This document shows, piece by piece, positions 1 through 64,000 of a stretch of 64,000 nt of DNA; within the stretch, counting starts at the first letter, position 1; each line of letters opens with the position of its first letter. A program made the translations under genes and the position numbers. Origin of the DNA: Bartonella sp. DGB1 (lineage in GTDB: Bacteria; Pseudomonadota; Alphaproteobacteria; Rhizobiales; Rhizobiaceae); NCBI RefSeq assembly GCF_041345015.1, contig NZ_CP166769.1:1116001-1180000 (forward strand). The letters run 5' to 3'. The notes under the pieces were generated by a model, which was given only the letters and a program-made list of their open reading frames with translations, ran no database searches and had not been told where the DNA came from.

Positions 1-22
1 CTAACCAAATAAAGGAACTTAA

Positions 23-2188
23 ATGTCAGATCTGCTCGTTGAACTCTATAGTGAAGAAATCCCGGCTTCTCTACAGCAAGATGCGGCTTGTCAATTACAA
101 AAAAAATTGACAGATTCTTTAGTAGAACATGGCTTATCCTATCAAACTGCGCAAATTTTTTATACTCCACGTCGTCTGACATTATTTATTCATAATCTTT
201 CTAATCATACTGCTAAGCGTATAGAAGAAAAAAAAGGCCCCTCAACCAAAGCTCCTAAATCAGCGATTGATGGTTTTATCCGTTCTAATGGTTTACAATC
301 TATTGAAGAAGCTACTATAAAAACTGACCCTAAAAAAGGCAGCTATTATTGTGCTACAATTACCTATCCATCTCAACCAGCAAAAGAAATAATTGCACAA
401 ATATTACCTGAAATTATTAAAAATTTTTCTTGGGGCAAATCAATGCGCTGGGGCTCTAATTCTATATCACTAAATTCATTAAAATGGATTAGACCATTGC
501 GATCTATTTTATGTATCTTAAGTGATAATGACCAGTCAGAGATAGTTAACTTTAAAGTTGAAGATATAGCCTCAGATAATCTTACTTACGGCCACCCGTT
601 TTTGGGTCAATCTCAAGCAATTGCTGTCAATAATTTTGAAGAATATCAAGATAATTTAGCTAAACAAAAAGTAATTTTAGATGTAAATCAGCGTAAAAAT
701 ATTATTATTACTGACGCCAAAAATATTGCTTTTGCTAAACAATTAAAAATTGTTGAAGATCAAAATTTATTAGATGAAATAGCAGGATTAGTAGAATATC
801 CAGTTGTCTTTTTAGGAGAATTTGATCCTAAATTTTTAACCATGCCGGCTGAAATTACTAGATTAACAATAAAAGTTCATCAAAAATCCTTTGTTACCTA
901 TCAAGGTGATGATATTAATAATTTATCTAACCATTTTATTATTGTAGCAAATATTTTACCCACCGATAAAGGTGAAAAAATTATAACAGGTAATAGCAAA
1001 GTAGTTAATGCCCGTCTATCAGATGCATTATATTTTTGGCAAAAAGATCAAGAGCCTTTAACCAATATTGAAAATTCAACCATAATTGCAGAAAGATTTA
1101 ATTTAGATCTTAGCAAACCCCTAGATCAACGATTAGCCAAATTAATCTCATTAAATGTTATCTTTCACTCTTCATTAGGCACATTAGGTGATAGAATTTT
1201 ACGCATAATAAAAATGTCCTCTTATATAGCTCCATTACTAGATGCTGATAAAAACTTAGTTGTAAGAGCTGCTATTTTATGCAAAGCAGATCTACAAACT
1301 GAAATTGTAGGAGAATTCCCTGAGTTACAAGGTATAATGGGTGGTAAATATGCTAAACTACAAGGCGAAACAGATGCAGTAGCTTCCGCTATTAGTGATC
1401 ATTATCGTCCTCAGGGTCCAAATGATTATGTACCTACTTCTGCTGTAACTGCAAGTTTATCATTGGCTGATAAAATAGATATTTTATGTAGTTTTTGGTT
1501 AATAAATGAAAAACCAACCGGTTCACGTGATCCATTTGCTCTAAGACGTGCAGCATTAGGAGTTATTAGAATATTATTAACTCAAAAGAAATATATTAAC
1601 TTACTCCCTATCTTACGTCATTCCTTATCAAATATAGCAAAAGATCTTCAATTAACTAAAGCTCCAGATATTGAAAAAACCGCAGATGATTTATTAAAAT
1701 TCATTCAAGAACGTTTTAAAATTATTTTACTAAGTGAAGGTAAAAAAATAGATCTAATAGATGCTTTAATGCTCAAAGAGAATGATGATCTATATTTAAT
1801 AGCAGGTCGAATAGATGAATTAGCAAAATGGTTAATAAATAATCCAAACGTAAAAAATTCTCTCTATCGAATCTATAATATATTAAATGAACAAAAATTA
1901 TCCAATGATTTAACCTTACCTAATATTGATAATTTTACTCATAATGCAGAAAAAGAATTATATAATAAGTTATTAGAGGTCACAAAAAGAATAAATAATT
2001 TAAATAAATATGATCATTTATTAATATTAGAAGCTTTAGCTGACTTATCTCCTGCTATTGATAATTTTTTTGAAAATATCTTCATTAATGATCCAAACCC
2101 GACCATAAAAAATAATCGTGTTATTTTATTACAATATATTTGGAATATTGCAAAAAGCGTAGCTGATTTTTCTAAAATTATAAAATAA
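23..2188 (+). CDS. glyS: Glycyl-tRNA synthetase beta subunit
   Basis: Beta chain of the bacterial alpha2beta2 glycyl-tRNA synthetase, which charges tRNA-Gly in the cytoplasm. In this enzyme the class II catalytic core is in GlyQ and the beta chain supplies tRNA binding. The protein opens with the family signature LLVELYSEEIPA and is 721 residues long, close to the usual 690-720, with the C-terminal anticodon-binding region present. AAGGA at 12-16, six bases before ATG, fixes the start. A TAA at positions 2-4 is probably the end of glyQ, which lies outside the window; this is inferred from the usual glyQ-glyS order. The reading frame is intact and no domain is missing. Confidence 0.96.
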   Translation: MSDLLVELYSEEIPASLQQDAACQLQKKLTDSLVEHGLSYQTAQIFYTPRRLTLFIHNLSNHTAKRIEEKKGPSTKAPKSAIDGFIRSNGLQSIEEATIKTDPKKGSYYCATITYPSQPAKEIIAQILPEIIKNFSWGKSMRWGSNSISLNSLKWIRPLRSILCILSDNDQSEIVNFKVEDIASDNLTYGHPFLGQSQAIAVNNFEEYQDNLAKQKVILDVNQRKNIIITDAKNIAFAKQLKIVEDQNLLDEIAGLVEYPVVFLGEFDPKFLTMPAEITRLTIKVHQKSFVTYQGDDINNLSNHFIIVANILPTDKGEKIITGNSKVVNARLSDALYFWQKDQEPLTNIENSTIIAERFNLDLSKPLDQRLAKLISLNVIFHSSLGTLGDRILRIIKMSSYIAPLLDADKNLVVRAAILCKADLQTEIVGEFPELQGIMGGKYAKLQGETDAVASAISDHYRPQGPNDYVPTSAVTASLSLADKIDILCSFWLINEKPTGSRDPFALRRAALGVIRILLTQKKYINLLPILRHSLSNIAKDLQLTKAPDIEKTADDLLKFIQERFKIILLSEGKKIDLIDALMLKENDDLYLIAGRIDELAKWLINNPNVKNSLYRIYNILNEQKLSNDLTLPNIDNFTHNAEKELYNKLLEVTKRINNLNKYDHLLILEALADLSPAIDNFFENIFINDPNPTIKNNRVILLQYIWNIAKSVADFSKIIK

Positions 2189-2233
2189 CTGAATTATACT
2201 AAGATAAGTTAATTTAACTAATTATGGTACATT

Positions 2234-2983
2234 ATGTCACATCTTATTGCTACTAAACGAACTAATCTTATTGATACTAAAGAGCTATCTGGTTTTTTTC
2301 CAAAGACTAATAATACGATAGAATGGAAAATTTCTGATCAATTAGTTGATTACCACGAAGCTGTCGAAATAATGGAAGAAAGAGTCTTATCTATACAACA
2401 AGGAAAAGCTTGTGAACTTATCTGGCTTTTAGAACATCCACCATTATATAGTGCTGGTACCAGCGCTAAAAATGATGACCTATTATTAAAAGATAAATTT
2501 CCAGTATATTATTCTGGACGCGGCGGTGAATTTACTTATCATGGACCTGGTCAACGAATTGTATATATATTATTAGATCTAAAAAACAGACAAACAGATA
2601 TTAGATTATTCATCGCTTATTTAGAAAAATGGATAATTAATAGTCTAGCCGATTTTAATATAAAGGGTGAAACAAGAGAAGATAGAGTTGGTGTGTGGGT
2701 TACTCGCACTGATAAACCACCTTTAGCTAATAATAAAGTTAGAGAAGATAAAATAGCGGCTATAGGAGTTAGAGTAAAAAAATGGGTTACTATGCATGGT
2801 TTTGCTATTAATATTAATCCTAATTTAAGTCACTATACAGGTATTATTCCTTGTGGTATATCTGAATATGGTATAACCTCTTTTGAAGATTTAGGTTATC
2901 TTACTGATTTAAATGATGTTGATTTATCACTTAAAAAAAACTTTATCCGTCTTTTTACGCATAAAAATAACCTTATAATATAA
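2234..2983 (+). CDS. lipB: Octanoyl-[acyl-carrier-protein]:protein octanoyltransferase
   Basis: Transfers octanoyl from ACP to the lipoyl domains of 2-oxoacid dehydrogenases and the glycine cleavage system, the first step of endogenous lipoate synthesis. The 249-residue protein has the RGGEFTYHGPGQ block at 96-107. Its conserved lysine is K173 in DKIAAIG and its acyl-accepting cysteine is C207 in IIPCGI. About 30 residues precede the core. There is no strong ribosome-binding site before the ATG, so an alternative start is possible. It lies 45 bases after glyS and 33 before parE on the same strand and may be co-transcribed with them. lipA is not in the window. Confidence 0.95.
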   Translation: MSHLIATKRTNLIDTKELSGFFPKTNNTIEWKISDQLVDYHEAVEIMEERVLSIQQGKACELIWLLEHPPLYSAGTSAKNDDLLLKDKFPVYYSGRGGEFTYHGPGQRIVYILLDLKNRQTDIRLFIAYLEKWIINSLADFNIKGETREDRVGVWVTRTDKPPLANNKVREDKIAAIGVRVKKWVTMHGFAININPNLSHYTGIIPCGISEYGITSFEDLGYLTDLNDVDLSLKKNFIRLFTHKNNLII

Positions 2984-3016
2984 TATATTTATTCTGACGC
3001 TATAAGAGGTAACATT

Positions 3017-5044
3017 TTGAAAAAAAAATCTACAACGTCTAATGATAAGATTGATTTATTTTCATGCCTTGTTAACGAACATGAAAATAAGAAAACAACA
3101 GCTGTAAAAACAGACAAATCAGATAATGACTATAATGCCTCATCAATTAAAATATTAGAGGGTTTAGAGCCTGTTCGCTTGCGCCCTGGTATGTATATCG
3201 GCGGTACGGATAAAAAAGCACTGCATCATTTATTTGCAGAAGTGATTGACAATGCAATGGATGAAGCAATCGCAGGTCATGCCTCTAAAATATCCGTAAC
3301 ATTAAATGCTGATGGCTCATTAACAGTATCAGATAACGGTAGAGGTATCCCTATTGAGCCCCATCCTCAGATGCCTAATATTTCTACATTAGAAGTAATT
3401 ATGACTAAATTACATGCTGGAGGTAAATTTGAAGGAAATGCCTATGAAACCTCTGGAGGTCTACATGGGGTTGGTATTTCTGTAGTTAATGCTTTATCAG
3501 ATTTTCTTACTATAGAAGTAGCGAGAAATAAAAAATTATATCGACAAAATTATTCACGTGGTATTCCACAAACACCATTAGAAGAAATATCTACTACTAA
3601 AAACAAAGGGACTTCTATTACCTTCCATCCAGATAGTCAAATATTTGGCTCTCAGAAATTTGACCCTCATTTACTCTTTGAAATGTCGCGCTCGAAAGCT
3701 TATCTATTTGGTGGTATAGAAATTACTTGGCAAGATAACTTTTCACAACCAGATGACAAATCTCCTCCGACTAAAGAAGTTTTTCTATTTTCTGGTGGTT
3801 TAAAAGATTATCTACTTACAAGAATAAATCCACAAAAACAAATTACCAAAGATATATTTGCTGGTAAAATAGGCAAACCTGGTAAACATGGTTATCTAGA
3901 GTGGGCTATATCATGGCAAATAGATGATTCTTTTATTAATTCTTATTGTAATACGGTTCCTACCCGTGAAGGAGGAACACATGAATCTGGGCTACGTTTA
4001 GCGCTAACTAAAGGATTAAAAGCATACGGCGAGTTTATTGGTAAAAAAAGAGCAAATAATATCACAACCGAAGATATTTTATCTTCAATAAATGTATTAT
4101 TATCTGTTTTTGTCAGAGAGCCGGAATTCGTTGGTCAAACAAAAGATCGTTTAGCTACTGTAGAAGCACAAAAGCTAGTAGAAAATTCTTTAAGAGATCC
4201 TTTTGATCATTGGCTAGCTCAATCACCTACCGAAGCGAATAAACTGTTAGATTGGATATTAGAACGAGTAGATGAAAGACTTAAAAGACGTCAAGAAAGA
4301 GAAGTTAATAGAAAAACAGCGACAAAAAAATTAAGACTTCCTGGCAAATTAGCTGATTGCGTACAATCTGCTACTGAAGGAGCTGAAATATTCATAGTAG
4401 AAGGTGATTCTGCAGGAGGATCAGCAAAACAAGCAAGAAATAGAGCTTTTCAAGCCGTTTTACCATTAAGAGGAAAAATTCTTAACGTAGCTAGTGCTAG
4501 CCGAGAAAAGCTGTTACATAATCAACAAATACAAGACCTCTTACAAGCGATTGGTGTTCAAACTGGTAGCAAATATCGTGAAGAGGATCTTAGATATGAT
4601 AAAATTATAATTATGACCGATGCAGATGTAGACGGTGCACATATTGCCTCATTGTTAATTACCTTTTTTTATCAAGAAATTCCTCAAGTTATTGAACATG
4701 GTCATTTATATTTAGCTGTACCACCTTTATTTAGATTAAATCAAGGCGGAAAAATTTTCTATGCTCGTGATGAAGAACAAAAACAAGAAATTATTAAAAA
4801 TATTTTTAAAGGACGTGGAAAAATTGAAATAAATCGCTTTAAAGGCTTAGGTGAAATGAGAGCAGATCAATTGAAACAAACTACCATGGCACCAGAAAAT
4901 AGAAATTTATTAAAAATCGTAATAGCTGAAAATGATAAAGAAATCACCAAACAAACAATAGATAATTTAATGGGCACTAAACCAGAAACAAGATTTAAAT
5001 TTATTCAAGAAAATGCAGCATTTGCAAATAACATTGACATCTAA
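3017..5044 (+). CDS. parE: DNA topoisomerase IV subunit B
   Basis: ATPase subunit of topoisomerase IV, which decatenates daughter chromosomes together with ParC. The GHKL ATPase domain shows E75 and N79 in EVIDNAMDEA, DNGRGIP at 96-102 and GGLHGVG near 147. The TOPRIM domain shows EGDSAGG near 461 and DADVDGAH near 535, and the C-terminus carries INRFKGLGEM. The length of 675 and the QTTM ending of the core fit ParE better than GyrB. The start is TTG with an AAGAGG ribosome-binding site at 3004-3009; no later ATG precedes the conserved ATP-binding residues. It converges with recJ, with only a small 6-bp hairpin (5037-5051) between them. Confidence 0.93.
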   Translation: MKKKSTTSNDKIDLFSCLVNEHENKKTTAVKTDKSDNDYNASSIKILEGLEPVRLRPGMYIGGTDKKALHHLFAEVIDNAMDEAIAGHASKISVTLNADGSLTVSDNGRGIPIEPHPQMPNISTLEVIMTKLHAGGKFEGNAYETSGGLHGVGISVVNALSDFLTIEVARNKKLYRQNYSRGIPQTPLEEISTTKNKGTSITFHPDSQIFGSQKFDPHLLFEMSRSKAYLFGGIEITWQDNFSQPDDKSPPTKEVFLFSGGLKDYLLTRINPQKQITKDIFAGKIGKPGKHGYLEWAISWQIDDSFINSYCNTVPTREGGTHESGLRLALTKGLKAYGEFIGKKRANNITTEDILSSINVLLSVFVREPEFVGQTKDRLATVEAQKLVENSLRDPFDHWLAQSPTEANKLLDWILERVDERLKRRQEREVNRKTATKKLRLPGKLADCVQSATEGAEIFIVEGDSAGGSAKQARNRAFQAVLPLRGKILNVASASREKLLHNQQIQDLLQAIGVQTGSKYREEDLRYDKIIIMTDADVDGAHIASLLITFFYQEIPQVIEHGHLYLAVPPLFRLNQGGKIFYARDEEQKQEIIKNIFKGRGKIEINRFKGLGEMRADQLKQTTMAPENRNLLKIVIAENDKEITKQTIDNLMGTKPETRFKFIQENAAFANNIDI

Positions 5045-5055
5045 TAGATGTAATA

Positions 5056-6828
5056 TTAATTAGCAGTGCGAACATCCACTAGAAAACCTATTACATTTTC
5101 TTTAAATTGATAATTATTAATCGATAAATTACAAATAAAATCTAAATAACTACCTTCGTTAGCTAATAAAAATTTTTTTATATCATCCGCTAAAGAATTA
5201 AAAGCCATTATCTTTAATTTCTTTTTAAAACCATCCTCTATCATTAAGATTAAATGATCATTAGAAATTACATGTATATTAGCTAATTTATGCGATGCAA
5301 ATAAAAATAAAGGCTTAGGGTGCCCAGTTCCATATGGTCCAGCCTGTTCTATCATTTTCACTAAGTTCACATTCGCCCCTGAAGCACTTAAAGCTGCATC
5401 TATTTTTAACAAACGATTAGATTTAAGATTAGGAATAATCTTAGCTGCTTTTTCTTCAAACCAATTACGGAATTCAGCTATTTTTTCTGGTTTAATTGTT
5501 AAACCAGCTGCCATAGCATGACCGCCCCCTTTTTCTAAAAGTTTTAAATTTACCGCCTCTTTAATTACCTTACCTAGATCAAATCCTGCAATAGATCTAC
5601 CAGATCCAACTGCGGAACCATCGTTTTTTGGTGCAATAACAATTGTAGGTAAAAATAATTTATCCTTGAGCCGAGAAGCAACTAAGCCTATCAAACCTAT
5701 ATGCCAACTTTCATTATAAATCACACAGGAATTCTGTGAATCTTTATTCTCCATACAATCTAACTCTACTAAAGCTTGTTCGATCATTAAATTTTGTATA
5801 GATTGACGTTGAAAATTTAATTTATCTAATTTTTCAGCAATATCTTCTACTATATTTTTATCATTGCTAGTTAATAATTTAACTGCTTGAGCCGCATCTC
5901 GTAATCTTCCACCAGCATTAATACGAGGACCTAATAAAAAACCACAATGATAAATATTTAAAGGCTCTCCTATTCTTGCTACTTTAGCTAATGCAGCGAT
6001 TCCTTTATTATGTAGTTTATGCATAATTTTTAGCCCGCTAACCACAAAGCTACGATTTAAACCAACTAAAGTCATCACATCACAAATAGTCGCTAAAGCA
6101 ACTAAATCTAATAATTCCAATAAATTAGGTAAATTTGTATTAGTACTATTGCGTAACAAGCGCGATATATGCACTAAAACCATAAAAACTACGCCTGCAG
6201 CACATAAATTACCTAACCCAGAAAAATCATCTATACGGTTAGGATTTACTACAACAAGATCATCAGGCAAATCATCAATTATTTGATGATGATCTAATAC
6301 AATAATCTTAATATCGTTCAACTTTTGTACATCACGTAATAAATCAATATTTCCTGAACCGCAATCTACTAATATAATTAACTTATAACCTTTATTTATT
6401 AATTCTGTTAAAGCTGTTTCATTAGCGCCATACCCCTCATACATTCGATCAGGTATATATACTTCATGCTCTATAGCAAAATTTTCTAAGAATTTTGATA
6501 ATATAGAAGATGAACAAACTCCATCCACATCATAATCACCAAATATAGCGATTTTCTGTTTTGATAAAATAGCATTAACCAATATTTCACCACAGCGATC
6601 CATATCTTTTAAAGTTAAAGGATCTGGTAAAGTATTTTTTATTTTAGGATCTAAAAAATCTTCTACTTCTGCTTCAGTTACGCCACGAGCGACCAGAATT
6701 CGAGCAATAATTTCTGGTATATTTTTTTTCTGGCTAATGGAAAGAGCATAATTAATCTTTTGTTGATCAAGAATCTCTTGCCAAATATATCCTCCTATAG
6801 AATTACTTTTATCTTTAATATTTTGCAT
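5056..6828 (-). CDS. recJ: Single-stranded-DNA-specific exonuclease RecJ
   Basis: 5'-to-3' single-strand DNA exonuclease of the DHH phosphoesterase family, used in RecF-pathway recombination, mismatch repair and base excision repair. The metal-binding motifs are visible: DYDVDG at 98-103, a VDCGSGN block at 154-160, DHH at 179-181, then the DHHA1 glycine motif GGGHAMAAG near residue 438. The 590 residues include the C-terminal OB-like region, so the protein is full length. It lies head to tail with glpX, 27 bases downstream on the minus strand. No promoter is obvious in that short gap, so the two genes may share a transcript. Confidence 0.95.
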   Translation of the reverse strand: MQNIKDKSNSIGGYIWQEILDQQKINYALSISQKKNIPEIIARILVARGVTEAEVEDFLDPKIKNTLPDPLTLKDMDRCGEILVNAILSKQKIAIFGDYDVDGVCSSSILSKFLENFAIEHEVYIPDRMYEGYGANETALTELINKGYKLIILVDCGSGNIDLLRDVQKLNDIKIIVLDHHQIIDDLPDDLVVVNPNRIDDFSGLGNLCAAGVVFMVLVHISRLLRNSTNTNLPNLLELLDLVALATICDVMTLVGLNRSFVVSGLKIMHKLHNKGIAALAKVARIGEPLNIYHCGFLLGPRINAGGRLRDAAQAVKLLTSNDKNIVEDIAEKLDKLNFQRQSIQNLMIEQALVELDCMENKDSQNSCVIYNESWHIGLIGLVASRLKDKLFLPTIVIAPKNDGSAVGSGRSIAGFDLGKVIKEAVNLKLLEKGGGHAMAAGLTIKPEKIAEFRNWFEEKAAKIIPNLKSNRLLKIDAALSASGANVNLVKMIEQAGPYGTGHPKPLFLFASHKLANIHVISNDHLILMIEDGFKKKLKIMAFNSLADDIKKFLLANEGSYLDFICNLSINNYQFKENVIGFLVDVRTAN

Positions 6829-6855
6829 AATATATAAATCATATATTCCGTTAAA

Positions 6856-7827
6856 CTATTTATTATTTGGATATTTAGTTTCTATAAATTGAATAGTTTT
6901 CGTAGCTGAACGCATGACTAGTGTATGAGTCTTTATGTAGTTATCACAAATTTTTACCCCGGATAACATATTTCCATCCGTTACACCGGTAGCAGAAAAT
7001 ATAACATCATCACCTTTAGCTAATTCGTCTGCTTGATATATCTTATTAGGATCTTTAATTCCCATTTGAGCAGCCCTAGCAATTTTTTCATCAGTATCTA
7101 AAATTAATCTAGCTTCCATTTGCCCACCTAAACAACGTAAAGCAGCAGCCGCTAGAACACCTTCTGGAGCTCCGCCTATGCCCATATATATATCAATAGT
7201 AGATTCTGCTGTCGCTGTATGTATTACTGCAGCAACATCACCATCCCCTATTAATCTTACCCCTGCTCCAGTAGCCCTTATTTCATTTATGATATTTTCA
7301 TGTCTTGGTCTATCCATCACACAAGCCATAATTTGTGCTGGTGCGACGCCTTTTGCCTTAGCTAAAGCAAGAATATTTTCTGTTGGACTATTATTAAGGC
7401 TAACAATATTTTTTGGATATCCTGCACCAATAGCTATTTTTTCCATATATACATCTGGAGCATATAATAAATTTCCTTTTTTAGCTACAGCTACCACAGC
7501 TAAGGAATTTGGCATATCTTTAGCACATATTGTAGTGCCCTCAAGAGGATCTAAAGCAATATCAACCGCAATGCCTTTAGTAGTTCCTACTTTCTCTCCA
7601 ATATATAACATTGGAGCTTCATCTCTTTCCCCTTCACCAATTACTATTGTACCGTCAATATCCAACTGATTTAAAGCATTACGCATTGCATCTACAGCAA
7701 CTTGATCGGCTGCTTTTTCATCACCTTTACCACACATTCCAACAGCTGCAATAGCCGCTTGTTCAGTGACATAAGCCAAATCAATAATTAAGTTCCTTGA
7801 AAGAGAAGTTGATGAATTATGTGACAT
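6856..7827 (-). CDS. glpX: Class II fructose-1,6-bisphosphatase
   Basis: Hydrolyses fructose 1,6-bisphosphate to fructose 6-phosphate in gluconeogenesis. It is the GlpX type, unrelated in sequence to the classical Fbp, and lithium-sensitive in characterised members. The active-site blocks GEGERDEAPML (64-74) and DPLEGTT (93-99) are intact, and the length of 323 is normal. AGGAC lies seven bases before the ATG on the minus strand. It is followed by recJ after 27 bases. Upstream lies a 174-base gap with two small inverted repeats and then tRNA-Glu on the opposite strand. No pfk or aldolase gene is visible nearby. Confidence 0.95.
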   Translation of the reverse strand: MSHNSSTSLSRNLIIDLAYVTEQAAIAAVGMCGKGDEKAADQVAVDAMRNALNQLDIDGTIVIGEGERDEAPMLYIGEKVGTTKGIAVDIALDPLEGTTICAKDMPNSLAVVAVAKKGNLLYAPDVYMEKIAIGAGYPKNIVSLNNSPTENILALAKAKGVAPAQIMACVMDRPRHENIINEIRATGAGVRLIGDGDVAAVIHTATAESTIDIYMGIGGAPEGVLAAAALRCLGGQMEARLILDTDEKIARAAQMGIKDPNKIYQADELAKGDDVIFSATGVTDGNMLSGVKICDNYIKTHTLVMRSATKTIQFIETKYPNNK

Positions 7828-7862
7828 AATTAGTCCTCATTTATTTATAAAAATAATCCTCT

Positions 7863-7914
7863 TTTAGCAAGATTTTTGCTAAACTATAATATTTATTAGC
7901 ATAATAATATAGTT
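7863..7914 (-). promoter_or_regulatory. Two inverted repeats upstream of glpX
   Basis: TTTAGCAA (7863-7870) pairs with TTGCTAAA (7876-7883) across GATTT. It is followed directly by AACTATA (7882-7888) pairing with TATAGTT (7908-7914). They sit 36-87 bases before the glpX start and could form hairpins in its 5' leader or serve as protein-binding sites. The sequence is AT-rich, so chance is a real alternative. Confidence 0.25.
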
Positions 7915-7957
7915 TTCCCCAAGCAAAACAAAAATTATTTTTTTTTAAAAATTATTC

Positions 7958-7986
7958 TTGCATAATAAAAAAAATAACTTTATAAG
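7958..7986 (+). promoter_or_regulatory. Sigma-70-type promoter of tRNA-Glu
   Basis: TTGCAT at 7958-7963 and TATAAG at 7981-7986 are separated by exactly 17 bases. The predicted transcription start is a few bases before the tRNA 5' end at 8002, the usual arrangement for a short tRNA leader. Confidence 0.55.
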
Positions 7987-8001
7987 AAGAAAATAACCTA
8001 G

Positions 8002-8076
8002 GCGCCCATCGTCTAGCGGTTAGGACGCCGCCCTTTCACGGCGGAAACAGGGGTTCGATTCCCCTTGGGCGTACCA
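8002..8076 (+). tRNA. tRNA-Glu (anticodon TTC)
   Basis: Cloverleaf with acceptor stem GCGCCCA/TGGGCGT (first pair G-U), anticodon stem CCGCC/GGCGG around loop CTTTCAC giving anticodon TTC, and a T-arm around GGTTCGATTCC. The discriminator is A73 and the 3' CCA is encoded. It is a single gene with its own promoter and no other tRNA adjacent. Confidence 0.97.
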
Positions 8077-8456
8077 GTGTATTTTAAAAAATACCAGCAA
8101 ACAATAATATATTCTTGTACTTTATATTAGCCCTCTTTTAAGTCATATCTACAATAAGATATATTATTATATAATAAATTACTCTCTTATAATTATATTT
8201 TTATCTTACGTGACATTCTGCTCAAAATTTTATATATAAACAATATATTTAATAAGTTAACTATTACTCATAAAATAATTGATTAAACAATAGAATTAAC
8301 CTTAAATAGCTTTTATACAAAATATAAAAATATCCAAAAATCAATTATTTACCTTTGTTTAAAATAAAGTGATGTAATATATAAAATAGCATTACATATA
8401 CTCAAATATTTTTCAAAAAAATTAATAACCTAAAACAAATAGCAACATTAATACCA
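8077..8456. other. AT-rich spacer, no gene seen
   Basis: About 380 bases between tRNA-Glu and the terminator of the MFS gene. All frames are broken by frequent stops. I recognise no RNA gene, repeat or protein remnant here. Confidence 0.6.
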
Positions 8457-8489
8457 TAGATTGTAATAAAATAATTTTATTACAATCTA
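8457..8489 (-). terminator. Intrinsic terminator of the MFS gene
   Basis: Perfect 16-bp inverted repeat centred on 8473 (TAGATTGTAATAAAAT and its complement). It starts about 10 bases after the stop codon of the minus-strand transporter gene. There is no long T tract outside the stem, but the stem's distal half is T-rich. Confidence 0.55.
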
Positions 8490-8498
8490 CCTTATCAA

Positions 8499-9692
8499 CT
8501 AAGCAGTAACAGAAACAGACTCAGAAGACTTTTTACTTACCCTAGCACATGTAGCAAAGATCAATGAGCAGCTGAGCATAATAACTCCCACCAATATAGG
8601 GTAATTAACAAATATATTATATTTATAGACTATCGGCATAAGTATTCCACCCAAAACATCACCTGATAAATAACAACTTTGAATCAAACCAAATATTGTA
8701 GCACTATCATTTTCCTCAGCTATTTTAAGTTCTAATATAGATTCTATAATTCCTTCAATAGAACTAAACATGTTATAAATTAACAAACAAGCTACATATA
8801 ATATAGCTAACTGCTGTCCTAAAATATAAAATAATAAGGATATAGTAATAGCTTTTAAACAAGCAAAAACCATATATGCAAAAATAGAATCATTAGCAGA
8901 AACATACATATAAAGATTTTTAGCGGCTAGAGCACTAACTACAGCTAACGACATAATCATACCTATTGCAGAAATAGAAAAATCTAAATTTTTCAGATAG
9001 ATAGGTATCAATGGCAAAAAACATGCAAAAAATATTCCTGATATAAAAACATAAGACATTAACGATAAATAAAGAGATTTATTAGCTTTAAAATTCTTAA
9101 TAAAACTTAAATTTTGTTTATCCTTATTCTTCTGCTTAGGATTATATTTATAAATATCTTCTTTCTTATTAATGAATAAACAACCAGAAAAAGTTATAAC
9201 ACCGGTCAATATAATAGCTAATTGATAATTATATATAGTAAAATAAGCCAAACCAGCAACTAAAAAACCGGCAATAGTGCGGCCTAACATATTAACTATT
9301 GCACTAATGTTCCCTATTTTCAAAATGACCTTAGGTCTTACTTCAGAATCAATATTTACCATTAAAGCACTTAAAACTAATCCTACAGCACTTGCTCCTA
9401 TACCAGCAACTATACCTGTAGTCATTGCTAAATATATATCCACTGGAAATGCTCGTAAAATAAGCCCCACAGCATATAAAATATAACCAAAGGCTAAAGA
9501 ATAAGCTAAGCCAAATTTTTTAATAACTTTTGCATAAAGGAAAGAAAATGCTCCAACACACGCCATGGTTACATAAGAAATAGAAAATAAATCTAATTTA
9601 CCTTCCATTTCCCATAAGATAGGAAATAGCATTTTAGAAAGAGCCATAGGTAAAAAATATAATATCCTAAATAAATAAATCTTTTTATACAT
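8499..9692 (-). CDS. Major facilitator superfamily transporter, substrate unknown
   Basis: Integral membrane protein of about 397 residues. Repeated hydrophobic segments across the whole length are compatible with 12 membrane helices in two six-helix halves, joined by a charged lysine-rich loop near residues 182-196. The overall pattern is that of MFS permeases; I see no signature that names a substrate. The reading frame also has a GTG two codons upstream (9698), and neither start has a good ribosome-binding site. The gene stands alone, with about 1 kb of noncoding DNA before it and its own terminator after it, so context gives no hint. A drug or metabolite exporter is possible but is only a guess. 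Confidence 0.75.
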   Translation of the reverse strand: MYKKIYLFRILYFLPMALSKMLFPILWEMEGKLDLFSISYVTMACVGAFSFLYAKVIKKFGLAYSLAFGYILYAVGLILRAFPVDIYLAMTTGIVAGIGASAVGLVLSALMVNIDSEVRPKVILKIGNISAIVNMLGRTIAGFLVAGLAYFTIYNYQLAIILTGVITFSGCLFINKKEDIYKYNPKQKNKDKQNLSFIKNFKANKSLYLSLMSYVFISGIFFACFLPLIPIYLKNLDFSISAIGMIMSLAVVSALAAKNLYMYVSANDSIFAYMVFACLKAITISLLFYILGQQLAILYVACLLIYNMFSSIEGIIESILELKIAEENDSATIFGLIQSCYLSGDVLGGILMPIVYKYNIFVNYPILVGVIMLSCSLIFATCARVSKKSSESVSVTA

Positions 9693-9698
9693 TCGCAC

Positions 9699-10725
9699 TC
9701 ATAAAATATTTTTTTTAAAATTTGTAAATTTTCTTTTATATTTTCATCAAAAGAATATAATATATTAACTTTTTCTGGTAATTTTTGTGCATTTCCACCT
9801 GCTCAAAAGTTAATTTTTCCGCCTACAAAATTAACCTTTTAGCAAAATCATTTATATTTGCATAAGCCAATACACTAGATAAAAATTCATAAAAGTTAAC
9901 CTGTAACGGTAAATTTTTATAAATCACATGCTTCCATATGATCATATTTTTATTATTACAACAGACAAGCAAAAAACTTGCTTACGATACATAACTACCA
10001 AACATTACTTTAGATTATAATTAAACTGAAAATTTGATTTAAATTACATCAATAATTTTTTCTCTACGGATTTTATTTTATTCATTTTTCATCCTCCCAA
10101 AATTTATTGAACTATCTCAGGCTAGTTGATTCTAAATCCATTGTCAACTATAAATTATTTTATAAAAATAAAACCAATAATATAACTTATATTTAAATAG
10201 ATTATTAAATATAAAAGTAAGTTATACAATATTACATATAAGCATTTATTTGTTACTAATACTGCTTTTCCTTTTTCCTACGCATAATGTAACCAACCCT
10301 ATAATTTACTGAAAAATATAAAATAGAACAATTGAAGTCTGATTAATTCTTTAACTACAACAATATTTCCAATCACATATCTAGCTTAAGAGACTTTTTA
10401 TAAAAATTATTTAACTGATTGCTTTAACCTACCCTTATTACCTTTGAACCTTTGATCCATACCAAAAAAACTAATATTAATTGAAATATTTAACGATAAT
10501 GGCAAGCAAGATCTATCTAAACCAACATTCTGAAAAATTCTAGAATATTATAAGAGCACCTGTAGAACTTTTTAAAAATAATAGTACTACATATATTATT
10601 AACTAAAAAAATTAAATTTTACTTTTAATAACCCTAGTGCCGTAAACTCTTTTTGGTAAAAGTAAAAATAGTTATTATATTAGTAATTATTATATGATAA
10701 ATAGTAATTTTAAGCGAGGTATAAA
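9699..10725. other. 1-kb AT-rich noncoding region, no gene seen
   Basis: Between the divergent MFS gene and icd. There is no open frame of useful length on either strand and no recognisable RNA gene. It contains one imperfect hairpin: 10182-10196 pairs with 10205-10213 plus 10220-10225, with a 6-base bulge. A GAGGT ribosome-binding site for icd lies at 10716-10720. It could hold a decayed gene; nothing in it can be named. Confidence 0.55.
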
Positions 10726-11940
10726 ATGATAAAAATTAAAGTTACAAATCCAGTAGTAGAGCTAGATGGCGATGAAATGACCCGCATTATCTGGCAATTA
10801 ATTAAAGATAAATTAATAAATCCTTACCTTGACATAGAATTAAAATATTATGATCTTTCAATTGAAAATCGTGATGCAACTGATGACCAAGTTACTATAG
10901 ACGCCGCAAATGCAATTAAAAAATATGGTGTTGGGGTAAAATGCGCTACAATCACACCTGATGAAGCTAGAGTCAAAGAATTTAATCTTAAAAAAATGTG
11001 GAAGTCTCCTAATGGTACTATCAGAAATATTCTAGGAGGAGTTATTTTCAGAGAACCAATTATTGCTAGAAACGTACCACGCATAGTACCTAATTGGACA
11101 CAACCTATTATCATTGGACGACACGCCTTTGGTGATCAATATAAAGCGACAGATTTCCAATTTCCTGGAAAAGGAAAATTATCAATAAAATTCGTAGGAG
11201 ATGATGGACAAGTAATCGAACATGAAGTATTTAATGCTCCAAGTAGCGGCGTAGCTTTAGGAATGTATAACCTAGATGAATCTATTAAAGATTTTGCAAG
11301 GGCTTCATTTAACTATGGCTTACAACGTAAACTTCCTGTTTATTTATCAACTAAAAATACTATTTTAAAATCTTATGATGGACGGTTTAAAGATATTTTC
11401 CAACAAATATTTGATACAGAATTTAAACAAGAGTTTGATAATTTAAAAATCTGGTATGAGCATAGATTAATAGATGATATGGTAGCTTCAGCACTAAAAT
11501 GGGCTGGTGGATATGTGTGGGCATGTAAAAATTACGACGGTGATGTACAATCAGATATAGTCGCACAAGGCTTTGGCTCACTAGGTTTAATGACATCTGT
11601 TCTTATGACACCAGATGGTCAAACAGTAGAATCAGAAGCTGCACATGGTACAGTAACAAGACATTATCGCCAATATCAAAAAGGCGAAGAAACTTCAACC
11701 AATTCTATTGCTTCTATCTTTGCTTGGACACGTGGTTTAGCACATAGAGCAAAATTAGATAATAATCAAAAATTAGCAGATTTTTCTAAAACACTAGAAG
11801 ACGTATGTATAAAAACAGTAGAGCAAGGCTATATGACCAAGGATTTAGCTTTACTAATTGGTCCAGAACAAGAATGGCTATCAACTACTGGATTTATCGA
11901 TAAAATCGACGAAAATCTTAAAAAAGCTATGTGCCAATAA
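10726..11940 (+). CDS. icd: NADP-dependent isocitrate dehydrogenase
   Basis: Oxidatively decarboxylates isocitrate to 2-oxoglutarate in the TCA cycle, making NADPH. At 404 residues it is of the eukaryote-like homodimeric class common in alphaproteobacteria, not the E. coli type. It begins [18 protein letters not shown], contains [10 protein letters not shown] and [10 protein letters not shown] in the substrate region, and has the NADP-site stretch [16 protein letters not shown] five bases before the ATG supports the start. It converges on tgt, with a strong shared terminator between them. The 2-oxoglutarate it makes feeds ammonia assimilation, to which glnA in this window belongs. Confidence 0.96.
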
Positions 11941-11966
11941 ATCATACTGAATATACTGCAAGTAAC

Positions 11967-12002
11967 ATAAATAAATCCCTCTTTAAAGAGGGATTTATTT
12001 AT
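11967..12002. terminator. Bidirectional terminator between icd and tgt
   Basis: Perfect 18-bp palindromic arms with core ATCCCTCTTT/AAAGAGGGAT and A/T-rich ends. They give a T-rich run after the stem on both strands. It lies 26 bases after the icd stop and 10 bases after the tgt stop, so it can serve both convergent transcripts. Confidence 0.85.
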
Positions 12003-12011
12003 AGCTTAACT

Positions 12012-13145
12012 CTAAACTGCTTTGTTAGTTTCTTTTTCCCAGTTTAATCTAGTTTGCACAAAGAAATCAGCAAATGTTTGCTTCTCAATAGACTCTCTTA
12101 TTTCTCTCATCAATTGTTGATAATATGCCAAATTATTCCAGGTTAATAACATAGCAGCTAAAGGTTCCCCCGCTTTAACTAAATGATGTAAATAAGCTCT
12201 ACTATAATCTCTGCTAGCTGGACAATTAGATTCAATATCTAAAGGACGCAAATCTTCAGCATGTTTAGCATTACGCAAGTTTATTTTACCATAACGAGTA
12301 AAAGCCAAACCATGACGACCAGCACGAGTAGGCATTACGCAATCAAACATATCCACTCCAACAGCTACGCTTTTTAAGATATCATCAGGTGTACCAACCC
12401 CCATTAAATAACGAGGTTTATTCGCTGGTAACAAAGGACAAACTACAGATAATATATCTAACATAACTTCTTGCGTCTCACCTACAGCTAAACCACCTAT
12501 AGCATAACCTTTAAGATCCATTTCCGTTAACATTTTCGCAGATTCTTCGCGTAACTTATAATTATCACCACCTTGCACAATTCCAAACATAGCCTTATCA
12601 GCTTGATCACCAAACGCTTGTTTACATCTATCAGCCCAACGAATAGAAAGATGCATAGCTTTTTCTATCTCGCTAATATCATTAGGTAATGAAACACATT
12701 GATCCAATTGCATTTGAATATCAGATCCTAATAAGCCTTGTATTTCAATAGATCTTTCTGGTGACATTTCATAAGCACGACCGTCAATATGAGATTTAAA
12801 TGTTACACCTTGCTCATTTATTTTCCGCAATGACGCTAATGACATAACTTGAAATCCGCCTGAATCCGTTAAAATAGGCTTAGCCCAACCTATAAAACTA
12901 TGCAAGCCTCCTAGTTTAGCAATTCTTTCCGCTCCTGGACGCAACATCAAATGATAAGTATTTCCTAAAATAATATCACTTCCTAATTCTTTCACCTGAT
13001 TAAGATACATAGCTTTAACAGTACCACAAGTTCCTACGGGCATAAAAGCAGGCGTATCAATATTGCCTCGTGGCATTGATATTTTACCCCTACGAGCTTT
13101 TGCCGCTTGGTTTAATAATTGGAAACTAAAATTATTGGTTATCAT
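12012..13145 (-). CDS. tgt: Queuine tRNA-ribosyltransferase with altered zinc site
   Basis: Exchanges guanine-34 for preQ1 in tRNAs with GUN anticodons, the step that commits to queuosine. The catalytic residues look intact: D94 in DSGGFQVMS and D268 in VDMFDCVMPTR, with the substrate loop FGIVQGG near 187. The C-terminal zinc site does not. The usual C-x-C-x2-C-x25-H pattern reads S306, C308, S311, N337 with spacing kept, so three of four ligands are gone while the flanking YSRAYLHHL is conserved. The length of 377 is normal. The first 14 bases overlap the end of queA, so the two are translated as a pair. Confidence 0.95.
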   Translation of the reverse strand: MITNNFSFQLLNQAAKARRGKISMPRGNIDTPAFMPVGTCGTVKAMYLNQVKELGSDIILGNTYHLMLRPGAERIAKLGGLHSFIGWAKPILTDSGGFQVMSLASLRKINEQGVTFKSHIDGRAYEMSPERSIEIQGLLGSDIQMQLDQCVSLPNDISEIEKAMHLSIRWADRCKQAFGDQADKAMFGIVQGGDNYKLREESAKMLTEMDLKGYAIGGLAVGETQEVMLDILSVVCPLLPANKPRYLMGVGTPDDILKSVAVGVDMFDCVMPTRAGRHGLAFTRYGKINLRNAKHAEDLRPLDIESNCPASRDYSRAYLHHLVKAGEPLAAMLLTWNNLAYYQQLMREIRESIEKQTFADFFVQTRLNWEKETNKAV

Positions 13146-14196
13146 TATCTCTCTCTAGTAAAGAACTATCCCCATATGAATAAAATCTATATCCATTATT
13201 AATAGCATATTGATAAATATTTTTTATTTTTTCTATACCGCAAAAAGCAGATACTAACATAAATAAAGTAGATTTAGGTAAATGAAAATTAGTCATTAAT
13301 AGATCTACAAATTTAAATTTATACCCTGGAGTAATGAATATATCTGTATTACCACTCCAAGCCGTTAAATTGCCCTCTTGAGCGGCTGTTTCTAATAAAC
13401 GCAAAGATGTAGTACCTACAGCAACTATACGCCCCCCCTGCTGCTTAACCTTATTCAATTCATCAGCAATATGTGCAGATATAACTCCCCACTCAGAATG
13501 CATTTTATGATCGTGAATATTATCAACCTTAACAGGCAAAAAAGTTCCTGCTCCTACATGCAAAGTTATAAAATAAATTTTTATATTTTTTTGTTTAATT
13601 TTTTGTAATAAATCTTCTGTAAAATGTAATCCAGCAGTTGGAGCTGCTACTGCACCTTTTTCATTAGCATAAATTGTCTGATAGTCATATTGATCTTGCT
13701 TATCTTCAGCCCTTTTACTAGCAATATAAGGAGGTAAGGGCATTTTACCTATTTTTTCTAAAGCCTCCCATAAATCTCCCTCAGCCTGAAATTTTAAAAT
13801 TACTCCACCATCTGTTAATTTTTCTTCTACTTTTGCAACTAATTTAATATCATCCGCCGTGAAGATAATTTCTTCCCCTACCTTTAATCTTTTAGCAGGT
13901 CGCACAAAAGCATGCCAGCTAGATAAAGATTTTCTTTGATGTAAAGTTACTGAGATATCTACTATATGCTCTGCTCTAATTCTTTTACCTTGTAATCGAG
14001 CAGGAATAACTTTAGTGTCATTCAATACTAAAGCATCGCCCTCCTTTAATAAATCAACAATATCTTTTATTTTAAAGTTACTTGGCGCATTTTTGTTTTT
14101 TGGAACATATAATAATTTAGCATTATCCCTAGGATTAGCAGGACGTAAAGCAATCAATTCTTCTGGTAAGCTAAAATCAAATTCATTAACAAGCAT
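13132..14196 (-). CDS. queA: S-adenosylmethionine:tRNA ribosyltransferase-isomerase
   Basis: Adds the epoxycyclopentane ring to preQ1 in tRNA, using the ribosyl part of SAM and forming epoxyqueuosine, directly after Tgt. The N-terminus FDFSLPEELIALRPANPRD, the central GAVAAPTAGLHFTEDLL and the C-terminal NFHLPKSTLFMLVSAF are family hallmarks; the length of 354 is typical. It overlaps tgt by 14 bases. A hairpin at 14219-14253 separates it from the upstream cyclophilin gene, so queA-tgt may be a unit of its own or be reached only by readthrough. queG/queH and the preQ1 synthesis genes are not in the window. Confidence 0.96.
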   Translation of the reverse strand: MLVNEFDFSLPEELIALRPANPRDNAKLLYVPKNKNAPSNFKIKDIVDLLKEGDALVLNDTKVIPARLQGKRIRAEHIVDISVTLHQRKSLSSWHAFVRPAKRLKVGEEIIFTADDIKLVAKVEEKLTDGGVILKFQAEGDLWEALEKIGKMPLPPYIASKRAEDKQDQYDYQTIYANEKGAVAAPTAGLHFTEDLLQKIKQKNIKIYFITLHVGAGTFLPVKVDNIHDHKMHSEWGVISAHIADELNKVKQQGGRIVAVGTTSLRLLETAAQEGNLTAWSGNTDIFITPGYKFKFVDLLMTNFHLPKSTLFMLVSAFCGIEKIKNIYQYAINNGYRFYSYGDSSLLERDNDNQ

Positions 14197-14218
14197 AATA
14201 TTCTCAATTAGATATAAA

Positions 14219-14253
14219 TAATAATTAAGACCCTGTTAGGATCTTAATTATTA
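14219..14253 (-). terminator. Terminator between the cyclophilin gene and queA
   Basis: On the minus strand a 15-bp stem closes a TAACA loop. One pair is T-G in that orientation but would be a mismatch on the plus strand, which favours function in the minus-strand RNA. It lies about 30 bases after the cyclophilin stop and 23 before queA. Confidence 0.6.
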
Positions 14254-14283
14254 AAACAACACTTAAATAAATACCAATAAAAG

Positions 14284-14784
14284 CTAACCAGCAAAATATG
14301 CTTTAACTATTTTATCAGGATCTTGAACTGGCTCACCTCTTTTTAATTTATCAATATTTTCCATGCCTTTAACAACTTTACCCCAAATAGTATATTGTTT
14401 ATCTAACCAAGGCGCAGATTCAAAACAGATAAAAAACTGAGAATTAGCAGAATTAGGGTTTTGACTTCTAGCCATGGATACTACACCCCTCTCGTGTGAT
14501 AAATCAGAAAATTCTGCAGCAAGATCACTTTTATCAGATCCTCCCATGCCAACACGTTTCATATCAAAATTACTGCCATCTGTTTTACCAAATTGCACAT
14601 CACCAGTTTGCGCCATAAAACCTTCAATAACCCGATGAAATACTACATTATCATAGGCACCTTCAGCTACTAACTCTCTAATACGTGTTACATGTTTAGG
14701 AGCTACGTCAGGAAATACCTCTATAGTAACCTCTCCTTGAGTTGTTTCCAAGATCAATGTATCTTGAGTAGTTTTATCATTCAT
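14284..14784 (-). CDS. Peptidyl-prolyl cis-trans isomerase, cytoplasmic cyclophilin
   Basis: Catalyses cis-trans isomerisation of X-Pro bonds. The cyclophilin core is complete in 166 residues: FHRVIEGFMAQTGD (catalytic Arg and Phe/Gln positions), NSANSQFFICF, and APWLDKQYTIWGKV with the drug-site tryptophan. There is no signal sequence, so it should act in the cytoplasm. GGAG lies a few bases before the ATG. It follows its exported paralogue after 11 bases, in the gyrA-coaD-cyclophilin-cyclophilin order known from alphaproteobacteria. It is equivalent to PpiB of other genomes, but the symbol is left open because two paralogues are present. Confidence 0.93.
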   Translation of the reverse strand: MNDKTTQDTLILETTQGEVTIEVFPDVAPKHVTRIRELVAEGAYDNVVFHRVIEGFMAQTGDVQFGKTDGSNFDMKRVGMGGSDKSDLAAEFSDLSHERGVVSMARSQNPNSANSQFFICFESAPWLDKQYTIWGKVVKGMENIDKLKRGEPVQDPDKIVKAYFAG

Positions 14785-14795
14785 TATAATCTCCG

Positions 14796-15359
14796 TTACT
14801 TTAAATAAGCTTTTATAATATGGTCGGGGTCTATTACTGCTCCGTTATTAGCAGTATTACCTTTACGTAATTGATCTATATATTTCATCCCCTTAGTTAC
14901 TTCCCCTATAATGGTATATTGACCATTTAACCATGGTGCATCACCAAAACAAATAAAAAATTGTGCATTAGCAGAATTAACATCACTACTACGAGCCATT
15001 GCTACCACACCGCGCTTGAATGGTTTATCACTAAATTCGGCTGGTAAATTTGCATAATCAGAAACACCTGAACCTACTAATTTATCATTATAACCGTAAA
15101 TATTACCAAATTGCACATCACCAGTTTGCGCCATAAATCCATCTATCACTCGATGGAATACTACTCCATCGTATGAACCTTCCTCTGCTAATTTTTTAAC
15201 TCTTTCCACATTTTTAGGGGCAAGCTTACTATCAAGAGTTATTTCAACATTACCATAAGCTAACACTAAAACTAATGTATCTATTTTTGCAGAATTTGAC
15301 CAAGTTAACGTAATAGAAGCAAAAAATAAAGTAAATAATAAAACAATTTTTCTTAACAT
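14796..15359 (-). CDS. Peptidyl-prolyl cis-trans isomerase, exported cyclophilin
   Basis: Second cyclophilin, 187 residues. It has a typical signal peptide at the N-terminus (MLRK, then a hydrophobic stretch up to about residue 23), so it is expected in the periplasm as a folding catalyst for exported proteins. The core motifs FHRVIDGFMAQTGD, NSANAQFFICF and APWLNGQYTI match its neighbour, so the pair looks like a tandem duplication with different destinations. Its ATG lies inside the last codons of coaD (7-base overlap), implying coupled translation. The downstream cytoplasmic copy starts 11 bases after its stop. Confidence 0.92.
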   Translation of the reverse strand: MLRKIVLLFTLFFASITLTWSNSAKIDTLVLVLAYGNVEITLDSKLAPKNVERVKKLAEEGSYDGVVFHRVIDGFMAQTGDVQFGNIYGYNDKLVGSGVSDYANLPAEFSDKPFKRGVVAMARSSDVNSANAQFFICFGDAPWLNGQYTIIGEVTKGMKYIDQLRKGNTANNGAVIDPDHIIKAYLK

Positions 15360-15862
15360 ATAGAACCTTTCTGAAATTTATTAGCTAAAGCCTGAGCTAC
15401 AACATTAGGAACAAAAGCAGATACATCACCGCCCATTAAGGCAATTTGTCTTACCAAAGTCGCACTTATTGGACGATGAGTTAAGGAAGAAGCAAATAAA
15501 ATTGTTTTTAAACCGCTATCTAATAGCGCATTGGTTCCAATTACCTGTAATTCATACTCAAAATCAATAGTATTACGAACACCTCTGACTAAAAAATTAG
15601 CTTTTACTTCTTTAGCGGCCTCTACCAATAATTTATCATAAGAAAAAACAACTAACGAATCTTTATAATCTTTTAACTCTTCATCTATTACCTGATTAAT
15701 AAGACTCATTCTTTCTTCTACTGTAAATAGGCATTTTTTTCTATAGACATTCTTACCTATACCAATCGAAATATGATCAAATAATGACAAAGCCTGCTGT
15801 AAAATATCCACATGCCCCCGAGTTAATGGATCAAAAGACCCAGCAAAAATAGCTTTTTTCAT
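15353..15862 (-). CDS. coaD: Pantetheine-phosphate adenylyltransferase
   Basis: Transfers AMP from ATP to 4'-phosphopantetheine, the penultimate step of coenzyme A synthesis. The nucleotidyltransferase signature AGSFDPLTRGH is at the N-terminus and the second block RPISATLVRQ is near the C-terminus; 169 residues is normal. The frame stays open seven codons further upstream to 15883. I place the start at the internal ATG because GAGGAA lies seven bases before it and the protein then begins MKKAIFAGSFDP like its relatives. It sits between gyrA and the two cyclophilin genes and overlaps the first by 7 bases. Confidence 0.94.
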   Translation of the reverse strand: MKKAIFAGSFDPLTRGHVDILQQALSLFDHISIGIGKNVYRKKCLFTVEERMSLINQVIDEELKDYKDSLVVFSYDKLLVEAAKEVKANFLVRGVRNTIDFEYELQVIGTNALLDSGLKTILFASSLTHRPISATLVRQIALMGGDVSAFVPNVVAQALANKFQKGSIC

Positions 15863-15906
15863 ATATTCCTCATAGAAAAACAACAGATACCCAAATTAAA
15901 ACTAGG

Positions 15907-18657
15907 TTAATCTATTTTCATTTCGTCTATATTGTCATTATCACAATCATTTTCTGATATAGATTCTACTGACACAACTTTTTCATCATCTGCGGTATTA
16001 AAGATCTTAACACCCTTACTTGAAGGTCTTGCTATGCGAATATCGGCTACAGGAACCCTTATTAACTGTCCACCATCGGAAACTAGCATAATTTGGTCAT
16101 CATGTTCAACTGGAAATAAAGATACTAAATTACCGATTTCATTTACCTTATTGAAATCTGTAGACCTGATACCTTTACCACCCCGGCCAGATATTCTAAA
16201 ACTATAAGAAGAAGATCTTTTTCCATAACCTTGTTCAGTCACGGTAAGTAAAAATTCTTCTTTTTCACGTAATTCCTCATATCTTTCTTTTGATAATTTA
16301 AATTTATCTATATTTACATCTTCTGAATTATCATCAGCGTCAATTAATTCTTCATCAATATTCTGTTCTAATTTACGCTCTAATAAAGCTGCTTTTAAGT
16401 AAGCCTGGCGTTCTTGATATTCAACATTAATATGTTTAATAACTGCCATGGAGATAACCCTATCTCCTTTTTCTAATCTAATTCCTCTTACCCCTACAGA
16501 ATTCCTACCAGAGAAAACGCGGACATCATTTACCGGAAAACGCACAGTAAAACCACCAGCAGAAGTTAATAATATATCATCATCAGCAGTACATGTTTGT
16601 ACTGATAAAATTTTATCCTCTGATGTTTCAAGCTTCATCGCAATTTTTCCATTACGATTAATTTGTACGAAATCACTAAGCTTATTACGCCTTACGGTAC
16701 CAGATGATGTAGCAAACATCACATCTAACTGGCTCCATTTTTCTTGTTCTTCTGGTAATAATAATATACTGGTTATAGTTTCCCCTTGTGATAAAGGCAA
16801 TAAATTAATTAAGGCTTTACCTCTTGCTTGCGGCGAACATAATGGTAAACGCCAAACTTTTTCTTTATATACCATTCCTTTAGAGGAGAAAAATAATACT
16901 GAAGTATGAGTAGACGAAATAAATAATTTTGTTACTACATCTTCATCTTTAGTAGACATTCCTGAACGACCTTTTCCGCCTCTCTTTTGTGCACGATAAG
17001 TAGCTAACGGAACTCTTTTTATATATCCAGCATGACTAACAGTTATTACCATATCTTCACGAGCTATTAGATCTTCATCTTGCACGTCACCAATAGCGCT
17101 ACCAAAAGTAGTCCGACGTGGTGTAGAAAATTCTTCACTAACCAAGGAGAGCTCTTCTTTTACGATGCTCATAATCCGCTCACGAGAAGCTAAAATTTGT
17201 AAATAATCAGAAATTTCTTGACCTAATTTATTGAGATCTTCACCTATTTCATCACATCCTAAAGCTGTTAATCTCTGCAATCTTAAATCTAAGATAGCTT
17301 TTGCTTGTTCCTGAGATAATTTATAAGTTTTATCATCTAAAATCTGATGAAGAGGATCATCTATTAATTGTAATAAAGTCTCAACATTTCTAGCATCCCA
17401 ATTACGCGCTAACAATTGTTCGCGTGCAGCAGCTGGATCTGGTGCATGTCGAATCAGTTGAATAATTTCATCAATATTAGCTACGGCAATGGCTAAACCT
17501 ACTAAAATATGCGCTTTTTCTCTTGTTTTACGTAATAAATATTTCGTACGTCTACTTACTACTTCTTCTCTAAAATTAATAAAAGCACGTAAAATCGATA
17601 ATAAAGACATCAATTCTGGTTTACCGCTATTTAAAGCAACCATATTGACACTAAAAGTAGATTGCAAAGGAGTATATTTAAATAATTGATTTAATACAAC
17701 TTCTGCCACGGCATCACGTTTTAATTCAATCACCACCCTATAACCATCGCGATCAGATTCATCTCTAAGATCTGAAATACCTTCTATTCTTTTACCGCGC
17801 ACTAATTCCGCGATTTTCTCTATCATAGTTGCTTTATTAACCTGATAAGGAATTTGGGTAATTACTAATCTTTCTCTATCATTAGACATCTGTTCGATAT
17901 CTACTTTTGCTCGCACTACAATAGAACCCCTACCAGTTTCATATGCTGACCTAATACCAGCCTTTCCTAATATAATACCCGCGGTAGGAAAATCAGGACC
18001 AGGAATAAATTCCAATATTTCATCTAATGAAATATTAGGATTATCTATTAATGCCAAACAAGCTTGTAATAACTCTCCTAAATTATGTGGTGGTATATTA
18101 GTAGCCATACCCACAGCGATACCACCGGCGCCATTCACCAATAAATTAGGGAATCGTGTTGGTAAAACTACTGGTTCTTGTTCACGACCGTCGTAGTTAG
18201 CTTGAAAATCCACAGTGTCTTTATCAATATCATGTAATAGAAATTCACTGATTTTTTCTAATTTACATTCTGTATAACGCATAGCAGCAGCAGAATCACC
18301 ATCAATTGAACCAAAGTTTCCTTGACCATTAATCAGAGGATCCCGCAAAGAAAATTCCTGCGCCATTCTTACTAAAGCATCATAAATTGATTTATCACCA
18401 TGCGGATGATATTTACCCATAACCTCACCAACCACACCTGCAGATTTACGGTATGATTTATTCCAATGGAGGCTCATTTCATTCATAGCATATAATATAC
18501 GTCTATGTACTGGTTTTAATCCATCGCGCACATCCGGCAAAGCCCGTGATACGATAACACTCATCGCATAATCAAGATAAGATCTTTGCATCTCATCAAT
18601 GATAGATATTTGTTCAATCTCTATAATATTTTCATTATCTAAATTATAGTTTGTCAC
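15907..18657 (-). CDS. gyrA: DNA gyrase subunit A
   Basis: Breakage-reunion subunit of gyrase, which introduces negative supercoils. The catalytic tyrosine is Y128 in AAAMRYTE. The quinolone region reads HPHGDKSIYD at 84-93, so the position matching E. coli Ser83 is lysine (K89), while the Asp87 equivalent is kept (D93). The gyrase-specific box is QKRGGKGRSG in the C-terminal beta-pinwheel domain, which separates it from ParC. The length of 916 includes an acidic insert around 740-780 and an acidic tail. It heads a minus-strand operon with coaD and two cyclophilins. gyrB is not in the window; parE is. Confidence 0.96.
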   Translation of the reverse strand: MTNYNLDNENIIEIEQISIIDEMQRSYLDYAMSVIVSRALPDVRDGLKPVHRRILYAMNEMSLHWNKSYRKSAGVVGEVMGKYHPHGDKSIYDALVRMAQEFSLRDPLINGQGNFGSIDGDSAAAMRYTECKLEKISEFLLHDIDKDTVDFQANYDGREQEPVVLPTRFPNLLVNGAGGIAVGMATNIPPHNLGELLQACLALIDNPNISLDEILEFIPGPDFPTAGIILGKAGIRSAYETGRGSIVVRAKVDIEQMSNDRERLVITQIPYQVNKATMIEKIAELVRGKRIEGISDLRDESDRDGYRVVIELKRDAVAEVVLNQLFKYTPLQSTFSVNMVALNSGKPELMSLLSILRAFINFREEVVSRRTKYLLRKTREKAHILVGLAIAVANIDEIIQLIRHAPDPAAAREQLLARNWDARNVETLLQLIDDPLHQILDDKTYKLSQEQAKAILDLRLQRLTALGCDEIGEDLNKLGQEISDYLQILASRERIMSIVKEELSLVSEEFSTPRRTTFGSAIGDVQDEDLIAREDMVITVSHAGYIKRVPLATYRAQKRGGKGRSGMSTKDEDVVTKLFISSTHTSVLFFSSKGMVYKEKVWRLPLCSPQARGKALINLLPLSQGETITSILLLPEEQEKWSQLDVMFATSSGTVRRNKLSDFVQINRNGKIAMKLETSEDKILSVQTCTADDDILLTSAGGFTVRFPVNDVRVFSGRNSVGVRGIRLEKGDRVISMAVIKHINVEYQERQAYLKAALLERKLEQNIDEELIDADDNSEDVNIDKFKLSKERYEELREKEEFLLTVTEQGYGKRSSSYSFRISGRGGKGIRSTDFNKVNEIGNLVSLFPVEHDDQIMLVSDGGQLIRVPVADIRIARPSSKGVKIFNTADDEKVVSVESISENDCDNDNIDEMKID

Positions 18658-18922
18658 GCTTTCCCAACTTTCTATTACGAATCGTTATGTTTTATAGCAT
18701 ATTTTACCATTTTTCTAAAATATTTAGGCTAGTAATTATAATTTATGCAACATTTATACAAAAAATATATTATTTTAATAATAATAATAAAATAATAAGT
18801 GTAAAAACTAGTAGCTACATATATTTATCTTTACAAGCTGATATAAAAAATATCTTATCTACTGAATTTAAATATAATATAATATAACTTAGTCCTATAA
18901 TTATTAACTTCACGAGATTATC

Positions 18923-19567
18923 ATGTATAGTTTTGATGCCATTTCTAGTCTTTTTGTAACTTTATTAGTTGTTATTGATCCACCTGCATTAGCTCCGATC
19001 TTACTCGGGCTAACTCCAGATATGAGCAACGCACAGCGTAAACAAACCGCTTTTTTTGCTTGTTCTATAGCTTTTTATATATTAATCATTTCTGCCCTAT
19101 TAGGGTCTAAAATCCTAATGATATTAGGTATTAGTTTTCCAGCTTTTAGAATAGCAGGAGGATTATTATTATTTTGGATCGCATTTGAAATGGTCTTTTC
19201 AAAACGAACAGAAAGAAGACAAGAAACTGCTGTAACCGCTATCACCAAAGACCATATTAAAAATATTGCAGCTTTTCCGCTAGCAGTACCTTTAATTGCT
19301 GGTCCAGGTGCAATATCTACTAGCATTTTAATGGCCGAACAATCCTCAGGTATTATTGGTGGAATAATTATCATATTCTTAATATTTATAGTGGTAGCCG
19401 CTTCTTATACCTGCATGCTATTAGCTGGTTCTATACATAAAGTATTAGGCGAAACGGGTGGAATCTTATTATCACGCTTATTAGGAGTGTTACTCGTTGC
19501 TTTATCCATCCAATTAATTGGTGATGGTATACAAGAATTTATATTATTAAAAAGTAATAATATATAA
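18923..19567 (+). CDS. MarC family integral membrane protein
   Basis: Inner-membrane protein of 214 residues with about six hydrophobic segments. The MarC/UPF0056 hallmarks are visible: VTLLVVIDPPALAPILLGLT near the N-terminus and FPLAVPLIAGPGAIST in the middle. The family's function is unsettled; the older link to multiple antibiotic resistance has not held up. It is a single gene sharing a terminator with convergent ssb. No ribosome-binding site stands out, and the ATG is chosen because it begins the first hydrophobic helix as in relatives. Confidence 0.88.
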   Translation: MYSFDAISSLFVTLLVVIDPPALAPILLGLTPDMSNAQRKQTAFFACSIAFYILIISALLGSKILMILGISFPAFRIAGGLLLFWIAFEMVFSKRTERRQETAVTAITKDHIKNIAAFPLAVPLIAGPGAISTSILMAEQSSGIIGGIIIIFLIFIVVAASYTCMLLAGSIHKVLGETGGILLSRLLGVLLVALSIQLIGDGIQEFILLKSNNI

Positions 19568-19598
19568 TATAATGGGCAGCTAAGCGCCCATTATATTA
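19565..19598. terminator. Bidirectional terminator between marC-family gene and ssb
   Basis: 13-bp stem (TAATATAATGGGC-type arms around AGCTAAGC). It overlaps the stop codons of both convergent genes and has A/T-rich flanks on both sides. Confidence 0.75.
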
Positions 19599-20072
19599 AA
19601 ATGGTATTTCATCATCAAAGTCAGCCATTGAATGTTTATTATTCGAATTGTCAGTATTCGTTTTATTTTCGAAATTATTATCAAATCTATTAGTTTGAGA
19701 AACAGAATTGTCGCCTTGATTTCGGCTATCTAAAATTTGCAAATCTCCACGAAATCTTGGTATGACAACTTCTGTTGTATATCTATCTTTGCCCTCTTTA
19801 TCTTGCCATTTACGAGTTTGCAATTGACCTTCCAGATATATTTTATTACCTTTTTTTAGATAAGATTCTGCAAATTTTGCTATTGTTTCATTTAAAACAA
19901 CAATATTATGCCATTCAGTTTTTTCCCGTTTTTCACCAGATTGCCTATCTTTCCAGGTTTCTGAGGTAGCAATAGAAAAGCTAACCATTAAATCCCCTGA
20001 TGCAAATCTACGCGATTCTGGATTGGTTCCCAGATTGCCTACTAGAATTACTTTATTTATGCTACCTGCCAT
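19596..20072 (-). CDS. ssb: Single-stranded DNA-binding protein
   Basis: Coats single-stranded DNA in replication, recombination and repair. The N-terminal OB fold starts AGSINKVILVGNLGTNPE and runs to about residue 110. It is followed by a short asparagine-rich linker and the acidic tip DFDDEIPF, which recruits partner proteins such as RecJ in characterised systems. The 158-residue length is typical. It is divergent from uvrA with 125 bases between them, an arrangement also found in E. coli. I do not see an alphaproteobacterial SOS box (GTTC-N7-GTTC) or an E. coli LexA box in that gap. Confidence 0.95.
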   Translation of the reverse strand: MAGSINKVILVGNLGTNPESRRFASGDLMVSFSIATSETWKDRQSGEKREKTEWHNIVVLNETIAKFAESYLKKGNKIYLEGQLQTRKWQDKEGKDRYTTEVVIPRFRGDLQILDSRNQGDNSVSQTNRFDNNFENKTNTDNSNNKHSMADFDDEIPF

Positions 20073-20197
20073 TTTACTCTCCGTTAACTAATTTATGCAA
20101 CTTATATCTTTTATTACCATTAAATGTAAATGACAAATTGTAATAAAAGTTTTTTTTATTTATAAACAATATTACAACTAATACTAAGGATTTTACA

Positions 20198-23074
20198 ATG
20201 CCAAATTCCATGATTTCAATCAAAGGAGCAAAAGAGCATAACCTTAAAAACATAAATATAGATATCCCCCGTCATAAATTAATCGTCTTAACTGGGGTTT
20301 CCGGCTCAGGAAAATCTTCTTTAGCATTTGACACAATATATTCTGAAGGACAAAGAAGATATGTAGAAAGTCTATCAGCATATGCAAGACAATTTCTAGA
20401 TAAAGTCCAAAAACCACAAGTTGAACAAATTGAAGGTCTATCTCCGGCTATATCAATTGAACAAAAAACAACTAATCACAATCCTAGATCTACTGTAGGC
20501 ACTATAACAGAAATATATGATTATTTAAGGCTACTTTTTGCTAGGATTGGCATAGCCCATTCCCCTGCTACGGGACTGCCCATTAAGAGACAGACTGTCT
20601 CTGAAATGATAGATATAATTATGGCTATTCCAGTAAATACTAGATTATATCTTTTAGCACCTTGCATCAAAGAACGCAAAGGAGAATTTAAAAAAGAAAT
20701 AGCAGATTTACAAAAAAAAGGATTCCAAAGATTAAAAGTTAACGGTCAATTTTACGATATTAACGATGTTCCAATCTTAAACAAAAATAAAAAACACGAT
20801 GTTGATGTTGTTGTTGATCGTCTTGTCATACAAGAAGATATTCAAACTAGATTATCAGATAGTTTAGAAACTGCTTTAGCTTTAACCGATGGAATTGCAG
20901 TTATAGAATTTGCCGATGAGCCATTAATAAAACCGGGTAAATTTAAAAATGAAACACATAAAAGAATTACTTTTTCTGAAAAATTTTCCTGCCCAGAATC
21001 AGGCTTTACTTTAACGGAGATAGAACCTAGATTATTTTCTTTTAATAGTCCTTTTGGCGCCTGCTCCGGTTGCAATGGTTTAGGGTTCCAACAAAAAATA
21101 GATAGTAATCTAATTATAGATAATGATGAAAAAAGTTTAGCGGAAGGAGTGTTAATACCTTGGCAATCTTCTTACCATCAACAAATTTTATCATCATTAG
21201 CAAATTTCTACAATTTTGATCTAAAAACCCCATGGAAAGATTTACCTGAACAATATAAAAATATAATTTTACATGGTTCTGGTGAACAAAAAATTCCATT
21301 TGATTATAGTAATGAAAAAATCCACTATAAAAATACAAAAGTTTTTGATGGATTAATCACAATCTTAGAAAGAAAGTGGCAAGAAACTGAATCCCCTACA
21401 GTAAGAGAAGATATAGAAAAATTTATGACTCGAGTAACTTGCTCCTGCTGTAATGGATATAGATTAACTAAGGAAAGTTTATTCATTAAAATTAATGATC
21501 GACATATCGGACAAATAAGTGATATGTCGATAATATCTGCATATGAATGGTTCACAGATTTACCGCAACATTTATCTGATAAAGAAAATACTATAGCTGA
21601 ACCTATTATAAAAGAAATAACCTCTCGCTTAAAATTTTTAATCAATGTAGGTTTAAACTATTTAACTATTTCAAGAAGTTCAGAAACTTTATCTGGTGGA
21701 GAAAGTCAACGTATCAGACTTGCTTCTCAAATAGGATCAGGACTAACTGGAGTATTATATGTATTAGATGAACCATCTATTGGATTACATCAAAGAGATA
21801 ATGAAAAATTATTAATCACCTTAGAACATCTGCGCAACTTAGGTAACAGTGTATTAGTAGTAGAACATGACGAAGATGCTATTTTAAGAGCTGACCAAGT
21901 TATTGACATAGGTCCATTTGCAGGGGAATTTGGTGGACAAATAATTGCCCAAGGCACAGCAGAAGAAATAATGGCTAATAAAGAATCTCTAACTGGTCAA
22001 TATTTATCTGGACAGTTAAAAATAGAGCGTCAACAAAAAATCTTTAATTTTGAGACACAACCTAAAATTCAAGTTTTTGGAGCTACTGGTAACAATTTAA
22101 AAGATATTAATGTGGAAATTCCTTTAGGTGTTTTTACTTGTATTACTGGCGTATCCGGCTCAGGTAAATCCACTTTTTTAATTGAAACCTTAGTTAAAGA
22201 AGCACAAAAATATTTATATAACAGCAAAATCTCTTCTGCTCCTCATAAGGAGATTAAAGGATTAGATCAAATAGATAAACTTATTCGTATAGACCAATCT
22301 CCTATTGGTCGTACTCCACGTTCTAATCCGGCAACATACACGGGTATTTTTACCCCTATTAGAGAATGGTTCGCTAAATTACCAGAATCAAAAGCCCGCG
22401 GTTATACAAGTGGCAGATTTTCTTTTAATGTAAAAGGGGGAAGATGTGAAGCATGTAAAGGTGATGGTTTAATTAAAATAGAAATGCATTTTTTACCAGC
22501 CGTATATGTTACTTGTGATATTTGCAAAGGAAAAAGATATAATCGAGAAACCTTAGAAATTACATATAAGAATAAATCTATATCTGATATTTTAAATATG
22601 ACCGTTTTCGAAGCTGCTGAATTTTTTCAACCGCTTAATTCAATCCGTAGAGAATTAAACGCATTAGAAAGAGTCGGTTTAGGCTATATAAAATTAGGGC
22701 AACCATCTACAACTTTATCAGGTGGTGAAGCGCAAAGAATTAAATTTGCGAAAGAATTATCAAAACGCGCTACGGGCAATAGCCTTTATATATTAGATGA
22801 ACCAACTACCGGTTTACATTTCCATGATATAGCAAAATTATTAGAATTGCTTGACGAATTTGTACAACAGGGTAACAGCGTTATAATAATAGAACATAAT
22901 TTAGATTTAATAAAAAATGCTGATTGGATTATAGACTTTGGTCCAGAAGGTGGTGACGGAGGCGGAAAAATTATCGCTCAAGGAACTGTTAAAGATATAA
23001 TAAATTCTAAATTATCTTACACAGGACATTTTTTAAAAATTGCGTTAGATAGGCACAAATGCACCAAAAGTTAA
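20198..23074 (+). CDS. uvrA: Excinuclease ABC subunit A
   Basis: Damage-sensing ATPase of nucleotide excision repair, which loads UvrB. It has two ABC modules: Walker [10 protein letters not shown] at 33-41 with signature [11 protein letters not shown], and a second GVSGSGKST near 651 with [11 protein letters not shown]. The C-terminal zinc hairpin (CEACKGDG ... [10 protein letters not shown]) is intact. The first zinc motif reads CPES instead of CPxC, with its second pair CSGC kept; I believe this also occurs in other alphaproteobacteria. The length of 958 is normal. TAAGGA lies nine bases before the ATG. It is divergent from ssb. Confidence 0.96.
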
Positions 23075-23132
23075 AATGTTAATAAGTCATTAAATTGTAA
23101 AAGAACTATTGTCATTAAGATAATTTCTTTAT

Positions 23133-23146
23133 AACCTAACTAGGTT
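23133..23146 (+). promoter_or_regulatory. Inverted repeat at the putative glnA promoter
   Basis: AACCTA and TAGGTT arms separated by AC, 27 bases before the glnA start. They overlap a possible -10 element (TATAAC, 23130-23135) with TTGTCA at 23109-23114 and a short 15-base spacer. It could be an operator, but no known regulator is matched. Confidence 0.25.
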
Positions 23147-23173
23147 GTAGTTAAATTTAAGGATTGTGCAAAT

Positions 23174-24583
23174 ATGATAACAATACCACACCTATTGAAC
23201 CAAATAAAAGAAAATGAAATTAAATTTGCTGATTTACGCTTTACCGATAGCCGTGGACGATTACACCATATGACTATTGACGAAGCTTTAGTAGATGAAA
23301 ATTTGTTTGAAAATGGTATGTTGTTTGATGGTTCTTCCATTGATGGTTGGTGTGATATCCATAATTCAGATATGATCCTCATGCCAGACATAAATACTGC
23401 ACATATTGATTCTTTTTTTGCACAATCAACGATTGTGCTTTTTTGTAATATAATAGATCCTAAAACAGGAAAATATTACAATAAAGATCCACGCAGCGTT
23501 GCGCAAAAAGCTGAAGCTTATTTAAAAACCACCGATATAGGTGATACTATTTATGTTGGACCAGAAGCTGAATTCTTCTTATTTGATAATATTCAATTTA
23601 CCACAGAACCTAATGAAATGTCATTTAAATTGGATTCAATCGAATTACCAGCTAATAATGGCAAAAAATATGATGTTGGAAATTTATCTCATCGCCCTAA
23701 AGCTAAAGGAGGATATGCGCCTTTATCGCCTGTGGATACCGGTCAAGATATCCGTTCAGAAATGATAACCATTTTAAAAGAGATGGGCGTAACAGTTGAA
23801 AAACACCATCATGAAGTAGCCCCCGCTCAACATGAATTAGGTATTAAATTTGATAATTTATCCAGAATAGCTGATAAATTACAAATACATAAATATGTGG
23901 TACATCAAGTAGCTAATGCCTACGGTAAAACGGCAACATTCATGCCAAAGCCTTTATATAAAGATAATGGATCAGGTATGCATGTTAACATGTCTATCTG
24001 GAAACAAGATAAACCTATATTCGCAGGAGATAAATATGCAGGTTTATCTCAAGAATGTTTATATTTTATTGGCGGTATTATCAAACATGCTAAAGCATTA
24101 AATGCCTTTACAAATGCATCAACTAACTCTTACAAAAGATTAGTACCTGGATATGAAGCTCCAGTATTATTAGCTTATTCAGCTTCTAACCGTTCTGCGT
24201 CTTGTCGCATTCCATTTTCAAATTCTGATAAAGAAAAAAGAGTAGAAGTAAGATTCCCTGATTCTACTGCTAATCCATATTTAGCTTTTGCAGCTTTACT
24301 TATGGCCGGCTTAGATGGAATTAAAAATAAAATTCACCCCGGTGAACCAATGGATATGGATCTATATAAACTCCCTAAAGAGGAATTAAAAAATATAGCT
24401 ACTGTAGCCACTTCATTAAGAGAAGCTCTAAATGCCTTAGATCAAGATAGAGAATTTTTAAAAGTCGGCAATGTGTTTGATGACGATATTATTGATAGTT
24501 TCATTAACTTAAAAATGCAAGAAGTAGAACAATTCGAAATGGCACCTCACCCTATTGAATTTGAACTTTATTATTCACTATAA
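23174..24583 (+). CDS. glnA: Glutamine synthetase, type I
   Basis: Makes glutamine from glutamate and ammonia with ATP, the main ammonia-assimilating reaction. The 469-residue length and motifs fit the dodecameric GSI-beta form: [20 protein letters not shown], and the Tyr site for adenylylation (Y398 in [10 protein letters not shown]). The tyrosine implies control by GlnE, which is not in the window. AAGGAT ends nine bases before the ATG. In many alphaproteobacteria glnB sits directly upstream; here the preceding gene is uvrA and no glnB is visible. A strong terminator follows. Confidence 0.96.
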
Positions 24584-24595
24584 CTTACATCCTAT

Positions 24596-24630
24596 ATCTA
24601 TAAATGGGTACATTATACCCATTTATAGAT
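24596..24630 (+). terminator. Terminator of glnA
   Basis: Perfect 15-bp stem (ATCTATAAATGGGTA and its complement) with loop CATTA, 12 bases after the glnA stop. Confidence 0.75.
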
Positions 24631-24644
24631 TAACTAACAAAATT

Positions 24645-24687
24645 AATATATAAATTATAATAATGAAATTATTATAATTTATATATT
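24645..24687. repeat. 20-bp perfect A/T-only inverted repeat
   Basis: Two 20-base arms made only of A and T (24645-24664 and 24668-24687) separated by GAA. It lies between the glnA terminator and the 3' end of the ATP12-family gene, about 36 bases after that gene's stop, and could terminate the minus-strand transcript. It lacks the usual G/C-rich core of a terminator. Confidence 0.6.
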
Positions 24688-24723
24688 GTTAGCCTTTTAA
24701 TTAAATAACTACCTGATATTACT

Positions 24724-25437
24724 CTAATTATAACTAGCCTTAAATAAATTATAAGCAGCAGTTAATTCAGCCAAATTATTTTGCTGAATTTGCTGTTTTT
24801 CTTCATCTTTTTTCCATTGATCATCTACCCAATTATCATCTATATTAGAATAATTCCATGCATCTTCTAAGGTTATTTGATCAAATAATAAAGCAGAAGT
24901 TAATAGACTAGATTTAAAAATAGAAGTTATCGTGTAAAAAGCAGTTAACGCAAATGGATTGGTTATTTTCTTTAGAAAAGAACCAAATAAAGCAATGGAT
25001 TCTTTCGGTTGCTGAATAGATATTAATTCTTGCGTTACTAAAAAATCTGCTCCTATTGTATCTTTTACCCAATCTAAAATAGGATCCCATGATTTTTCTT
25101 GTAGTTCACGTAATCCTACAGGATAAGGAGCACGGTATAAGATTGAATCATAGCAAGTAAATCTTAATAAATCCTCATAAATAACTTGAGTATCATTAGC
25201 TACCCCATCTATAGCTGTATTAACCATTCGTGTTACAAACATTTGCTGTGGCTTTATTTCACTTGTTTGATTAATAAATTCTTGAGCAACTAAATTTGCT
25301 ATATTCTCATTAGGTAAAATTAATATATTTTTGGCTGGTGTAGTCAAAAATTTATCATCTAAATATATTTTATAACCTCCCTCTGCAGCTGCGATAGTAA
25401 CTTTATTGTAAAATTTATTTAGCGTCGACTTATTCAT
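24724..25437 (-). CDS. ATP12-family F1-ATPase assembly chaperone
   Basis: Homologue of the mitochondrial factor ATP12, which binds the F1 alpha subunit during ATP synthase assembly; bacterial members are largely confined to alphaproteobacteria. Family landmarks are PQQMFVTRMVNTAIDGV near residues 84-100 and CYDSILYRAPYPVGL near 118-132, followed by WDPILDWV. The 237-residue length fits. AAGGAT precedes the ATG. It starts nine bases after the stop of the pseudouridine synthase gene, so the two are probably co-transcribed. That pairing is familiar in alphaproteobacteria. Confidence 0.88.
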   Translation of the reverse strand: MNKSTLNKFYNKVTIAAAEGGYKIYLDDKFLTTPAKNILILPNENIANLVAQEFINQTSEIKPQQMFVTRMVNTAIDGVANDTQVIYEDLLRFTCYDSILYRAPYPVGLRELQEKSWDPILDWVKDTIGADFLVTQELISIQQPKESIALFGSFLKKITNPFALTAFYTITSIFKSSLLTSALLFDQITLEDAWNYSNIDDNWVDDQWKKDEEKQQIQQNNLAELTAAYNLFKASYN

Positions 25438-25446
25438 CTATTATCC

Positions 25447-26436
25447 TTAAATATTTTTATCTTCGTCTATATTTTCGTCAAACCCAAATAAATTGAAAGT
25501 TTGTTGCATGTGAGCTGGTAAAGGCGCTATTATTTCTAATTTTTTACCAAAAATGTTAGCAAAAAACAATTTTCTAGCATGTAAATGTAATTTATTTTGT
25601 ATACCACCTGGACAAATCCAATTACTATCAGCATGAAAATATTTAGGATCGCCTATAATAGGATTCCCCATATTAGCTGTATGTATCCTAAGTTGATGCG
25701 TACGACCGGTTAATGGCTCTAACTCCATCCAAGAAATACTTTTAGGAATATGATCTATCACCTTATAACAAGTAATAGCATGTTGAGCGTCTGGATCTCC
25801 ATGTTCACAAACGGTCATATAATCACCTTGTGAACCTGACTTTTTACATAGCCAGTTAGATATTCTTCCAGTTCTTTTTGCAGGAATATCACGCACAATT
25901 GCCCAATATGTTTTTTTAACTTCTCTTTTTTTAAAGGCATCTGTTAAAGTTTGCGCTGCTAATCGACTTTTAGCAACTATTAATAACCCAGATGTGTCTT
26001 TATCTATACGATGTACTAACCTAGGTTTTTCACCTTTCTTATTACGCCAACTCTCTAACATGCCATCAATATGACGAGTCACTCCAGAACCGCCTTGTAC
26101 AGATAAACCAGCTGGTTTATTCAAGATATACATATTTTTATCTTCATATAATAACATTTTCTGCAATGCACTATTATCATCATATTGCTTTAATAAATTT
26201 TTAGTTAAACTAGGGTTATTTTTGATATCTATATTTAAGGGAGGTATACGAACAATCTGACCGACTTTTAAACGATTATCAGATTTAGCTCTTTTACCAT
26301 CTACCCTAATTTGTCCAGATCTCAATAACTTTTGCAATGCTCCAAAAGCTAAACCAGAATAATGAATCTTGAACCAACGATCTAAACGCATTTCAGCTTC
26401 ATCTTGTTGGACTATTTTTTGCTCTACGCCAGTCAT
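25447..26436 (-). CDS. RluC/RluD-family pseudouridine synthase
   Basis: Isomerises uridine to pseudouridine in large-subunit rRNA. An S4 RNA-binding domain covers about residues 15-75. The catalytic domain carries RLVHRIDKDTSGLLIVAKS near 139-157, with the nucleophilic aspartate in RIDKDTSG, and a later LTGRTHQLRIH block. The 329 residues are full length. Sequence alone does not settle whether it is RluC-like (positions 955/2504/2580) or RluD-like; alphaproteobacterial context favours RluC. AAGGA lies before the ATG. The ATP12-family gene follows after nine bases. Confidence 0.9.
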   Translation of the reverse strand: MTGVEQKIVQQDEAEMRLDRWFKIHYSGLAFGALQKLLRSGQIRVDGKRAKSDNRLKVGQIVRIPPLNIDIKNNPSLTKNLLKQYDDNSALQKMLLYEDKNMYILNKPAGLSVQGGSGVTRHIDGMLESWRNKKGEKPRLVHRIDKDTSGLLIVAKSRLAAQTLTDAFKKREVKKTYWAIVRDIPAKRTGRISNWLCKKSGSQGDYMTVCEHGDPDAQHAITCYKVIDHIPKSISWMELEPLTGRTHQLRIHTANMGNPIIGDPKYFHADSNWICPGGIQNKLHLHARKLFFANIFGKKLEIIAPLPAHMQQTFNLFGFDENIDEDKNI

Positions 26437-26664
26437 TCTTATTCCTTATTATTTTAATTTATGTTTTAGCTATTTTTCACTTAATTAAATATTGATTTAT
26501 TAAGTATTGCTATTATTTATCTATTTTTAACAAAAAAGTATAATTTTTAAAAGAAAAAATCCTTTAATAACGCTTACCCTCTTCACTTTACTAAAAATTC
26601 CACTAAATGCTAAACCAGCTATAAAAATTAAATTATTATATATGATAAAATAAAGGATATACGT

Positions 26665-26931
26665 ATGAATGGTCTTATAATACTCATTATTCAACTTTTA
26701 ACTGGAGCTGCTGGAGGTAATATTGCCGGTCTTATCCGTAAAATAAGCCTAGGAAGCACTGGAAACACTATTGCAGGAGCTTTAGGTGGAATATTATTAT
26801 CAAATGTGTTAAGCGTCTGGGGTGTTGGCTATCTTCAAAACTTAGTAAATATATTAATAAGCGGTCTATTAGGTGGTATAATCGTCACTATAATCGCAGG
26901 ACTAGTACGTAATTTACTGCGCAATTCTTAA
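26665..26931 (+). CDS. Small glycine-rich membrane protein of unknown function
   Basis: 88-residue protein with two or three hydrophobic segments and repeated small-residue motifs (LTGAAGGNIAGL, GNTIAGALGGILL, GLLGGIIVTIIAGL). These are compatible with packed membrane helices of the glycine-zipper kind. AAAGGATAT before the ATG is a reasonable ribosome-binding site. Proteins of similar length and pattern occur as hypothetical proteins in alphaproteobacteria, but I know no function. It stands alone on the plus strand between the pseudouridine synthase gene and a hairpin and repeat patch. Confidence 0.7.
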   Translation: MNGLIILIIQLLTGAAGGNIAGLIRKISLGSTGNTIAGALGGILLSNVLSVWGVGYLQNLVNILISGLLGGIIVTIIAGLVRNLLRNS

Positions 26932-26940
26932 AATATAAGG

Positions 26941-27000
26941 GGAACGTACAATATTATTATATTTCTTTCAGTAAGTAATATAATAATATTGTTACGCTCC
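26941..27000. repeat. Long imperfect hairpin after the small membrane gene
   Basis: 26941-26963 pairs with 26977-27000 over about 22 positions, with one mismatch and one bulged base. The ends are GGAACGT/ACGCTCC and the middle is A/T-rich. It starts 10 bases after the stop of the 88-residue membrane protein and may terminate that gene. Confidence 0.55.
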
Positions 27001-27250
27001 TTTTACTGAAAATAAACTATAACCTCAATATAACTTTGCTGCAAACAACAATGTTATATAGTTACCTAACTTTACTACGGTAATAGAAATATTCTTAAGC
27101 TACTTAACTAAAAATAATTTATAATCTCAATATAGCCTTGCTACAAGTAACAATATTATATCATCAACCACTTACCACAATAAGCCGTGATATCGCAACA
27201 CACCTTACTAAATAATTTATAATAGATTAATTTGCTACAAATATTTTACA
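26948..27250. repeat. Degenerate tandem repeat, unit about 100 bp
   Basis: 27009-27059 and 27111-27161 align without gaps at 42 of 51 positions (offset 102). A shorter third copy starts near 27210 (AAATAATTTATAA ... TTGCTACAA). The tail of a preceding unit is recognisable from 26948 (ACAATATT aligning with 27048 and 27150, and the later GTAATA stretch). The patch fills the gap between the small membrane gene and the 3' end of alaS. It has no reading frame and no known repeat family is recognised. Confidence 0.65.
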
Positions 27251-27258
27251 GCTATATA

Positions 27259-29931
27259 TTACTTTTGTTTATCTAGAATAACTTCTTTAATAGCTTCAAT
27301 AGCATTTAAAGCATTACTACCATTTGAGCCACCTGCTTGGGCCATATCAGGACGCCCTCCTCCACCCTTGCCCCCTAATATTTCAGCAGCTAATTTAACT
27401 AAACTTACAGCAGTGAATTTATCAAGTAAATCAGCTGTAACGCCTACTATTATAGTGGCTTTATTAGTTTCGTCGACAGCAATAAAAGCTACAATACCAC
27501 TTTTAATTCTAATTTTTGCTGCATCTACTAAAGCTTTCAATTCCTTTACGGACACACCGGATAATATTTTAGATAAAAATTTTATATTTGCAATTTCTTC
27601 TATATTATCATTTTTACCATTATTAGTATCATTGCTAGATAATAAAGATTCTTTACGTAACTTAGTTAAATCTCTTTCTAATTTCTTTTTATCTTCTAAT
27701 AGACTAACTAAACGTTCTGTTAATTTTTCTGGTTGTGTTTTTAATAAACTAGCTGCTTTTTCTGCATAGTCTTCTTGTTGCAATAGATATTCTCTTGCTT
27801 TTTCAGAGGTTAAAGCCTCAATACGTCTGACTCCTGCACTCACACCGCTATCAGATATTATATGAAATAAACCGATCTCAGCAGTATTTTCTACATGAGT
27901 ACCCCCGCATAATTCAGTAGAAAAACAAATATTATCATCACTATCGAACTTATTACCTGATACAGTGACAACACGTACTAAATCAGAATATTTTTCTCCA
28001 AACAATGCTACTGCGCCTTTATCAATAGCCTTTTCTTTATCCATTACTGATGTATTTACATTGTTATTCAAAAATATTTGTTGATTAACCAAATTAGAGA
28101 TATCTATCAATTCTTGTTTAGTCAAAGGTTTTGGATATGAAAAATCAAACCGAAGACGATCAGCAGAAACTAACGATCCTTTTTGCATAACATTATTACC
28201 AAGTATCTTACGTAAAGCAGCATGTAATAAATGAGTGGCTGAATGATTGATAGCTGTTTTTTTCCTAAAATCTTTATCAACTATAAAATCTGCTTTCATA
28301 GATTTATTAATAATACCACTTCTAACAATACCATAATGACTTATAATACCGGCATGTTTTTTAGTGGTTAACACCTCAAAACTAAAATCATCTCCGTTTA
28401 TTAAACCTTTATCACCTATTTGCCCACCAGATTCAGGATAAAAACAAGTTTTATCACTGATAATAATTGCTTCTTGTCCTTCGATAATCTTATCGACTAA
28501 TTTATCTGCACAAATTATATTTTTAATCTCTGAATGACAATGCAAACCTGAATAACCTAAAAATTCTGTTTCACCTAATTGTTCTTGCAATTTAAACCAG
28601 ATAGAATCAATTGCTTGCTCACCAGATCCTGACCAATTAGAACGAGCATCCTGTTTTTGCTTTTCCATAGCAACTTCAAAAGACTTTACGTCAACTTTGA
28701 TATTTCTTTTACGTAATACATCTTGAGTTAAATCCAAAGGGAATCCATAAGTATCATAAAGCTTAAAGGCTATATCACCTTGCAATTCATCTCCAGATTT
28801 CATGTGTTTTGTAGCTTCATCTAATAACAATAAACCACGATCTAAGGTTCGTCTAAAGCGATCTTCTTCTAACAATAATGTCTCAGAAATTAATGACTCA
28901 TTATTTGCTAATTCTGGATAAAAATCACCCATCTCCTTTATAAGAGTCGGCACTAAACGCCACATCATAGAATCTTGTACACCAAGTAAATTTATATGAC
29001 GCATCGCTCTACGCATAATACGGCGTAATATATAACCTCTACCCTCATTTGACGGTAATATACCTTCAGCAATCAAAAAACTCGCTGAACGCAAATGATC
29101 AGCAATAACTCTATGACTGATTAAACTATCACCCTTAGCCGCTTTATTTGAGAAGGTCACAGAAGCATCTATTAATTTTTTAAATAAATCTATATCATAA
29201 TTATCATGCACGCCTTGTAATACAGCAGCTATACGCTCAAGACCCATGCCAGTATCAATAGATGGTTTAGGCAACAGTAGCATTTCACCTCTAGCTGTTT
29301 GCTCAAACTGCATAAACACTAAATTCCAAATTTCAACAAAACGATCGCCATCCTCATCGGCACTTCCAGGAGGTCCACCCCATATTTTATCACCATGATC
29401 ATAAAATATTTCAGAACATGGTCCACAAGGTCCTGTTTCGCCCATCGTCCAAAAATTATCTTTAGTACTAATACGGATTATTTTATCCTCAGATAAATTA
29501 GCAATTTTTTTCCAATAATTAATTGATTCTTCATCTGTATGATAAACAGTAACTAACAATTTCTCCTTAGGAAGAGCAAATTCCTTAGTTAATAAATTCC
29601 AACTGTGAAATATAGCTTCTTCTTTAAAATAATCCCCAAAAGAAAAATTACCTAACATTTCAAAAAAAGTATGATGTCTGGCAGTATAACCTACATTATC
29701 TAAGTCATTATGTTTACCACCAGCCCTAACACATTTCTGCGCAGAAGTAACTCTTTTATCTTTAGGTGTTTCTACACCAGTAAAAAAATTTTTAAAAGGT
29801 ACCATACCGGCATTGGTAAACATAAGACTAGGATCGTCATGCGTAATAAGAGAAGCAGAATCAACTTTCACATGTCCAACTTTAGCGAAATAATCTAAAA
29901 AAACAGACCTAATCTTATTAACGCTATTCAT
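27259..29931 (-). CDS. alaS: Alanyl-tRNA synthetase
   Basis: Charges tRNA-Ala and edits mischarged Ser and Gly. The class II aminoacylation domain begins IRSVFLDYFAKVGH. The editing-domain zinc motifs are HSATHLLH near residue 562 and CGGTH near 675, and the C-terminal oligomerisation and DHHA1 domain ends with GGKGGGGRPDMAQAGG. The length of 890 is standard. It lies 65 bases downstream of recA on the same strand, a neighbourhood common in proteobacteria, so recA-alaS may be co-transcribed. A degenerate repeat patch follows its 3' end. Confidence 0.97.
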   Translation of the reverse strand: MNSVNKIRSVFLDYFAKVGHVKVDSASLITHDDPSLMFTNAGMVPFKNFFTGVETPKDKRVTSAQKCVRAGGKHNDLDNVGYTARHHTFFEMLGNFSFGDYFKEEAIFHSWNLLTKEFALPKEKLLVTVYHTDEESINYWKKIANLSEDKIIRISTKDNFWTMGETGPCGPCSEIFYDHGDKIWGGPPGSADEDGDRFVEIWNLVFMQFEQTARGEMLLLPKPSIDTGMGLERIAAVLQGVHDNYDIDLFKKLIDASVTFSNKAAKGDSLISHRVIADHLRSASFLIAEGILPSNEGRGYILRRIMRRAMRHINLLGVQDSMMWRLVPTLIKEMGDFYPELANNESLISETLLLEEDRFRRTLDRGLLLLDEATKHMKSGDELQGDIAFKLYDTYGFPLDLTQDVLRKRNIKVDVKSFEVAMEKQKQDARSNWSGSGEQAIDSIWFKLQEQLGETEFLGYSGLHCHSEIKNIICADKLVDKIIEGQEAIIISDKTCFYPESGGQIGDKGLINGDDFSFEVLTTKKHAGIISHYGIVRSGIINKSMKADFIVDKDFRKKTAINHSATHLLHAALRKILGNNVMQKGSLVSADRLRFDFSYPKPLTKQELIDISNLVNQQIFLNNNVNTSVMDKEKAIDKGAVALFGEKYSDLVRVVTVSGNKFDSDDNICFSTELCGGTHVENTAEIGLFHIISDSGVSAGVRRIEALTSEKAREYLLQQEDYAEKAASLLKTQPEKLTERLVSLLEDKKKLERDLTKLRKESLLSSNDTNNGKNDNIEEIANIKFLSKILSGVSVKELKALVDAAKIRIKSGIVAFIAVDETNKATIIVGVTADLLDKFTAVSLVKLAAEILGGKGGGGRPDMAQAGGSNGSNALNAIEAIKEVILDKQK

Positions 29932-29996
29932 TTTTTTACTCTCTTAAACTAAACACAATAAAAGCTAATTCTATAAATAATTAAATTTTTTAAATA

Positions 29997-31052
29997 TTAT
30001 TCTTCTAATACTAAATCACTATTAGACGTCAAATCATCTGAACCTTCCATAAGTTTAGTGCTTAATAAACCAGCATTTTCTCTTATAGAATTTTCTATAA
30101 ATTCAGCTAATTCTGGATTATCACGTAAATATTGTTTAGCATTTTCTTTACCTTGACCTAACCTATTGGAATTACAAGAAAACCAAGCGCCGGATTTTTC
30201 AACAATACCAGCTTTTACTCCAAGATCGATTAACTCGCTATACCTAGAAATACCTTCACCATACATGATATCAAATTCCACCTGTTTAAAAGGAGGAGCC
30301 ATTTTATTTTTAACAACTTTAACTTTAGTTTGATTACCTATAATATTTTCTTTATCTTTTATTTGACCTATACGCCTAATATCTAAACGAACAGATGCAT
30401 AAAATTTCAATGCATTACCACCTGTAGTAACTTCCGGTGATCCATAAAATACACCTATTTTCATGCGCATTTGATTGATAAAAATCAATACACAATTAGA
30501 TTTAGATAATGAAGCTGTAATTTTACGTAATGCTTGACTCATAAGACGCGCTTGAGCACCTGGAGCACTATCGCCCATTTCACCTTCAATTTCAGTTTTA
30601 GGAGTTAATGCCGCGACTGAATCAACTACTAAAACATCTAAAGCACCTGAACGTATAAGAGTATCTGTTATTTCTAATCCTTGCTCTCCAGTATCAGGCT
30701 GTGAAATTAATAAATCTTCTAGATTAACTCCTAATTTACGAGCATAAACAGGATCCAAAGCATGTTCAGCATCTACGAAGCCACACACACCACCCATTTT
30801 TTGAGCTTCAGCAATAATATGTAAAGATAGAGTGGTTTTACCTGAACTTTCAGGACCATATATTTCTATTACTCTACCTCTAGGAACACCGCCAATGCCT
30901 AAAGCTATATCTAAAGACAAAGATCCGGTAGGAATAACTTCCACTCCCTTAACTTGATCATTTGATCCCATCCGCATAATTGAACCTTTACCAAAAGTTC
31001 GCTCAATTTGCGATAATGCTGCTGCTAAAGCTTTTGTCTTATCCGTTGTCAT
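29997..31052 (-). CDS. recA: Recombinase RecA
   Basis: Forms the strand-exchange filament on single-stranded DNA and stimulates LexA cleavage. The Walker A motif GPESSGKTT is at 66-74. The Walker B strand [13 protein letters not shown]1 region and ATP-site NQMRMKIGV are intact, and the acidic C-terminus is present. The length of 351 is normal. GGAAAG lies before the ATG. The 100-base gap to rarA holds a hairpin and AT-rich promoter-like sequence, but I cannot find a GTTC-N7-GTTC or CTGT-N8-ACAG operator, so SOS control is not evident from sequence. Confidence 0.97.
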
Positions 31053-31119
31053 AATATTTACTTTCCAAAGTTCAATATATTAACTATAATCTATTTATAC
31101 AGGTAATTAATTGTTTATT

Positions 31120-31148
31120 ATGATTGAAATATATATTTCCACAATCAT
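31120..31148 (-). terminator. Possible terminator of rarA
   Basis: Minus-strand ATGATT pairs with AATCAT and GAAATAT with ATATTTC, with a 3-base bulge. It starts five bases after the rarA stop and precedes the recA promoter region. It is weak because it is short of G/C and interrupted. Confidence 0.35.
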
Positions 31149-31152
31149 TTTA

Positions 31153-32475
31153 TTAAATTTCATTATTTTTGTTTTTTTTCTCTCTAAGATTATTCCACCA
31201 AGATATTCTTTTTTTTACTTCTCTCTCAAACCCGCGCTCAACCGGGTGATAATAAGATTTTCTACCTAGCTCCGTAGGAAAATAATCAGCACCTGAAAAA
31301 GCATATTCATAATTATGATCATAATTATAATTAGCACCATAACCTAATTCTTTCATCAATTTAGTAGGTGCATTTAGAATATGAGCGGGTGGAGCATAAT
31401 GCGAAAATTTTTTAGCGTCTTTCATAGCTTCCTTAAAAGCTTTATATATAGCATTAGACTTTGGCGCAGTAGCTAAATATAAACATGCCTGCGCAATTGC
31501 TAATTCTCCTTCAGGAGAACCTAAATGCAAATAACTTTCCCTAGCAGCAATTGAAATAGATAAAGCTTGAGGATCTGCTAAACCTATATCTTCACTAGCT
31601 ATCCTAATCAAACGCCGTGCTAAATATAAAGGATCTTCACCAGCAGATAACATACGACAAAAATAATATAAAGAAGCATCAGCATCACTACCACGAATAG
31701 ATTTATGTAAAGCAGAGATTAAATTATAATGTCCGTCACCTGATTTATCATATATAGCAAATTTTTTCTGTAATATTGTTAATAATTGGTCATTAGATAA
31801 AATATTTGGATCAGTTCTCGATAAAATTTCTTCAACTAAAGTTAAAAGGAAACGAGCATCACCATTTGCTAAATTAATTAAGATTTTCTTTCCTGTTTCA
31901 TCTATTGGTAAACAACGATTTTCTGTTTCTTCTACTTGAGTCAATAAATTATCTAAAATCTCCTCGCTAAGAGGTTTAAAAATAATAACACGAGCCCTGG
32001 ATAATAATGCAGAATTTAAATTAAAAGAAGGATTTTCGGTGGTTGCTCCAATTAAAATAACCGTACCATCTTCCAATACAGGTAAAAAAGAATCTTGCTG
32101 CGTTTTATTAAAACGATGTATTTCATCTACAAATAATATTGTTTGTTTATTATTATTTCTATATTCTTTAGCTTTGTCAAAAATTTTCTTTAATTCTGCA
32201 ACACCAGAAAAAATAGCCGAAATCTGAATAAATTCATACTCATCACGTTGAGATAATAAACGAGCCGCGGTAGTTTTACCTGTTCCAGAAGGGCCCCAAA
32301 ATATCATAGAGGATAAATGATTACGTTCTAATATTCCATCAGAACCAGTTAAATGTTCCTGCCCTAATAATTGTTGTAAATTTTTAGGACGCATTTTTTC
32401 AGCTAAAGGTATATATAATTTACTACCAGAATTATTATCGTCAAAAGGTAAATCTGCAAATAAATTTTCCGGCAT
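31153..32475 (-). CDS. rarA: Replication-associated recombination protein A (AAA+ ATPase)
   Basis: Clamp-loader-like AAA+ ATPase (MgsA/WRNIP1 family) that acts at stalled replication forks. The N-terminus PLAEKMRPKNLQQLLGQEHL leads into Walker A GPSGTGKTT near 60 and Walker B FVDEIHRFNKTQQD near 115. The C-terminal tetramerisation part contains KSIRGSDADASLYYF and ends near HPVERGFE. The length of 440 is typical. TTAGGA lies before the ATG, directly after a 14-bp hairpin in the leader. It sits between rplQ and recA on the same strand. Confidence 0.94.
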   Translation of the reverse strand: MPENLFADLPFDDNNSGSKLYIPLAEKMRPKNLQQLLGQEHLTGSDGILERNHLSSMIFWGPSGTGKTTAARLLSQRDEYEFIQISAIFSGVAELKKIFDKAKEYRNNNKQTILFVDEIHRFNKTQQDSFLPVLEDGTVILIGATTENPSFNLNSALLSRARVIIFKPLSEEILDNLLTQVEETENRCLPIDETGKKILINLANGDARFLLTLVEEILSRTDPNILSNDQLLTILQKKFAIYDKSGDGHYNLISALHKSIRGSDADASLYYFCRMLSAGEDPLYLARRLIRIASEDIGLADPQALSISIAARESYLHLGSPEGELAIAQACLYLATAPKSNAIYKAFKEAMKDAKKFSHYAPPAHILNAPTKLMKELGYGANYNYDHNYEYAFSGADYFPTELGRKSYYHPVERGFEREVKKRISWWNNLREKKNKNNEI

Positions 32476-32487
32476 TATATTTCCTAA

Positions 32488-32528
32488 TTTTCTATGAGTT
32501 ACATTAATATAATATAACTCATAGAAAA
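32488..32528 (-). promoter_or_regulatory. 14-bp hairpin abutting the rarA ribosome-binding site
   Basis: TTTTCTATGAGTTA (32488-32501) pairs perfectly with 32515-32528 across a 13-base loop. On the minus strand the stem ends immediately before TTAGGA, the rarA ribosome-binding site. It could act as a leader structure or as a second terminator after rplQ. Confidence 0.5.
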
Positions 32529-32597
32529 AAGCTAAAAATTATTTTACAATAACCATAATCTATTATTAAACTATCTGGATAATTAATAATATAAAAG

Positions 32598-32628
32598 AAT
32601 AAAGAGACCTCTATAAGGTCTCTTTATT
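32598..32628 (-). terminator. Terminator of the ribosomal superoperon after rplQ
   Basis: Perfect 13-bp stem (core AAGAGACCT/AGGTCTCTT) with a 5-base loop, 20 bases after the rplQ stop, followed by a T-rich stretch on the minus strand. Confidence 0.85.
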
Positions 32629-32647
32629 AAATAACAAGTAATTTTAA

Positions 32648-33076
32648 TTACTCAGATACAGGCTCTTCAACGGTATTATTTGCTACACGTTCTTTATCAG
32701 CCTTACCTTTTGCATTAACATCTCTGTCAACAAACTCTACAACAGCTAAAGGTGCATTGTCACCATAACGATATCCAGCTTTTACAATACGTAGATATCC
32801 GCCTTGTCTAGCAGCATAACGAGGAGCTAAAACATCAAAAAGTTTAGCAACTAAACTAGAATCTTTGACTGAAGCAAGTGCCTGACGACGAGAATGTAAA
32901 TTTCCTCTTTTACCAAGAGTAACTAATTTCTCAACTATAGGACGAATTTCTTTTGCTTTAGGCAAAGTAGTAACTATTTGCTCATGCTCAATCAATGAGG
33001 CAGACATATTACAAAACATCGCTTTACGATGACTAGCTGTACGATTTAGCTTGCGACCTGATTTACCGTGGCGCAT
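32648..33076 (-). CDS. rplQ: 50S ribosomal protein L17
   Basis: Large-subunit protein at the exit side of the ribosome. It starts [20 protein letters not shown], the family hallmark, and has a C-terminal tail rich in charged residues that takes it to 142 residues, longer than the 127 of E. coli. It is the last gene of the minus-strand ribosomal operon, 21 bases after rpoA, and is followed by a strong terminator. Confidence 0.97.
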
Positions 33077-33097
33077 AAGCTTTCTCCTTTTCTAATA

Positions 33098-34111
33098 TTA
33101 ATACTGATCTTCATAACGTCTAGCTAACTCTTCAACATTTTCTGGTGGCCAAGTTGGCACATCCATTCCAAGATGAAGACCCATTGAAACTAGAACTTCT
33201 TTAATTTCATTAAGTGATTTACGACCAAAATTAGGCGTTCTTAACATTTCAGATTCTGTTTTTTGAATTAAATCACCAATATAAATAATATTGTCATTTT
33301 TCAAACAATTTGCTGAACGCACTGATAATTCTAATTCATCCACTTTTTTCAATAAAGCTGGATTGAAAGATAATTCAGCCACTGAAGTTTCAACAGATTT
33401 TTTCTGTGGTTCTTCAAAATTAATAAACACATAAAGCTGTTCTTGCAAAATACGAGCTGCATATGCAATTGCATCTTCACCACTAACTGATCCATTAGTT
33501 TCCACAGATAAAATTAATTTATCATAATCAAGAATTTGTCCAGAACGTGTATTTTCAACTTTATAAGAAACTTTTCTAATAGGTGAATAAAGGCTATCAA
33601 TAGGTATAACTCCTATTGGATCATCTTCAGCTCCATTACGATCAGCTGAAACATAACCTCTACCTTTACCTACCTTAAGTTCCATACGTATTTCAGCACC
33701 TTCGTCCAAAGTACATATAACATGTTCAGGATTCAACACCTCAATATCACCAACTAATTGGATGTCACCCGCCATAACAACACCGGGACCTTTTTTATGA
33801 AGAACCAAACGTTTTGTATCTTCACCTTCCATCCTTATCGCAACTTCTTTAAGGTTTAAAATGATATCCATGACATCTTCACGCACACCAGCGATAGAAG
33901 AAAATTCATGTAAAACACCATCTATCTGAACAGAAGTAATAGCAGCCCCACGTAATGATGAAAGCAACACTCTTCTTAACGCATTTCCAATAGTTAAGCC
34001 AAAACCTCTTTCCAAAGGTTCCACCGAAACTGTAACATGTTTATTAGACATATTTTCATGATAAGAAACAACAGCCGGTTTAACTAAATCTTGCCAATTT
34101 TTTTCAATCAT
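33098..34111 (-). CDS. rpoA: RNA polymerase subunit alpha
   Basis: Dimerising subunit that nucleates RNA polymerase assembly. The N-terminal domain shows [18 protein letters not shown] (about residues 35-52). The C-terminal domain (about 255-325), which contacts UP elements and activators, includes [18 protein letters not shown]. The length of 337 is usual for alphaproteobacteria. It lies between rpsK and rplQ. The 86-base gap upstream contains a 10-bp hairpin directly after the rpsK stop. Confidence 0.98.
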
Positions 34112-34164
34112 TATAATACCTTCCTATTTTACCACTATCCTATCGTGGCAACAATACGGGGATC

Positions 34165-34192
34165 TGTATAGAAGCAATAACCCTTCTATACA
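34165..34192 (-). promoter_or_regulatory. Hairpin between rpsK and rpoA
   Basis: TGTATAGAAG (34165-34174) pairs perfectly with CTTCTATACA (34183-34192) across CAATAACC. It starts five bases after the rpsK stop in the minus-strand transcript. No T tract follows, so a processing or translational role is as likely as termination. Confidence 0.5.
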
Positions 34193-34197
34193 AATAA

Positions 34198-34587
34198 TTA
34201 AACACGACGACGTTTTGGCAAACGCGTACCATTATGAGGGATAGGCGTAACATCACGTATAGATAAAACTGTAAAACCAGAAGCTTGTAAAGCACGTAAC
34301 GCTGATTCTCTACCAGAACCAGGACCACAAACTTCAACTTCTAACGTTTTAACTCCGTGTTCTTGTGCTTTTTTCGCACAATCTTCAGCTGCAACTTGAG
34401 CTGCAAAAGGTGTTGACTTACGTGAGCCTTTAAAACCCTGCAAACCAGAGGAAGACCAAGCTATGGTATTTCCTTGCGCATCTGTAATAGTAATCATTGT
34501 GTTATTAAATGTAGAATTAATGTGAGCAACACCTGAAGATATATTCTTCCGCTCACGACGACGAACACGAGTCGCTTCTTTTGCCAT
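34198..34587 (-). CDS. rpsK: 30S ribosomal protein S11
   Basis: Small-subunit platform protein near the mRNA exit channel. It contains the signature block [19 protein letters not shown] near residue 85-103 and the basic C-terminus [11 protein letters not shown] use the ATG at 34587 (129 residues, MAKEATRV...), which has AAAGGTGA just upstream, not the GTG three codons earlier. It precedes rpoA; the gap after rpsM is structured. Confidence 0.97.
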
Positions 34588-34596
34588 AATTATCAC

Positions 34597-34670
34597 CTTT
34601 CATGATCTCAACACCACCGTATCCCCAGTGGCTACACCTACCAGCTAATTTTAGCTGAACTTAATAGGAA
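34597..34670 (-). promoter_or_regulatory. Structured spacer between rpsM and rpsK
   Basis: Two small hairpins on the minus strand. CAGCTAA pairs with TTAGCTG (34642-34657). CCACTG pairs with CGGTGG around GGGATA (34614-34631), with one pair that is G-U only in the minus-strand RNA. The stretch is richer in G and C than other gaps of the operon. Confidence 0.4.
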
Positions 34671-35039
34671 TTATTTCTTCTTACCTGCTATAGCTTTTGC
34701 AGGACCTTTACGGGTACGAGCATTAGTATGAGTACGCTGACCTCTTACTGGTAGCGAACGACGATGCCTTAAACCACGATAACAACCTAAATCCATTAAT
34801 CGTTTAACATTCATAGAAACTTCACGACGCAAATCGCCTTCTACTTGGTAATCACGATCTATAGCTTCACGGATCCGCAAAATTTCTGCATCGGTTAATT
34901 CATTAACACGCTTAGAAGATGGAATGTTAACACTATCCACTATCTTCTGCGAAAAATTAGGTCCAATCCCATGAATATACTGAAGAGCTATAACCACTCT
35001 TTTATTCGTAGGGATATTAACGCCAGCAATACGAGCCAC
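34671..35039 (-). CDS. rpsM: 30S ribosomal protein S13
   Basis: Head protein of the small subunit contacting tRNA and 50S bridges. It starts [20 protein letters not shown] and has the conserved [19 protein letters not shown] near residues 85-103; the length of 122 is normal. AAAGGAG lies before the ATG. A 116-base gap separates it from adk, the largest in the alpha-operon part, with a small TATCCT/AGGATA hairpin (35065-35081). Confidence 0.97.
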
Positions 35040-35155
35040 GCTTAATCTCCTTTAAATTCTACTCTATCCTAAATAAGGATATACACATATTAAATTACTA
35101 GTTCTTACTTTTAACAAATTTTACAAAAAAGTCAATAGAAAGACATAAAATCTTG

Positions 35156-35746
35156 TTATTTACATCTTTTTTGTATTTTAGCTTCTATAGCCGCGGTGAC
35201 CTCTGGTATAGTAAGCATTCCGTCAACAACATCCAACTTGCCTAGATTATTATAATAAGCTGCTACTGGTGCTGTTTTACTTCTATATTCAGCTAATCTT
35301 TTTTCTAAAACTTCGACAGAATCATCTAACCGCGCTACTTGCCCTGTACTTTGAGCATCTTTAACACGGGATTCAATTCTAGAAAATAAAATATCTTCAT
35401 CAACGCGAATTTCAATAACTGCATCCAACTTAATATTTTTATCTAAAAATAATTTAGTTAAACCCTCAGCTTGAACTAAATTTCTAGGATAGCCATCTAA
35501 AATAAATCCTTTACCTGCAGGTAAATTATTAATAGAATCGGCAATTAATTTTTCAACTATAGCATCAGATATTAACAAACCTTCTTTAATTTTAGCCTCA
35601 ATATCTTTACCAAATGCATCACCAACCTTTACAGCAGAACGCAACATATCTCCTGTTGATAAATGAGCAACATTATATTTTTCCATTAATATTTTAGCTT
35701 GAGTTCCTTTACCAGAACCGGGTGAACCTAATAAAATTATATTCAT
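35156..35746 (-). CDS. adk: Adenylate kinase, short-lid type
   Basis: Interconverts ATP + AMP and 2 ADP. The P-loop GSPGSGKGTQ is at residues 7-16, the AMP-site motif DGYPRN near 83-88, and the catalytic arginines RIESRVKD and RLDDSVEVLEKRLAEYR follow. At 196 residues it lacks the long lid insert and zinc ligands of the 214-residue type, as usual in alphaproteobacteria. Its ATG overlaps the secY stop (ATGA), so translation is probably coupled. It is embedded in the ribosomal operon as in many bacteria. Confidence 0.97.
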   Translation of the reverse strand: MNIILLGSPGSGKGTQAKILMEKYNVAHLSTGDMLRSAVKVGDAFGKDIEAKIKEGLLISDAIVEKLIADSINNLPAGKGFILDGYPRNLVQAEGLTKLFLDKNIKLDAVIEIRVDEDILFSRIESRVKDAQSTGQVARLDDSVEVLEKRLAEYRSKTAPVAAYYNNLGKLDVVDGMLTIPEVTAAIEAKIQKRCK

Positions 35747-37095
35747 CTTAAACGTCTTCCTCCTTGACGATTACCCTTCAAACGACTCTTTTTTAATAAA
35801 CCAGCATATTGTTGTGAGATTAAATGACTTTGAATCTGCGACACTGTATCCAAAGCAACATTAACCATAATTAACAATGATGTACCTCCTAAATGAAGTG
35901 GAACACCTGTAGCTGATAATAACAACTCAGGAAACAAAGCAACGCAAACTATATATATAGCACCTAAAACTGTTATTCTGGTCAAAACATAATCAATATA
36001 TTCCGCTGTCTTTTCGCCTGGTCTTATACCAGGAATAAAACCGGAATGTTGTTTCAATTGGTTAGCTGTATCAGTAGGATTAAAAACAATAGCAGTGTAA
36101 AAAAAGCAGAAGAACACCATAAGCACAGCAAATAAGATCATATACAGCAATTGACCATGACTTAATTGACCTAAAATTACTGACAACCATTGAGGAATAT
36201 TTTCAGCGGAAGTAAAACCAACAATAGTAGTAGGCATCAATAAAATAGCAGAGGCGAATATCGGAGGAATAACACCCGCTGTATTCAACTTTAATGGTAA
36301 ATGAGATGTCTCACCTTGAAGCAATTGCCTACCAACTTGACGTTTCGGATATTGAATAAGCAAACGACGTTGAGCACGTTCAAAATAAACGATAACACCT
36401 ATAACTGCAACGATAAATAACAAAATACCTAAAATAGTAAAACTTGATAAAGCACCTGTTCTTCCTAGCTCCATTGTAGCAGAAAAAGCTGCAGGAAGTT
36501 CAGCGACTATACCAGCAAAAATTATCAAAGATATACCATTACCAATACCACGAGAAGTTATCTGCTCCCCTAACCACATTAGAAAAACGGTACCGCCAAC
36601 AATGGTAATAGTAGTAGAAACTATAAAAAAGCTACCAGGGTTTGAAACTAAACCCGCACTAGACTGCAGGCCAAATGATAAACCAACCCCTTGAATAACC
36701 GCAAATAAAACCGTCAAATAACGAGTATACTGATTTAACAATTGTCGACCGCTTTCACCATCTTTTTTGATAGCTTCTAACTGCGGTAGCACAGATGAAA
36801 GAATTTGTATAATAATTGAGGCAGAAATATAAGGCATAATTCCTAAAGCAAAAATAGCCATACGCCCTATAGCACCACCAGCAAACATATTAAATAGACC
36901 TAACACGCCACCAGAATGCTGTGTAAATAAATTATATAAGGCATCAGCATTAATACCTGGAATAGGAACATAAGTTCCAAAACGATATACAATAAGAGCA
37001 CAAAGGGTAAACCACAAACGTGCTTTTAACTCTTTAGCTTTAGAAAAAGTGGAAAGATTCATATTAGATGCAAGTTGCTCTGCAGATGATGCCAT
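35743..37095 (-). CDS. secY: Preprotein translocase subunit SecY
   Basis: Channel-forming subunit of the Sec translocon in the inner membrane. Ten hydrophobic helices can be counted over 450 residues. Hallmarks are FGTYVPIPGIN near 43-53, the plug-region stretch MFAGGAIGRMAIFALGIMPY, and the C-terminal cytosolic loop HSGFIPGIRPGEKTAEY. TAGGAGACAG lies before the ATG. A textbook terminator-like hairpin (37133-37156) lies between it and upstream rplO, so its expression may depend on readthrough. adk overlaps its stop. Confidence 0.97.
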   Translation of the reverse strand: MASSAEQLASNMNLSTFSKAKELKARLWFTLCALIVYRFGTYVPIPGINADALYNLFTQHSGGVLGLFNMFAGGAIGRMAIFALGIMPYISASIIIQILSSVLPQLEAIKKDGESGRQLLNQYTRYLTVLFAVIQGVGLSFGLQSSAGLVSNPGSFFIVSTTITIVGGTVFLMWLGEQITSRGIGNGISLIIFAGIVAELPAAFSATMELGRTGALSSFTILGILLFIVAVIGVIVYFERAQRRLLIQYPKRQVGRQLLQGETSHLPLKLNTAGVIPPIFASAILLMPTTIVGFTSAENIPQWLSVILGQLSHGQLLYMILFAVLMVFFCFFYTAIVFNPTDTANQLKQHSGFIPGIRPGEKTAEYIDYVLTRITVLGAIYIVCVALFPELLLSATGVPLHLGGTSLLIMVNVALDTVSQIQSHLISQQYAGLLKKSRLKGNRQGGRRLR

Positions 37096-37132
37096 TACTG
37101 TACTGTCTCCTATGTTCTTCCTAAAAAATAAA

Positions 37133-37156
37133 TTTTGAGGGAAAACTCCCTCAAAA
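37133..37156 (-). terminator. Intrinsic terminator or attenuator between rplO and secY
   Basis: Perfect 10-bp stem TTTTGAGGGA/TCCCTCAAAA with a 4-base loop, three bases after the rplO stop. On the minus strand the stem is followed by TTTATTTTTT, while the plus-strand side has no T run. The geometry is that of a rho-independent terminator pointing toward secY. Confidence 0.75.
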
Positions 37157-37158
37157 AA

Positions 37159-37620
37159 CTATACTGTTAATAATTTAATTGATCCGCCAGATTTTTCAAT
37201 TTTTTGAATCGCAACTTTAGAAGCTCCAGAAACTTCAAAATTTAAAGGTTGCTTTAGATCTCCAGTAGAAAGGATACGAACGCCATCGTTCAAACGACGA
37301 ATAATTCCTAATTCTTTTAAAAGAGAAGCTGTGATAACTTTATCAATAGTTAAAGAACCAGAATCAACAGCAAATTGAATCCTATCCAAAGAAACAATAT
37401 TATATTTCTTACTAAATAAGTTATTAAAGCCTCTTTTAGGTAAACGACGATAAATAGGCATCTGACCGCCTTCAAAACCGTTAAGCGAAACACCAGAACG
37501 AGACTTCTGACCTTTAACACCACGACCGCCAGTCTTACCTACACCAGAACCTATACCGCGACCAACGCGTTTACGAGACTTTGTAGCACCAAGACAATCA
37601 CGTAGTTCATTTAATTTCAT
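37159..37620 (-). CDS. rplO: 50S ribosomal protein L15
   Basis: Late-assembly large-subunit protein. The glycine- and arginine-rich N-terminus with GRGIGSGVGKTGGRGVKGQ (near 21-39) is diagnostic, as is GFEGGQMPIYRRLPKRGF. The length of 153 is normal. It follows rpmD by 15 bases and is followed by a terminator-like hairpin before secY. Confidence 0.97.
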   Translation of the reverse strand: MKLNELRDCLGATKSRKRVGRGIGSGVGKTGGRGVKGQKSRSGVSLNGFEGGQMPIYRRLPKRGFNNLFSKKYNIVSLDRIQFAVDSGSLTIDKVITASLLKELGIIRRLNDGVRILSTGDLKQPLNFEVSGASKVAIQKIEKSGGSIKLLTV

Positions 37621-37635
37621 AATTTCACTCCTACC

Positions 37636-37845
37636 TTAACGCCCTTCATCCACAATACGGACTAAATGCTCTACTTTTTTGATCATACCTCTAATTGCAG
37701 AAGTATCTTCAAGAACACGACGACGATGCATTTTATTCAATCCTAACCCAATAAGGGTAGCTCGCTGAATAGCAGGACGGCGTATAGGACTACCTATCTG
37801 CTCCACAGTTAGTGTTTTTAAAGTTTCGTTTTTCTTCTTAACCAT
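37636..37845 (-). CDS. rpmD: 50S ribosomal protein L30
   Basis: Small large-subunit protein with the L30 core [20 protein letters not shown] and [15 protein letters not shown]. The open frame extends 35 codons further upstream inside rpsE, but I place the start at 37845 (69 residues, [10 protein letters not shown]...) because AGGA lies before that ATG and L30 proteins are 55-70 residues long. It lies between rpsE and rplO. Confidence 0.95.
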
Positions 37846-37876
37846 AATATCAATTCCTAAAATATAAACTACACTA

Positions 37877-38422
37877 TTATTCTTCAGAACCAATAAGATG
37901 CTGACGGCGAGATTGTAATGTGGAATATTTGATACCGCGCTGAGAAGCAACTAACTTAGGATGAACCTGATGACTCAATGCATCAAAAGTAGCTCTCACC
38001 ATATTATAAGGATTAGACGAACCCAAAGATTTAGCAACAACATCCTGTATACCAACAGCTTCAAAAATAGCACGCATCGGACCACCAGCAATAATACCAG
38101 TACCAACAGCAGCTGAACGTAACAATACTTTACCAGCTCCATGACGACCTGAAATATCATGATGCAAAGTACGACCTGAACGCAAAGGAACAAAAATCAT
38201 ACTTTTACGAGCAGCATCGGTAGCTTTTCTAATAGCTTCAGGAACTTCTTTTGCTTTACCATGACCAAAACCGACTCGACCCTTTTGATCACCAACCACA
38301 ACAAGGGCAGCAAAACCAAAACGGCGACCACCCTTAACAACTTTTGCAACACGATTAATATGAACTAGTTTATCTACTAGATCATTATCACGATCTTCTC
38401 TATTTTTCTCTCTCGGTGCCAT
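37877..38422 (-). CDS. rpsE: 30S ribosomal protein S5
   Basis: Small-subunit protein at the mRNA entry, important for decoding fidelity. The double-stranded RNA-binding fold starts near [19 protein letters not shown], and the later [23 protein letters not shown] is split over about residues 113-137. At 181 residues it is somewhat longer than the 167 of E. coli because of a charged N-terminal extension. The 65-base gap after rplR contains a 9-bp hairpin (38455-38475). Confidence 0.97.
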
Positions 38423-38487
38423 ATCCTATCCTTTTTCTTTTCCGGAAGCACTACTTTGCTAATATTATTAACAAAATATCTTATCAA

Positions 38488-38850
38488 CTAAAACAACAGT
38501 CCGCCTTCTCTAGCAGAATCAGCAAGAGCTTTAACGCGACCATGATAAATATAAGATCCACGATCAAAAACAACTTCTTTAATTCCAACAGCTAAAGCAC
38601 GTTCAGCTATTAACTTTCCTACCGCAGCAGCGGCTGCTTTATCAGCAGAAGATTTCAATTGCCCTTTTAACGAAGCATCTAAAGTTGAACTAGAAACAAT
38701 TGTATGACCTTTAGAATCATCTATTACTTGAGCATAGATATTTTGATTTGAACGATAAACACTCAAACGCAAACGACCATCTGCAACTGATTTAATTTTA
38801 CGACGAACCCTTTGAGCACGACGTTGGACTTTTTCTTTCTGAGATGACAT
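38488..38850 (-). CDS. rplR: 50S ribosomal protein L18
   Basis: Binds 5S rRNA in the central protuberance. It contains [18 protein letters not shown] and the ending [19 protein letters not shown] ... AREGGL; the length of 120 is typical. It lies 12 bases after rplF in the operon. Confidence 0.97.
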
Positions 38851-38862
38851 TATAACGATCCC

Positions 38863-39396
38863 TTATTTCTTCTTACCTTCTTTGCGAACAATTTTTTCAT
38901 TCGCATATCTTACACCCTTACCTTTATAAGGTTCAGGACCACGATACTTCCTTATTTCCGCAGAAACATGACCTACTTGTTGCTTATCGATACCTGAAAC
39001 AACAATTTCTGTTGGCTTAGGAACTGAAACAACAACACCTGAAGGAACTCTATAAATAACCTCATGACTAAAACCTAAAGAAAGCTGAAGATCTTTACCT
39101 TGCATTGCTGCACGATAACCAACCCCACTAATTTCTAAACGTTTTTCAAAGCCATCTTTAACTCCTATGATTATATTTTCAATCATAGAACGAGACATAC
39201 CCCACTTAGAACGAGCATCTTTAGAATCATCTTTAGGTGATACAGAAATAGAATTTTCTTCAAAATTTATTAAAACCTCATCATTAACAACATAAGACAA
39301 CTCACCTTTAGAGCCCTTAGCTTTAACAATTTGACCTTCAACGGATATTGTCACACCCTGAGGAATAATAATCGGCTTTTTTCCAATACGAGACAT
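38863..39396 (-). CDS. rplF: 50S ribosomal protein L6
   Basis: Large-subunit protein near the GTPase-associated centre with two similar alpha/beta domains. It starts [15 protein letters not shown] and carries the C-terminal signature [19 protein letters not shown]. The length of 177 is standard. A 69-base gap with a 14-base palindrome (39420-39433) separates it from rpsH. Confidence 0.97.
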
Positions 39397-39465
39397 TTTT
39401 TAACCTGTCTTTTATTTCCGAGTAAATTTACTCAATTATTACAAACCAACAAGCATCTTAGCAGA

Positions 39466-39864
39466 TTAAAAAATCTGACACAAAAGCTCACCACCAACAT
39501 TTCGATCACGGGCTTCATGATCTGCCATAACTCCTTGCGAAGTCGACAAAATAGAAATACCCAAACCATTAGCCACATTAGGTATTGCTTTAGCAGAAAC
39601 ATAAACACGACGACCAGGTTTTGAAACACGACTAATCTTACGTATAACAGGAGTACCTTCGTAGTATTTCAACTCAATATCTATCTCAGCTTTACCATGA
39701 TCTAAATCTTTCCGCTCATAACCACGGATATAACCTTCTGCCTGTAAAACATCTAAAACACGAACACGTAATCCCGAAGCTGGCGTAGATACGCGCAAAT
39801 GACGACGAGACATTGCATTACGAATTCGTGTCAACATATCTCCAATAGGATCTGAAACAGCCAT
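39466..39864 (-). CDS. rpsH: 30S ribosomal protein S8
   Basis: Primary 16S rRNA-binding protein; in E. coli it also represses the spc operon. It starts [18 protein letters not shown] and has the C-terminal [20 protein letters not shown]; the length of 132 is normal. It lies 10 bases after rpsN. Confidence 0.97.
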
Positions 39865-39874
39865 AATAATACCC

Positions 39875-40180
39875 TTACCAACTAGACTTAACTAAACCAG
39901 GAATACGACCCTGAGACCCAAGCTCACGAAGTGCTATACGTGACATCCTAAGCTTACGATAATAAGCCCTTGGACGACCTGTAACTTCACAACGATTATG
40001 AACCCTATTCTCAGCAGAATTGCGTGGCAACTCTGCCAATTTTAAATTTGCGCGAAAACGCTCATCTAAAGAAAGATTACGATCCATAACGATCGCTTTC
40101 AAGCGTGAACGCTTAGACTTATAGAGTTTTACTAACTCCATTCGACGTTTATTCTTTTCAACGGCACTAACTTTTGCCAT
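39875..40180 (-). CDS. rpsN: 30S ribosomal protein S14, zinc-free type
   Basis: Head protein of the small subunit. At 101 residues with a single cysteine in the [19 protein letters not shown] block it is the long C-minus form without the zinc ribbon, as usual in proteobacteria. It lies between rplE and rpsH. Confidence 0.97.
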
Positions 40181-40203
40181 AATATACCTCGCTACGATTG
40201 CCG

Positions 40204-40761
40204 TTACTTAGAAAAGGGAAAATTCAAACAACGTAATAATTCACGTGCTTCAACATCCGTTTTCGCTGTCGTACAAACGATTATATCCATACCCCAGATC
40301 TGACTAACTTTATCATAGTTAATCTCTGGGAACACAATATGCTCTTTAAGTCCCATGGCAAAATTACCACGACCATCAAAGCTTTTTGGGTTTAAACCCC
40401 TAAAGTCACGAACCCTTGGTAACGCAACATTTATTAAGCGATCCAAAAATTCGTACATTTTTTCACGACGAAGGGTAACTTTTGCACCTATTGGCATACC
40501 TTCGCGAACCTTAAAAGTTGCAACAGAACGACGAGCTCTAGTAACAACAGCACGCTGACCAACTATCAAAGATAAATCAGCAGCAGCAGATGCTGGTTTT
40601 TTAGAATCAGCCGTTGCTTCACCTACACCCATATTGATAACTATCTTATCAACCCTAGGTATTGACATAGGATTACTATAGTTAAACTGAGATAAAAGAT
40701 CCTGCCTAACAACTTCATTATAATATTTTCTCAAACGAGGTTCTAATTTTACATCAGCCAT
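40204..40761 (-). CDS. rplE: 50S ribosomal protein L5
   Basis: Binds 5S rRNA and contacts the P-site tRNA. Recognised by [15 protein letters not shown], the [18 protein letters not shown] block and the ending [16 protein letters not shown]; the length of 185 is normal. The start overlaps the end of rplX by 8 bases, which implies coupled translation. Confidence 0.97.
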
Positions 40762-41068
40762 CGATCAATTCTCCTGAACGCCTAGCCACACGAACCTTCT
40801 TTCCTTCAGAATTGATGCGGAAACCAACACGAGTGGCTTTGCCATCTTTAGGATCCAAAAGCGCTAAATTAGATAAATGAATAGGGGCTTCTTTTGGAAT
40901 AATACCCCCTTCAGAATCACGAGTTGGCTTTTGATGACGCTTTACAATATTAATTCCACGAACCAAAGCTAAACCTTCTTTAGGCATAACCTTAAGCACT
41001 TCACTAACCTGACCTTTATCCTTACCAGTAAGAACAACGACCTTATCATTTTTACGTATCTTATTCAT
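40754..41068 (-). CDS. rplX: 50S ribosomal protein L24
   Basis: Assembly-initiating large-subunit protein with an N-terminal KOW motif ([20 protein letters not shown]) and a [12 protein letters not shown] block. The 104-residue length is typical. It lies 9 bases after rplN and overlaps rplE. Confidence 0.97.
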
Positions 41069-41077
41069 CCTAAACCC

Positions 41078-41446
41078 CTACAAGACTTCAGGCGCCAATG
41101 AAAGAATCTTCATATGACTCTTAGCGCGCAATTCACGTGGAACAGGTCCAAAAATACGTGTACCTATAGGCTCTTTTTTATTATCTATTAGAACCGCCGC
41201 ATTCTTATCAAAACGAATAACACTACCATCTAACCGACGTATATCCTTCGCTGTACGAACAACAACAGCTTTCATCACATCACCTTTTTTAACGCGCCCT
41301 CGTGGAATAGCCTCTTTAACGGAGACAACTATAATATCTCCTACTGATGCATATCTACGTTTAGAGCCGCCTAAAACTTTGATGCACATGACACGACGGG
41401 CTCCGGAGTTGTCCGCAACGTCGAGGTTTGTTTGCATCTGTATCAT
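41078..41446 (-). CDS. rplN: 50S ribosomal protein L14
   Basis: Large-subunit protein at an intersubunit bridge. It starts [20 protein letters not shown] and contains the [20 protein letters not shown] block; the length of 122 is normal. In E. coli it begins the spc operon. Here it is preceded by the longest gap in the superoperon (165 bases), which holds a large AT hairpin and a TTGACA hexamer. Confidence 0.97.
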
Positions 41447-41540
41447 GACTGGTCGCCTTCTTTACTTAACAAAATAAACTAACAAGCAAATATGAACATC
41501 CTTTTCGCACATTCGTAACCACTTGTCAAATAACCTTTAA

Positions 41541-41586
41541 ATATTTTATAAAATTTATCACATATTTTTATAAATTTTATAAATAT
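41541..41586 (-). promoter_or_regulatory. Large AT hairpin at the S10/spc boundary
   Basis: 41541-41558 pairs with 41570-41586 over 17 pairs with one bulged base and an 11-base loop. It lies in the gap between rpsQ and rplN, about 25 bases after the rpsQ stop. TTGACA on the minus strand (41524-41529) follows; I find no good -10 element 16-18 bases further. Confidence 0.5.
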
Positions 41587-41611
41587 CTAACACTCAATAT
41601 AGAATTATTGA

Positions 41612-41839
41612 TTATTCCACAACAATCCAACATTTATCTTTAGAGATAGGTGCTGATTCTTCAATAGAAACTACATCACCTACTTTAAAACGATTATTTT
41701 CATCATGTGCTTTATATTTACGAGATTGACGAACAATCTTCTGAAGCAAAGGATGAGAATAACGACGCTCTACTCTAACTACTACGGTTTTGTCGCTTTT
41801 ATCACTAACAACAACACCTTGCAAAATGCGTTTTGGCAT
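41612..41839 (-). CDS. rpsQ: 30S ribosomal protein S17
   Basis: Early 16S rRNA-binding OB-fold protein. It starts [20 protein letters not shown] and has [23 protein letters not shown] split over residues 26-48. The 75-residue length is normal. It would be the last gene of an S10-type operon, as the gap to rplN suggests. Confidence 0.96.
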
Positions 41840-41856
41840 CTTCTTAATTCCTTAAT

Positions 41857-42051
41857 TTAGTTTTTAGCCGCTCTTTCACGCATAATAGTTTTTATACGTG
41901 AAATATCACGACGAACTTGCTTAACACGAGAAATCTTTTCCAACTGACCGGTTGCCTGCTGAAAACGCAAATTAAATTGCTCTTTCTTGAGATGACCTAA
42001 TTCTTCAATTAACTCATCTTGCGTCTTAGCTCTTACATCTGAAGCCTTCAT
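41857..42051 (-). CDS. rpmC: 50S ribosomal protein L29
   Basis: Small helical protein near the tunnel exit and the signal-recognition-particle docking site. The 64 residues include [20 protein letters not shown] and the basic IARIKT-type ending seen as [11 protein letters not shown]. It lies between rplP and rpsQ with 11- and 17-base spacers. Confidence 0.96.
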
Positions 42052-42062
42052 AAATAAACTCC

Positions 42063-42476
42063 TTAGTCTGAAATACGCTGAATAAACCTCGTTTTAACTG
42101 GTAACTTAGCAGCACCAAGACGAAAAGCTTCTCTAGCGATCTCTTCAGAAACACCATCTAATTCAAACATTATACGACCCGGAGCAACGCGGGCTGCCCA
42201 ATAGTCAACACTGCCCTTACCTTTACCCATACGAACTTCTGTCGGCTTACTTGTAACTGGAAGATCTGGAAAAATACGTATCCAAACCCGGCCAGCACGC
42301 TTCATATGACGAGTGATAGCGCGACGTGCAGCTTCTATTTGACGCGCAGTTACACGCTCGGGCTCTAAAGCCTTTAATCCATATGTACCAAAATTAAGAT
42401 CCGTTCCACCCTTCGAAGCACCGTGAATACGACCCTTGAATTGCTTACGAAACTTTGTGCGCTTAGGCTGCAACAT
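42063..42476 (-). CDS. rplP: 50S ribosomal protein L16
   Basis: Large-subunit protein near the A site. It starts [19 protein letters not shown] and has [20 protein letters not shown] near residues 81-100, including the conserved arginine-hydroxylation region. The length of 137 is standard. Confidence 0.97.
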
Positions 42477-42499
42477 GATTCTTACTCCAATTCATTATA

Positions 42500-43204
42500 T
42501 TAAGCATTATCTTTACGACGAGGAGAAAAACCTTTATTATTCTCCAAAGAGCGACGCTCTGATGCCATCGGATCATGCTCTAAAATTTCACCTTTAAAAA
42601 CCCAAACTTTAACACCACAAATACCATATGCGGTTAAAGCTTCTGCTGTACCATAATCTATATCAGCACGAAGTGTATGCAAAGGAACACGACCTTCACG
42701 ATACCACTCCATACGAGCAATCTCAGCTCCACCTAAACGACCGGAACAATTAATACGGATACCTTCTGCGCCCAAACGTAACGCTGATTGAACAGCCCGT
42801 TTCATTGCACGACGAAAAGCTACACGACGTTCTAATTGTTGTGCTATGGACTGAGCTATTAATACTGCATCTGTCTCTGGTTTACGAACCTCTACAATAC
42901 TTAGCATTGTCTCTGAATCAGTCATCTTTGAAATTTTGGCACGTAATTTCTCAATATCAGCACCTTTTTTACCAATGATCAAACCAGGACGACCGGCATG
43001 AATGATAACACGGCATTTTTTATGAGGACGCTCAACAACAACTTTAGAAATACCAGCAACCTTCAATTCCTTTACAAGAAAATCTCTGATTTTAATATCT
43101 TCTTGTAAAAGCTTACCATATTCACCTGTATTAGCATACCAGCGAGAATCCCAAGTACGATTAACACCTAAACGAAGCGCTACTGGATTAACTTTCTGAC
43201 CCAT
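42500..43204 (-). CDS. rpsC: 30S ribosomal protein S3
   Basis: Lines the mRNA entry tunnel. It has an N-terminal KH domain with [21 protein letters not shown] (about 66-86) and a C-terminal S3 domain with [20 protein letters not shown]. The length of 234 is usual. Its ATG shares one base with the rplV stop (TAATG), indicating coupled translation. Confidence 0.97.
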
Positions 43205-43593
43205 TATGCTGCCTCCTCTTTATTTAATACTTCACGGACGACAATCGTCAAATTTGAAAAAGGCTTTTCTATACGGCTAGAACGACCACGACCACGAACA
43301 TGAAATCTCTTCATAACCATTGCCTTACCTACATAAGCTTCAGAAACAACCAAAGAATCGATATTTAAATCATGATTATTCTCTGCATTAGCTATAGCAG
43401 ATTCCAAGGTCTTTTTAACTGTAGCAGCTATACGTTTACGGGAAAAAGTTAAGTCTGCCAAAGCTTTCTCGACCTTTTTACCACGAATTAAAGTAGCAAC
43501 CAAATTTAATTTCTGAGGACTAATTCTTATCATACGAGTAACTGCCTTAGCCTCATTCTCAGCAAGTTGACGTGGGGTTTTAGATTTACCCAT
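43204..43593 (-). CDS. rplV: 50S ribosomal protein L22
   Basis: Its extended loop lines the exit tunnel at the macrolide-sensitive constriction. It contains [20 protein letters not shown] and [20 protein letters not shown]; the length of 129 is normal. It starts 2 bases after the rpsS stop and overlaps rpsC by one base. Confidence 0.97.
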
Positions 43594-43595
43594 CT

Positions 43596-43874
43596 TTATT
43601 TCCTCTTAGCCTTCTTGTCTGCACCATGTCCATAATAAGTACGAGTTGGAGCAAATTCTCCAAATTTATGACCTATCATTTCCTCTGAAACCAAGACTGG
43701 TACATGTTTATTACCATTATATACACCAAAGGTCAAGCCAACAAATTGAGGTAAAATAGTAGAGCGACGGCTCCATATTTTAATCACTTCATTGCGACCA
43801 CTTTCGCGAACCTTCTCAGCCTTCTTTAGAAGATAGCCGTCAACAAAAGGTCCTTTCCAAACTGAACGAGCCAT
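43596..43874 (-). CDS. rpsS: 30S ribosomal protein S19
   Basis: Head protein paired with S13. It starts [20 protein letters not shown] and has [20 protein letters not shown] and [16 protein letters not shown]; the length of 92 is normal. It lies between rplB and rplV. Confidence 0.97.
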
Positions 43875-43888
43875 AGTAGCTTCCTCTC

Positions 43889-44722
43889 CTATTTCTTGCG
43901 CTGATGACGTGAGCGCATGATAAATTTATCTGTCGTTTTATTTGAACGAGTTCTCTTACCCTTTGTAGGTTTACCCCAAGGAGAAACAGGATGACGTCCA
44001 CCAGATGTACGACCTTCACCACCACCATGTGGGTGATCAATAGGATTCATAGCAACACCGCGAACATGAGGACGCTTACCACGCCACCGAGAGCGACCTG
44101 CCTTCCCATCTTTAATATTTAAATGATCAGGATTAGAAACAGCACCAACAGTTGCATAACAAAGACTAGAAACTAAACGCTGCTCACCAGAATTCAAACG
44201 TAAAATTACCATACCTTGATCTCTACCAACTAACTGGACATAAGAACCAGCTGAACGGGCAATTTGACCACCTTTACCAGGTTTTAATTCAACATTATGA
44301 ACTATAGTACCTACAGGTATTGACCCTAAAGGCATTGCATTACCGGGCTTCACATCAGCAACAGCCCCAGAAACAACAACATCACCAACAGCCAAACGTT
44401 GCGGAGCTAATATATAACTTAATTCTCCATCTTCGTAACGAATTAACGCTATAAAAGAAGTGCGATTAGGATCATACTCAATACGCTCAACACAAGCTTT
44501 AACATCAGCTTTACGACGTTTAAAATCTATTAATCGGTAAGTGCGTTTATGACCACCACCTTGAAAACGTGCAGTGATACGACCTAGATTATTACGACCA
44601 CCTTTAGATTGCAAACCTTCTGTTAATTTTTTAACCGGTTTTCCTTTATACAAAGAAGAACGATCTACAATAACAAGTTGTCGTTGCCCGGGTGTGGTCG
44701 GATTAAAACTTTTTAATGCCAT
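43889..44722 (-). CDS. rplB: 50S ribosomal protein L2
   Basis: Large-subunit protein needed for subunit joining and peptidyl-transferase assembly. It starts [17 protein letters not shown]. The C-terminal signature [20 protein letters not shown] includes the functionally important histidine. The length of 277 is normal. Confidence 0.97.
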
Positions 44723-44743
44723 TTTATCTACTCCTAAACCTGC

Positions 44744-45037
44744 CTAAAGATTGCTCGATACGTCGATTACATCGCCATCAGCAAGTTTAACTATAGCCTT
44801 CTTTTCATCAGAACGACGTCCTAACAGCCCACGAAAGCGCTTTTCTTTCCCTTTACGAACCAACGTATTAACTGAAAGCACCTTAACACCAAATAAAGAC
44901 TCAATTGCGGCCTTAATTTCAGGTTTAGTTGCCTTTTTAGATACATTGAAAATAACTTGATTATGTTCACTAACCAAAGTTGATTTTTCCGTAACAACAG
45001 GGCTTAATATTACATCATAATGTTTAAGATCTGTCAT
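44744..45037 (-). CDS. rplW: 50S ribosomal protein L23
   Basis: Tunnel-exit protein that docks trigger factor and the signal recognition particle. It has [20 protein letters not shown] at the N-terminus and [20 protein letters not shown] in the middle. The frame runs five codons further upstream to a TTG, but GAGGAG lies just before the ATG at 45037 (97 residues). The start overlaps the end of rplD by 14 bases. Confidence 0.96.
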
Positions 45038-45653
45038 TGAAACGCTCCTCAAGTAAATCTAAAGCTGATTTAGACAATACTAATTTAGTACGTCGCAATA
45101 TATCATATACATTAATACCTTGTACAGGTAATATATCTATATTAGGGATATTTCTTGCCGCACGAGAAAAATTAGTATCAATTACCTTACCATCAATGAA
45201 AAGAGCATTTTCAAAACCTAATTTAGTTAATTGATTCCGTAAAAATTTAGTCTTTTCATCACTTGCTGCAAAACTATCAACAATAACTAAATCTGAAGAC
45301 TTAAGTTTTGCAGACAAAGCATGTCGTAAACCTAAAGCCCGTAGCTTTTTAGGCAAATCATGAGCATGGCTACGAACCACAGGACCATGAGCTTTACCAC
45401 CACCACGAAACTGAGGAGCTCTAGCAGAAGAATGCCTAGCACGACCTGTACCTTTTTGCTTATACATTTTAGAACCAGTACGAGCGATATCAGCTCTACC
45501 TAAAACACTATGTGTTCCCTGCTGACGACGAGCTAACTGCCAACGAACAACACGTTGGAGTATGTCCTCACGAGGCTCTAAACCAAATAAATGCTCTGAC
45601 AATTCAACTTTACCTGAAGTAGAACCATCAAGTGTTGTAACCTCAAAATTCAT
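45024..45653 (-). CDS. rplD: 50S ribosomal protein L4
   Basis: Large-subunit protein whose loop reaches the exit tunnel; in E. coli it also represses the S10 operon. It contains [20 protein letters not shown] and [19 protein letters not shown]. The length of 209 is normal. The ATG overlaps the rplC stop by one base (TAATG). Confidence 0.97.
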
Positions 45654-46414
45654 TATTCAGCTCCTTCACTAGTTTGCGAAATAACGTCATCAGAAGCTCG
45701 ATCATTATTATTTTCATTTGATAAATTCTCATCTTTCACTAGCTGACGAAGACCAGCTGGCTTCGGAGCATTCTCAGGCAAAGGACTTTTAACAGCATCT
45801 TTAACTAAAATCCACCCACCAGCAGAACCAGGAACTGAACCACGAACTAAGATAAGACCTCTAGCCACATCAGTAGAAATAACTTCTAAATTCTGTGTTG
45901 TAACACGTACATTACCCATCTGACCAGCCATCTTCTTGCCCTTGAAAACTTTACCAGGGTCTTGACACTGACCAGTTGAACCATGAGCTCGATGAGTAAT
46001 AGAGTTACCATGAGATGCTCTATGACCACCAAAATTATGACGTTTCATAACACCAGCGAAACCCTTACCAACGGAGGTACCAACAACATCAACTTTTTGT
46101 CCAACGACAAAATGTTCAGCTGTCAATTCAGCACCAACCTCTAGCAGATTTTCAGCAGAAACTCTAAATTCTGCAAATTTCGCTTTTGGCTCAACTGAAG
46201 CTTTCGCAAAATGTCCACGAAGAGCTTTAGTTACATTTTTAACTTTAGATACACCAGCACCTAATTGGACTGCTATATATCCATTTTTTTCAATTGTTCT
46301 CTGGGCTAATACCTGACAAGACTCCATTTGAAGAACTGTCACCGGTATATGTTCTCCCGCATCATTATATATACGAGTCATTCCCATTTTTTTTGCAATA
46401 ACACCTGAACGCAT
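45653..46414 (-). CDS. rplC: 50S ribosomal protein L3
   Basis: Early assembly protein close to the peptidyl-transferase centre. It has [19 protein letters not shown], the [21 protein letters not shown] block near residues 148-168 and an acidic, asparagine-rich tail of about 25 residues. The frame extends upstream, but MRSGVIAKK at 46414 (253 residues) has GGAAGGAA eight bases before it, whereas the earlier MAEG start has its AGGTG only two bases away. It lies 28 bases after rpsJ. Confidence 0.95.
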
Positions 46415-46442
46415 AGGGTTCGTTCCTTCCGCCATCACCTGC

Positions 46443-46751
46443 TTACAGCTTAATTTCAACATCAACACCAGCAGACAAATCTAGCTTCATTAAAGCATCA
46501 ACTGTCTGAGGAGTTGGATCAACGATATCAAGAAGACGTTTATGTGTACGCACCTCAAATTGCTCACGACTCTTCTTGTTTCCATGAGGTCCACGGTTAA
46601 CCGTGAACTTCTCTATACGTGTTGGTAGTGGAATAGGACCACGTACATTAGCCCCAGTACGTTTTGCCGTAGAGACAATCTCACGGGTTGACGCATCTAG
46701 TATCCTATGGTCAAACGCTTTTAAGCGAATACGAATATTTTGACCGTTCAT
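46443..46751 (-). CDS. rpsJ: 30S ribosomal protein S10 / NusE
   Basis: Head protein that also acts in antitermination as NusE. It has [20 protein letters not shown] and [20 protein letters not shown]; the length of 102 is typical. It follows tuf by 49 bases that contain a 7-bp hairpin (GTGCTAT/ATAGCAC, 46773-46789), the only structured element seen before the S10 part of the operon. AAGGGATG lies before the ATG. Confidence 0.97.
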
Positions 46752-46800
46752 TTTACTACATCCCTTAATTGAGTGCTATAACATAGCACCATTACCATTA

Positions 46801-47976
46801 TTATTCAATAATTTTAGATACAACACCTGCACCAACAGTACGACCACCTTCACGAATAGCAAAACGAAGTTTTTCTTCCATTGCTATAGGAGAAATAAGA
46901 GTAACATCCATTGCAACATTATCACCTGGCATAACCATTTCAACATTTGCTGGAAGAGTAACAACGCCAGTAACATCGGTTGTACGGAAATAAAACTGTG
47001 GACGATAATTAGTTAAAAATGGTGTATGACGACCACCTTCTTCTTTTGTTAGAATATAAGCTTCTGCCTGGAATTTAGTATGAGGAGTAACACTACCAGG
47101 TTTAGCTAAAACCTGACCACGCTCAACACCTTCACGGTCAATACCACGCAATAAAGCGCCTACATTATCACCTGCTTGACCTTGATCAAGAAGCTTACGG
47201 AACATTTCAACACCTGTGATAGTAGTTTTAACTGTATCACGGATACCTAAAATTTCAACTTCCTCACCAACCTTAATAACACCACGCTCAATACGACCGG
47301 TAACAACTGTACCGCGACCAGAAATAGAAAATACATCTTCTATAGGCATTAAGAACGGCTGATCAATTGGACGTTCAGGAATAGGAATGTAAGAATCAAT
47401 AGCAGCAACTAATGCACGAATAGCATCTTCACCTATTGTCTTATCACTATCTTCTAAAGCTGCAAGAGCTGAACCTCTAATAATTGGAATTTCATCACCA
47501 GGAAAATCATAATTAGTTAAAAGTTCACGTAACTCTAATTCTACTAATTCTAATAATTCTTCATCATCAACCTGGTCAACCTTATTCATGAAGACAACCA
47601 TAGCTGGAACACCAACTTGGTGAGCTAGCAAAATATGTTCACGTGTCTGCGGCATTGGACCATCGGCTGCTGAAACAACGAGAATAGCGCCATCCATTTG
47701 AGCCGCACCAGTAATCATATTTTTTACATAATCTGCGTGACCTGGACAATCAACGTGGGCATAGTGACGATTCTCTGTCTCATATTCAACATGGGCTGCT
47801 GAAATAGTTATACCACGTGCTTTTTCTTCTGGTGCAGCATCAATTTGATCATAAGCTCTAAACTCACCAAAGTATTTTGTAATCGCAGCGGTTAATGAGG
47901 TCTTACCATGGTCAACGTGACCAATAGTACCAACATTTACGTGCGGCTTTGTTCTCTCAAATTTACTTTTAGCCAT
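46801..47976 (-). CDS. tuf: Elongation factor Tu
   Basis: GTPase that delivers aminoacyl-tRNA to the ribosome. The G motifs are visible: GHVDHGKT at 19-26, DCPGHADY near 80, NKVD near 135 and GSALAAL near 173. Domains 2 and 3 follow and the protein ends AGVVSKIIE; the length of 391 is slightly below the usual 394-397. It lies between fusA and rpsJ. A second tuf copy, frequent in proteobacteria, is not in the window. Confidence 0.98.
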
Positions 47977-48029
47977 TGGGCTTCTCCATTACTTTCTTCG
48001 CTATCAACGATTAATCTTCACACCTAATC

Positions 48030-50117
48030 TTAGGCAAACTTCTTCTGAATCTCCTGCGCAACCGCTGGAGGAACCGGATCATAATGATCAAATTGCATGG
48101 TATATTGTGCACGACCTTGGCTCATAGAACGCAAATTATTTACGTAACCGAACATATTAGCAAGCGGAACCATCGCATTAATGACAGTCGCAATACCACG
48201 AGAATCTGTACCAGAAATTTGTCCACGGCGAGAATTTAAATCACCAATAACATCACCTACATAATCTTCTGGCGTTACTACTTCAACTTTCATAATAGGC
48301 TCTAACAATTGAGCACCTGTTTTTTGCGCACTTTCACGGAAAGCTGCACGAGCTGCAATTTCAAATGCTAACACAGAAGAATCAACATCATGATAAGCAC
48401 CATCAATTAAAGTAGCTTTCACACCTAACATAGGGAAACCAGCTAACGGACCTGAACCCATCACACTAGCTATACCCTTTTCAACACCAGGAATATATTC
48501 CTTAGGTACAGCACCACCAACGATTTTAGACTCAAATAAGAAATCATCCTCATCATGTGGTTCAAAAATAATTTTAACACGTGCAAATTGACCTGACCCA
48601 CCAGATTGCTTCTTATGAGTATAGTCAACTTCTGCTTGACGAGTAATCGTCTCACGATAAGCAACTTGCGGTTGACCTATATTAGCCTCAACTTTAAATT
48701 CACGCTTCATACGATCAACAATAATATCCAAATGCAACTCGCCCATACCAGCTATGATAGTTTGACCTGATTCTGTATCTGACTTAACACGGAAAGAAGG
48801 ATCCTCAGCAGCTAAACGATTTAGCGCTAAACCCATTTTCTCCTGATCAGCTTTAGTCTTTGGCTCAATAGCAATTTCAATAACCGGCTCAGGAAATTCC
48901 ATACGTTCCAAAATAACCGGCTTTAAAGGATCGCACAAAGTATCACCTGTGGTAGTCTCTTTAAGTCCAGCAAAGGCAACAATATCACCTGCAAACGCTT
49001 CTTCAATATCTTCACGTGAATTAGAGTGCATCTGCAACATACGTCCAATTCTTTCCCTTTTACCTTTTACAGTATTTTCTAAAGATACACCTTTAGTTAA
49101 ACGACCTGAGTAAATACGGCAAAAAGTTAAAGAACCAACAAATGGATCATTCATAATCTTAAAAGCAAGCATTGATAATGGAGCTTCATCAGAAGATTCG
49201 CGAGTAATTTCAGCATCTGTCTTTGGATCAATACCCTTAATTGCAGGAACATCTACAGGAGAAGGCAAATAATCTATAACAGCATCCAATAAAGGCTGAA
49301 CACCTTTATTTTTAAAAGCAGAACCACAAAATACAGGATGAAAATCAACACTACAAGTGCCACGACGAATTAAATCTCTTAGAGTATCATTATCAGGAGT
49401 ATTACCTTCTAAATAAGATTCCATTGCAGCCTCATCAACTTCAACAGCCATCTCAATTAGCTTTTCACGATATTTCTCAGCATCAGACATATATTCAGCA
49501 GGAATATCAAGAACATCCCAAGATGCACCTAAACTTTCATCACGCCAAATAAGTGCTTTCATTTCTATTAAATCAATAACACCTTTAAAATCGTTTTCCG
49601 CACCAATAGGCAACTGCATTACCAAAGCCTTAGCACCTAAACGACTACCTATCATTTCAACAGAACGAAAAAAATCCGCACCAATTTTGTCCATTTTATT
49701 AACAAAAATCATACGCGGAACACAATATTTCGCTGCTTGACGCCAAACAGTTTCTGTTTGGGGCTCAACACCAGCATTAGCATCTAAAAGAGCTATAGCA
49801 CCATCCAAAACACGCAAAGAACGTTCAACTTCAATAGTAAAATCAACGTGCCCTGGAGTATCAATAATATTAAATCTACACTCTTTACCGTTACGACCTT
49901 TCCAAAAAGTCGTTGTAGCTGCAGAAGTAATAGTAATACCACGCTCCTGCTCCTGCTCCATCCAGTCCATGGTAGCAGCACCATCATGAACCTCACCGAT
50001 TTTATGAGACTTACCAGTATAATATAATATACGCTCTGTAGTGGTAGTCTTTCCCGCATCAATATGCGCCATAATACCGAAGTTACGGTAGTCTTCTATT
50101 TTATACTCACGAGCCAT
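48030..50117 (-). CDS. fusA: Elongation factor G
   Basis: Translocase GTPase that moves tRNAs and mRNA after peptide transfer and helps recycle ribosomes. The G domain shows [15 protein letters not shown] at 17-31, [12 protein letters not shown] near 81-92 and [10 protein letters not shown]. The later domains include [16 protein letters not shown] near 521-536. The length of 695 is normal. It lies between rpsG and tuf as in the classical str operon. Confidence 0.98.
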
Positions 50118-50139
50118 CTAAAATCACCCTACAATTAAA

Positions 50140-50622
<483 letters not shown>

Positions 50623-50626
50623 TCAA

Positions 50627-50998
50627 TTATTTAGGACGCTTCGCACCATATTTGGAGCGACGTTGCTTACGATTTTTAACACCTTGTGTATCTAAAACAC
50701 CACGAATTACATGATAACGAACACCTGGTAAGTCTTTAACACGACCACCGCGTAGCATAACTACAGAGTGCTCTTGCAAGTTATGACCCTCTCCAGGTAT
50801 ATAACCAATAACCTCAAAGCCGTTAGTTAAACGAACCTTCGCAACTTTACGAAGAGCCGAATTAGGCTTTTTAGGTGTAGTTGTATAAACACGAGTACAA
50901 ACTCCACGTTTTTGTGGGTTTGCTTGCAATGCCGGAACTTTATTACGCTTAACTGGCGCAATACGTGGCTTACGAATCAACTGGTTTACGGTAGGCAT
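50627..50998 (-). CDS. rpsL: 30S ribosomal protein S12
   Basis: Decoding-centre protein. The block [20 protein letters not shown] keeps the lysine at the position where changes cause streptomycin resistance, so the wild-type form is present. [20 protein letters not shown] is intact; the length of 123 is normal. It is the first gene of the minus-strand superoperon. In many alphaproteobacteria rpoBC lies directly upstream; here the upstream neighbour is the divergent xth. Confidence 0.98.
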
Positions 50999-51043
50999 TC
51001 AACCTTCCTTCTTCTATTACATTTACCTAAAAGGTTACAATTC

Positions 51044-51071
51044 AATATATAAAAAAACATGGCATTCGCAA
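51044..51071 (-). promoter_or_regulatory. Possible promoter of the str operon (rpsL)
   Basis: On the minus strand TTGCGA (51066-51071) and TATATT (51044-51049) are separated by 16 bases, 46 bases before the rpsL start. Plausible but not unique in this A/T-rich stretch. Confidence 0.35.
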
Positions 51072-51097
51072 TAACGAAAAAACCAACAAAAGCAGAG

Positions 51098-51112
51098 GAG
51101 ACTAAAAGTCTC
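51098..51112 (-). terminator. Small terminator-like hairpin upstream of rpsL
   Basis: GAGACT and AGTCTC around a 3-base loop. On the minus strand it is followed after some bases by TTTTGTTGGTTTTTT. It points toward rpsL, with no minus-strand gene before it in the window, so it is either a leader element or a relic of an earlier upstream gene. Confidence 0.35.
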
Positions 51113-51351
51113 ATACATCTAACAATGTTTTATTTTTTTACTTATAAGCTGTGTTTGAGGAATATCTTTAAAAAAAGGCTTTTTAAAATAAATTGCTCAC
51201 ATCAGCTTATGATTATCAATAACGATATTTTTTTCATTCGTCAAGATTAATATTATAATTTATACATTTTTTTTAAAAAAAATAATATTATTAATAATTA
51301 AATAAGAAAAATGCCTTAATAATATTATTATTAATAATTGTGAGTATGATA

Positions 51352-52140
51352 ATGACAAAAATAAGAATAGCCTCTTGGAATATAAATGGAATCAAAGCCA
51401 GAGCACAAAATTTAATAGAATGGCTAAAAAATGAACAGCCTGATATTTTGTGTTTACAAGAAATTAAATCTACTGATGAAAATTTTCCTGTCGAACTTTT
51501 TGCCGATCTGGGTTACCACATTGAAACATACGGACAAAAATCATTCAATGGCGTTGCTATTTTTTCTAAAAGCTCTCCAATTGAAGTAAAAAAAGGATTA
51601 GATCAATATGATCATAATCAACAAGCAAGATATATAGAAGCCTTATTTGATATAAATAACTTTATTATAAGAATAGCTTCAATATATTGCCCAAATGGAA
51701 ATCCGATAGAATCAGAAAAATATCACTATAAATGCGACTGGATGGAAAATTTTATCGAATATGCGACAAAACTAATAAAGCTAGAAGAGAAATTAATACT
51801 TATAGGTGACTATAATATTATACCAACTGAAAAAGATGCAAAATATCCTGAAAGATGGACACAAGATGCCGTATTTTTACCAAAATCTAGAAGTTACTAC
51901 CACAAACTACTCAATCTAGGCTTTATTGACGCTATTCGCGCAAAAAGCGACGACGAAATTTATACTTTCTGGGATTATCAAGCACGATCATGGGAAAAAA
52001 ATAACGGCATTAGAATAGATCACGCTTTAGTATCTCCAGAAGTAATAAATAAATTAAAAGACGCTTATGCTCAAAAAGAAACAAGAGCAAAAGAAAAACC
52101 CTCAGATCATGTACCAATATGGCTCATATTAGAAAAGTAA
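51352..52140 (+). CDS. xth: Exodeoxyribonuclease III-type AP endonuclease
   Basis: Cleaves DNA at abasic sites and trims 3' blocked ends in base excision repair. The exonuclease III fold is marked by RIASWNINGIKAR, LCLQEIKSTDENFP with the metal-binding glutamate, GDYNIIPTEKD with catalytic Asp and Asn, and the C-terminal KPSDHVPIWL with catalytic Asp-His. About 262 residues, normal for the family. The frame also offers GTG at 51340 and ATG at 51346; I prefer the ATG at 51352 because the GTGAG preceding it can serve as ribosome-binding site. It converges on valS with only 7 bases between. Confidence 0.93.
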   Translation: MTKIRIASWNINGIKARAQNLIEWLKNEQPDILCLQEIKSTDENFPVELFADLGYHIETYGQKSFNGVAIFSKSSPIEVKKGLDQYDHNQQARYIEALFDINNFIIRIASIYCPNGNPIESEKYHYKCDWMENFIEYATKLIKLEEKLILIGDYNIIPTEKDAKYPERWTQDAVFLPKSRSYYHKLLNLGFIDAIRAKSDDEIYTFWDYQARSWEKNNGIRIDHALVSPEVINKLKDAYAQKETRAKEKPSDHVPIWLILEK

Positions 52141-52147
52141 ACTTAAT

Positions 52148-54871
52148 TTAAATAAAACCAGCTAGGGCTCTAGATAAAGCCTCTATCTCTACATCTAACG
52201 CATTCAACCTATTTTTATCATTGCTAATGACTATCTCTGAAGCATTAGCGATAAATTTAGGATTTTCTAACTTAGCCATTAACTTCATACGCTCAGCTAA
52301 TAATTTATCTTTTTTCTTTTGCAATCTGGCTTTTTCTACATCTAGATCAATAAATTCACCTACTAAAATATTGTAACTATCTCCACCTACTATTATTTGT
52401 AAGGCATCTTTTGCTGGCGCAGTAGAGGAAATTATCTCACTAACTCTAGCTAACCTCTTAATTAACAATTCATATCTACTAAGAAAATTCTGCAGATCCT
52501 GATTTAAATTCACCGCCCACAAAGGAACTTGCGCGCTAGCTGGAACATTCATCTGCGCCCTAGCAGAACGAATAACACTAATCAAATCAATCAAATAAGT
52601 TAATTCAGTTTTAGACTCAGGATAATCAAAACTATAATTTGGCCATGAAACTAGAGCTAATATTTTTTCTCTTTTTCCCTCTACCAATGTATTATTCCAT
52701 AAAAATTCTGTTACAAAAGGCATAAAAGGATGCAATAATTTATATACAGCCTCTAAACAAAAACGCAAGCACCCCCTAACCTCATCACGATCTAAATGAT
52801 TTTCATCCATTAAAATTGGCTTAGCTAACTCAATATACCAATCACAAAGACTATTCCAAGTAAATCTATATAACGCTAATGATGCCTCGTTAAATTTATA
52901 AGCTTCTAAAGCTGTTTCAACCTGTAATCTAGTGTTAGATAATTCGGTTAATATCCACTGATTAATAGCTAATTTAGCGGCAGAAGGATTAAAATCATCT
53001 ACGGAAAAACAATCATGCATCTCTGCAAATCTAGTAGCATTCCATAATTTAGTAATAAAATTACGATATCCCTCTACCCTTGATTCATCCAATCTTACAT
53101 CTCGACCCTGTACTGACATAATTGCTAAAGTGAATCTAAGCGAATCCGTACCATAACTATCCATTAGCGCTAAAGGATCTATCACATTACCCTTTGACTT
53201 AGACATTTTAGCCCCGTATTTATCCCTAAGCAATGGATGAAGATAAATATTTTTAAATGGCACTTTACCAATAAAGTAAAGACCCATCATCATCATTCTA
53301 GCTACCCAAAAAAATATTATATCAAAAGCCGTCACTAAAACATTAGTAGGATAATATTGATTCAACACTTCCGTATTATTAGGCCATCCTAAAGTCGAAA
53401 AAGGCCACAAAGAGGAAGAAAACCAAGTATCTAAAACATCTGGATCTCTCACTAAGCTGACCTTAGTTCCATAATATTCTAACGCCGCCTTATTGGCCAT
53501 ATCTTCTGTTTCTTCTACAAATATTTTACCATCAGGGCCATACCAAGCAGGAATTTGATGCCCCCACCATAATTGTCGAGAAATACACCAAGGACGAATT
53601 TCATTAAGCCAATTATAATAAGTTTTATCCCAACTTGAAGGAATAAATTTGCTATCACCATCTTTTACAGCCTTCAAAGCCTGTTTAGACATAGAATCAA
53701 CATTAAGATACCATTGCTCTGTTAGATATGGCTCTATCACCACACCACTACGATCGCCATGAGGAACTTTATGAATATGTTCTTCAACTTTTTCTATATA
53801 TTCATATTTAGTTAATAACTCTACTAATATATTACGCGCATCAGTAGTTGATTTACCTTCTAATTGAGTAATTAAAGATTGTAAATTATCGTTCAGCTCT
53901 AAACCTTGTAAAAATTCATCATTATCAACTAACTTTAATTTTGCCTCTTCCGTTAATATATTAATAACAGATAAATTATGACGCTCACCCACCTCAAAAT
54001 CATTAAAATCATGCGCCGGAGTCATTTTCACTACTCCAGACCCAGATTCAATAGAAACATATTCATCAGCCACTATAGGAAGACAACGTCCAACCAATGG
54101 TAATATTGCTAACTTATTAACAATATGCTGATAACGATCATCATTCGGATTAACCGCTAAACCACTATCACCTAATAAAGTTTCCGGTCGAGTAGTAGCC
54201 ACTACCACGTAAGTTGTATCGTCTAAAGGATTAAATACTTTATCTTTTAATGGATATCTGACATACCATAAATGACCTTTCACCTCTTTTACTTCGACCT
54301 CAAGATCAGAAATAGCTGTAAGTAATTTAGGATCCCAATTAACCAATCTCTTATTTTTATAAATCAATCCATCTTTGTATAAGGTGACAAATACTTTAAT
54401 AACAGCCTCACTACTACCCTTATCCATAGTAAAACGTTGCCGACTCCAATCACAAGAGACACCTAAACGACTATATTGATTAACTATCTGCCCCCCAAAA
54501 TCCTCTTTCCACTGCCAAATTTTTTCTATAAATTTCTCGCGCCCTAGCTCATATCTATCTGGCTCACCCTGCGCAGCTAACTGCCTCTCTACAACCATCT
54601 GTGTAGCGATACCGGCATGATCTAAGCCCGGTTGGAATAAAATATTTTTTCCGCGCATTCTTTCAAATCTAACCAGAATATCTTGAATGGTTCCATTTAA
54701 CGCATGACCAACATGAAGATTACCGGTTACATTAGGCGGCGGCATAATTACAGAATAATTATTAGCAGGATCTATATTTGGAGAATTTGTTACAAAAGCA
54801 TTCTCTTTCTCCCATAAAGAAATTATTTCCTGTTCGAATTTTTTAAAGTCATATATTTTATCTACCATCAA
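52148..54871 (-). CDS. valS: Valyl-tRNA synthetase
   Basis: Class I synthetase charging tRNA-Val, with an editing domain that clears Thr. The HIGH motif appears as HVGH at 53-56 after PPPNVTG. The editing domain lies around 200-400, KMSKSKGNVIDPL is near residue 554, and the C-terminal coiled coil runs from about 845 (VEKARLQKKKDKLLAERMKL). The length of 907 is normal. A PopZ-like gene lies 19 bases upstream and a TolC-family gene before that, an order known in alphaproteobacteria. Confidence 0.97.
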   Translation of the reverse strand: MMVDKIYDFKKFEQEIISLWEKENAFVTNSPNIDPANNYSVIMPPPNVTGNLHVGHALNGTIQDILVRFERMRGKNILFQPGLDHAGIATQMVVERQLAAQGEPDRYELGREKFIEKIWQWKEDFGGQIVNQYSRLGVSCDWSRQRFTMDKGSSEAVIKVFVTLYKDGLIYKNKRLVNWDPKLLTAISDLEVEVKEVKGHLWYVRYPLKDKVFNPLDDTTYVVVATTRPETLLGDSGLAVNPNDDRYQHIVNKLAILPLVGRCLPIVADEYVSIESGSGVVKMTPAHDFNDFEVGERHNLSVINILTEEAKLKLVDNDEFLQGLELNDNLQSLITQLEGKSTTDARNILVELLTKYEYIEKVEEHIHKVPHGDRSGVVIEPYLTEQWYLNVDSMSKQALKAVKDGDSKFIPSSWDKTYYNWLNEIRPWCISRQLWWGHQIPAWYGPDGKIFVEETEDMANKAALEYYGTKVSLVRDPDVLDTWFSSSLWPFSTLGWPNNTEVLNQYYPTNVLVTAFDIIFFWVARMMMMGLYFIGKVPFKNIYLHPLLRDKYGAKMSKSKGNVIDPLALMDSYGTDSLRFTLAIMSVQGRDVRLDESRVEGYRNFITKLWNATRFAEMHDCFSVDDFNPSAAKLAINQWILTELSNTRLQVETALEAYKFNEASLALYRFTWNSLCDWYIELAKPILMDENHLDRDEVRGCLRFCLEAVYKLLHPFMPFVTEFLWNNTLVEGKREKILALVSWPNYSFDYPESKTELTYLIDLISVIRSARAQMNVPASAQVPLWAVNLNQDLQNFLSRYELLIKRLARVSEIISSTAPAKDALQIIVGGDSYNILVGEFIDLDVEKARLQKKKDKLLAERMKLMAKLENPKFIANASEIVISNDKNRLNALDVEIEALSRALAGFI

Positions 54872-54890
54872 TACGCCTATTTATTTATGT

Positions 54891-55628
54891 TTATTCTTTG
54901 GCTTTAAAAATTTTAGAGAGTTTTTCTTGAACTTCTTCCCTAATAACTCTTTCCATTATTTTAGAAGAATGCATTTTAATCCATTCTTGTATAAGATACA
55001 TAAGATCCGCTTCTTTACTATTGATAAATTTTTCAATTGACTTTTCTAAAGCATTCTCTAGGTACCTAGTTTGGTTTTCTCTATCATCTTCTGATATTTG
55101 TCTTGAAAAATTATTCTCTCTATTTGATATTTCATCTGGAAAATCTTTAGAGAATAAATTTTCAAATAATCTTTTCTCATTCTCTTGTTCATCATTAATA
55201 ATAACATTTCTGATATTATTATCTTGTTTACGATTCTCATCTACCAGATTAGCATTATTAATGAACCGCTGCTCTTCATATCCAAGCTTATTATGATCTG
55301 ACTTTAAACCTACATGGCGCAGATCCGTCGTGCGATTATCTGGTTGATTGTGAATATTTTTAAATATTTCCTTATTATTAGAATATTCTGCAATAGAATT
55401 ATTATTGATATAACCAAAATCTCTACTAGCTTCACTATAGGCTAAATTTTGCTTATGATTATCATCTCTGACAACATAATCTAACGTGTCTTTCTTTTTG
55501 CTATGTGAGTGATCAGCGCCAATATTTTTATTATTATCTTGCCAAGCCTTATCATCTTCTATAGCTTTTCTGATAGATTTAAGTAATACTTCAATAGATT
55601 GATCAGAATCTTCACGGTTCTTAGCCAT
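54891..55628 (-). CDS. PopZ-like (DUF2497) polar organising protein
   Basis: Member of the DUF2497 family that includes PopZ, which forms polar condensates in Caulobacter and tethers the chromosome origin. The two conserved ends are present: QSIEVLLKSIRKAIEDD at about 10-26 and a C-terminal helical region LIQEWIKMHSSKIMERVIRE with EVQEKLSKIF. The middle (about 30-190) is rich in Asn, Asp, Lys and Gln rather than in Pro and acidic residues. The start is set at ATG 55628 (245 residues); the frame continues three codons to a TTG. It lies between a tolC-type gene and valS, typical of alphaproteobacterial popZ loci. Confidence 0.78.
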   Translation of the reverse strand: MAKNREDSDQSIEVLLKSIRKAIEDDKAWQDNNKNIGADHSHSKKKDTLDYVVRDDNHKQNLAYSEASRDFGYINNNSIAEYSNNKEIFKNIHNQPDNRTTDLRHVGLKSDHNKLGYEEQRFINNANLVDENRKQDNNIRNVIINDEQENEKRLFENLFSKDFPDEISNRENNFSRQISEDDRENQTRYLENALEKSIEKFINSKEADLMYLIQEWIKMHSSKIMERVIREEVQEKLSKIFKAKE

Positions 55629-55901
55629 TATGCGCAACTTTCATTATAACAATTATAATTTCCCGCTCTGATTAAAATAACAAACTAACCCTAACAAACA
55701 AAGTACCAAACCACTAAGCGATCGATATTAATTAAGTTTTACACAAAAAAGAGCTTACTTCAATCTATTTATCAGATATCTTTCCAATTAAGAATAACAA
55801 TAAAAAAATCTTTTAAATTATCCAAATCATTATTACTAATTAATAGGCAAGCTACCCGCTTATAAACTTACGCGGTGAATATCAAAAATCATATATCTAG
55901 G

Positions 55902-57212
55902 TTATGTCGCATCAGGATCGTATCTCTCTACATTCAAGCCGATCACCTCTACTGTAAATTGCCCCATAGCGGCCAACAAATTATAACTAGCTATAATAAT
56001 ATCTCTTTGATTATTAATATAAGCTATTCGTGCATCAGTTAAAGAATTTCTCTGCACTAATACATCTAAAGTAGAAGCCTCGCCGACTTTATTTTGAGCG
56101 AGAACACCCTCCATAGCAATCTTACTAGCTTCTATATTCGCCTTATTAGCAACCAAAGCAGCCTTAGCCCCTTGCAACTTTGACCATGCCTCTATTACTG
56201 ATTGCCTCACAGACAAACGAGCAGCATCAAGATCAAATATCGCAGCAGACAAATTTTGTTTAGCTTTTCTAACTTGAGCAGTAGAACGACCACCTTGATA
56301 CAGAGGAATTACAACATTAACACCTACACTCGAAGTTACTTTATCTGTCCAATTTGCATCTATAAAAGCATTATTTCGATAATCAACCCCTGCAGAAACA
56401 TTTACTGACGGAAGCAGACGCCCTATATTAGCTTTCACTACATGCTCTAAGGACCGCACAACAAACCCAGAGGAAACAACCGCTGGATGATTTGTTAAAG
56501 CAATTTCTATCATTTCCTCAAGACTATTAGGAAGACTAAAATAAACTTTAGGAGGATCTAATTTGCCAGGCTTAACCCCTATGATTTGCTGATAACTTGC
56601 TTCTAATGAATCTAGCGTGGCTAACGATTGACTTAGCGCAGCTCGAGATCTAGCGAGAGCAGCCTCAGCCTGTGAAACTGCTGTTCTTGTACCCTCACCT
56701 ATACTAAAGCTAGCTTTATTCGATTGAACTCTAGCCTTCATTGCTTCAACATCTTTTTTACGAATATCTATAATATCTCTCATACTAGCAACATTCGCAT
56801 AAGTAGATAAAGCAAGTAATAATTGATCCTGCTCCAGCTTTCGCAGCTTAGCTTGTTTAGCTAACACTTGCATTTGAGTCGCAGAAAGATTGTTCACATC
56901 AGCAAAGCCCGCAAAAATATTTTGCGAAATGCTAATATTAGCGACTGGCCCCACATTATAACCGCTCGCAGCATTCTTACCAGTTCCACTAACGCCCGCT
57001 GTTAGCTGTATAGCGGGTCTAAATGCCGCTTGAGCAATTGCTATATCTTCATCAGAGGCACGCAATGAAGCTCTAAATGATAAAATTGTTGGATTATTTC
57101 TGTAAACTAAAGACAAAGCATCTTTTAGGGTATCAGCCGCGACAGATACCGGCGCTAATAAGCCGAAAACAATAACAAATTGACTCAAAAAATTTAATTT
57201 ATTCTTTCTCAC
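55902..57212 (-). CDS. tolC: TolC-family outer membrane efflux channel
   Basis: Outer-membrane trimeric channel for type I secretion and drug efflux. It has a signal peptide at the N-terminus ending near PVSVAADT, then the TolC repeat structure: LVYRNNPTILSFRASLRASD opens the first half and GVNVVIPLYQGGRSTAQVRK (about 300) the second, with long coiled-coil helices between. The length of 436 fits. The start is GTG with GGAG upstream. It precedes the PopZ-like gene and valS on the same strand after a 273-base gap. No inner-membrane pump or adaptor is encoded nearby, so partners must be elsewhere; the MFS protein at 8.5 kb is one candidate only in principle. Confidence 0.9.
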   Translation of the reverse strand: MRKNKLNFLSQFVIVFGLLAPVSVAADTLKDALSLVYRNNPTILSFRASLRASDEDIAIAQAAFRPAIQLTAGVSGTGKNAASGYNVGPVANISISQNIFAGFADVNNLSATQMQVLAKQAKLRKLEQDQLLLALSTYANVASMRDIIDIRKKDVEAMKARVQSNKASFSIGEGTRTAVSQAEAALARSRAALSQSLATLDSLEASYQQIIGVKPGKLDPPKVYFSLPNSLEEMIEIALTNHPAVVSSGFVVRSLEHVVKANIGRLLPSVNVSAGVDYRNNAFIDANWTDKVTSSVGVNVVIPLYQGGRSTAQVRKAKQNLSAAIFDLDAARLSVRQSVIEAWSKLQGAKAALVANKANIEASKIAMEGVLAQNKVGEASTLDVLVQRNSLTDARIAYINNQRDIIIASYNLLAAMGQFTVEVIGLNVERYDPDAT

Positions 57213-57915
57213 TCTTAATCGTCTCCAACCTAAACATTCACTAGACTAACAAATGTTTTTCCTAAAAGCAATTATTTAGGAAAACCATTCAGCTAAAATA
57301 ATCAACACTTAGAATCATTAAATTAGCTATAAAATAAGCAGGTAATTTATTATAAATTTTCTATATAGAATCCCTTTTCCAGTTTTCCATAAGATTTTAT
57401 ATTAATACTATTAAACTTTAGTTACTTAAAATAAATTTTATGTAATAATCTACCAAACCTACTATTATGATAGCATAATAACTTGTTTTATTTTTATTAA
57501 CATAAAAATAATTATTAATTAACAAAATACTACCCGATTTACTTAGAGATAATTTAAAAGATTATATTATTATTTTTCTTTACAATAACCACATATTCCA
57601 CCAAAGACAATAGATAGTTGCGAAACATGCAATATTAACACCTCTCAATAAGAGCCGTTCATCATCTGACACAAAACAATATCTTACAAAATTATATTAA
57701 AGAAATACCTATCTTTTGGACTAGCTAAAAGCATATCGCAATAATTATATACTAATATTTTATAATTTGAGAAAAAATCTTACTATACCAACCGCTAAAA
57801 TCGGTCAATAATTTAAGGTTCATTACGTTATCTAACAAGTAATCATATTATTACCAAAACTAGATTACCAAAACCACCTAAAATTAGGTTAACATATAGC
57901 CTTAAAACTAAAATC
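57213..57915. other. 700-base AT-rich noncoding region, no gene seen
   Basis: Upstream of the tolC-type gene. No open frame, RNA gene or clear repeat. In related genomes a protein-carboxyl methyltransferase gene often sits here; I cannot recognise remains of it by eye. Confidence 0.55.
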
Positions 57916-57989
57916 TGGAGGCCCCGCCCAGAATCGAACTGGGATACAAGGATTTGCAGTCCTCTGCGTAACCATTCCGCCACAGGGCC
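57916..57989 (-). tRNA. tRNA-Cys (anticodon GCA)
   Basis: Acceptor stem GGCCCTG/CGGGGCC (one G-U pair), anticodon loop CTGCAAA giving GCA, T-arm with GTTCGATTC, discriminator U73 typical of tRNA-Cys, and encoded CCA. TTGACG lies upstream on the minus strand (58023-58028) and may be its -35 element. Confidence 0.96.
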
Positions 57990-58088
57990 TTTCATATATC
58001 GTTTAAGCTAACTGAACTAATACGTCAAGATAATTTAATAAAATTTAACATTTTATCATCAATTATTTATTCTTAAATTATTTAAAAT

Positions 58089-58271
58089 TTAATTTTTTAA
58101 AAGTTTATATATTTTTTTACCTAATTTACTATCTAAAAATAAAATAAGTAACCCAACTATAATCAACATCACTCTAACGATAAAAAATAGACCTATCACC
58201 CCTAACATTATCAAGAAAACTCCTAATAATTGCCGGTGAAACTTTCTTTTAGGAATTATCCTAGATAACAT
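58089..58271 (-). CDS. Possible small membrane protein
   Basis: 60-residue open frame (MLSRIIPKRKFHRQ..., from the ATG at 58271). It has a basic N-terminus, two hydrophobic stretches (LLGVFLIMLGVIGLFFIV and MLIIVGLLILFL) and a basic tail KLGKKIYKLLKN. The layout resembles small two-helix membrane proteins of the PGPGW type but lacks that motif. AGG lies upstream at suitable distance. It stands alone between tRNA-Cys and tRNA-Asn. It may be a chance frame in A/T-rich DNA; I see no other support. Confidence 0.4.
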   Translation of the reverse strand: MLSRIIPKRKFHRQLLGVFLIMLGVIGLFFIVRVMLIIVGLLILFLDSKLGKKIYKLLKN

Positions 58272-58388
58272 AACACACAACCTAACTAATAAAATTATTT
58301 ATATATCCACAATATAGATTAGAAAAATTAAAAAAAAAATTGCAATAGATTATTACATATGATATCAACCTGATATAACTTAAATTGT

Positions 58389-58463
58389 TCCTCGGTAGCT
58401 CAGCGGTAGAGCAATCGGCTGTTAACCGATCGGTCGCTGGTTCGAATCCGGCCCGAGGAGCCA
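58389..58463 (+). tRNA. tRNA-Asn (anticodon GTT)
   Basis: Acceptor stem TCCTCGG/CCGAGGA, D-arm AGCTCAGCGGTAGAGC, anticodon stem-loop ATCGGCTGTTAACCGAT giving GTT, T-arm with GGTTCGAATCC, discriminator G73 and encoded CCA. Confidence 0.97.
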
Positions 58464-58532
58464 TAAGATGTTAGCCTAATATCTTTGTATCTTTAGTTCT
58501 AAAATTTTCATTATAAGTTAAAACTCCTTTAT

Positions 58533-58562
58533 AAAAAAACAGAGAGATTATAAATCTCTCTG
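58533..58562 (-). terminator. Terminator of the DEAD-box helicase gene
   Basis: CAGAGAGATT/AATCTCTCTG stem (10 bp) with a 3-base loop, followed by seven T on the minus strand. It lies about 100 bases after the helicase stop and is oriented for that gene. Confidence 0.75.
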
Positions 58563-58665
58563 CTAATATGGTGGACAAAAGTTAAAATACCATGCCTTGC
58601 ATAGCTTTACACACACTAACCTTTTATATAGAGCAATAACAATAAATTTATAGATATAATAATTA

Positions 58666-59904
58666 TTATATCTTTTTATTTTTGTATTTTCTACTGGAAC
58701 TAGATCTATTATTAGTTTTCTTTACCTTAACTGAAAATTCTTCCGGTATTTTTTCTTCTTTAATTTTTTCTTTAATTAATTTCTCTATAGCTATCAATTT
58801 ATCTTTTTCTTTTTCAAGATCACATAAAGTAATAGCTACCCCAGATTTTTCGTTTCTAGCTGTACGACCTATACGATGAACATAATTATCTGCTTGATCA
58901 GGTAGATCATAATTAATAACTAAATCTACCCCTGCTATATCTATTCCTCTTGCGACTATATCAGTTGCTATTAAAATTCTACTAAGACCATTCTTAAAAT
59001 TATTTAAATTATCCTGTCTTGCTTTTTGACTTTTATTCCCATGTATAACAGACGAATTGAAACCATATTTTGCTAATATACGAGCTAATCCATCCGCAGA
59101 ATATTTAGTACGCACAAATATTATTATTGATTTCCAACTTGGCTTACTTAATAAAAAAGCTAAAAATTGCTTCTTTAATACATGTGGTAAATAATATATT
59201 TTTTGTTCTATCGTTTTTTTAACACTCCCTTGCGGAGATACTTCTACGTAAACTGCTTGTTTTACTATCTGTTTAGATAATTTTACTATCTCTGTTGGCA
59301 TAGTTGCTGAAAAAAGAAGTTTTTGACTATCTTTTTTAACATATTTTAATATTTTTAAAATATCAGGAATAAAGCCCATATCCAACATACGATCTGCTTC
59401 ATCTAATACTAAAAAATTTACTTCATCTAACTTTACATGTTGCTCTTGTAATAAATCTAACAATCTTCCAGGCGTAGCTACCAAAATATCAGTACCAGTA
59501 GAAATCTTTTTAATTTGTGGTATTTTTGAAATCCCACCAACCATCAATGTTAAAGATAAATGAGTACCATTTATAAATGACTTTATATCATTTTCTATCT
59601 GCATCGCCAATTCTCTAGTTGGTACTAATATCAACGCATATGATGTTTTTTCTTTTCTTTTCGCTCCCATTAATAATAAATTATTAATTATTGGCAAACA
59701 AAAAGCAGCTGTTTTACCTGAGCCCGTCTGCGCAACGGCTACAATATCTTTTCCAGCTAAAATTAATGGTATTGCCTGTTTTTGTATATCTTTTAAAGAA
59801 TGAAAGCCAACTTTCTGTAAATTATGTAATAATTTACTATTAAAATTAAACTTACTAAAACAATCTTCTGATTCTTTGATTGTTATTCTCCTTATAATTG
59901 ACAT
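58666..59904 (-). CDS. DEAD-box ATP-dependent RNA helicase, RhlE-like
   Basis: Remodels RNA with ATP hydrolysis. The motif series is complete: Q motif near 35-45 (SLKDIQKQAIPLI), AQTGSGKT at 58-65, PTRELA near 98, TPGRLLD, DEADRMLDMGF near 168-178, SAT, ATDIVARGIDIAGVD and HRIGRTAR near 350. The short basic C-terminus ends in an arginine-, serine- and lysine-rich tail. At 412 residues, RhlE fits best, in which case a role in ribosome assembly or mRNA decay is likely. The gene is solitary and has its own terminator. Confidence 0.93.
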   Translation of the reverse strand: MSIIRRITIKESEDCFSKFNFNSKLLHNLQKVGFHSLKDIQKQAIPLILAGKDIVAVAQTGSGKTAAFCLPIINNLLLMGAKRKEKTSYALILVPTRELAMQIENDIKSFINGTHLSLTLMVGGISKIPQIKKISTGTDILVATPGRLLDLLQEQHVKLDEVNFLVLDEADRMLDMGFIPDILKILKYVKKDSQKLLFSATMPTEIVKLSKQIVKQAVYVEVSPQGSVKKTIEQKIYYLPHVLKKQFLAFLLSKPSWKSIIIFVRTKYSADGLARILAKYGFNSSVIHGNKSQKARQDNLNNFKNGLSRILIATDIVARGIDIAGVDLVINYDLPDQADNYVHRIGRTARNEKSGVAITLCDLEKEKDKLIAIEKLIKEKIKEEKIPEEFSVKVKKTNNRSSSSRKYKNKKI

Positions 59905-60237
59905 CGAAACTACTCAAGATACAGCTTATTACATGTTAATTCGGACTAACATATAATAATAAATATATCAACTATTATTTCTCTGAATTATCGCACTAAC
60001 AAAAGATCTATTTTTTATTTATAATATTGCTATATATTTGATTTACAGTTTACTAAAATTTGAAATTATCTAACCTTAGTTACAGTTAAAAAAATAATAG
60101 CAGACGTCTTTAACTCTATCATTAATTTAATTGAGCAATCAAGTTAACTATTAAAAATAACCAGTAACTTCTTATTAAGATGCCACATATAATAATCTGT
60201 AAAATAATATATTTAGATAAATTAAAGCATATATTGA
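59905..60237. other. AT-rich spacer, nothing recognised
   Basis: About 330 bases between the GNAT-domain gene and the helicase gene. No gene, RNA or repeat is visible. Confidence 0.55.
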
Positions 60238-61131
60238 TTAGTAAATCTTTTCATATTGTAATATGTTTTTTCTACCTGCGTGCATAGCTGATCTTTTGGA
60301 CGCTATATTATTAAATAAAATAGTCCCATAAAATAATGTATCAGGAGAATAATGTAAAGACAGCTTTTGCGCTAACATCATTTGCATTAAAGATGCAAAC
60401 CTACGACCTTGAAATTCGGGCAAAATAACCTCTTCAGCCACGTAAAGACCATTCATAAAACCCACTCGTTTTTCTTCACAAGCTATAAAACCTACTTTTG
60501 TATCTAAATAACATAAAATATATAATTGTTTTTTATTTACCCAGTCAGGTATGTCGTCTGCTGTAGCTGGTGATAAAGACATATTATCTGCATTAGCAAT
60601 ATTAGCATATGCTTTATACAAGGCATCTAAAAGAAAAGATAAATGTTCTGGCTTAGCAAGCTTAATTGATAAGTCAGTAATACTAGTTTTAGATTGCATT
60701 TCTTGTAAATTAGCAGCCCATATTTCTTGATCTATATCTGCATGAACTTTATCTGAACTTATTAAATTTCTTATAAATAGAGGCTTTATTTCCTTCCAAT
60801 CCTCTATTAAAATTTCTTTAACGTCCTGGCTGATATCCATCTGGACAGAGCTGGTAGCTAATAATTCTATAAAAGGCTTAGTAATATCCTTAGAGATATA
60901 ACGAGCTCCGGTAAGATAGGTTACACCTTTATAATTAATTATTTTTTGTAAAAAATAATTCTTAGGCAGCTGCAATTCTTGCCAAGGGTACATATTAGCA
61001 AAATTCAAATCCTGACAACGTTGTAAATTTTCTTCTATATATTCTGTTACGTAATGACTAAGTATCTTTTTAGCTATCCCTATATTTGAAAATTTATCGC
61101 AAGTTTTTTGTATTAAATTATCTTTAAACAT
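60238..61131 (-). CDS. GNAT-domain acetyltransferase-like protein, function unknown
   Basis: 297-residue protein. The C-terminal part (about 155-290) has GNAT features: a strand pair with LCYLDTKVGFIACEEKRVGF, then the acetyl-CoA-binding motif region EEVILPEFQGRRFASLMQMM, where QGRRFA fits the Q/R-x-x-G-x-G/A signature. The N-terminal 150 residues match no domain I recognise. The start is set at 61131 because AAAGGAAAAG lies before that ATG; the frame runs 12 codons further. It is a lone gene in an A/T-rich region, divergent from the beta-barrel gene across 361 bases. The substrate is unknown. Confidence 0.65.
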   Translation of the reverse strand: MFKDNLIQKTCDKFSNIGIAKKILSHYVTEYIEENLQRCQDLNFANMYPWQELQLPKNYFLQKIINYKGVTYLTGARYISKDITKPFIELLATSSVQMDISQDVKEILIEDWKEIKPLFIRNLISSDKVHADIDQEIWAANLQEMQSKTSITDLSIKLAKPEHLSFLLDALYKAYANIANADNMSLSPATADDIPDWVNKKQLYILCYLDTKVGFIACEEKRVGFMNGLYVAEEVILPEFQGRRFASLMQMMLAQKLSLHYSPDTLFYGTILFNNIASKRSAMHAGRKNILQYEKIY

Positions 61132-61492
61132 AAAATTTCTTTTCCTTTTATTAGATCCCAATATCAATAATATTTGTAATTAAAATAGCACTTAATTAAT
61201 CTGTTTGTAATCAAAGACACATATCTATTAGCCTGAGTTTAAATGATAAATTTTTCAACTAAACTATTTAATAGTTATTTATGACAGTTTAATTTTTTTA
61301 TAATTTCTTAATATGATATAGACACCAACTACCACAAATATTCTATTAATATAAATAATCGTTAATATAACCCCATTATATATAATACAGTTATAAACAA
61401 TTAATATTAGAGATATCTAAATAATACTTTATACTTTAGTATAAACATTATTGTTATAAAATAACTAATATTATTTATACTGGATAATCAAA
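61132..61492. other. Intergenic region upstream of the GNAT and beta-barrel genes
   Basis: 361 bases separating two divergent genes. The last 70 bases before the beta-barrel gene carry repeated TTTATACT octamers; the rest is A/T-rich with nothing recognised. Confidence 0.55.
61428..61481 (+). promoter_or_regulatory. Three TTTATACT octamers before the beta-barrel gene
   Basis: TTTATACT at 61428-61435 and its reverse complement at 61438-61445 form an 8-2-8 inverted repeat. A third direct copy lies at 61474-61481, just before the GGAT ribosome-binding site. They may be an operator; because TATACT resembles a -10 hexamer, one copy could instead be the promoter. Confidence 0.35.
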
Positions 61493-62065
61493 ATGAAAAA
61501 AATATTTTATTTAATATTAAGCTTTATGTTAGTAGCCCTAGCGCCTAGCATAACTTACGCACACGATAAAGAAATTTTAAGCCAAATAGGAAAAGACATT
61601 ACTATCAATGGTATAAAAACTAAAGCTGTTAATCTTGGTGGTAGAAATCATCTTGTTATATCACCTGGAATCATGTCACACATAAAGAAGGGTAAATCCA
61701 CTACCGTATCTCCTGTTCTAGGATTAACCTTGGGTTATACTCAAGATATAAATTTTATTTCTGTAGGATCAGAAATTGGTTTTGATGTCGCTTATCCTCG
61801 TGACGATAGCCATCCTTATGTTACTCTAAAATATGGAGTAATAAGCCGATTAGCGATACCAGAATCTTCTTTCCTAGGAGGAGTTTCATTTGTTGTAGGT
61901 GGAGCTGCATCCTTTAGTAAAGAAGAAATACATATTGAACCTTATATGTCGTTGGGAGTAGAAAGTGCTACTTTTGCTGATAAATACGCAATAAAATTTA
62001 ATACTGAGCACTATTTTCTATCTAAAGTTGTTAATCTAAAACTAGAATTAGTCTATAAATTCTAA
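61493..62065 (+). CDS. Predicted outer-membrane beta-barrel protein
   Basis: 190 residues. There is a clear signal peptide (MKKIFYLILSFMLVALAPS..., cleavage likely after TYA at about 23). The mature part has alternating hydrophobic strands (PVLGLTLGYTQDINFISVGS, PYVTLKYGVISRL, SFVVGGAASF, PYMSLGVESATF) and ends LKLELVYKF, a C-terminal phenylalanine as required for outer-membrane insertion. The size suits an eight-stranded barrel. I cannot assign a family or ligand. GGAT lies before the ATG and a strong terminator follows, so it is a one-gene transcription unit. Confidence 0.7.
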   Translation: MKKIFYLILSFMLVALAPSITYAHDKEILSQIGKDITINGIKTKAVNLGGRNHLVISPGIMSHIKKGKSTTVSPVLGLTLGYTQDINFISVGSEIGFDVAYPRDDSHPYVTLKYGVISRLAIPESSFLGGVSFVVGGAASFSKEEIHIEPYMSLGVESATFADKYAIKFNTEHYFLSKVVNLKLELVYKF

Positions 62066-62110
62066 ACTAGAAAATCTAAGTTGATAAGCTAAATATTTTC
62101 TATAAATTTT

Positions 62111-62147
62111 AATATAAGAGGTCTCATTTATTGAGGCCTTTTATATT
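62111..62147 (+). terminator. Terminator of the beta-barrel gene
   Basis: 16-bp stem with a 5-base loop, 45 bases after the stop. Two pairs are G-U only in the plus-strand RNA, which fixes the orientation; the 3' arm is T-rich. Confidence 0.75.
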
Positions 62148-63122
62148 AAAATAAGATTGCTGTTATTAACCACTAATAATAAATATACCTAACACAGCAA
62201 GTAAAAATTTCCCTATCTTTGCAACAACCATTAATAATATTACAATAAGTATAAAATTTCACCTTAATTTATAAAATTATCCTCTATTACAATTACACAA
62301 ACTTTAACCAAAATAATAACATATCAAAAATACGCTTTAAAAAGTAATTCTGATAAACTAATTAAACTTTCTTAGTTGTATAATATTACGTTAAGATACA
62401 TTGAGATAAAACGCATTATAGCAAATCCTAAAAAATTATTCATACCTTGCTAAGGTTGTTATAGTTACTTTTTGCTCTTTAGTTAAAGCCGCAATTAGGA
62501 CAGCAGAACTAATGAAAAAAATAATAGATCTTTACATTTTAAAAATACTCAATGTAAAAATAAGATTAATCAAAAATTACTATATTTTAAAATATCCTAT
62601 AAGCTGCCTATCTACTAAAATAGATTGTCTAAAGCTAATGCCTAGCTTTTTGTTTAAGCAAATACACAATAAAAACCAAACCAACAATTAATTTTATTTA
62701 CTCTAATTTATCAAAATAAAATATTCAGACTCGATTGATTCTAAACTAACAAAAATATTTTATTAAAATATAGACTAAAGTTTATAACTATATTTTGTGC
62801 TTAAAAGCATAGAAACTTATAAATTACAAATAAAAAAGCTACCTTTAGTAACACAAGAGAAACTAATGTTAAAAATTCCACTAATAGCTACAACCTTTAA
62901 ATTTTATTCGTTAAAAACAAGCTATTATTATTTTGTCATTATTATGAAAATGCTTAAGCTACAGACAATATATTGAAATAAATCAACTACTATAAATGAT
63001 AAATTTCTAAATACATACAAAATCTTACCGCTGATTCCCAAACTCAAGAGCAAGTGAAAAGCTTATATAACAATCTAAAATATGCTGTAAATGATTGCTT
63101 TAATTATATTTTTTAAAAATAT
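62148..63122. other. Nearly 1-kb AT-rich noncoding region
   Basis: Between the beta-barrel terminator and tRNA-Leu. It holds one 59-codon frame (62512-62691), listed separately with low confidence. I recognise nothing else: no RNA gene, no repeat with copies elsewhere in the window. Confidence 0.55.
62512..62691 (+). CDS. Doubtful 59-codon open frame
   Basis: Starts MKKIIDLYILKILNVKIR and ends KNQTNN, with AGGA 11 bases before the ATG. It is basic and rich in Ile, Leu, Lys and Asn, as expected of a chance frame in A/T-rich DNA. No domain, signal or context supports it. Confidence 0.15.
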   Translation: MKKIIDLYILKILNVKIRLIKNYYILKYPISCLSTKIDCLKLMPSFLFKQIHNKNQTNN

Positions 63123-63205
63123 TGGTACGGATGGAGGGACTCGAACCCCCACGGTTTCCCGCCAGAACCTAAATCTGGTGCGTCTACCAATTTCGCCACA
63201 TCCGC
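63123..63205 (-). tRNA. tRNA-Leu (anticodon TAG)
   Basis: Class II tRNA of 83 bases with a long variable arm. Acceptor stem GCGGATG/CATCCGT (first pair G-U), anticodon stem CCAGA/TCTGG around TTTAGGT giving TAG, T-arm GGGGGTTCGAGTCCCTC, discriminator A73 and encoded CCA. Confidence 0.96.
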
Positions 63206-63223
63206 AAATTAATTATTAGGTGT

Positions 63224-63242
63224 ATAACATTTTAAATGTTAT
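63224..63242. promoter_or_regulatory. Palindrome between tRNA-Leu and trmFO
   Basis: ATAACATTT and AAATGTTAT arms around one base, 19 bases upstream of the tRNA-Leu 5' end and 65 bases before trmFO. It could be a site for a regulator of the two divergent units; chance in A/T-rich DNA is possible. Confidence 0.25.
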
Positions 63243-63306
63243 TTTAAAAGCTTTTTTTTAACTATAAAATAAATTTACACACAATAACTTAAGCTAAGGT
63301 AAAATA

Positions 63307-64000
63307 ATGTCTAACAAGGAATCCAATATACTACATATCATTGGAGCTGGATTAGCTGGTTCTGAAGCTGCAGCACAAGCTGCAAAAGCTGGTATTAACG
63401 TAATATTACATGAAATGCGACCCAAAGTAATGACACCAGCGCATAAAACTGAATCATTCGCTGAATTAGTCTGCTCAAATTCTTTTCGGAGCGATGATTC
63501 TGAAAATAATGCGGTAGGATTATTACATGAAGAATTACGCAAAGCTAACTCTATAATTATGCAAACAGCTGATAAATGTAAAGTACCAGCCGGAACTGCG
63601 TTAGCGGTAGATAGAGAAAATTTTTCTAAATTAATTACCGAACAATTAAAAGCAATGCCTAACGTAACTATCGTTAATGAAGAAATTACGCAAATACCAG
63701 AAGACTGGAAAAATGTAATAATCGCGACTGGACCGTTAACGTCACCAGCACTAGCAGAACAAATACAAAATGTAGCAGGTGCAAATTCTTTAGCCTTTTT
63801 TGACGCAATCGCTCCTATAATATACTACAACAGCTTAGACATGGATATATGTTGGTTTCAATCTAGATACGATAAAAAAGGTACAAATGGAACCGGAAAA
63901 GATTATATAAACTGTCCTCTAGATAAAAATGATTATAATAATTTTATCGATGCTTTATTAGAAAGTGAAACAGTTGATTTCCACCAATGGGAAGAAACAC
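63307..64000 (+). CDS. trmFO: tRNA (uracil-54-C5)-methyltransferase TrmFO, 5' part
   Basis: Folate- and FAD-dependent enzyme that makes 5-methyluridine-54 in the T loop of tRNA. The N-terminal FAD-binding motif is [10 protein letters not shown] near residues 13-22. It is followed by [20 protein letters not shown] and CSNSFRSDD, the family hallmarks, and [14 protein letters not shown]. About 231 codons are present and the frame runs off the window end; full-length relatives have roughly 440-470. TAAGGT six bases before the ATG supports the start. It is divergent from tRNA-Leu. Confidence 0.94.

Follow-up and report, generated by a model that had tools for sequence, protein, structure and literature searches.

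A likely intrinsic terminator between rplO and secY, and the probable source of secY-adk transcripts, in a small AT-rich alphaproteobacterial genome

Where does the ribosomal protein unit end when a hairpin stands between rplO and secY, and from where are the genes beyond it transcribed? The cluster in question runs ...rplR-rpsE-rpmD-rplO-secY-adk-rpsM-rpsK-rpoA-rplQ on the minus strand of the window, by which we mean the whole 64,000-nt stretch of DNA analysed, in a genome consisting of a single contig of 1,398,791 bases. A first-pass annotation of the sequence had placed an intrinsic terminator between rplO and secY and had proposed that all six downstream genes rely on partial readthrough. 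Gene names were taken from that finding, from gene order and from matches in relatives. The features of the locus are as follows.

37159..37620, minus strand: rplO (ribosomal protein L15, 153 aa), from the ORF and its translation, position and tblastn to relatives; the final gene ahead of the likely terminator
37161-37159, minus strand: rplO stop codon TAG, from the sequence
37133..37156, minus strand: likely terminator hairpin with 10 perfect pairs and loop GTTT, from the sequence, scans and folding
37123..37132, minus strand: U-tract TTTATTTTTT, from the sequence
37106..37111, minus strand: likely secY ribosome-binding site AGGAGA, judged from the motif and its distance to the ATG
35743..37095, minus strand: secY (450 aa), with ATG at 37095
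35156..35746, minus strand: adk (196 aa), matched by tblastn at the corresponding position in relatives, with a 4-base overlap with the end of secY
35108..35135, minus strand: probable promoter of rpsM-rpsK-rpoA-rplQ, with TTGACT at 35135-35130 and TAAAAG at 35113-35108
34671..35039, minus strand: rpsM, ORF beginning with GTG, which opens the next unit
34198..34596, minus strand: rpsK, ORF whose listed start codon may be upstream of the true start
33098..34111, minus strand: rpoA, ORF
32648..33076, minus strand: rplQ, ORF; last gene of the cluster
32598..32628, minus strand: terminator-like hairpin 3' of rplQ with 14 pairs, from the terminator scan; probable end of the cluster

Downstream of the rplO stop codon the minus strand reads TT, then the stem-loop TTTTGAGGGA-GTTT-TCCCTCAAAA (37156-37133) and then TTTATTTTTT (37132-37123). 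The stem comprises 10 Watson-Crick pairs (4 G-C) closed by a loop of 4, begins 2 nt past the stop codon and has a stability of -12.7 kcal/mol. Directly after it, 9 of 10 letters are T, which makes a nearly perfect U-tract. The T run is located on the coding strand only and none follows the stem on the opposite strand, so the hairpin is one-directional. The spacer between the two genes, which lie on the same strand, is 63 nt long, and 37 bases separate the stem from the secY ATG, with AGGAGA (37111-37106) between them. The perfect stem with its 4-base loop, the T run on one strand and a secY start with its own ribosome-binding site were thus all present, at the coordinates given, as the first-pass annotation had described them.

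Set against shuffled sequence, the hairpin is real and exceeds what chance would give. A mechanical scan of 26000-45000 returned 14 terminator-like sites against 10.9 expected (sd 3.2); the longest stems among them were the 10-pair stem between rplO and secY and the 14-pair stem after rplQ, and the rest had 6 pairs at most. Under a strict rule, which asked for 8 or more perfect pairs, 4 or more G-C pairs and a minimum of 6 T in 8, 3 sites, including the rplO-secY hairpin, were found in the whole 64-kb window, while 20 shuffles averaged 0.05. Shuffling the 63-nt spacer 5000 times never produced the 10-pair version. The strict rule is not perfectly clean, since one of the three sites (23420-23438, plus strand) falls within a 469-aa ORF. 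Folding of a 73-nt region was moderately better than that of its shuffles (z -1.99; 9 of 200 shuffles equal or better). The hairpin has a d'Aubenton-Carafa-type score of +25.8, against a threshold of zero; the score is to be read as rough, for it gives -2.2 to the cluster-ending hairpin after rplQ. Even when up to 3 mismatches were tolerated, the rplO-secY hairpin was found at no other place in the 1.4-Mb genome, so it is not a dispersed repeat. With regard to a regulated attenuator or riboswitch, no Rfam family matched the spacer at gathering scores. Its structure and position, together with the recurrence of stems in relatives described below, lead us to regard the hairpin as a likely intrinsic terminator, placed at a long-standing boundary ahead of secY.

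Two other sites in the window were recorded in the course of these scans. The strict terminator-like hairpin at 23420-23438 (plus strand), with its T run, lies inside the ORF at 23174-24583, the start of which, in our own reading of the DNA, presumably encodes a glutamine synthetase-type protein. A strong terminator-like hairpin at 58540-58562 (minus strand) follows a 412-aa ORF, the translation of which resembles a DEAD-box RNA helicase in our own reading.

The junction was compared with 126 loci besides the window, of which 118 had spacers of at least 30 nt. Of the 127 spacers with the window included, the hairpin tests covered all but the 8 that were shorter than 30 nt, and the promoter counts all but 2 with at most 10 nt. 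Loci L098, L109 and L116, in which rplO was not matched, were dropped, and the scanned set excluded L135, L136 and L138, three loci from small genomes. For the named loci, more than 587 SecY matches were available, of which the top 80 were kept. A SecY match was found in 59 relatives, 49 of which were used, and 36 of the 60 relatives drawn were of the same family. Among the named matches listed, the best to SecY were Rhizobiales bacterium AFS055504 and Ochrobactrum at 71% identity, in a listing that may omit records of the window's own genome or very near ones. The names of the matches suggest the group label Rhizobiaceae, in a broad sense.

Perfect stems of at least 8 pairs were found in 57 of the 118 relatives' spacers, compared with 3.7 expected by shuffling, and a qualifying stem with at least 4 T in the 8 letters after it in 32 of 118, compared with 0.2; both counts overstate independence, as near-duplicate loci (e.g. 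L002/L031, L034/L035, L038/L039) are among them. A hairpin at the same place in related genomes, which had been put forward as a check on the terminator, was therefore found. The stem started within 20 nt of the rplO stop codon in 38 of the 57 stem-bearing relatives. In 25 of the 57 no qualifying stem had a T-tail, so it is not certain that the function is the same across relatives. When relatives were graded by kinship, stems were present in 21 of 34 of the same family (11 of 34 with T-tail) and, outside the family but within the order, in 3 of 14 (2 of 14 with T-tail). Among eight cluster junctions of the named loci, rplO-secY ranked first (stems 33/70, T-tails 19) and rpsK-rpoA second (stems 29/72, T-tails 7); the latter counts suggest that a structured rpoA leader may be conserved. 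In the window the rpsK-rpoA gap (34112-34197, minus strand) holds the hairpin ATTTGTATAGAAGGGTTATTGCTTCTATACAGAT without a T-tail.

With G-T pairs allowed, hairpins of -12 kcal/mol or lower were found in 62 of 119 rplO-secY spacers, window included, against 10.3 expected. Looser folding gave no clear excess at this junction: T-tailed hairpins of -12 kcal/mol or lower occurred in 46 of 119 spacers (36.2 expected), and any hairpin of -15 kcal/mol or lower in 106 of 119 (96.0 expected). In GC-rich relatives the perfect-stem test set rplO-secY apart from other spacers, whereas loose local folding did not. Four AT-rich relatives had no strong stem in the first 100 nt, namely L046 Bartonella taylorii (-7.8 kcal/mol), L112 (-8.3), L120 (-3.6) and L124 (-2.7). 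These AT-rich loci and the lack of a clear excess under loose folding indicate that the rplO-secY stem is not universal. Several pair positions were altered on both sides among 21 tallied stems, whose loci were set by the TTGCA box described below and not by a true alignment, with some near-duplicates included. Pairing kept while letters change would fit a role for the RNA structure.

In some relatives the same spacer holds a second element. The motif TTGCA-N18-TAT was present in 24 of 124 relatives' rplO-secY spacers against 0.2 expected, and in 20 of the 24 box-bearing loci (19 from the stem scan and L032 through a longer loop) the stem reached into the TTGCA -35 box; the exceptions were L003, L005, L006 and L030. 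This is the fair figure, since a tally of 20 of 21 holds partly by construction, only stems ending near TTGCA having been counted. As the stem extends into the box, the 3' arm of the hairpin would supply bases of the -35 box in these relatives. In the genus nearest by SecY identity and its close kin, TTGCA-N18-TATCTGGG was kept in 21 of 22 loci and a stem of at least 10 pairs in all 22, six of which had a longer loop and a stem of 12-15 pairs instead of 10. These 22 loci come from 20 of 30 genomes, those with loci, together with L031 and L032. From the motif and its conservation we infer that the TTGCA-N18-TAT boxes of relatives are secY promoters.

The window presents a different picture. TTGCA was not found in its 63-nt spacer, and the best sigma-70 match there (8/12) was equalled in 902 of 2000 shuffles, which indicates that the spacer has no recognisable promoter and agrees with the earlier remark that little room is left for one. 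Across the scan 88 promoter-like matches were counted against 72.2 expected (sd 8.7), an excess that means little in DNA so rich in AT. A source of secY transcripts within rplO was considered and rejected, because a promoter there would lie upstream of the terminator and be of no help to secY. Since the spacer of the window is without the TTGCA-N18-TAT of relatives, secY and adk are probably expressed mainly by readthrough. A Rho domain is encoded in the genome, so other routes of termination are open.

In Acetobacteraceae an independent terminator-like element may precede secY. The last ~50 nt before secY in L108 (Commensalibacter intestini) contain ACAGCGTC...GACGCTGT and TTTTT abutting the secY ribosome-binding site, and a similar sequence is present in L102.

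The gap between adk and rpsM bears on the remaining genes. In the window it contains TTGACT (35135-35130)-N16-TAAAAG (35113-35108), a 9/12 match to sigma-70 whose counterparts in Bartonella taylorii and Ochrobactrum look similar by eye. TTGAC was found in 62 of 73 relatives' adk-rpsM gaps, with 15.2 expected by shuffling, and shuffling the gap of the window 2000 times produced it in 107 cases. The box of the window alone is thus modest evidence, and it is conservation in relatives that carries the promoter reading. The -10 box TAAAAG is without the last T. Passages of PMC8407463 describe many promoters of Alphaproteobacteria as having such a -10 box, for which CarD is proposed to compensate; an ORF of 179 aa with a CarD domain is present in the genome. 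The rpsM-rpsK-rpoA-rplQ genes (S13, S11, polymerase subunit alpha and L17) probably have their own promoter. Because the gap holds this conserved promoter-like box, they need not rely on readthrough, and as these later genes appear to be served separately, the terminator probably lowers secY and adk only. Of the proposal that six downstream genes depend on readthrough, the part concerning secY and adk probably stands and the part concerning rpsM, rpsK, rpoA and rplQ probably does not. Likewise, the idea that secretion and polymerase genes are set apart together is narrowed to secY-adk, with rpoA probably behind the adk-rpsM promoter.

Two further observations were made. Rfam Alpha_RBS, the regulatory RNA of the E. 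coli alpha operon, matched the rpsM leader (35101-35007, minus strand) with 39.2 bits against a cut-off of 38, starting about where the predicted rpsM transcript would start (35101). We rejected this match as a probable false positive: agreement in letters is concentrated at the ribosome-binding site and initial codons of rpsM, and several of the pairs are disrupted. Seven relatives' loci gave no Alpha_RBS match at gathering scores. In the rpsQ-rplN gap (41447-41611, minus strand, 165 nt) a promoter-like TTGACA-N17-GAAAAG precedes rplN. One of 70 relatives has TTGAC there, and 156 of 2000 shuffled versions of the gap contain it, so this site is particular to the lineage or due to chance.

The explanation that we consider somewhat better than even is that the terminator closes the ribosomal unit, that readthrough is the main source of secY-adk and that the adk-rpsM promoter restarts the alpha unit. 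Behind rplO, a working intrinsic terminator would mark the end of a ribosomal protein unit of the S10-spc type. Some polymerases would continue past it, and this readthrough would be the main source of secY-adk mRNA, which would keep the output of SecY and Adk below that of the ribosomal proteins by a fixed ratio. Transcription of rpsM-rpsK-rpoA-rplQ would begin anew at a sigma-70-type promoter between adk and rpsM that relatives also conserve. Many relatives with larger genomes have a hairpin at the rplO-secY junction, some of them also with a promoter-like secY box, and the window, from a small AT-rich genome with a 63-nt spacer, has no such box; an ancestral secY promoter may have been lost in its lineage. 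Termination, the fraction of polymerases that pass, the loss of an ancestral promoter, the boxes as promoters and the dosage effect are all inferred from the sequence. What speaks against the explanation is that a promoterless terminator before the essential secY would be risky, which may point to a weak terminator or to an unrecognised promoter.

The latter possibility can be stated as a rival. The terminator may be full and overlap an unrecognised secY promoter, the hairpin and U-tract doubling as promoter sequence and secY-adk forming a unit of its own; boxes such as TTGAGG (37154-37149) with TTTATT (37132-37127) illustrate the arrangement. Some relatives, among them the nearest genus by SecY identity with its conserved motif (21/22), do have a -35 box partly in the 3' arm of the hairpin, and the CarD-domain ORF and the tendency of alphaproteobacterial promoters to be without the last T of the -10 box, as given in passages of PMC8407463, also speak for such a promoter. 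However, the TTGCA box of relatives is absent and the best match in the spacer is one that 902 of 2000 shuffles reach, and we hold this arrangement to be possible but unlikely.

If termination itself is questioned, the hairpin could instead be an mRNA 3'-end or processing element that mainly guards the upstream ribosomal message against 3' exonucleases or serves as a cleavage point, with transcription continuing and the secY part being less stable. The 25 of 57 stem-bearing relatives without a T-tailed qualifying stem fit stability as well as termination, but the U-tract of the window, with 9 of 10 T on one strand only, is a mark of termination and makes the stability role improbable. It is very improbable that the hairpin is a chance product of AT-rich DNA with no function. 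In favour of chance, the folding advantage of the region over its shuffles is moderate (z -1.99) and a strict-rule site also falls in a coding ORF (23420-23438), yet 0.05 strict sites are expected in 64 kb, none of 5000 spacer shuffles gave the hairpin and stems recur at this junction in relatives. Closure of the ribosomal unit with readthrough into secY-adk is the explanation that we carry forward.

Archaeal U-rich terminators that act with aCPSF1 are not known to need a hairpin. In Methanococcus maripaludis, internal terminators (ioTTS) are located in operons of ribosomal protein and RNA polymerase genes, and incomplete termination at them lowers the downstream genes, according to passages of PMC10450193 that report U-tract mutation, northern analysis, qRT-PCR and western blots. 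The locus described here is similar in that a putative terminator lies in a ribosomal operon before non-ribosomal genes (PMC10450193, in part). It differs in that the archaeal elements are U-rich terminators working with aCPSF1 and have polymerase subunits downstream, whereas the window has a bacterial hairpin with secY-adk downstream (same passages). E. coli secY likewise comes after ribosomal protein genes, and passages of two reviews (PMC8082313, PMC10502375) describe it as disconnected from the spc operon and independently expressed, an internal promoter being the authors' suggestion; in the window a terminator is visible and no promoter is recognisable. The gene after secY is rpmJ (bL36) in E. 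coli and adk in the window. Relatives of the Brucella/Ochrobactrum and Mesorhizobium types share with the window the same junction and a stem after the rplO stop codon. Their stem is GC-rich with a weaker T-tract, and behind it come TTGCA-N18-TAT and a stretch of 53-168 nt up to the start of secY, whereas the window has neither the box nor the leader. No report of an rplO-secY terminator in alphaproteobacteria was found among titles and abstract starts in open-licence PubMed Central, and a term search of the main text of the Sinorhizobium start-site paper PMC3616915 found none of secY, rplO, rpsM or 'ribosomal'.

The terminator itself is an ordinary kind of element; less ordinary are the overlap of stem and promoter in relatives and the bare terminator in the window. 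The hairpin and the boxes (24/124 before secY, 62/73 before rpsM) give a concrete and testable alphaproteobacterial layout where the passages of the reviews (PMC8082313, PMC10502375) offer only a suggested internal promoter for the decoupling of secY in E. coli. We tentatively propose that in part of Rhizobiaceae rplO-secY is a compact boundary, at which the 3' arm of the terminator gives bases to the -35 box of secY and so would separate secretion from ribosome synthesis. In the reduced genome of the window the promoter half may have been lost and the bare terminator left as a fixed valve, the ratio of SecY to ribosomes being set by terminator strength alone. The junction would then be a possible case of a regulatory junction simplifying during genome reduction.
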